Shown: piece after piece, positions 1-24,701 of the stretch
Layout: each line of letters begins with the position of its first letter
Numbering within the stretch: the stretch's first letter is position 1
Virus record (IMG/VR): IMGVR_UViG_3300035162_001964
Span: 1-24,701 of that record
Origin: a virus
Reading direction: 5' to 3' (one strand)
DNA length: 24,701 bases
Translations under genes and position numbers: made by a program
Notes under the pieces: model-generated
What the model saw: the letters and a program-made list of their open reading frames with translations, nothing else
Told to the model about the DNA's origin: nothing
The model's database searches: none

Positions 1-762
1 TCAACAGGTGGCGTACTAGAACGTTATGGACGTGAGTACACAGAAGATAACAAAATGGATCGTGTACACGAAATGCGTATGCGTATGGTTAACTCACCCG
101 ACTTCAACGACAAAAACATCTGGGGAGCAATCCTCTACCAAGACACAGTTACACGTGGCATGGTTAACATCTTGGACGAAATGGGCATTGACTCATTTTT
201 AAAGATCGACAGCGGATGCAACGAAGATGGAACACTTAAACAGTTTCCAGTAAAGCAGATGTTGGAGTGGGCTACAAATGGCATTGGTCCTAAAATCTAC
301 GGCACTAAGATGCGTAGTATTGTTAAAAGCGCAGACATGGTACATCCAGTTCTTAAACAGCAGTTTACACTAGCACAAACAATCAGTGAGTATGGGCTAG
401 TACCAATCATTGAACCTGAAGTGCCTATTGATCATCCTAATAAAGCAGCAATTGAACAAGAACTATACACTCAATTAGAAGAGCAGCTATACAGTAAAGA
501 CTTTAACGTTATCCTTAAACTAACGCCACCTGAGACACCTAACTTGTACCATAACCTAACAGTTAAGCACAATGTAGAAAAGGTTGTCTTCCTAAGTGGA
601 GGATATCCAACAATGGAAGCGTGTCGTAGACTGAGTGCCAATAACGATGTGAGTGCTAGTTTTAGTAGAGCATTAAGTGAAGGTTTAAATTATAACTTGA
701 CAGATGACGAATTTAATGCTAAAATAAAGAATAACATTAAACAAATAACAGAGGCAAGTTAA
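1..762 (+). CDS. fda: Class I fructose-bisphosphate aldolase (5' truncated by window)
   Basis: Cleaves fructose-1,6-bisphosphate to dihydroxyacetone phosphate and glyceraldehyde-3-phosphate through a lysine Schiff base, without metal. The frame is open from base 1, so the start lies outside the window; 253 residues are visible. By comparison with the roughly 296-residue single-domain bacterial class I enzyme (Staphylococcus fda type), about 25 N-terminal residues are missing. Family signatures visible in order: STGG...YGREY near the left edge, GAILYQDT, FLKIDSG, YGTKMRS, GLVPIIEPEV, VILKLTPPETPNLY (the lysine codon at 517-519 is the expected Schiff-base residue), VVFLSGGY and ASFSRAL. All catalytic landmarks are intact, so the enzyme is probably active. 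The stop overlaps the next start (TAATG), so it is co-transcribed with the exonuclease gene. In a phage this is an auxiliary metabolic gene acting in the host cytoplasm on glycolysis, gluconeogenesis or the Calvin cycle. Confidence 0.93.
   Translation, partial: STGGVLERYGREYTEDNKMDRVHEMRMRMVNSPDFNDKNIWGAILYQDTVTRGMVNILDEMGIDSFLKIDSGCNEDGTLKQFPVKQMLEWATNGIGPKIYGTKMRSIVKSADMVHPVLKQQFTLAQTISEYGLVPIIEPEVPIDHPNKAAIEQELYTQLEEQLYSKDFNVILKLTPPETPNLYHNLTVKHNVEKVVFLSGGYPTMEACRRLSANNDVSASFSRALSEGLNYNLTDDEFNAKIKNNIKQITEAS
697..725 (+). promoter_or_regulatory. Sigma70-like promoter inside the aldolase gene, driving the exonuclease gene
   Basis: TTGACA at 697-702, a 17-bp spacer, then TAAAAT at 720-725. 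It ends 36 nt before the ATG of the exonuclease gene. The spacing and -35 box are the same as in the other promoters of this window, which supports it although it lies in coding sequence. Confidence 0.5.
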
Positions 763-1745
763 TGACATATATTCTAGTAGACACAGCTAACACGTTCTTT
801 CGTGCAAGACATGTAGTACGTGGCGATATTGATACTAAAGTTGGCATGGCACTTCATATTACACTAAACAGTATTAAGAAAGCATGGCAAGACTTTAACG
901 GTTCGCATGTTGTGATCTGCTTAGAAGGACGTAGCTGGCGCAAAGACTATTACGAGCCTTACAAGCGTAATAGAAAAGTTGCTCGTGATAAAATGACTGT
1001 AACTGAGAGTGAAGAAGATACAGCGTTTTGGGAGATCTTTGACGAGTTTAAGAACTTTATGACAGACAAGACTAACTGTACTGTTATTCAGCACAGGCAA
1101 CTTGAAGCTGATGATCTTATTGCAGGTTGGGTACAAGCACATCCTAATGATGATCATGTTATTATTAGTACTGACGGTGACTTTGCACAACTTATTGCAC
1201 CTAATGTAAAGCAATACAATGGCGTAAGTAATACTATTATTACACATGAAGGTTACTTTGACGACAAGAAATTAGAGCCTGTAATTGACAAGAAGACTAA
1301 AGAAGCAAAGCCTGCGCCGCAGCCTGACTTTATGTTGTTTGAAAAGTGTATGCGTGGCGACACTAGTGACAACGTGTTTAGTGCTTACCCAGGTGTACGC
1401 AAGAAAGGCACTAAGAACAAAGTAGGTCTTATTGAAGCGTATGCTGATAAGACTACAAAAGGTTACAACTGGAATAACATGATGTTACAGCGTTGGACTG
1501 ATCATGAAGGCGTAGAGCATCGTGTACTAGACGACTACAATCGTAATGTTGTGCTTTGTGACTTAACTGCACAACCTGCAGACATTAGAGAGATTATTAA
1601 CACAACTATTGCAGAGGTAGAGCCTAAAGAAATTAGCCAAGTTGGTATGCGCCTTATGAAATTTTGTGCTAAATGGGATATGCAACGTGTTGCAGAGCAA
1701 GCCCAGTATTATTCACCACCACTATCAGCGAGGTATATTAAATGA
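762..1745 (+). CDS. rnh: T4 RNase H-like 5'-3' exonuclease (FEN-1/PIN-type)
   Basis: A 5'-3' nuclease that removes RNA primers and flaps from lagging-strand fragments during phage replication. At 327 residues it is close to the usual length (T4 RNase H is about 305). Metal-binding acidic residues are at the expected places: D7 in ILVDTAN, E55 in CLEGRSWR, E115/D117/D118 in QLEADDLIAGW, D138 and D140 in ISTDGDFAQL, and D200/D203 in RGDTSDNV. A helix-hairpin-helix-like stretch (YPGVRKKGTKNKVGLI) follows. The arch region YYEPYKRNRK is typical of FEN-type enzymes. The start is fixed by a TAATG overlap with the aldolase stop, and the end overlaps the next gene by ATGA. It has its own promoter-like sequence in the end of the aldolase gene. 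A non-catalytic PIN homologue is unlikely because the acidic set is complete. Confidence 0.92.
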   Translation: MTYILVDTANTFFRARHVVRGDIDTKVGMALHITLNSIKKAWQDFNGSHVVICLEGRSWRKDYYEPYKRNRKVARDKMTVTESEEDTAFWEIFDEFKNFMTDKTNCTVIQHRQLEADDLIAGWVQAHPNDDHVIISTDGDFAQLIAPNVKQYNGVSNTIITHEGYFDDKKLEPVIDKKTKEAKPAPQPDFMLFEKCMRGDTSDNVFSAYPGVRKKGTKNKVGLIEAYADKTTKGYNWNNMMLQRWTDHEGVEHRVLDDYNRNVVLCDLTAQPADIREIINTTIAEVEPKEISQVGMRLMKFCAKWDMQRVAEQAQYYSPPLSARYIK

Positions 1746-2209
1746 CAGTTAAAGCAAAACCAATACTTGACGGAAAGTTTTGGATCTTAGAGGATCAAGG
1801 ATCTAGAGTAGGAACATTACGTGTTGATGAAAATGACAAATATATTGTCAGTAACAGCACCGGTATAAGCAGTTTCACTCGTAGTTCATTAGCTTTAACA
1901 TTCGGTAAAGACTTCTTTGAGACAAAGGCTACTATTACTAGTGCTGATGGCCCTGAGGACATTAATGGCTATTCAACAAGCACTACTCCGTATAATACAA
2001 TGTATGATATAAAACGGAACTTGCCATTGTTTACTAAAAGTGATAAATCTAAAAGCTTGTATTGTGCAGGATACTATATTATTAGATTTGATAAAGGATG
2101 GGTAAAGAGTCACTGCCCTAAACTAATTACTCTTGAACGTTACCCTTACAATGGGCCGTTTAAATCAGAACTTGAAATGAGATCGGAGTTAAGTCGTGTC
2201 AACCGCTGA
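1742..2209 (+). CDS. Conserved marine-phage protein of unknown function
   Basis: A 155-residue soluble protein with no catalytic motif that I recognise. It has an N-terminal half rich in Thr and Ser (SNSTGISSFTRSSLALTFG) and a more conserved-looking C-terminal part with YCAGYYIIRFDKGW, SHCPKLITLERYPYNGPF and a charged tail. From memory, proteins with this YIIRFDKGW/LERYPYNGPF region occur beside the RNase H gene in marine T4-like phages; this was not searched. The start overlaps the exonuclease stop as ATGA, and its 3' end overlaps the next gene by 14 nt, so it is part of one translation-coupled run. A role in replication or nucleic-acid metabolism is a guess from position only. Confidence 0.75.
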   Translation: MTVKAKPILDGKFWILEDQGSRVGTLRVDENDKYIVSNSTGISSFTRSSLALTFGKDFFETKATITSADGPEDINGYSTSTTPYNTMYDIKRNLPLFTKSDKSKSLYCAGYYIIRFDKGWVKSHCPKLITLERYPYNGPFKSELEMRSELSRVNR

Positions 2210-2450
2210 ACCTATTAATACACAGCCCGTTCAACAGTTTATTAAAATTGTAGAACAAATTGATAAAGCAAATGGCAAAGAGGTTAAATTAAATATAACC
2301 ACTGCCAAAACTCTTGCGAATACTTTAGGTATAGTAATGTCTAGACTAGCTGGAGATTATGAAAAACTATTGAAAAATTCTTCAGGTAACACAACAGTTA
2401 CTGATACTTCAATTCAAATAGAACTAGACGGCGGCAGTAATTGGAAGTAA
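2196..2450 (+). CDS. Small conserved phage protein, unknown function (GTG start)
   Basis: An 84-residue protein with a Gln/Pro-containing N terminus, a central probable helix (FIKIVEQIDKANGKEVKLNITTAKTLANTL shortened here to its character: alternating charged and Leu/Ile residues) and an acidic tail ending GGSNWK. The GTG start at 2196 is preferred because GGAG at 2185-2188 lies seven bases upstream and the gene overlaps the end of the preceding one by 14 nt. No function can be assigned. It closes the first transcription unit: a likely late promoter and a new leader follow directly. Confidence 0.65.
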   Translation: MSTAEPINTQPVQQFIKIVEQIDKANGKEVKLNITTAKTLANTLGIVMSRLAGDYEKLLKNSSGNTTVTDTSIQIELDGGSNWK

Positions 2451-2452
2451 GA

Positions 2453-2463
2453 GATAAATATAT
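2453..2463 (+). promoter_or_regulatory. Late-promoter-like octamer (GATAAATA) before a small phage gene
   Basis: GATAAATATAT resembles the T4 late promoter core TATAAATA. It ends about 30 nt before the ATG at 2492. The same 11-mer occurs at 10729-10739 at nearly the same distance from another start. There is no good -35 box, as expected for a late promoter read with a phage sigma factor. Confidence 0.4.
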
Positions 2464-2474
2464 GCGTAGTTAAT
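2459..2474 (+). repeat. 16-bp direct repeat, copy 1 (upstream of a gene start)
   Basis: TATATGCGTAGTTAAT is identical to 19974-19989. Both copies sit in a leader on the same strand, 17 nt and 14 nt upstream of a start codon, which suggests a shared regulatory element rather than chance. Confidence 0.5.
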
Positions 2475-2491
2475 TAAAGGAAATTGCGCAT

Positions 2492-2785
2492 ATGTCAAGA
2501 CCTAAGCCAACAGTATTGTTAGAGTACATAAATCAAAAGACATATAAGGTCGAACAGATTTTAGATTCTGAAGCTATATGGGCTGTATTCTATCAGGAAA
2601 AGCCATTTAATCTAAAAAGTTCAAACTTATTAACTAGCTATCCTGGCCCTAAATATAAGAAGACTAGCTTTAGTAATCCGGGACATGCTCACAATCTTGC
2701 TAAGAAATTAAACGAATTGTTTGATACTGACGAATTTATTGTTTGTCAATTAACTACAGGCACTATAGTTACTGAAAATGAATAA
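2492..2785 (+). CDS. Small conserved marine T4-like phage protein, unknown function
   Basis: A 97-residue basic protein with the recognisable core PFNLKSSNLL, YPGPKYKKTSFSNPGHAHNLA and a C-terminal strand-like FIVCQLTTGTIV. From memory, this combination is a recurrent hypothetical protein of marine T4-like phages. The NPGHA motif followed by LAKKLNELF looks like a loop and helix of a small alpha/beta domain. The start is supported by AAAGGAAA centred about 10 nt upstream. It is the first gene after a late-promoter-like octamer and overlaps the following gene by 8 nt. No enzymatic residues can be named. Confidence 0.7.
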   Translation: MSRPKPTVLLEYINQKTYKVEQILDSEAIWAVFYQEKPFNLKSSNLLTSYPGPKYKKTSFSNPGHAHNLAKKLNELFDTDEFIVCQLTTGTIVTENE

Positions 2786-3155
2786 AGACTCCTTAACAAA
2801 AGTATTTTTAAGAGCAGCAAATATGTCAGTAAATGAAGTAACTATTGCTGAATACTTTCCTATCTGGTGGAAGAATATAAGCTCTAATGGTGGACTACGT
2901 CTTACTGACGAAGGATTTATGTTTGTTACTGATGTAGTAGAATTAACAACATATGATGTACCCTTTCCGCGAGACTTTAAACTAACAGCACAAATCATTA
3001 TCTTCTTAGATAAACTAATAGATTGTCCTTATTGGCTAGGTAAAGATCATATCACAGTAACGGACGAAAAGAAAGCAGTCGAACTGCATCTTTTCTCAGG
3101 CGACATGCGCAAGTATGGCCTAACTAAAGCAATGAAACGCCAAGATAATACTTGA
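2778..3155 (+). CDS. Conserved phage protein of unknown function
   Basis: A 125-residue soluble protein. Visible landmarks are VTIAEYFPIWW, LRLTDEGFMFV, a hydrophobic helix QIIIFLDKLIDCPYWLG and VTDEKKAVELHLFSGDMRKYGL near the C terminus. The region LTDEGF...FLDKLIDCPYW is reminiscent of a conserved hypothetical protein in T4-like cyanophages (recollection, not searched). It begins 8 nt inside the preceding gene, so expression is coupled. Its last codons overlap the -35 box of the next promoter, which marks the end of this small unit. The function is unknown. Confidence 0.72.
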   Translation: MNKDSLTKVFLRAANMSVNEVTIAEYFPIWWKNISSNGGLRLTDEGFMFVTDVVELTTYDVPFPRDFKLTAQIIIFLDKLIDCPYWLGKDHITVTDEKKAVELHLFSGDMRKYGLTKAMKRQDNT

Positions 3156-3180
3156 CATTCTAGCCGACCTGTAGTATTAT
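3152..3180 (+). promoter_or_regulatory. Consensus sigma70-type promoter
   Basis: TTGACA at 3152-3157, a 17-bp spacer and TATTAT at 3175-3180, 27 nt before the ATG at 3208. The leader contains ATATAAACTAAAGGGT, nearly the same as in the leader at 6639. It drives the run of three genes up to 4260. Confidence 0.85.
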
Positions 3181-3207
3181 AGTTAATATAAACTAAAGGG
3201 TGAAGCA

Positions 3208-3387
3208 ATGTTTGCACATGAACGTACATGGATGGTAAGCGCAGATACAAATTTCCTAGGCTATGAATATGCTATGGATGAAACACAAGTAGCTGCTAAA
3301 GCAATTATAAAATACGGCGCACCTTCGAAATGGGGTGTAGAAGAATACTCAATTGCAAAAATAAAGTGGATTGAGGAAGATGACTAA
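3208..3387 (+). CDS. Small phage protein, 59 residues, unknown function
   Basis: First gene behind a near-perfect promoter. The 59-residue product begins MFAHERTWMVSADTNFLGYE and ends IKWIEEDD, with an amphipathic helix (ETQVAAKAIIKYG) in the middle and several aromatic residues. The start is supported by AAAGGGTGA about 9 nt upstream, the same ribosome-site style as two other genes in the window. It overlaps the next small gene by 8 nt. The strong promoter suggests abundant early expression, which would fit a host-takeover peptide; that role is inference only. Confidence 0.65.
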   Translation: MFAHERTWMVSADTNFLGYEYAMDETQVAAKAIIKYGAPSKWGVEEYSIAKIKWIEEDD

Positions 3388-3532
3388 GAGCGTTAGAAAA
3401 CCGCAACAGCCAAAGCGTAGAAACTTTGAAGCAAAAGCAGTAAGAGATCCGCAAGGTCCTTTTCGCCCGCAAGTTATCAAAAACAAAATCAAAAAGAAAC
3501 CTAAATATAATAAAATAGATTGGGATGAATAA
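3380..3532 (+). CDS. Very small basic phage protein, unknown function
   Basis: A 50-residue, strongly Lys/Arg-rich protein starting MTKSVRKPQQPKRRNFEAKA, with RDPQGPFRPQVIKN and a C terminus KKKPKYNKIDWDE. The composition suggests a disordered nucleic-acid-binding or chaperone-like peptide, but no motif confirms this. The start overlaps the end of the preceding gene by 8 nt. Its stop shares bases with the next start (TAATG), so its reading frame is bracketed by real genes on both sides, which is the best argument that it is translated. Confidence 0.62.
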   Translation: MTKSVRKPQQPKRRNFEAKAVRDPQGPFRPQVIKNKIKKKPKYNKIDWDE

Positions 3533-4260
3533 TGGCTACAACAGAAGAAAAAACAGAACTAGTAGAAACACTTAAAGGCCCACGGTTCTACAATATACAA
3601 CTAAATGGATATGGTGGCGAAAGTGCGTACATGACTATTACAAAGGAAGCACACGACTTTTGGCATCCTATTTGTGAAGAACATGGCGACTATGATCTAA
3701 GTACATACATGAACAGTGATGGCGAAGAAGAAGACGAGTACGACAACATCGAAAGTGTGCCGCCGGAAGCACAGTTCTTGCATGATCCAGATCACGACAA
3801 CTACAAGCGTCCTTGGTATGAGTCGCACACAGAGTTTGAACACTCAATGGGAGTCGAATGGGGTAGTGCATACATAGTAGTGGACGAAGTTGATTCAATG
3901 GAGTACAGTGCAGATCATGTTGCTAGTGTCATCGAAGGTGAGAACCTCTCAGACATGCTCAACGAACTTGATGAAGCAAGTGGTTATGAACTTGAACCGG
4001 TTATCATGGGCTGTGAAGATGAAGCACCAGAAGGCACAGAATATATTGCACAGTTATACTCAAGCGAAAAAGGTCAGTTCTTTGATGGCGTTATTGAAAC
4101 TACTGGGGACTTTGATATTAAGAAACTAAAAGTGTACACAACAGAATACATGAATGGTGAAGACATTGTTACTAGCATCGAGTACGAAGGCAACGACATT
4201 GAAAACAACGGTGGCGATACTAACGGAAAAGGTTATTCGGCAAGTGTTTGGAAGTATTAA
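3532..4260 (+). CDS. Acidic conserved phage protein, unknown function
   Basis: A 242-residue, very acidic protein. Residues 15-40 contain FYNIQLNGYGGESAYMTITKEAHDFW, written here as landmarks NIQLNGYGGE and AHDFW. An Asp/Glu-rich linker (GEEEDEYDN) follows, then PWYESHTEFEHSMGVEWGSAYIVV and a long C-terminal region ending GKGYSASVWKY. No active-site pattern is clear. The composition could suit a DNA mimic or a structural decoration protein, but that is speculation. It follows the small basic gene by a TAATG overlap and ends in a 41-nt tail-to-tail overlap with the minus-strand gene at 4220. Confidence 0.72.
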   Translation: MATTEEKTELVETLKGPRFYNIQLNGYGGESAYMTITKEAHDFWHPICEEHGDYDLSTYMNSDGEEEDEYDNIESVPPEAQFLHDPDHDNYKRPWYESHTEFEHSMGVEWGSAYIVVDEVDSMEYSADHVASVIEGENLSDMLNELDEASGYELEPVIMGCEDEAPEGTEYIAQLYSSEKGQFFDGVIETTGDFDIKKLKVYTTEYMNGEDIVTSIEYEGNDIENNGGDTNGKGYSASVWKY

Positions 4261-4645
4261 CAGTAATTTCTATGAACTCGCTTAGGAAGTTGAAGTGTGT
4301 GGCTAGTGTGTTAAACAACTCAGGGTGTCTAGCACTAGCTACCATTTCATACGACGAACTGCCAATGTCTTGATAGTATCGTCGACTGAGTCCTTTGCGT
4401 GTTCCTATACTAGGAAACACACCAGCAACAAACAAACAAATGTCGCCAAGTTCTTTTGCTTCATTAGTTGTTTTAATCGTTAAGAAGGCTTGTGCAAATG
4501 TGTCAGGAAGAAAGTCAGGTTTGTCTACGTAACTAGAAAGGAGCATAACAACGTATGCTTCGATCGGCTCAGGTAAGTCATATCCGCGGGTTGCAGATGT
4601 TTCTTTTACAACGTCAAATAACGCTGAGGTATATGCATCATTCAT
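4220..4645 (-). CDS. Minus-strand conserved protein of unknown function
   Basis: A 141-residue protein and the only minus-strand gene among the replication-region genes. I start it at the ATG at 4645 (MNDAYTSALFDVV) because the upstream extension is hydrophobic nonsense that reads through the ligase promoter. Landmarks are LPEPIEAYVVMLLSSYVD, AKELGDICLFVAGVFPSIG and SRRYYQDIGSSSYEMVA, a mostly helical pattern. The LGD..LF..G.FP and YY.D.G..SY pattern resembles uncharacterised bacterial proteins that I remember from proteobacteria, so it may have been acquired from a host; not searched. No Shine-Dalgarno is visible. Its 3' end overlaps the convergent gene by 41 nt, and its leader faces the ligase promoter. 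Confidence 0.7.
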   Translation of the reverse strand: MNDAYTSALFDVVKETSATRGYDLPEPIEAYVVMLLSSYVDKPDFLPDTFAQAFLTIKTTNEAKELGDICLFVAGVFPSIGTRKGLSRRYYQDIGSSSYEMVASARHPELFNTLATHFNFLSEFIEITVNTSKHLPNNLFR

Positions 4646-4657
4646 ATATATATTTAG

Positions 4658-4686
4658 TTGACAAAATATTATGTAGATGTTATAAT
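4658..4686 (+). promoter_or_regulatory. Consensus sigma70-type promoter of the DNA ligase gene
   Basis: TTGACA at 4658-4663, a 17-bp spacer and a perfect TATAAT at 4681-4686, 30 nt before the ligase ATG. It lies in the 71-bp gap between the divergent genes. Confidence 0.88.
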
Positions 4687-4716
4687 TAATCATAAGGCAA
4701 ACAAAGGCACAATCTA

Positions 4717-6036
4717 ATGAGAACACAACCGCAAGATATTATCGCAAAGCTAGAAGCTGACAACAGCAAACTGGCGAAACAAGCAATTCTTAAAGAAGCA
4801 ATGCAAGAAGGACTTGATGAGTTCTTTGAAGGTGTACGCATGGCACTTGATGTACTTGTTACATTTGGTGTAAAGAAAGTTCCAGAGCGTTCAGACGTAC
4901 TAACAGGACAAGGCTTAGACTGGGCTACGTTTAAGGTTCTAGCAGAACAGCTACGCAAGCGTGAGCTTACAGGACATGCAGCACGAGATGCTATTGAACT
5001 TGCAATGGGCGTTGCTACTACCGAACAGTGGAATGGTTTTTATCGCCGCATCTTAATCAAAGACTTGCGATGTGGTATGAGCGAAAAGACTGTTAACAAG
5101 GTAGCTAAAGAGTTTCCACAATATGCTGTTCCGGTATTTGGTTGTCAACTTGCGCACGATGGTGCTAATCATCCAAAGAAGATGACAGGTGTAAAACAGA
5201 TTGAAGTAAAGCTGGATGGAGTACGTGTACTAGCAGTATGCAAGAGTGGCAAGGTAGAGTTGTTTAGTCGTAACGGAAAACAGTTTCATAACTTTCCGCA
5301 CATCATTGAAGAGATTGAAGCAGTACTAGCAGTAAACATTGCACCATATGATTGTGTACTAGATGGCGAAGTAATGAGTGCAGACTTCCAAGACCTTATG
5401 AAGCAATTGCAACGCAAGGATGGCAAAAAAGCAACTGATGCAGTACTACACTTGTTTGACTTTATTCCATTAGAAAACTTCCTAGCCGGCAGCTGGGACA
5501 AGCCGCAAACTACTCGCAGTAACTATGTCAAGTATTGGGTAAAGGAGAACACAGACCTCTTAGAGCATGTTGTAGCATGTGAATGGGAAGATGTTGACTT
5601 AGACACACCCGAAGGCGAACAACGCTTTAAAGACATCAACGCTGCCGCTGTAGCCGGCGGATACGAAGGCGTAATGATCAAAGACGTAGATGCTCCTTAT
5701 GAGTGTAAGCGTAGTCATGCTTGGCTCAAAGCAAAACCGTTTATTGAAGTAACATTGGAGGTTGTTGGTGTCGAAGAAGGTACAGGACGAAACGAAGGGA
5801 GACTTGGGGCTGTTGTATGCAGTGGCGAAGATGATGGGAAGGACATTAGGGTTAATGTTGGTAGTGGCTTCACGGATGATAACAGATCCGTATTTTGGTC
5901 TAGTCGCGATGCTCTTATTGGTCAGTTGGTTGAAGTACGTGCAGACGCTGTAACACAGAATCAAGACGGTACATATAGCCTGCGCTTTCCACGCTTTAAA
6001 ACATTTAGAGGTTTTGAGCCCGGAGAAAAGATCTAA
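4717..6036 (+). CDS. 30: ATP-dependent DNA ligase (T4 gp30-like)
   Basis: Seals nicks between Okazaki fragments and at recombination or repair sites, using ATP and a lysyl-AMP intermediate. At 439 residues it is slightly shorter than T4 ligase (487). Nucleotidyltransferase motifs are complete: motif I VKLDGVR with the adenylated lysine at K165, motif Ia SRNG at 184-187, motif III LDGEV at 215-219, motif IIIa LHLFDF at about 244-249, motif IV EGVMIK at 317-322 and motif V WLKAK at 336-340. A C-terminal OB-fold follows (VGSGF, LVEVRADAV, LRFPRFKTFR). The N-terminal 150 residues form the DNA-binding region (RILIKDLRCGMS is characteristic). It has its own consensus promoter, and the stop overlaps the next gene as TAATG. 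Confidence 0.95.
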   Translation: MRTQPQDIIAKLEADNSKLAKQAILKEAMQEGLDEFFEGVRMALDVLVTFGVKKVPERSDVLTGQGLDWATFKVLAEQLRKRELTGHAARDAIELAMGVATTEQWNGFYRRILIKDLRCGMSEKTVNKVAKEFPQYAVPVFGCQLAHDGANHPKKMTGVKQIEVKLDGVRVLAVCKSGKVELFSRNGKQFHNFPHIIEEIEAVLAVNIAPYDCVLDGEVMSADFQDLMKQLQRKDGKKATDAVLHLFDFIPLENFLAGSWDKPQTTRSNYVKYWVKENTDLLEHVVACEWEDVDLDTPEGEQRFKDINAAAVAGGYEGVMIKDVDAPYECKRSHAWLKAKPFIEVTLEVVGVEEGTGRNEGRLGAVVCSGEDDGKDIRVNVGSGFTDDNRSVFWSSRDALIGQLVEVRADAVTQNQDGTYSLRFPRFKTFRGFEPGEKI

Positions 6037-6314
6037 TGACTTCTTGGAACGGCATTACTAGTAGTAATATCACTATAGCCGACGACGTGAGCATCTCGAA
6101 GGCAAAGGCAATGACAATGAGGATTGATTATCCTCTTGTTGTTAAAGGCAGAGACGTTATGCAAGAACTTGACGAAATGCGTGATGCACTACTGTTAATC
6201 AAACGTGACGTAGATATGGAAGCCAAGTATCCTAAGCTAAAAGAAATCAAAGACGAGTACGAAGCGCAACTTGCAAAGTATAAAACATTTGATATATTGA
6301 AAGACACAAAATGA
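6036..6314 (+). CDS. Small conserved phage protein with helical C terminus
   Basis: A 92-residue protein. The N-terminal 35 residues are beta-rich with many Ser/Thr (SWNGITSSNITIADD). The rest is a charged probable coiled coil (ELDEMRDALLLIKRDVDMEA, then YPKLKEIKDEYEAQLAKYKT). Similar small proteins with RDALLL.KRDV...YP.LKE..DEYE are common in marine T4-like phages as far as I recall, with no assigned function. It is coupled to ligase (TAATG overlap) and to the next small membrane-protein gene (3-nt overlap), so it belongs to the ligase transcript. Confidence 0.72.
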   Translation: MTSWNGITSSNITIADDVSISKAKAMTMRIDYPLVVKGRDVMQELDEMRDALLLIKRDVDMEAKYPKLKEIKDEYEAQLAKYKTFDILKDTK

Positions 6315-6475
6315 TTAGAACGTACGATATAGCAATCGCAGTTATCTTTTCGTGGATACTGCTGACTTTGGCACTTAGTATTCCATACATAGGATTTATG
6401 GCCGCTTGGGCACTATACGAGTATGGCTGGGACTATTATTGTCAATATAGATTGGAACAAGAACGTGGCATGTAG
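6311..6475 (+). CDS. Small single-span membrane protein
   Basis: A 54-residue product with a long hydrophobic stretch from about residue 7 to 35 (IAIAVIFSWILLTLALSIPY, then IGFMAAWALY) and a short charged C terminus ending YRLEQERGM. This is one or two membrane segments; the SIP motif in the middle could be a hairpin turn. The start overlaps the preceding stop by 3 nt (ATGA type). Phage proteins of this size are often inner-membrane effectors (lysis modulators, exclusion proteins), but nothing in the sequence selects one role. Confidence 0.62.
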   Translation: MIRTYDIAIAVIFSWILLTLALSIPYIGFMAAWALYEYGWDYYCQYRLEQERGM

Positions 6476-6596
6476 GAAACACGGATATAAAGGCAAGAAG
6501 AAATGCTATGCTTGCGAACGAGAAGCCGATGAAAGATCCAATACATTCTGGGGTTGGATTATTCTAATAATGTTCTTTATTTGGCTTTTTGGTTGA
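6465..6596 (+). CDS. Small zinc-ribbon-like membrane-anchored protein (GTG start proposed)
   Basis: A 43-residue product beginning MACRKHGYKGKKKCYACERE and ending with a transmembrane segment (GWIILIMFFIWLFG). Three cysteines and a histidine (C-x2-H...C-x2-C) form a plausible metal site. I chose GTG at 6465 because it gives the small overlap (11 nt) usual here. An in-frame ATG at 6423 would add 14 residues and overlap the preceding gene by 53 nt. The stop codon lies inside the -35 box of the next promoter. It could be an artefact of a short frame, but the Cys pattern plus membrane anchor argue for a real gene. Confidence 0.5.
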   Translation: MACRKHGYKGKKKCYACEREADERSNTFWGWIILIMFFIWLFG

Positions 6597-6621
6597 CAAC
6601 GTGCCACACTTATGCTATATT
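6593..6621 (+). promoter_or_regulatory. Sigma70-type promoter of the MoxR-type ATPase gene
   Basis: TTGACA at 6593-6598, a 17-bp spacer and TATATT at 6616-6621, 37 nt before the ATG. The leader has GATATAAACTAAGGGTAA, nearly matching the leader of the gene at 3208. Confidence 0.82.
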
Positions 6622-6658
6622 ATATGTATAGCAACGATATAAACTAAGGGTAATAAAA

Positions 6659-7750
6659 ATGGACAATATGTCAAATCGCACAGTAACACCTAACAAGGCT
6701 AAGAAAAGCATTATGCGAGCGTTTAGAAAAAAACGTCCAGTATTTTTGTGGGGTGCACCTGGCATCGGTAAGTCAGACATTGTAAAGCAGATTACAAATA
6801 GCTTTTCTAATTCACACTTAATTGACATCCGGTTGTCACTATGGGAACCTACAGACATTAAAGGTATTCCATACTTTGATGCTAACGAAGGCAAAATGGT
6901 GTGGGGCGCACCTAGTGAATTGCCAGACGCAGCTATGGCAGCAAAGTATGATACTATTGTATTGTTCTTAGACGAAATGAACTCTGCGGCGCCTAGTGTG
7001 CAAGCGGCAGCGTACCAGCTAATTCTTAACCGTAAAGTAGGTACCTATAAGTTACCAGACAATGTTATTATTATTGCGGCAGGTAACCGCGATGCAGATA
7101 AGGGTGTTACATATCGTATGCCAGCACCATTGGCGAATCGCTTTGTACACTTAGAACTTGCTGTATCATTTGATGACTGGTTCCAATGGGCAGTTGACAA
7201 CAATCAACACACAGATGTTATCGGTTACTTGACGTTTGCTAAAAACGATCTTTATGACTTTGATCCTAAAAGTTCATCACGTTCGTTTGCAACGCCTCGT
7301 TCATGGTCGTTTGTTAGCGAACTAATCGAAGACGATGACGATGATGATAGCACTACAACTGATCTAGTTGCAGGTGCAGTAGGCGAAGGTCTTGCTGTTA
7401 AGTTTATGGCGCACCGCAAAGTGTCTGCAAAGATGCCTAACCCAACAGACATCCTTAGTGGTAAAGTTAAAGAGCTAAAGACTAAAGAAATTAGTGCAAT
7501 GTATTCATTAACTGTGTCACTATGCTACGAACTTAAAGACGCATCAGATAATAACGATAAGAAGTTTGACGAAAAAGTTAACTACTTCTTGCGCTTTGCA
7601 ATGGATAACTTTGAAACAGAACTGGTTGTAATGGGTATCAAACTTGCTCTTACACAATATGCATTACCAATTGACGTTGATGCAATTGAGTGTTTTGATG
7701 AATTCCACGATCGTTATGGTTCATATATTACGCAAGCTCAACGTATGTAA
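6659..7750 (+). CDS. MoxR-type AAA+ ATPase
   Basis: A 363-residue AAA+ ATPase of the MoxR/RavA kind, which usually works as a chaperone or metal-insertion motor together with a VWA-domain partner. Walker A is GAPGIGKS at 32-39, Walker B is VLFLDEMN at about 101-108, sensor 1 is AAGNRD at about 140-145, and MPAPLANRF at 154-162 fits the arginine-finger region. An acidic run (EDDDDDD) lies near residue 225, probably a surface loop. The C-terminal helical lid has no obvious extra domain. The next gene encodes a VWA-like protein, which strongly supports a two-component ATPase/VWA system. The gene has its own promoter and is followed by a terminator hairpin, so the pair can be expressed from separate promoters. 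Confidence 0.9.
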   Translation: MDNMSNRTVTPNKAKKSIMRAFRKKRPVFLWGAPGIGKSDIVKQITNSFSNSHLIDIRLSLWEPTDIKGIPYFDANEGKMVWGAPSELPDAAMAAKYDTIVLFLDEMNSAAPSVQAAAYQLILNRKVGTYKLPDNVIIIAAGNRDADKGVTYRMPAPLANRFVHLELAVSFDDWFQWAVDNNQHTDVIGYLTFAKNDLYDFDPKSSSRSFATPRSWSFVSELIEDDDDDDSTTTDLVAGAVGEGLAVKFMAHRKVSAKMPNPTDILSGKVKELKTKEISAMYSLTVSLCYELKDASDNNDKKFDEKVNYFLRFAMDNFETELVVMGIKLALTQYALPIDVDAIECFDEFHDRYGSYITQAQRM

Positions 7751-7755
7751 TTAAT

Positions 7756-7783
7756 ATAGTGGGCAAAATTAATTGCCCACTAT
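7756..7783 (+). terminator. Hairpin terminator after the ATPase gene
   Basis: A perfect 11-bp stem (ATAGTGGGCAA with TTGCCCACTAT) and a six-base loop, followed by a T-rich but interrupted tract. It lies 5 nt after the stop and just before the next promoter. It should give partial or full intrinsic termination. Confidence 0.75.
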
Positions 7784-7796
7784 TACTATTTTATTA

Positions 7797-7825
7797 TTGA
7801 CAAATATAGTAAGTAATGCTATAAT
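7797..7825 (+). promoter_or_regulatory. Consensus sigma70-type promoter of the VWA/metallopeptidase-like gene
   Basis: TTGACA at 7797-7802, 17-bp spacer, perfect TATAAT at 7820-7825, 31 nt before the ATG. AAAGGGTAA precedes the start, as in two other leaders of the window. Confidence 0.88.
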
Positions 7826-7856
7826 ATAATTATACGTTAACACAAAGGGTAATAGC

Positions 7857-9167
7857 ATGGCACATAAAGATACTGCAAGTAATCTTAAAAACTGGACGCC
7901 TAATCCTGATATTACACAAGCAGAACTAGAAGAAATGCGTGTGGAAGTACTCGACCGCATTATTGTTGCACGAGTAGGCTTACTATTGCGTCATCCGTTC
8001 TTTGGTAACATGGCTACACGTTTAAAGATCTTGGCAGCAGACGAATGGCTACCTACTGCGGCTGTAGACGGGCGTAACTTATATTTCAATACACAATTTT
8101 TTAATGCAATGGATAATAAAGAAGTTGAATTTGTTGTTGCACACGAAATTTTGCATATGGTGTTTGATCACTTAGGAAGACGTGACAACCGTGACCCTAG
8201 GCTTTATAATATTGCAGCCGACTATATTGTAAACAACTTGCTTATGCGTGATCGCATTGGTAACAAACCTAAAATTGTAGACTGTTTCCAAGATTTTAAA
8301 TACGAAGGTTGGACTAGTGAAGAAGTATATGACGAATTGCATAAGGTAGCAAAAGCCAACGGCGATGAATTTCTAAACCAATTAGGTGAAATGCTAGACG
8401 AACATCTCGAAAACGATGAAGGCACAGGCGGACAAGATGGCGATTCAGAAGGCAAAGACGGCAACGGCAATAATGTAAGTCACAGCAAGCCTAATTATTC
8501 TGAAGAAGAAATGAAGCAGATTAAAGACGAAATTAAAGAGTCTATGCTTAGTGCAGCGCAAGCGGCAGGTGCTGGCAATGTTCCAGGCGCAGTTGCACGT
8601 TTGATCAAAGAGCTTACAGAGCCTAAAATGAACTGGCGTGAACTATTACGGCAGCAAATTCAAAGCACCATTCGAGACGATTATACATTTAGTCGTCCTA
8701 GCCGTAAAGGACAGATGAGTGGCGTTATTCTTCCTGGCATGGATTATGCCCAAACAATTGATCTTGCTGTTGCTATTGATATGAGTGGTTCAATTGGTGA
8801 AGTGCAAGGCGCAGACTTCTTAGGCGAAGTACAAGGCATTATGGACGAGTATCCTGATTATAACATTAAAGTGTGGTGCTTTGACACTAAGGTTTATAAT
8901 GAGCAAGATTTTACAGCAGACTGTGGTGAAGAATTAATCGACTATGAACTAATGGGCGGCGGCGGTACTGACTTTATGGCTAATTGGACATACATGAAAG
9001 AAACAGATTATGTACCTAAGAAGTTGATTATGTTTACAGATGGATATGCTTGGGATAGCTGGGGAGATGCAGACTACTGTGAAACAGTGTTTGTTATTCA
9101 CTCGCACCACGATAAAGCATTACAAGCACCGTTTGGAGTTACTGCACATTACGACGAGGCTGCATAA
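7857..9167 (+). CDS. Metallopeptidase-like/VWA domain protein (DUF2201 type), partner of MoxR ATPase
   Basis: A 436-residue two-domain protein. Residues about 35-180 form a zincin-like domain with VVAHEILHMVFDH (HExxH, H96/E97/H100), and NIAADYIVNNLL downstream supplies the rest of that fold. A low-complexity Gly/Asp/Asn linker spans about 186-207. Residues about 300-436 form a VWA-like domain with a MIDAS motif DMSGS at 308-312, GGGGTDF around 367-373 and MFTDGY. This is the architecture of bacterial VWA-like metallopeptidase proteins (DUF2201/PF09967 as I recall them). With the upstream AAA+ ATPase it makes a MoxR-VWA pair. Whether it cleaves protein or only binds metal cannot be seen. It ends in a TAATG overlap with the next gene. 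Confidence 0.88.
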   Translation: MAHKDTASNLKNWTPNPDITQAELEEMRVEVLDRIIVARVGLLLRHPFFGNMATRLKILAADEWLPTAAVDGRNLYFNTQFFNAMDNKEVEFVVAHEILHMVFDHLGRRDNRDPRLYNIAADYIVNNLLMRDRIGNKPKIVDCFQDFKYEGWTSEEVYDELHKVAKANGDEFLNQLGEMLDEHLENDEGTGGQDGDSEGKDGNGNNVSHSKPNYSEEEMKQIKDEIKESMLSAAQAAGAGNVPGAVARLIKELTEPKMNWRELLRQQIQSTIRDDYTFSRPSRKGQMSGVILPGMDYAQTIDLAVAIDMSGSIGEVQGADFLGEVQGIMDEYPDYNIKVWCFDTKVYNEQDFTADCGEELIDYELMGGGGTDFMANWTYMKETDYVPKKLIMFTDGYAWDSWGDADYCETVFVIHSHHDKALQAPFGVTAHYDEAA

Positions 9168-9445
9168 TGACTATACTTAAAGGAAAGCCTAATCCGCTAA
9201 ATTTCTTTAATTGTAGGGTACTTGAGTATCCTGCTGAACACTTGTATTATATAGATATAGAAAGATCTAACTTTAATTTAGAAGCTGCGATTAGAACGTG
9301 GATAGAACAAAACTTAACAGGTAGATTTTATATAAAAAGAATTTCCTACACACAACAAACTGTAGGATCAGTGATCAGAATTGGGTTTGAGAACTCATCT
9401 GAGGCAAGCTATTTTCAATTAGCTTGTCCACTTTTAAAGTACTAA
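9167..9445 (+). CDS. Small conserved phage protein, unknown function
   Basis: A 92-residue protein with alternating hydrophobic and charged strands: NFFNCRVLEYPAEHLYYI, AIRTWIEQNLTGRFYIKRI and VIRIGFENSSEASYFQLACP. This looks like a small alpha/beta sandwich, perhaps ferredoxin-like in topology, without catalytic residues I can name. From memory, similar hypothetical proteins with the NLTGRFYI and GFE...E.SYF.LACP features occur in marine T4-like phages. It is coupled to the VWA gene by a TAATG overlap and could be a third component of that unit or simply a neighbour. The last codon is followed by a 50-bp leader of the next unit. Confidence 0.7.
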   Translation: MTILKGKPNPLNFFNCRVLEYPAEHLYYIDIERSNFNLEAAIRTWIEQNLTGRFYIKRISYTQQTVGSVIRIGFENSSEASYFQLACPLLKY

Positions 9446-9457
9446 GTTAATTCCAAC

Positions 9458-9465
9458 TATAAGTA
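9458..9465 (+). promoter_or_regulatory. Late-promoter-like octamer TATAAGTA
   Basis: One mismatch to the T4 late core TATAAATA, ending 30 nt before the ATG at 9496. This is the same distance as at 2453 and 10729. No sigma70 -35 box is present. Confidence 0.38.
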
Positions 9466-9495
9466 CTATATATGTTTTAAAGGAGAATAGAAAAC

Positions 9496-9804
9496 ATGAC
9501 TGAACAAAAAACTGTAGTAGACGCACACGACGAACAACTTGCAGCCGCGGCTGCACAGGCTGAAGCACTAACAGAAGCAACACAAGGTGCTCCAAGTGCA
9601 GAAGAGAATTCAATGGAATTAAACATCCAAGACTTAGCAGCAATGCGCAATCTTGTTGATGTTGCGAGCGCACGTGGTGCATTCCGTCCAAGTGAAATGG
9701 TTACCGTTGGTACACTTTATAATAAACTAGATGGATTCTTAAATGAAGTACAAAAGCAGGCCGAGGCAGCAAAAGCAGCCCAGGATGCTAACCCACAAGG
9801 ATAA
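9496..9804 (+). CDS. Conserved phage protein, Ala/Gln-rich, unknown function
   Basis: A 102-residue protein with an Ala-rich helical N terminus (EQLAAAAAQAEALTEATQGA), a conserved core (ELNIQDLAAMRNLVDVASAR, then GAFRPSEMVTVGTLYNKLDGFL) and another Ala/Lys/Gln-rich helix at the end. The core is a frequent hypothetical protein of marine T4-like phages by recollection. The start has a strong AAAGGAG about 10 nt upstream, and a late-promoter-like octamer lies 30 nt before it. High and late expression, and thus a virion or assembly role, is inferred from the leader only. The next gene starts 3 nt after the stop. Confidence 0.75.
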   Translation: MTEQKTVVDAHDEQLAAAAAQAEALTEATQGAPSAEENSMELNIQDLAAMRNLVDVASARGAFRPSEMVTVGTLYNKLDGFLNEVQKQAEAAKAAQDANPQG

Positions 9805-9807
9805 GCA

Positions 9808-10425
9808 ATGGCAGATTTAAAACATGTAGGAAGACTAGTAACAAATAAAAAACGAGTAGTAATTGCGTTCCGGACTCTTCCGGGTGATGCAGAATCTGCT
9901 TTAGTAATTGCTACAGAGTCTTTAAAAGATCAGGATCACGATGCACTTATCAGAGTAGTTGAGTCAAATGCAGGTCAATCCGCATACGAACTTGCTGATG
10001 CTCTTGATAGGGCATCACTTCCTGAAACAGGCGACAGTATGCTAACATCATTTCACAGACGTGGAATTTTAGTTAAAGTTGCAACTTCAGAAGTAGAAAT
10101 GATTCCAAACTCATCTACTAAAGTTATTTTAAGCGACCTTAATAGAATGATTGCTGATCAAAGAGGCATTTCTATACAAGACTTAACTATTAAGCCTGGT
10201 GATGAATCAAAATTGACAGAAGTTGCAAGTGTAAACGAAGTAAAGCCTCCGAAAGCTAACATTGAAGTAGTAGAAGAATCTTCAGGTGTGTTAACGGACG
10301 ATGATATTGCTAAACAGTATCGTTCACAGGCAGATACAATGTTTAAAGAAGCACAGCGCCTACGCAAGGAAGCAGACGAGCTATCTCCAATTAAGAAGAA
10401 AAGCAGTGCCAAAAAGACTGCCTAG
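9808..10425 (+). CDS. Conserved marine T4-like phage protein with C-terminal helix
   Basis: A 205-residue protein opening with MADLKHVGRLVTNKKRVVIA and FRTLPGDAESALVIATESL, then HDALIRVVESNAGQSAYELA and LTSFHRRGILVKV. The last 45 residues are a charged coiled coil (QADTMFKEAQRLRKEADEL) with a Lys-rich tail (KKKSSAKKTA). From memory, proteins beginning with this KH.GR...K..V.FRTLPG pattern are common to T4-like cyanophages and pelagiphages, where they stay unnamed. It forms a compact unit with the gene before it (3-nt gap) and the gene after it (20-nt overlap). A structural or scaffold-type role would fit the coiled coil, but this is not shown. Confidence 0.78.
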   Translation: MADLKHVGRLVTNKKRVVIAFRTLPGDAESALVIATESLKDQDHDALIRVVESNAGQSAYELADALDRASLPETGDSMLTSFHRRGILVKVATSEVEMIPNSSTKVILSDLNRMIADQRGISIQDLTIKPGDESKLTEVASVNEVKPPKANIEVVEESSGVLTDDDIAKQYRSQADTMFKEAQRLRKEADELSPIKKKSSAKKTA

Positions 10426-10723
10426 AGATGTAATAGCTAGTTGGCCAGAGATATTCGGTAAGGTGGAAATTAATGCCATCCCTACCGAATATCTACAATC
10501 CATAATAGTTTCATTTAAAAACGGTGATCGTTGGGATATCGAAATGAATTCAAAAGAACTAGTTTCCGAAGACATAACTGTTGAACAAATTATTGAAGAC
10601 TTATTAGAGGAATACGAAGACGATATCTCAGCTGTAGATTTTCGAGTACATACTGCTCGTGTTAAAAGAGACATGATCAAAACAACTCGAAGGTTTATGA
10701 AAGGCAAATTCAAAAAGAAATAG
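10406..10723 (+). CDS. Conserved phage protein, unknown function (GTG start proposed)
   Basis: A 105-residue protein from GTG at 10406, reading MPKRLPRDVIASWPEIFGKV, then PTEYLQSIIVSFKNGDRWDI and an acidic middle (EDLLEEYEDDISAVDFRVHT) with a basic C terminus (RRFMKGKFKKK). I prefer this start because MPKRLPR.VI.SWPE.FG is where family members begin in my memory of marine T4-like phages. A purine-rich AAGAAGAAAAG precedes it. The in-frame ATG at 10301 would force a 125-nt overlap with the preceding gene. The acidic-then-basic pattern recalls small transcription accessory proteins, but I cannot identify one. Confidence 0.72.
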   Translation: MPKRLPRDVIASWPEIFGKVEINAIPTEYLQSIIVSFKNGDRWDIEMNSKELVSEDITVEQIIEDLLEEYEDDISAVDFRVHTARVKRDMIKTTRRFMKGKFKKK

Positions 10724-10728
10724 AATTA

Positions 10729-10739
10729 GATAAATATAT
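10729..10739 (+). promoter_or_regulatory. Late-promoter-like octamer (GATAAATA) before the 265-residue protein gene
   Basis: GATAAATATAT is identical to 2453-2463. The octamer ends 29 nt before the ATG at 10766, and AGGA at 10751-10754 supplies the ribosome site. Confidence 0.42.
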
Positions 10740-10765
10740 TAAAGTAACACAGGAACGACTTTATA

Positions 10766-11563
10766 ATGCAAGTATCTGAACTATTCAATTTAATTAATAC
10801 TAAATTACCAACGGCTGGGACTGCACACTATAATGCAGTCCTTTCTGCTGATTCTACATCTCCGCAGGTGCAATATTTTAGTCCGGCAGGTGACAACTAC
10901 TACACTATTATTAAAAACGATAGAACATATAAAACAAGTTCGATGGGCGAAACTATGCACATCGAATATCATACTCCGACACACTATTATACACTTAATA
11001 ACGTATTCACTGAAACTACAATCGAACTTCATAATCAGTTTAGAACTATTATGAATACAGTAGGCATTGTAGTTCCAGTATGTACTGCTCACGAGTTAGT
11101 TGATGTTGAAGGTGAAAATTGGGTATATAACGCTTGGCAAAAACCTTTTGCAGGATGCAATCAAGTTATGACTATAGCAACTACATTAGGACATGATGGT
11201 AACTCTCTTATTAACAACACCTGTGTAAATGCTATTACTATGTTAAATTGTTTAGCATCAGCATCGCAAGGGTCTAAAGTTTGGCCTACAATACATAATC
11301 AATCTAAAGTTGACTCAACATCATTTTATTCAAATGACAACGGCGAATGGTTTTACAAGGCTCCGATGGCGTATACAAATAGATACGAAATGGATGTTAC
11401 AGAGTATGCTACTGAGTCAACAACATTTATACAAGCATTAAAACAATTAACTGTTATAAATCCACATATGCATTCAAACATTAATATAATAACAAATTAC
11501 TTAACTAATTTAGATTCTAATGTTTTTGACGTTGATCAAATTTTGGAGAGCCACAATGCTTAA
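10766..11563 (+). CDS. Uncharacterised 265-residue protein
   Basis: I do not recognise this protein. It starts MQVSELFNLINTKLPTAG, is rich in Thr, Asn and Tyr (YYTIIKNDRTYKTSSM, YHTPTHYYTLNNVFTETTIE) and has moderately spaced cysteines (VCTAHE, FAGCNQ, NNTCVNA, LNCLAS). The composition with many Tyr/Asn/Thr and the late-promoter-like leader could suit a virion protein, but there are no collagen, beta-helix or Ig-like repeats. It has no signal peptide and no membrane segment. The 3' end overlaps the next gene by 8 nt, and the two are followed by a strong terminator, so they form a two-gene unit. An 8-bp hairpin lies early in its coding sequence. Confidence 0.75.
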   Translation: MQVSELFNLINTKLPTAGTAHYNAVLSADSTSPQVQYFSPAGDNYYTIIKNDRTYKTSSMGETMHIEYHTPTHYYTLNNVFTETTIELHNQFRTIMNTVGIVVPVCTAHELVDVEGENWVYNAWQKPFAGCNQVMTIATTLGHDGNSLINNTCVNAITMLNCLASASQGSKVWPTIHNQSKVDSTSFYSNDNGEWFYKAPMAYTNRYEMDVTEYATESTTFIQALKQLTVINPHMHSNINIITNYLTNLDSNVFDVDQILESHNA

Positions 11564-11777
11564 TTTAGACGTAGGTGTTTTAAATATTGAAAGTGAAGAA
11601 GTAGAATCACTGCTTAACGTACACCCTAATGCAATGACCCAACTAATAGCAGTCTACTCAGAGCACACAGGTTACGCACTATGGATTAAAAATACAGTAT
11701 CAGGTGATATAAATATTGCAACAGCAAATTCTAACACTACTGAAGTTCGTAGAGTTATCACTACACTACTAAGCTAA
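11556..11777 (+). CDS. Small uncharacterised protein, 73 residues
   Basis: A 73-residue protein starting MLNLDVGVLNIESEEVESLL and ending TTEVRRVITTLLS. The ATG at 11556 is preferred over an upstream in-frame ATG because GGAG at 11544-11547 sits about eight bases before it and it overlaps the preceding gene by only 8 nt. It contains a central stretch TQLIAVYSEHTGYALWIKN that looks like two strands and ends in a helix. No cysteines or leader-core pattern is present, so I do not consider it a ribosomal-peptide precursor. It is the last gene before the terminator that separates the phage core from the accessory cluster. Confidence 0.68.
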   Translation: MLNLDVGVLNIESEEVESLLNVHPNAMTQLIAVYSEHTGYALWIKNTVSGDINIATANSNTTEVRRVITTLLS

Positions 11778-11796
11778 CAAACTTACAGTTTTAAAT

Positions 11797-11833
11797 AAAC
11801 CGCACGTAACTTAGATTGCAGTGCGGTTTTTTT
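11797..11833 (+). terminator. Strong intrinsic terminator
   Basis: AAACCGCAC at 11797-11805 pairs with GTGCGGTTT at 11821-11829 (9-bp GC-rich stem, 15-base loop) and runs into an uninterrupted T tract. It ends the plus-strand run; the accessory cluster begins on the minus strand 16 nt later. Confidence 0.88.
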
Positions 11834-11848
11834 GTGGTTAAAGCATGG

Positions 11849-12472
11849 TTAGCTATTTAGTGGTGTTTTAACGGTGTATCCAAAGAAATCAATGTCACGT
11901 TCATTGAGTTTTGCTATGGCTGCAATGCTTGCACTATTGAAATGCTCTTTAAATTCCCAATGATCATATCCTGTAATATCAGGCAATGGCAAGTTACACC
12001 CTAAGTACTCTTGTACAGGTTTTAAATCTTTTTCTAGTGTTTCTGCTTTACATATATAATCAGCCCATTCGTTGTTTACATTAATAAAGTCTACTTGATT
12101 AGTAAAGCGATTAAACCATCTTGGAAATTCAAACGGAATATCCGGGTTACAATAATCAGCAACCCACTCATTGATAGGCTTTAGTTCTAACACAGTTTGT
12201 CCATTCCAATCTAACCAATACCCTTCGTCACGTACTTTACGGTATAAGCTAAACACTCTTTGCCATGGATTGCGTACTACAGTTATTGTCTTGGCATGCG
12301 GATAGTGTTCACGTACTGTACCTAAGTGTGGATGATTGATCATCCAGTCCACGTGAGTTAGTACATTAAAGTTAGGATGTAACCAATCTGCAATAACCTT
12401 CTTCATTGCCATGCCAGTTCTAGGAACGTGTACATAAGCAAGCTCAGGTTTATCTATATAGAATGTGCCCAT
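11849..12472 (-). CDS. Sulfotransferase-like protein (PAPS-dependent family)
   Basis: A 207-residue protein with the two nucleotide-binding marks of the sulfotransferase superfamily. The first is YVHVPRTGMAMKKVI at about 13-27, in the place of the 5'-phosphosulfate loop. The second is TVVRNPWQRVFSLYRK at about 64-79, the 3'-phosphate site with its Arg and Ser. The first loop differs from the usual PKTGGTS form, so donor binding may be altered. The family moves sulfate from PAPS to hydroxyl or amino groups of glycans, lipids or tyrosine. It is last in a three-gene minus-strand operon, joined to the desaturase gene by a TAATG overlap. In a phage it could decorate a lipid or glycan made by the neighbouring enzymes. 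It may instead be an inactive homologue. Confidence 0.78.
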   Translation of the reverse strand: MGTFYIDKPELAYVHVPRTGMAMKKVIADWLHPNFNVLTHVDWMINHPHLGTVREHYPHAKTITVVRNPWQRVFSLYRKVRDEGYWLDWNGQTVLELKPINEWVADYCNPDIPFEFPRWFNRFTNQVDFINVNNEWADYICKAETLEKDLKPVQEYLGCNLPLPDITGYDHWEFKEHFNSASIAAIAKLNERDIDFFGYTVKTPLNS

Positions 12473-13242
12473 TAGTTAATCTTAATTAACTTAATTAATG
12501 ATCCCATTAAGTCCCACTCCCACCATTTTTCGCCAGTGTGATAATTTGCAGGCTTTGCATGATGGTTGTTGTGCCATCCTTCACCTAAACTAACAATGTT
12601 AGCAATCCAACTATTAGAACTATGATCTTTTGTTTCATGATTTCTGTAACCATGATAGTGTCCAAGTATGTTCACAACACCGATTAAATGCATAGTTACA
12701 CTAGCAGGCACTACGTATGCAAACAAGAACAGCATAGGATCAATTGCTAGCAATACTATGCAGTAGGCAAATATAATTTTAAAATAGTTGTTGAATATAA
12801 ATTTGTGTGTAGGATTACGTATTAAATCTTTTACGAACTTAATTGGAATGTTTGGAATCTTCCAGTCATAGCCTAGCCATATCTTAGCAGCTTCAGTTAA
12901 ACTAAACTTGCCGTTAGCATAAGGTGAATGGGGATCACCTTCTCTATCTGATTTGGCATGATGCTGTCTATGTACTGCTACCCAATTAATAGTAGGTCCT
13001 ACTGTGCTAATAACGCTAATATACGATAGTGCTTTTTCGAGCCAGGCGTATGTTGCAAAGCTACGATGAGTTAATAGTCTATGAAGTGTTATAACACTGC
13101 TCACAGGCCCAATAACAAACCATACAGCGAGTGCTATCCAGAGGTACGTGTATTGTTGAGTGTACACTGCATATGCTATAGCAGGAACCGTAATAACGTG
13201 ATTAAATGCTTGCAGTGATATTAATTTAGTAGTTAACTTCAT
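12472..13242 (-). CDS. Membrane fatty acid desaturase (acyl-CoA/acyl-lipid delta-9 type)
   Basis: A 256-residue integral membrane di-iron enzyme that puts a double bond in an acyl chain using O2 and an electron donor. The three histidine boxes are intact: HRLLTH at 54-59, HRQHH at 91-95 and HNNHH at 224-228, with GHYHG and WHNNHHAKP in the family context. Hydrophobic segments precede box one and lie between boxes two and three (about 15-52, 70-90 and 150-190). The length is short but usual for bacterial delta-9 desaturases. The start overlaps the upstream gene by ATGA and the stop overlaps the sulfotransferase start by TAATG. Electron partners are not in the window and would come from the host. 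It probably alters host membrane lipids or supplies an unsaturated acyl chain to the cluster's product. Confidence 0.93.
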   Translation of the reverse strand: MKLTTKLISLQAFNHVITVPAIAYAVYTQQYTYLWIALAVWFVIGPVSSVITLHRLLTHRSFATYAWLEKALSYISVISTVGPTINWVAVHRQHHAKSDREGDPHSPYANGKFSLTEAAKIWLGYDWKIPNIPIKFVKDLIRNPTHKFIFNNYFKIIFAYCIVLLAIDPMLFLFAYVVPASVTMHLIGVVNILGHYHGYRNHETKDHSSNSWIANIVSLGEGWHNNHHAKPANYHTGEKWWEWDLMGSLIKLIKIN

Positions 13243-13862
13243 TTACCTTCCTCTAACTTAGTCCATTCTTCGTGAGTTATAGTTGTAGGTGCCCAATCTG
13301 CAAAGGCACCTGGTTTTGTCTCTTTCCATACAAAATTTTGCCAACACTTTTGTACAGGCCATGGACAAGTTTGTATATATCCATTTGTTCCTAATGCCCA
13401 TGCACCGTTACTGGCAATATCCATGTGCTTGCACCATACTTTCCAAAATCCTCTGTTAGGTCTTGCAGGACGATTTTGCATTGTAATTAAGTAAACTTCA
13501 TAAGTATTTACTTCTTCTAGTGCATCTATTAGTTTACAACTGCATCGAAAGCCATCGGTCATCTCTGACGCAGTCATTCTAAAGTCTGGAAAAGTGTACA
13601 ATCTATTCACTTGTTTAGCTACGTTGGGAGGATATCTACTATCGTTAAACACACCTCCCATTACCATAGGTTTACCCGTGCTGGTTTGGTAAAGGACACC
13701 GTAGCCTGAGTGTTCTTCTATTTTTAAATTTTCTCTAGTATAATTATTACGCAGCCAATTATCTTCTTCTAAGCAAATATCTCTTACTTTTTCAAACTCA
13801 GATGTGGACTCGTAATAAATTTTAACGTGTGTATTGTCTAAGTCGTATTTATTGGTCATCAT
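13239..13862 (-). CDS. Uncharacterised protein, possibly GNAT-fold acyltransferase
   Basis: A 207-residue protein starting MMTNKYDLDNTHVKIYYEST. Features that recall an N-acyltransferase (GNAT) fold are an early helix (SEFEKVRDICLEEDNWLRNN), a beta pair with GYGVLYQTSTGKPMVMGGVF and a basic turn RPARPNRGFWKVWCKH. The classical Q/RxxGxG/A acetyl-CoA loop is not clear, so this is only a suggestion. A Trp-rich C terminus (CPWPVQKCWQNFVWKE) is unusual. It is first in the minus operon with the desaturase and sulfotransferase genes, so an acyl-transfer role would fit the context. A longer frame exists only with TTG. Codons 1 and 2 are both ATG, and no Shine-Dalgarno is visible. Confidence 0.65.
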   Translation of the reverse strand: MMTNKYDLDNTHVKIYYESTSEFEKVRDICLEEDNWLRNNYTRENLKIEEHSGYGVLYQTSTGKPMVMGGVFNDSRYPPNVAKQVNRLYTFPDFRMTASEMTDGFRCSCKLIDALEEVNTYEVYLITMQNRPARPNRGFWKVWCKHMDIASNGAWALGTNGYIQTCPWPVQKCWQNFVWKETKPGAFADWAPTTITHEEWTKLEEGK

Positions 13863-13865
13863 AAT

Positions 13866-13881
13866 ATATTTACATAAATAT
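13866..13881. promoter_or_regulatory. Palindromic divergent late-promoter-like element
   Basis: ATATTTA-CA-TAAATAT is a perfect 7-bp inverted repeat in the 35-bp gap between the two divergent operons. Each strand reads an ATAAATAT- or GTAAATAT-type core toward its own gene, at 17 nt or less from the start. AGGAGAG at 13887-13893 is the ribosome site of the plus gene. Confidence 0.38.
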
Positions 13882-13897
13882 TTTTTAGGAGAGTTCG

Positions 13898-14500
13898 ATG
13901 TTGGATACTGTAACAAAACTTAATTTTAAACTAGATATTAACGAACTACAACAATACTATAACAAATTAAATACAGACTATCAACATTTGGATTGGAGTT
14001 GGGAGAAGTGTGGCAATGATATTGTTAAGCAATGGCGAGATGCTGCTTACCAAGATCCTGCTAACTTACTAACACACGGCTGGGCTATACAAAGTAATCT
14101 AAAAGATATTACAATACCGTGTCCTCCGTGGAATATCAGCAAACATGCAACAGTAGCTTATCGTAATACAGAATTAGTATTTGGTATAATTAGCCGGTTG
14201 CAAGATAAGATACCGTTTGGATATCGCTGGAGTGTAAGTGTGCAACCATCAGGTGGCAAAGTTAGTATACACACTGATGCAAAAGACGAGTACACTGTGT
14301 GGTTGCCTATTCACACTTGCGGTCCTGCAATAACATTTGACAAGGAATACGAACTAGTTGCAGACGGCAGTGCTTACTTGTTAAATACTACACAACCTCA
14401 TCATACATTTAATTCTAGTAATGAAGATAGAGTTACTATTATTTTTAGATTAAAGCAAGATAAACTCAACGACTTATTATCGTTACAAGGTACTATATGA
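13898..14500 (+). CDS. 2-oxoglutarate/Fe(II) oxygenase-like protein (Asp/Asn hydroxylase-like)
   Basis: A 200-residue protein whose C-terminal half has the double-stranded beta-helix signature of non-heme iron oxygenases. SIHTDAKDEYTVWLPIH contains the HxD pair (H125, D127), and GSAYLLNTTQPHHTFNSS contains the distal histidine (H168 or H169). The arginine R178 in EDRVTIIFRL would bind 2-oxoglutarate. The arrangement is closest to the aspartyl/asparaginyl hydroxylase-like branch. The N-terminal half (WSWEKCGNDIVKQWRDAAY, CPPWNISKHATVAYRN) is not recognised. It starts the five-gene plus operon behind a strong AGGAGAG site. The stop overlaps the next start by ATGA. The substrate is unknown; hydroxylation of a product of the neighbouring enzymes is an inference. 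Confidence 0.78.
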   Translation: MLDTVTKLNFKLDINELQQYYNKLNTDYQHLDWSWEKCGNDIVKQWRDAAYQDPANLLTHGWAIQSNLKDITIPCPPWNISKHATVAYRNTELVFGIISRLQDKIPFGYRWSVSVQPSGGKVSIHTDAKDEYTVWLPIHTCGPAITFDKEYELVADGSAYLLNTTQPHHTFNSSNEDRVTIIFRLKQDKLNDLLSLQGTI

Positions 14501-15189
14501 ACTACGAATATTATTGGAATGACATTCCTGGTGAAGGGAAATGTCGTAATAATTTAATTTACACAAGTCTTATGAGCCAAGATACTAAAATATTTTGTCA
14601 ATGGTTCTACAATGATGAAGTTTATCATAAAGGACAAAACGAAGTAGTTGATCCAAAACTAATGCAAGAGAAATTTGATAGAGAAGTTCAATACTCGTTA
14701 CTTATGGAAAAGCATTATCCGCAACACGTTTCCACAATTAAAGATATTGATGTAGAAAAACGTAAACTTTATTTAGAAGTAGACGGGGTTGACTTTTGGA
14801 ATCGTGCTAACTGTAGTGTAGAAAATTATGATAGTGTGCTGCCTGACTGGCGAGAACAGATGCTTGAAATATTACAAGCATATAAAGACCTAGGATTATA
14901 CAAATACAGTTTGCATCCTAGTAGTTACTTTATGGTAGACGGAAAACTAAAAAGCTTTAACCATTTCTTCTGTTATCATGAAGGCGAAGGTCCAATTAGT
15001 ATTGCAGATCATGCTAGTCATATATATAGTACACGCCAAGAAATAATGCGAATACAAGTAGAAGCTATGGGCATAAGCTGGGATGAACCCGAGCCACTGA
15101 GCGTATTACAACATCTATGTTTTGAAAGTTTTAGAAAAAACTACACTGATGATTTTATTGATGCTGCAAAGAAAATCTGGAACAATTAA
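14497..15189 (+). CDS. Uncharacterised protein with degenerate kinase-like motif
   Basis: A 230-residue protein. The segment DLGLYKYSLHPSSYFMVDGK, continuing LKSFNHFF, at about 131-158 aligns by eye with the catalytic loop of phosphotransferases (H.DLHPGN...DGKLK..DF), but the catalytic Asp, the Asn and the DFG-like Asp are replaced. An upstream helix EKFDREVQYSLLMEKHYP and strands TIKDIDVEKRKLYLEVDGVD fit the N lobe of a kinase-like fold. I read it as a possible pseudokinase or a distant lipopolysaccharide-kinase relative; the match is short and untested. It overlaps the oxygenase gene before it (4 nt) and the radical SAM gene after it (1 nt), so it is a coupled part of the pathway. Lacking catalytic residues, it may bind a substrate or partner. 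Confidence 0.6.
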   Translation: MNYEYYWNDIPGEGKCRNNLIYTSLMSQDTKIFCQWFYNDEVYHKGQNEVVDPKLMQEKFDREVQYSLLMEKHYPQHVSTIKDIDVEKRKLYLEVDGVDFWNRANCSVENYDSVLPDWREQMLEILQAYKDLGLYKYSLHPSSYFMVDGKLKSFNHFFCYHEGEGPISIADHASHIYSTRQEIMRIQVEAMGISWDEPEPLSVLQHLCFESFRKNYTDDFIDAAKKIWNN

Positions 15190-16364
15190 TGAATCAATTT
15201 ACACAATCAGCTATAGACAAAATACACTCTGCAATATCAGAAGAACACGGTACTGAATTATTACCCACTGTTAGTCTATGTCAACACTGTCATTATCATG
15301 TGCCCGCTTGGCGATATCATAAAGACGGACAAGTGTTTATAGCAAAACATTGTGAAACACATGGCATAAGTCATCACATGATTGAAAGTGATTATGAATT
15401 TTATAAAGGGTTGTATTACACACAAGACAATCCGAAATATAATTACAACACAGGAATTTTAGTTGAAGTAACTGACAGATGTAATTTAGAATGTCCACAC
15501 TGTTATCATTTACCTGATAATGAAATTGTAGATACTTCTAGATTCAGTTTACTTAGAAGTATACTGTTGCTTCCGTTAGGTGAAATTACAAGAATAATAT
15601 TGTCAGGAGCAGAAGCAACACTTCGAAAAGATTTTGCAAGATTAGTATCTGATATTAATAGTTTGCGTCCAGACATCGATGCAACTGTTATGACTAATGG
15701 AATACAGTTTGGGAATGAAAAGTTTGTTAAGGAAGTTAAGGAATCTAATCTAGCCGGTGTATGTATCGGTCTTAATCATCCTAACTATATAAATCATAAA
15801 GTAGTTCGTAAAAAACAAATAGCTGCAATTGAAAATATGCATAAATTAGATATTCCTATTAGTTATATCTCGTACACTATGATCGACTTAGATGAAGTAA
15901 GCGACATCATGAATGAAATTTGTGACAACTTTTGGAAAACTAAAAACTTTAGAATTCGGTACGGATCAGATATTGGACGCAACCCTGGACAAGTTCGCAT
16001 ATTTGTGAGTGATGTATACAAAGCAATCGAACAGTGGTGCAATGATAATAACAAGACCTTTGAAAGAATTATAGAAGCAGACAACAACATTTATCATGTT
16101 ATGGCAAAGGTAGAAGGCAGAGATATTAGAATTATACAATGGTGTGACGAAACAGATATCGACATGGAAGAATTACGTTCAGGGCCTTGGTGCAACTTTG
16201 TACCAGATGGCATAACTAATTTTCTACATCAAATTATACGCAGAGACTTATGGAAGAACTCAGGACTTAAATTACCCGACAGTCCTCCAAATAGATACAA
16301 GTTTGCAGTTAACCCAAGTAAAGAACCACTTGACTTGTTAAATTTATACAATAGGAAAATATAA
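15189..16364 (+). CDS. Radical SAM protein with N-terminal zinc-ribbon-like domain (COG1964/Tes-like)
   Basis: A 391-residue radical SAM enzyme. The [4Fe-4S] site is CNLECPHC with C98, C102 and C105. SGAEATLRKDF stands where family members have GGEPTL, so the GGE motif is altered to GAE. Residues 31-58 hold CQHC...HCETHG, a zinc-ribbon-like block that, with the sequence around it (VPAWRYHKDGQVFIAKHCETHG as a pattern), resembles the N terminus of archaeal/bacterial COG1964 radical SAM proteins. That group includes the tetraether lipid synthase; the resemblance is from memory. The C-terminal part has two more cysteines (IQWCDE, GPWCNF). It is fused by 1-nt overlaps to the genes on both sides. 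If the resemblance holds, radical chemistry on an acyl chain would fit the desaturase nearby. Confidence 0.85.
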   Translation: MNQFTQSAIDKIHSAISEEHGTELLPTVSLCQHCHYHVPAWRYHKDGQVFIAKHCETHGISHHMIESDYEFYKGLYYTQDNPKYNYNTGILVEVTDRCNLECPHCYHLPDNEIVDTSRFSLLRSILLLPLGEITRIILSGAEATLRKDFARLVSDINSLRPDIDATVMTNGIQFGNEKFVKEVKESNLAGVCIGLNHPNYINHKVVRKKQIAAIENMHKLDIPISYISYTMIDLDEVSDIMNEICDNFWKTKNFRIRYGSDIGRNPGQVRIFVSDVYKAIEQWCNDNNKTFERIIEADNNIYHVMAKVEGRDIRIIQWCDETDIDMEELRSGPWCNFVPDGITNFLHQIIRRDLWKNSGLKLPDSPPNRYKFAVNPSKEPLDLLNLYNRKI

Positions 16365-17173
16365 TGATTAAAGGTATTAACGGACAACCATACTTAGATA
16401 TGGAACAACACATAGACATGGATACTTTTGAAAAGTTACAGCCAGAAATTATGCGAGGTTTTGCCGAAGCAAGATGGTTTGCAAAAGAAGGCACATGGAT
16501 GAAGCCAGGTTTCGAATTTAAAGACATGAGTTACACACTTAATTGGAAACCTATATATGCTGCAATGGAAGAGTTTCAATCGTTGCCCGACGATGACCCT
16601 ATTAAAGTAGAAGGTATGAAAATATGGCCTACAGACTTTAAAGACTATAAACAACGTAATGTAATTACACGTTATCTTAAAATGGCAATGGAAGCATACG
16701 ACCCTTATATCTATTACTTCTTACACGAAGAAGGCAACTGGGACGATCGCCCCGAAGAGAAAAAACAAACTGAAGAATCGCAATTCTTTCCTAATACTAT
16801 GAAATGGTTACAAGGATTTAAGGACAATGGAATATTCGAATCCTTTGGACGAGTGATGTTCTTTCACTGTGAAGCAGACGGATTGCCATTTGAACATAGA
16901 GACTTAGGAGCGCACAACGGTACTTGGCCTAAAGAAAAGTATGAAGATCACAACAACGAATTTATACACATACGTCCGGATACACGTAACCAATTTTATA
17001 TATGGGACCCAGACAGTAAGATGAAATATGGTATAAACACTCGTGCAGCTTTTTGGAATGACCAAGACTGGCATGGCGGCAATCGTGTAATGCATCCTAC
17101 ATACGGTATGCGTATCGACGGAACATTTACTGATGCATTTAGAGAAAAATTAAAATTAAGCGGAACTTATTAA
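16364..17173 (+). CDS. 2-oxoglutarate/Fe(II) oxygenase-like protein
   Basis: A 269-residue protein. Its C-terminal part shows the iron-binding triad pattern: PFEHRDLG with H178 and D180, DQDWHGGN with the distal H237, and R250 in YGMRIDGTF in the place of the 2-oxoglutarate-binding arginine. The strands GRVMFFHCEA before the first His and FYIWD...YGINTRAAFWN between are what the jelly-roll needs. The N-terminal 160 residues are helical and not recognised (EIMRGFAEARWFAKEGTWM, ITRYLKMAMEAYDPYIYYF). Its stop and start overlap its neighbours by one base, and it lies between two radical SAM genes. It probably acts on the same substrate series. Alternatives include other cupin-fold enzymes that do not need 2-oxoglutarate. 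Confidence 0.72.
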   Translation: MIKGINGQPYLDMEQHIDMDTFEKLQPEIMRGFAEARWFAKEGTWMKPGFEFKDMSYTLNWKPIYAAMEEFQSLPDDDPIKVEGMKIWPTDFKDYKQRNVITRYLKMAMEAYDPYIYYFLHEEGNWDDRPEEKKQTEESQFFPNTMKWLQGFKDNGIFESFGRVMFFHCEADGLPFEHRDLGAHNGTWPKEKYEDHNNEFIHIRPDTRNQFYIWDPDSKMKYGINTRAAFWNDQDWHGGNRVMHPTYGMRIDGTFTDAFREKLKLSGTY

Positions 17174-18801
17174 TGTACGACATTATATTATTTGGAGATA
17201 TGCCCGACCGTAATACATATTCAAGGGCTAGCGGAGCACACCGTATTGGCACTGAATTACGTGAGCACGGGTATTCGGTATTAGTAGTTGACTTTTCTAA
17301 CTATATTGACATTGATAAATTTAGTGAGATAATAGATTTAGCTGTTGGTGAAAACACCTTAGGTGTTGGATTTAGTACTACATGGTTTCCATTTGTGTTA
17401 CCTGATGGTTCTGCTAGTAATAGAGAACCAATGAAGCCTGCAATGCGATTTAATAAAGCAGCCGAGAACCTTTCAGAAAGTTTACCTGTGGAATTTGCAG
17501 GTGCAGACGTTGAAAAATACTTCGATAAAATAAGATCTGTAAATCCTAAAACAAAAGTAATACTAGGTGGCGCAAAAGCGTTTATGTATATTAACTTGCC
17601 CGGCATCGATAATGTGTTTATCGGACATGCAGAAACTATGATTGTAGAATACTTCGACAGTTTAAGTGGAAAGACTTCTGACAGGATTTGGAATAAAATA
17701 ATCGATCACGATAAGAAAGCACAACGTCCTTCATGGGACTTTCGCAAAAGTAATATAAGTTATGAAGATGAATCATTTATATTGCCTAGCGAAACATTAC
17801 TACTAGAAGTAGGCAGAGGTTGCAGATTTAATTGCAAGTTTTGTAGTTTTCCATTAATTGGACAAAAGAATATCGGCGATTATTTAAAATTTGAAGAATG
17901 CCTATACAACGAATTAATGGAGAACTGGAATCGATTTGGTACATGGAAATATACCATTGTCGACGATACGTTTAATGATAGCACAGAAAAGTTGGAAATG
18001 GTTAAACGAGTTGTAGATCGCTTGCCGTTTAAACCTGCGTTTTGGTGTTACTTACGCTTAGATATAATCGTGAACAATCGTGAACATATACAGTTAGCAA
18101 AAGATATCGGAATAAGAGAAGTATATTTTGGCATAGAAACGCTAAATCGCGAAGCTGGTAAATCTATTGGCAAGGGAATGGATCCTAAACGTATCACTGA
18201 CACTCTAGAAGAATGTGCAAGAGTGTGGGGAAGAGATACATGGATACAAACAGGACTAATATGCGGCCTGCCTAAAGACAATGTCGCTGACTTTGAAAAA
18301 AGCTGTGAGTATTTTAATCGTCCAGATCGCCCTGTTGGACATGTTAATACAACTCCGTTACGGATTATTAAACATACCGAATACACCAAGCATAGGTTTA
18401 ACGCTGCATTTGAATTAGAATCAGCAAAGTACGGATATGAGTTTCCATACGACGATGTACAATGGCGCTGGATTAAAAAGGACGGTAGTGACATTGATAC
18501 TTTTGAAAAAGCAACAGACTTGGCAATAAAGTGGCAACTACAATTAGATACACATATCGAATTTAGGCGTGAATTCTTTTATTTAAGCTGCATCAATGAT
18601 CCTAAATATGATTATAATACATTAATGAATATCGAGACAAAGGAAGAGCTTCATAATTATATGGGTAATCGACAAGCACTAATGCATACACAGATTTTAG
18701 AAGATTACTTTAAACCGTTAATGAACTTTCTTTGCAGCCGTAAACGTGAACAAGAACTTAGTAGTCAAACCAGCATTAAATCCAGCGTGCCAACTATCTA
18801 A
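17173..18801 (+). CDS. Cobalamin-type radical SAM protein
   Basis: A 542-residue enzyme with an N-terminal Rossmann-like region in the place of a B12-binding domain (residues 1-160: MYDIILFGDMPDRNTYSR, GAHRIGTELREHGYSVLVVD, KTKVILGGAKA, IDNVFIGHAE). A radical SAM domain follows with GRGCRFNCKFCSF (C217, C221, C224) and LRLDIIV, EVYFGIET and LICGLP strands. The DxHxxG cobalamin-histidine motif is not seen, as in other B12-binding-like members that may have lost or changed the ligand. Such enzymes methylate unreactive carbon or rearrange rings and chains. The last 84 bp overlap, tail to tail, an oxygenase gene on the other strand. It ends the plus quintet and starts by a TAATG overlap. The long C terminus (about 400-542) has no clear match. 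Confidence 0.85.
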   Translation: MYDIILFGDMPDRNTYSRASGAHRIGTELREHGYSVLVVDFSNYIDIDKFSEIIDLAVGENTLGVGFSTTWFPFVLPDGSASNREPMKPAMRFNKAAENLSESLPVEFAGADVEKYFDKIRSVNPKTKVILGGAKAFMYINLPGIDNVFIGHAETMIVEYFDSLSGKTSDRIWNKIIDHDKKAQRPSWDFRKSNISYEDESFILPSETLLLEVGRGCRFNCKFCSFPLIGQKNIGDYLKFEECLYNELMENWNRFGTWKYTIVDDTFNDSTEKLEMVKRVVDRLPFKPAFWCYLRLDIIVNNREHIQLAKDIGIREVYFGIETLNREAGKSIGKGMDPKRITDTLEECARVWGRDTWIQTGLICGLPKDNVADFEKSCEYFNRPDRPVGHVNTTPLRIIKHTEYTKHRFNAAFELESAKYGYEFPYDDVQWRWIKKDGSDIDTFEKATDLAIKWQLQLDTHIEFRREFFYLSCINDPKYDYNTLMNIETKEELHNYMGNRQALMHTQILEDYFKPLMNFLCSRKREQELSSQTSIKSSVPTI

Positions 18802-19290
18802 CTCAGGATATCTGTATATACTACCTTGTGCTTCCATATAGAAACATTCATCTTCAACCATAAATGCTTGGCCGGGCTTTGGTTTGTCTATAAAGCATAT
18901 ACCTCTTATCAATTCATCTGAAGTATACTCTCTAGTTATTCCAGGATCTTCTGCTAGACTAGGAATGTCCCAATGCCAAGGCGCACATTTTCCTGGTTTG
19001 ATTTCACTAATAAAGCTTTGCAATATTTCAGCATCAATTGTGTCATTTATCACTGCATGAATATCGTTCTTATATTGATACCCTGGCTTGTAATGAAAAA
19101 ATTCTATGCTATCTCCTCGAGTATAGCCGCTTTCTTCTGCCCTTTGCTTTGATGCTAAATGTTCTTGATAATGTTTATGATTAGGGTCAAGGGTGCGATG
19201 GCCAGTAAATGGAGTAACAGTGTGTTCCAGACACTGATCAATTACTAAATCACATAATTCTGTAGATATTTTTCCTAAGTAATGTTTCAT
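18718..19290 (-). CDS. 2-oxoglutarate/Fe(II) oxygenase-like protein
   Basis: A 190-residue protein of compact jelly-roll type. The sequence has SEIKPGKCAPWHWDIPS with H106 and D108 of the HxD pair and ELDSWHAGFNAG with the distal H168. TTKFLFTF follows, where the basic K178 could take the place of the arginine usual for 2-oxoglutarate. The pattern GICFIDKPKPGQAFMVEDEC lies between as the central sheet. Small oxygenases of this kind are often seen in marine phages. It is second in a two-gene minus operon (4-nt overlap with the gene upstream) and overlaps the cobalamin-type radical SAM gene by 84 bp on the other strand. Both frames in that overlap look real, because the last beta strand and tail of this protein are encoded there. 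Confidence 0.72.
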   Translation of the reverse strand: MKHYLGKISTELCDLVIDQCLEHTVTPFTGHRTLDPNHKHYQEHLASKQRAEESGYTRGDSIEFFHYKPGYQYKNDIHAVINDTIDAEILQSFISEIKPGKCAPWHWDIPSLAEDPGITREYTSDELIRGICFIDKPKPGQAFMVEDECFYMEAQGSIYRYPELDSWHAGFNAGLTTKFLFTFTAAKKVH

Positions 19291-19970
19291 ATTGCTGTTC
19301 CTATTGCTATATTAAAGTATGAAGATTCTATTAATTTAAATTCTTCTAGATGACTACTTTCGATATTGAACGATACACAATCATTATTATATGTAAACCT
19401 ATTTACTATATTATTTTTGTTTGCTGCATTAAGCCAAGGACTATACAGCTCGTCAAACACATATCTATAATCAGGATTTAGATCCTTTATCGTCATTGTT
19501 ACATGCAGCGGGTCTGTTAATACATTTTTGTTAAGAAGCTTTCTAACTACTAATTGTATTCTATCAATTCGACCTGTGTTTACTGCACTATGTATTTCGC
19601 CAGCGTTCATATCAGCCCAATAGGATGATTCTTCTTGCGGATATATCAAATTAGCATCAGTATATATTACAAAGCTTCGCTCTCCTTGAATATTAAAGTG
19701 ATATCTATCGTCAATATCTGCATGAGAGCGATATGCTTGACCTGGTTCAAGTTTTATCAAACGTGCTTCGCCTATATTACTAGGTAATGTAGATACTAAC
19801 TTATCCCATATTGTTCCTTTGTACTGTTCCTTAATAGTCCAAGGATCATAGAAGAAATCTCCAGTAGGCTCATTTAGAGGTAACTTAAATACAACATCTA
19901 TATCGGCTGATTCTAAGTCTTTTCTAATACTATCGTTGACAAAGTAGTTGGTCTGTGTTATCATAAACAT
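19287..19970 (-). CDS. Aspartyl/asparaginyl hydroxylase-like Fe(II) oxygenase
   Basis: A 227-residue protein in which residues about 66-145 match the beta-hydroxylase branch of 2-oxoglutarate oxygenases. EARLIKLEPGQAYRSHADID has H83 and D85, MNAGEIHSAVNTG has the distal H127, and R137 in RIDRIQLVVRKL fits the 2-oxoglutarate site. The N-terminal part (FFYDPWTIKEQYKGTIWDKL) and the last 80 residues are not recognised. It heads a two-gene minus operon with the other oxygenase gene. An exact T4 late-promoter octamer TATAAATA overlaps its first ATG on the minus strand, so the true start may be the ATG two codons on (MITQTNYF). Its 5' coding end also carries, on the other strand, the promoter of the radical SAM trio. 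Confidence 0.78.
   Translation of the reverse strand: MFMITQTNYFVNDSIRKDLESADIDVVFKLPLNEPTGDFFYDPWTIKEQYKGTIWDKLVSTLPSNIGEARLIKLEPGQAYRSHADIDDRYHFNIQGERSFVIYTDANLIYPQEESSYWADMNAGEIHSAVNTGRIDRIQLVVRKLLNKNVLTDPLHVTMTIKDLNPDYRYVFDELYSPWLNAANKNNIVNRFTYNNDCVSFNIESSHLEEFKLIESSYFNIAIGTAI
19936..19964 (+). promoter_or_regulatory. Sigma70-like promoter of the radical SAM trio, inside a divergent gene
   Basis: TTGACA at 19936-19941, 17-bp spacer, TATCAT at 19959-19964, 39 nt before the ATG at 20004. It lies entirely in the 5' coding end of the minus-strand oxygenase gene. The boxes and spacing match the five other promoters of the window. Confidence 0.55.
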
Positions 19971-19973
19971 ATT

Positions 19974-19989
19974 TATATGCGTAGTTAAT
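19974..19989 (+). repeat. 16-bp direct repeat, copy 2
   Basis: TATATGCGTAGTTAAT is identical to 2459-2474, in the 33-bp leader of the radical SAM trio, downstream of its promoter. It would be in the 5' untranslated part of the mRNA. Confidence 0.5.
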
Positions 19990-20003
19990 GGATAAGTACT
20001 GTT

Positions 20004-21272
20004 ATGAACAATAAATCATGTACGTTTTGTATGCATCCCTTTACAGGACTAGCTACACGAGAAGATGGCGCTATTAAAGTATGCTGTCGTAGTCAGCCTG
20101 TGGGATTTATACAAAATGAAACACTAGAACAAGCATGGAATAACGATACAATGCGCGAAGTGCGTAGACAAGTTCTTAATAATGAAAGGCCGGATGTGTG
20201 CAAACCGTGCTTTGATTTAGAAGATCAGGGTGTACAGAGCTTACGACAGCGTCATACAGCAGGTGTAATACCAGAAGCACGGATAAACTTATATCCTGAT
20301 GCACTAGATGCACTAGAAGACGATTATACAATGCCGTTTGAATTTCCTACTATGGAAATTAAACTTAATAACCTGTGTAACTTAAAATGTCGTATGTGCA
20401 ATCCACTAGACAGTACAAGTTGGAAGGATTGGGGAGAAGTTACTGAATTCTATAAAAAGGAAGACAACTACTTAATTCCAACTATTGAAGGATTAGTTAA
20501 CAAACCAGGGCAGTATATTGGGCCATTTGATAACAGTGATAACTGGTGGGCAAGTTTTGAAAAGCTACTGCCTTTCTTTAGACGTGTAGAGTTTGCAGGT
20601 GGCGAACCGCTAATGGATCCATACCATTATAAGATATTAGACAAGCTTGCAGAGTACGGCGACAACATAGAATTAAAGTACGCTACAAACGGCACTAAGC
20701 TAGGTATTAAAGGTGGAAGAACAATCCACGACTATTGGCCTAAGTTTCGTAGTATAGCTGTAAACGTAAGCATAGACGGTGTACATGACGTTTACGAGTA
20801 CATTAGAGGCAATGGCAAATTTAGCGAAGTAGAAGAAAACATCAAAGTATTTAAAAGCTTTCCTAATGTAAGTCGTGTAGTTGGTGCCTTTACTGTACAA
20901 GCAAATAACATAATGCAAATTGATAAAGTTATCGATTACTTTATTAACGAACTAGGAATTATATTTTATTCGCACAGAGTAAACTATCCTATGAGTCTAA
21001 GTGCGCAAGTATTGCCGCCTGAATTGAAAACAAAAGTAGTAGCACGGTTAGAACAAATGAAAACAGAAGTATTAGAATATCCTCTAGTAAAGCAACACAA
21101 ACTATTAGAAACTGTAACACTACAACAAATACAAGATAATATTAATTTCTTAGAGTCAAAGTGTATGTATGAAACACATTGGCAAGACTGTATAGAGTTT
21201 AACAAGCGTTTAGATAAAACTCGTGGGCAGGACTTTCTTGCAGCTAATCCAGAGTTTGCAGCATATGTTTAA
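20004..21272 (+). CDS. Radical SAM protein with N-terminal twitch domain
   Basis: A 422-residue enzyme with an N-terminal cysteine-rich twitch-like module: SCTFCMHPF (C6, C9), IKVCCRS (C27, C28) and DVCKPCFD (C66, C69), which probably holds an auxiliary cluster. The radical SAM core follows with LNNLCNLKCRMCN (C125, C129, C132) and EFAGGEPLMD as the GGE motif. NVSIDGVHDVYEYIRG is the usual SAM-sulfonium-side strand and loop. The architecture (SPASM-like half moved to the N terminus) is that of the twitch-domain radical SAM proteins I recall from marine phages and bacteria. No substrate is known for them. It is the first gene of a plus trio behind a leader promoter. The last codons ...AYV-stop overlap the next start by 8 nt. 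Confidence 0.88.
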   Translation: MNNKSCTFCMHPFTGLATREDGAIKVCCRSQPVGFIQNETLEQAWNNDTMREVRRQVLNNERPDVCKPCFDLEDQGVQSLRQRHTAGVIPEARINLYPDALDALEDDYTMPFEFPTMEIKLNNLCNLKCRMCNPLDSTSWKDWGEVTEFYKKEDNYLIPTIEGLVNKPGQYIGPFDNSDNWWASFEKLLPFFRRVEFAGGEPLMDPYHYKILDKLAEYGDNIELKYATNGTKLGIKGGRTIHDYWPKFRSIAVNVSIDGVHDVYEYIRGNGKFSEVEENIKVFKSFPNVSRVVGAFTVQANNIMQIDKVIDYFINELGIIFYSHRVNYPMSLSAQVLPPELKTKVVARLEQMKTEVLEYPLVKQHKLLETVTLQQIQDNINFLESKCMYETHWQDCIEFNKRLDKTRGQDFLAANPEFAAYV

Positions 21273-22179
21273 AGTAGAAAGTCGTTGGGGACATCATACT
21301 AGTATCCATGTAGAATGGAATATAGGTAAACGATGTAACTTAGATTGCGGATATTGTCCTGCAGAAATACACGATAACTTTAGTCCACACACTGACTTAG
21401 ATAAAATGGTTAATACTATCTACGAATTAGAAAAGATAGGTAAGCCTATTCGTCTTAGTTTAACTGGTGGTGAGCCCACTGTGCATCCTAAAATTAATAA
21501 CATACTAGAATGTGCCAGAGCAAGGTTACAATGGCTAAGTGTTACAACTAATGGGTTGCGTAGTGCAGACTGGTATATCAAACAACCAGTTAATCAATGG
21601 GTGTTTAGTTTGCATTTTGATAATGAACACAGTCAACGAGCTGCTGAAAACATTGTTAGATATTCGCAATTACTAGATATGGAAGGTAAAGATACTCTGT
21701 TTCAAGTTAATCTAATGGCACACCACAAACACATGGATGCTGTAAGGGCGGCAGCTATCTTACTAGAAGGACATAATATTCCGTATGTTTGCAGACGTAT
21801 ACGATGGACTAAAGCTGAAGAACGAGACTATTTTGACGATATGCGATATGCTGAAAAAGACCTAGAATGGATATTAAGCAAAACTGCAACTGTAAAGGCA
21901 AACTGTGTAGTAGATGATGAACACAAGATACATGCTAATGATGTTATTAAGCATAAATTAAATCAATTTGAAGGATGGACTTGCAACGCTGGATTAGAAA
22001 GTTTAATGATTAACTGGGACGGTGAAGTACATCGTGCTACTTGTAGAGTTGGTGATAGTTTAGGCAACATATACAACGGCACATTTGAATCTCCTGTTGC
22101 TCCTGTAATTTGTACACGTAAATGGTGTACGTGTGTAGCAGACATTCCACTAACAAAGGTATTAGATGTTAAAGACTAG
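21265..22179 (+). CDS. Radical SAM protein with C-terminal cysteine cluster
   Basis: A 304-residue radical SAM enzyme. I start it at ATG 21265 (MFKVESRWGHHTSIHVEWN), which overlaps the preceding gene by 8 nt; an upstream in-frame ATG would overlap it by 50 nt. The iron-sulfur motif is GKRCNLDCGYCPAE (C24, C28, C31), and LSLTGGEPTVHP (GGEP at 68-71) completes the SAM site. The C-terminal part has GWTCNAG, RATCRVG and VICTRKWCTCVAD, a spacing like a SPASM/twitch auxiliary-cluster domain, with SLMINWDGEVHRA as its beta hairpin. It is coupled to its neighbours on both sides (8-nt and 14-nt overlaps). Peptide-modifying radical SAM enzymes often have this design, but a substrate cannot be named. 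Confidence 0.86.
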   Translation: MFKVESRWGHHTSIHVEWNIGKRCNLDCGYCPAEIHDNFSPHTDLDKMVNTIYELEKIGKPIRLSLTGGEPTVHPKINNILECARARLQWLSVTTNGLRSADWYIKQPVNQWVFSLHFDNEHSQRAAENIVRYSQLLDMEGKDTLFQVNLMAHHKHMDAVRAAAILLEGHNIPYVCRRIRWTKAEERDYFDDMRYAEKDLEWILSKTATVKANCVVDDEHKIHANDVIKHKLNQFEGWTCNAGLESLMINWDGEVHRATCRVGDSLGNIYNGTFESPVAPVICTRKWCTCVADIPLTKVLDVKD

Positions 22180-23197
22180 CGCAATAAGATTACCTAACCC
22201 AGAACGCCTTATGGTTACATGGGATACCGGGCGCAGATGTAATTTTGATTGCACCTACTGCGAAGCAACTAGACACGACAATAAAAGTGCGCCACATAGT
22301 TACGAAGAGCTAGTGCGTACATTTGAGTTTGTAAAGAAGTACACAGGTGAGCAATTAGTTAATATAAACTTTACAGGCGGTGAACCTACAGTTAATCCAG
22401 CGTTTTGGCAATTAGCAGAATATATACACACTAATGAAACACGCTTTAGACTTAGCTTAACTACTAACGGTGCGTGGCATCCTAAAAATACAGACCGTAT
22501 TGCAAAATGGTTTGAAGGCGTTACTGTAAGCTATCATGCCGAAGGACACGCAATACTTAAAAAGCAGACAATGGATAATATTAAGCTGCTGCATGACTTA
22601 GGCATTTGGTTGCAAGTTAATGTAATGATGCACGTTGACCATTTTGACGAGTGTAAGCAAGTGTGTGCTGAACTTAAAGAACTAGGTGTAAAGCACAATC
22701 CACGTCCTATCGGAGACGGTAATATTGAACGTGAAGGTTGGTTTATAGACAGTGACGGATCACAACGGCGTACTAGTCATACTTACTCTGAAGAGCAAAC
22801 ACAATGGTATTATCAATACCTAGGAGTAACAAGTCCAAAGGAAGGGCGTAACTGCTGTGGTGGAAGATGTGTGCAGGGAAAAATAAACGGCAAATGGCAA
22901 GATGTAAACTTTATTGACACTAACTTTAAGGGATGGTTTTGTAGTGTCAACAAGTACTTCTTACACATAGATCAACACACAGGCAATGTGTATCATCATC
23001 AGACATGTCAAGCACTACACGACGGTCTTAGAGGCCCGCTAGGCAACTTAAACAATACTGATGCAATATTTGAGTATGTACAAGTTAATAAGGATAAAAC
23101 TATTGTGTGTCCTAACAATAGATGCGGCTGCGGAATGTGTGTGCCTAAAGCAAAAGAACTATTAGACTATACTTCTATACTCGGGAAAAGTGTTTAA
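22166..23197 (+). CDS. Radical SAM/SPASM-like protein
   Basis: A 343-residue radical SAM enzyme. The core motif is GRRCNFDCTYCEAT (C25, C29, C32), followed by NFTGGEPTVNP. The last 120 residues are cysteine-rich: RNCCGGRCVQG, GWFCSVNKYFLHIDQHTGNV, HQTCQAL and CPNNRCGCGMCVPKA, which fits a SPASM-like domain with one or two auxiliary [4Fe-4S] clusters. Its C-terminal third is clearly paralogous to the partial protein at the right edge (GPLGNLNNTDAIF and GPIGNLKNTQAIL; CGCGMCVPKA and CNCGLCAPKA). The start overlaps the preceding gene by 14 nt, and the 3' end overlaps the opposite-strand radical SAM gene by 36 bp. It is similar to, yet distinct from, the gene just upstream (shared CN.DC.YC and GGEPTV.P). 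Confidence 0.87.
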   Translation: MLKTSAIRLPNPERLMVTWDTGRRCNFDCTYCEATRHDNKSAPHSYEELVRTFEFVKKYTGEQLVNINFTGGEPTVNPAFWQLAEYIHTNETRFRLSLTTNGAWHPKNTDRIAKWFEGVTVSYHAEGHAILKKQTMDNIKLLHDLGIWLQVNVMMHVDHFDECKQVCAELKELGVKHNPRPIGDGNIEREGWFIDSDGSQRRTSHTYSEEQTQWYYQYLGVTSPKEGRNCCGGRCVQGKINGKWQDVNFIDTNFKGWFCSVNKYFLHIDQHTGNVYHHQTCQALHDGLRGPLGNLNNTDAIFEYVQVNKDKTIVCPNNRCGCGMCVPKAKELLDYTSILGKSV

Positions 23198-24403
23198 GAA
23201 GTTTTTCTGTCTGCGTGTATCATATTCTATTACAAACGCTTTAAAGTCTTGTTGCTGTTTTTCAGTTGATTCTAATTTAAACTGCTGTATTACAAAATCA
23301 AACCTTTGTACAGTTTCATTATTAAAGTGTTTCTTAATAGTAGAACGATCATCTTCAAGCAAGCCAATCAAAGATTTAGGTGCTAAACTAGGATGAAGAA
23401 AATCCGGGTGTCTTACATAACTTATACTAAGCTGTACACGTTTGTATGTGTTTTTTAACTTTATTATATCTTTCAAAAATAAATTAAATGTAGAGACACT
23501 TAATACATTGTAAGCACACATCAAATTCAATCGTAGTTTAGGCATTGCTGTTAATACATAATTGCAATTTTTTAACCATTGCTGATAATCTAGGCCATCA
23601 CGGGCATATTCTGCTTGCTTACCATATGCTTCGCCGCTAGTTGCTATTTCGACTTTCTTAACACTAGGCTGTATCTTCTTTAGTTTTTCTATAAAGTTTT
23701 CAATAACTTTCTTAGGAGCACCTAAGTTACTATTAATTACTACTGTTAGTTTTTTGTTAGGATGCTTTGCAATGTAGTCTAATAATATATCTGTATGACG
23801 ACTGAGCATTGGTTCTCCGCCAGTAATACGAAGTATATGTAGCTTGTCATACATTGTAGGCAAATACTTCCAAAATGCATCAATATATGGATTATGTTCT
23901 TTATCTAATATTTGAGGCTCGTTTATTTGGTTGTAGTTATTGCTAGTAGGATATGCTCCTAAGTTAGAAATTTCACTTGTCCATAAGCTACTAAATTGCG
24001 GGCCGCAGTATGCACACTTAAAGTTACACACATTTGAAAAACTAACTTCGAGCATTGTAGGATCATAACGATCACTAGTAATAATATCTTTGCGGTACGG
24101 CAACGCTAAACGCTTCTTGCTCATAAGCACACGGTCGCTGTACTTTTCTGTTTTCTCAATGCGCCAGCAATAATCGCACTCGCTAGGACGTTCTCCATTA
24201 AGCATTTGATTTCTAACTTTGCGCTTGTATGAACTATTGTGCAGTGCGCTAGGATCAGCTTCAACTTCTTCAATCGGAACTACATGAGGATCAGGATGAT
24301 GGCAACTGTGATTCTTGCCAATACCCAAGTGCATTGTGCTGTTTGTCCACTTTGCTAAACATAGACTTTCGCCTAGTTTGTTTTTCACATACCAGTTAAA
24401 CAT
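23162..24403 (-). CDS. Radical SAM protein with N-terminal twitch domain (second copy)
   Basis: A 413-residue protein from ATG 24403 (MFNWYVKNKLGESLCLAKWT). It has the same plan as the protein at 20004: an N-terminal cysteine module (C15, C34, then SECDYC with C76 and C79), a core site SNVCNFKCAYCGP (C126, C130, C133) and RITGGEPMLSRH. The rest is an alpha/beta barrel (LTVVINSN, KVEIATSGEAYGKQAEYARDGL as pattern, LSISYVRHP). Both twitch-type proteins end in a similar way (NFLNTFPEYRSIV here, DFLAANPEFAAYV there). It follows a SPASM-type gene on the minus strand by an 8-nt overlap ATGTTTAA, the same as at 21265. A longer frame upstream overlaps that gene and is not used. The twitch module and core are intact, so it is probably an active enzyme of unknown substrate. 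Confidence 0.86.
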   Translation of the reverse strand: MFNWYVKNKLGESLCLAKWTNSTMHLGIGKNHSCHHPDPHVVPIEEVEADPSALHNSSYKRKVRNQMLNGERPSECDYCWRIEKTEKYSDRVLMSKKRLALPYRKDIITSDRYDPTMLEVSFSNVCNFKCAYCGPQFSSLWTSEISNLGAYPTSNNYNQINEPQILDKEHNPYIDAFWKYLPTMYDKLHILRITGGEPMLSRHTDILLDYIAKHPNKKLTVVINSNLGAPKKVIENFIEKLKKIQPSVKKVEIATSGEAYGKQAEYARDGLDYQQWLKNCNYVLTAMPKLRLNLMCAYNVLSVSTFNLFLKDIIKLKNTYKRVQLSISYVRHPDFLHPSLAPKSLIGLLEDDRSTIKKHFNNETVQRFDFVIQQFKLESTEKQQQDFKAFVIEYDTRRQKNFLNTFPEYRSIV

Positions 24404-24701
24404 ACTTTTGCATAATCCTATCGTAATCTTCTTTGTGTTGTGCCTTGGGTGCGCACAGTCCGCAGTTACAATAAGACTTCTTACAAATAATTGTATTAGT
24501 TCCTGCATTTACACGATCTAATATTGCTTGAGTATTTTTTAAATTTCCAATAGGACCTACTTTGCCATCAAAATTCATACGACAATCTTTGTTAGTAAAT
24601 ACTTCGCCGGTTGTTTGTCTTATGTACAGGAAGTTTTTATCTACACTACAGTGCCATCCTTTAAACTTATTTTCTACACGCTTAGTACAAGCATTTTCGC
24701 T
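24396..24701 (-). CDS. C-terminal part of a radical SAM/SPASM-like protein (runs off window)
   Basis: The frame is open from the right window edge; 101 residues are visible, reading SENACTKRVENKFKGWHCSV at the left and ending MQKYV. It holds five spaced cysteine elements (ACTKR, GWHCSVDKN, KDCRMN, IICKKSYC, NCGLCAPKA). It aligns by eye with the last third of the protein at 22166-23197: FKGWHCSV/FKGWFCSV, NFLYIRQTTGEVF/YFLHIDQHTGNVY, GPIGNLKNTQAI/GPLGNLNNTDAI and CAPKA/CVPKA. The radical SAM core should lie just outside the window on the right. It precedes the twitch-type gene on the minus strand with an 8-nt overlap, which makes an inverted counterpart of the plus-strand trio. Confidence 0.82.
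   Translation of the reverse strand, partial: SENACTKRVENKFKGWHCSVDKNFLYIRQTTGEVFTNKDCRMNFDGKVGPIGNLKNTQAILDRVNAGTNTIICKKSYCNCGLCAPKAQHKEDYDRIMQKYV

Follow-up and report, generated by a model that had tools for sequence, protein, structure and literature searches.

The window, a 24,701-nucleotide stretch that is a piece of a giant bacterial virus genome, carries at positions 11849-24701 an island of enzyme genes, and viruses with this island probably make a chemical decoration. This is probable because the block recurs intact under selection, often beside a tail-fibre gene, with a core that is absent from the cultured phages and bacterial genomes searched. Tentatively, we read it as a phage-specific, mix-and-match biosynthetic island whose enzymes would tailor one scaffold decorating the host-binding fibre or the host envelope, and which would thus constitute a host-recognition trait.

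The original prediction had placed fifteen consecutive genes here, and 15 consecutive ORFs do span the interval, which is 99.5% coding with 68 non-coding bases in 12.85 kb (Table 1). Window proteins were searched with Pfam and NCBIfam profiles, each with its family cut-off, and AlphaFold/Foldseek was applied to GNAT_C and KIN_E. Eight genes are not of the radical SAM (rSAM) type: four 2OG oxygenases, a membrane desaturase, a PAPS-type sulfotransferase, a GNAT-fold protein and a kinase-fold protein. Among these, the desaturase, sulfotransferase-like and four oxygenase-like genes had been correctly anticipated, as judged by profiles above cut-off (FA_desaturase, Sulfotransfer_2, Asp_Arg_Hydrox) or a conserved HxD...H. 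The seven rSAM genes originally counted became six complete ORFs with Radical_SAM above cut-off plus a truncated tail assigned by identity to RS_M only; likewise, the motifs described as readable (CxxxCxxC, HxD...H, histidine boxes) are conserved, but the seventh rSAM has no CxxxCxxC inside the window. Overlaps of 1-14 nt, as claimed, were observed within blocks provided that RS_L starts at ATG 21265 and RS_N at 24403, whereas the convergent block ends overlap further, by 84 and 36 nt. For the gene at 10766-11563, an anchor candidate outside the island, a search found no relatives.

Table 1 Genes of the island at positions 11849-24701 of the window.
Gene	Coordinates	Strand	Assignment	Length (aa)	Basis
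ST_A	11849..12472	-	PAPS-type sulfotransferase	207	Sulfotransfer_2, 22.7 bits (cut-off 22)
FAD_B	12472..13242	-	Membrane fatty-acyl desaturase	256	FA_desaturase (PF00487), 72.9 bits, 4.6e-20 (cut-off 29.7)
GNAT_C	13239..13862	-	GNAT-fold protein, ATG start 13862	207	Fold by AlphaFold/Foldseek, alignment A4
OG_D	13898..14500	+	2OG oxygenase, Asp/Arg hydroxylase-like	200	PF05118 (Asp_Arg_Hydrox), 23.6 bits (cut-off 22.6)
KIN_E	14497..15189	+	Protein-kinase-fold protein, predicted pseudokinase	230	Profile and structure
TES_F	15189..16364	+	rSAM with HMPTM/Tes-like N-terminal zinc ribbon	391	PF23545, 1.5e-11; PF04055, 7.8e-13
OG_G	16364..17173	+	Phage-specific 2OG oxygenase-like, island core	269	H178xD180...H237...R250 motif
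B12_H	17173..18801	+	rSAM with weak B12-binding-like N-terminus	542	PF04055, 56 bits
OG_I	18718..19290	-	2OG oxygenase-like	190	H106xD108...H168 conserved in 75
OG_J	19287..19970	-	2OG oxygenase-like	227	H83xD85...H127...R137 conserved in 50
RS_K	20004..21272	+	Twitch-domain rSAM	422	NF033640, 327.8 bits (cut-off 170)
RS_L	21265..22179	+	Short rSAM, longest frame from GTG 21223		PF04055, 42.8 bits
RS_M	22166..23197	+	rSAM	343	PF04055, 56.2 bits
RS_N	23162..24403	-	Twitch-domain rSAM, longest frame from 24508		NF033640, 296.1 bits (cut-off 170)
RS_O	24396..24701	-	C-terminal piece of RS_M-type rSAM, cut by contig end		

The island core consists of the kinase-fold protein, the oxygenase OG_G and a small protein that is either GNAT_C or a protein designated f10; these two are mutually exclusive, occurring in 15 and 40 groups of contigs, respectively, with no group holding both. 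Mutual exclusion is all that is claimed for f10, as its candidacy as a GNAT homologue was rejected (no profile similarity to GNAT_C and no PDB relative). The kinase-like label given to KIN_E holds for its fold: the profile matched TTK kinase in the PDB (2.6e-5), and the AlphaFold model (pLDDT 92, pTM 0.90) led Foldseek to kinases (E about 1e-5). Its catalytic motifs are replaced, however, and the protein looks catalytically dead, so the reading as an active kinase was rejected; the family motif KYSxHPSSYF..DG..KSxN(Y/H)F, set in register with kinase motifs by eye, is without the HRD Asp, the catalytic-loop Asn and the DFG Asp. KIN_E may instead act as a non-catalytic scaffold or binder. The OG_G motif is invariant in 24 sequences, and OG_G has 133 relatives among viral contigs, where KIN_E-type proteins gave at least 416 matches. 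No match to OG_G, KIN_E or OG_J was found among 50,697 phage records, and no cellular copies of OG_G and TES_F in the 84,980 cellular genomes searched.

OG_D, OG_G, OG_I and OG_J are predicted 2OG-Fe(II) oxygenases. The Pfam search gave no match for the last three, in which the HxD...H triad is kept in at least 95% of homologues, and in OG_D the residues H125xD127...H168...R178 are conserved in 16 sequences. The triad with its downstream Arg is complete in OG_D, OG_G and OG_J; OG_I has the triad, with no conserved downstream Arg listed.

Among the rSAM proteins, TES_F scored above the cut-offs of both PF23545 and PF04055, and its zinc-ribbon residues C31/C34/C55/H58 and the cysteines C98/C102/C105 are invariant in 25 sequences. 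Its profile matched the tetraether synthase Tes (7tol, 1.3e-30), with which it has the zinc ribbon and radical-SAM core in common, but the match is limited to residues 21-240 of the 526 in Tes. The absent C-terminal half and a score of 58.4 bits against the Tes family NF045702 (cut-off 450) led us to reject a true tetraether synthase. In B12_H, C217/C221/C224 are conserved in 12 sequences; PF02310 reached 18 bits (cut-off 32.1), and the best NCBIfam match, the lipid B12-binding/radical SAM family TIGR04072, reached 48.9 bits (cut-off 360). RS_K and RS_N both qualify as full-length twitch-domain rSAM proteins by NF033640, the match in RS_N starting at residue 47 of the long frame. Conserved positions include C125/C129/C132 and C9, C27, C28, C66 and C69 of RS_K (57 sequences), and C38/C42/C45 together with the C-terminal Cys of RS_L (42 sequences). 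RS_O shows 46% identity to the RS_M C-terminus over 94 aa and 75% to complete 350-aa relatives.

Scans of viral contigs identified 73 non-redundant groups, the window included, with conserved gene order and intact frames; as these loci are of common ancestry, group counts are not independent. In the 49 groups found with OG_G, KIN was present in 48, OG_I in 45, a twitch rSAM in 42 and OG_J in 41, and an independent scan with KIN located OG_G at most 5 kb away in 53/57 groups. Values of dN/dS were about 0.02-0.27 in nearly all pairs, with a maximum of 0.34. The conserved order in many contigs and the low dN/dS indicate that the island is not a chance assembly. They also bear out the earlier proposal of a phage-borne set of genes that is maintained and conserved as a whole, the relatives carrying the genes linked and unbroken rather than singly or as disrupted frames.

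The islands differ in their rSAM, Tes-like, halogenase, amidinotransferase and desaturase-sulfotransferase modules, and the presence of OG_D, TES_F and B12_H varies among them, making a single fixed product unlikely. This strong variability, and genes common to two phage backbones, which imply frequent transfer, would also suit a recombination-prone region where unrelated auxiliary genes collect with no common pathway. We consider such a dumping ground quite improbable given the fixed operon order with its short overlaps, the KIN-OG_G linkage, the mutual exclusion of GNAT_C and f10, and the strong purifying selection.

One variable module joins the desaturase, the sulfotransferase and GNAT_C. 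The sequence of FAD_B is that of a genuine membrane acyl desaturase, with acyl-CoA desaturase 4zyo as top PDB match (3.5e-10) and with histidine boxes (H54/H59, H91/H94/H95, H224/H227/H228) and H195 conserved in 19 sequences. As an enzyme type, a membrane acyl desaturase is an odd fit for fibre modification. ST_A retains R67, N68, W70, R72 and other motif residues (14 homologues). GNAT_C was rightly called GNAT-like despite giving no Pfam match: its AlphaFold model (pLDDT 83, pTM 0.81) has a GNAT fold, and the best 50 Foldseek matches were nearly all GNAT acetyltransferases (top E 6e-5). Within the 19 desaturase groups, GNAT_C is linked in 17 and the sulfotransferase in 15.

This tight linkage would fit a remodelling of envelope or membrane lipids: inside the infected cell, an acylated and sulfated lipid would be assembled or modified by the desaturase, GNAT and sulfotransferase together with OG_D, the Tes-like rSAM and the B12-type rSAM. 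The nearest PDB relative of TES_F is a lipid enzyme, the top NCBIfam match of B12_H is a lipid family, and the Asp/Arg-hydroxylase family that OG_D resembles is that of lipid hydroxylases such as LpxO/OlsC. Yet both rSAM proteins fall far under the lipid-family cut-offs, the desaturase module is missing from 54/73 groups, and neither a glycerol acyltransferase nor a head-group enzyme was identified, so that lipid remodelling appears unlikely. The data are compatible with the original suggestion of a pathway directed at a lipid, glycan or peptide/protein: the desaturase and the lipid-enzyme relatives point to acyl chains, whereas GT2 is absent and the cluster leaves no room for a precursor peptide. 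The precursor gene expected of a RiPP cluster was not found in its 68 non-coding bases, though one may lie farther away.

Related islands encode a Trp halogenase (PF04820, 4.9e-93), a class-III aminotransferase and an amidinotransferase closest to HsvA, StrB1 and SxtG. These resemble a natural-product toolkit, and phage-borne biosynthetic gene clusters are on record (Dragos 2021, as cited in PMC10452541). A diffusible toxin, siderophore or signal produced during infection nevertheless has a low probability in our estimate: nothing recognisable as a carrier protein, NRPS/PKS, ligase or exporter was seen, a precursor peptide again lacks room, and the gain to a lytic phage is not evident.

Many of the islands encode a PP-loop protein, absent from the window, whose cysteines by eye follow a QueC-like pattern; the profile of this protein matched no PDB chain, and it was therefore kept as a PP-loop-motif protein and not as a proven QueC. 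Phages employ rSAM, GNAT and 2OG enzymes in DNA hypermodification, the exonuclease of a 357-kb contig has a QueE-like gene close by (by eye), and another is annotated in Pseudomonas jumbo phage PA5oct, so oxygenases and rSAMs could elaborate a base of the phage genome. However, a thymidylate-synthase-type gene (PF00303) occurred in only 1/17 contigs, which are possibly incomplete, and a variable island at a tail-fibre site is unlike a genome-wide mark. Together with the missing PDB match and the absence of the PP-loop gene from the window, this makes DNA hypermodification highly improbable.

In all 30 groups holding Mtd_N, across two phage backbones, an Mtd_N tail-fibre gene lies at the island edge, and in 26 of these the gene sits where the island meets backbone genes. 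On its other flank, the island of the 357-kb relative has tail-collar/virion proteins. The claim that no virion gene is present is correct inside the window's island, and no Mtd_N match was found in the window as a whole, but the claim does not extend to the surroundings of related islands. Fibre-rSAM distances in 14 contigs did not differ significantly from randomised ones (combined P = 0.65), and the position next to Mtd_N may reflect a recombination hot spot. Also considered and rejected were retroelement (DGR) diversification near Mtd_N (RVT_1 not found in 19 contigs), collagen hydroxylation of fibres (collagen repeats absent from 17 contigs) and a classical glycan island (GT2, PF00535, the sole glycosyltransferase family searched, above cut-off in 0/17 contigs). 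One backbone is like that of PA5oct (Arenbergviridae), with a 49% identical exonuclease and MoxR ATPase in identical order; in the cultured PA5oct, this block stands without an annotated rSAM/oxygenase island alongside.

For the mix-and-match island that we favour, we envisage a core of KIN_E, OG_G and either GNAT_C or f10 joined to interchangeable tailoring modules. In the window these would be the sulfotransferase-desaturase-GNAT unit, OG_I/OG_J, the Tes-like rSAM and the B12-type rSAM; the PP-loop protein paired with a twitch rSAM would be another, and relatives would add the halogenase, amidinotransferase and aminotransferase. The enzymes may act in series on a single scaffold residue of amino-acid or acyl type, and the modified residue would decorate the fibre with which the virion binds its host, or else the host envelope. 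Its variable chemistry could serve host recognition, receptor masking or superinfection exclusion rather than central metabolism or DNA replication. That the pseudokinase, 2OG oxygenase and GNAT-or-f10 form a novel type of viral system, a phage-only chemical diversification island placing variable residues on the receptor-binding fibre or host surface so that chemistry, and not sequence diversification alone, tunes recognition or exclusion, is in our judgement unlikely.

Accessory metabolism of phages is usually reported gene by gene, whereas here a multi-enzyme island occurs in dozens of uncultured phages, with core families absent from cultured phages and from the cellular genomes sampled. 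Identification of the product would reveal phage-specific biosynthetic chemistry, likely a lever on host recognition, and would assign functions to widespread dark viral genes, those of KIN_E type included. A literature search found no description of this gene combination. Among the nearest precedents, the hypervariable host recognition cluster of pelagimyophages, in which rSAM cassettes are reported to be gained between related phages (PMC7029224), is similar as a large hypervariable island with rSAM cassettes in a structural region; its tail fibres have a counterpart in the Mtd_N gene of 30 related groups, which the window lacks. In contrast to that cluster, which belongs to T4-like SAR11 phages and has glycosyltransferases inside, the islands described here reside in PA5oct-like jumbo or second-backbone genomes, show no GT2 above cut-off and possess the conserved KIN/OG_G/GNAT-or-f10 core. 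Related contigs carry 7-15 rSAM genes each, a number per genome similar to the 12 listed among the Fe-S proteins of the T4-like marine phage TARA_ERS488813_N000010 (PMC5332604), a likeness drawn from rSAM number alone.

Fifteen tightly packed genes, with 68 non-coding bases among them, extend from position 11849 to the right end of the window (linear IMG/VR record, 24,701 bases); their functions were assigned by homology only. Family searches assigned Radical_SAM to six complete island genes, and a seventh radical SAM (rSAM) gene is a C-terminal piece of RS_M type interrupted by the contig end. Pfam matches above cut-off were obtained for the sulfotransferase ST_A and the desaturase FAD_B. Among the 2-oxoglutarate oxygenase-like proteins, OG_D matched the Asp/Arg hydroxylase family; OG_G, OG_I and OG_J had no Pfam match, and their HxD...H triad is kept in 24, 75 and 50 sequences, respectively. 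GNAT_C has a predicted GNAT fold. KIN_E keeps a protein-kinase fold, but residues conserved within its family stand in place of the catalytic Asp, the Asn and the DFG Asp (register set by eye), and it is therefore predicted to be a pseudokinase.

Four viral-contig scans yielded 140 loci, forming 73 non-redundant groups with the window. These contigs are all metagenomic and mostly incomplete, genes in the relatives were called mechanically, and the loci are not statistically independent, so that the counts should be read as a description of linkage rather than as probabilities. The order in the closest relatives is ST-FAD-GNAT / OGD-(f12)-KIN-TES-OGG / OGI-OGJ / (PP-loop)-RS_K-RS_L, and identity of their island proteins is often 80-94%, equal to or above that of adjoining backbone proteins. 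The rSAM proteins TES_F and B12_H are optional, with one of the two in some relatives and both in the window. Groups found with OG_G (n=49) also contained KIN (48/49), OG_I (45/49), a twitch rSAM (42/49) and OG_J (41/49). A separate scan of viral contigs gave at least 416 matches to KIN_E-type proteins; in the best 80 (57 groups), OG_G lay within 5 kb in 53 groups. Pairwise dN/dS was mostly 0.02-0.27 (maximum 0.34). The original prediction of a 15-gene phage cluster is thus borne out as a linked set: single, unlinked or broken genes were sought in viral contigs, and conserved order, linkage of the core genes and low dN/dS were found instead.

Features in the window and related islands
Feature	Location	Remark
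Partial class-I fructose-bisphosphate aldolase-like gene	window 1-762	PF00274, 2.6e-5; immediately ahead of exonuclease
DUF2201 metallopeptidase and VWA-like domains (Pfam)	window 7857-9167	PHROG family label 'HNH endonuclease'
Orphan 265-aa ORF and small ORF	window 10766-11777	where relatives have Mtd_N
f10 (example)	L063:7591-8145	partner of KIN/OG_G core, mutually exclusive with GNAT_C
GNAT_C (example)	L033:2194-2811	partner of KIN/OG_G core, mutually exclusive with f10
Class-III aminotransferase	L021:12286-13452	related island
Trp halogenase	L006:18265-19824	related island
Amidinotransferase	L085:17662-18735	related island; nearest HsvA, StrB1, SxtG

GNAT_C was present in 15 groups, family f10 in 40, both in none and neither in 6. 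Since they never occur together they may occupy the same slot; sequence kinship between them was undetectable, and no fold was recognised for f10. GNAT_C co-occurs with the desaturase and sulfotransferase, and the membrane desaturase favours a putative acyl-bearing envelope product for this module. The aminotransferase, halogenase and amidinotransferase lie mostly in islands also carrying a Tes-like rSAM; further additions are SDR-like proteins, and epimerase-like and SGNH-like proteins were identified by eye.

Phage genes to the left of the island encode a 5'-3' exonuclease, DNA ligase, MoxR ATPase and a metallopeptidase-VWA protein. The exonuclease and MoxR share 49% identity with the group of Pseudomonas jumbo phage PA5oct; PA5oct itself has the same block but lacks the island. 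A second backbone, marked by families f58/f59, also adjoins the island, and the 265-kb contig of this type has no match to MoxR or exonuclease; occurrence beside two different backbones suggests horizontal movement of the island. The PHROG label in the table looks wrong because of the Pfam domains listed there.

Wherever the tail-fibre gene Mtd_N occurs (30 groups, across both backbones), it adjoins the island, and a 357-kb contig has tail-collar and virion proteins on the island's far side. This siting resembles the pelagimyophage host recognition cluster, where rSAM cassettes were noted (PMC7029224); the rSAM-rich island also resembles a T4-like marine phage credited with 12 rSAM genes (PMC5332604). 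The island product may function at host recognition, at either fibre or envelope; this is a moderate inference, because the window has no Mtd_N gene and a simple distance randomisation of fibre-rSAM proximity fell short of significance. Viral contigs contain no relative of the orphan 265-aa ORF, which matches neither Pfam nor PHROG. Neither GT2 glycosyltransferases above cut-off nor collagen repeats were found in 17 contigs, nor reverse transcriptase in 19; thymidylate synthase is nearly missing (1/17).

There are precedents for single rSAM and 2-oxoglutarate oxygenase genes, for rSAM-rich phages and for variable host-recognition islands; a conserved multi-module island with a phage-only core was not described in the open-access literature searched. 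Related contigs carry 7-15 rSAM genes in 17 of 18 cases, the remaining one having a single gene. OG_G, KIN_E and OG_J had no match among 50,697 phage records, where RS_K reached only 23% identity (Vibrio jumbo phages) and TES_F only partial 30% matches (Campylobacter phages). OG_G and TES_F went undetected in 84,980 species genomes within the sensitivity of the pattern scans used. With at least 416 viral-contig matches against none in those phage records, the predicted KIN_E-type pseudokinases are a widespread family of uncultured viruses.
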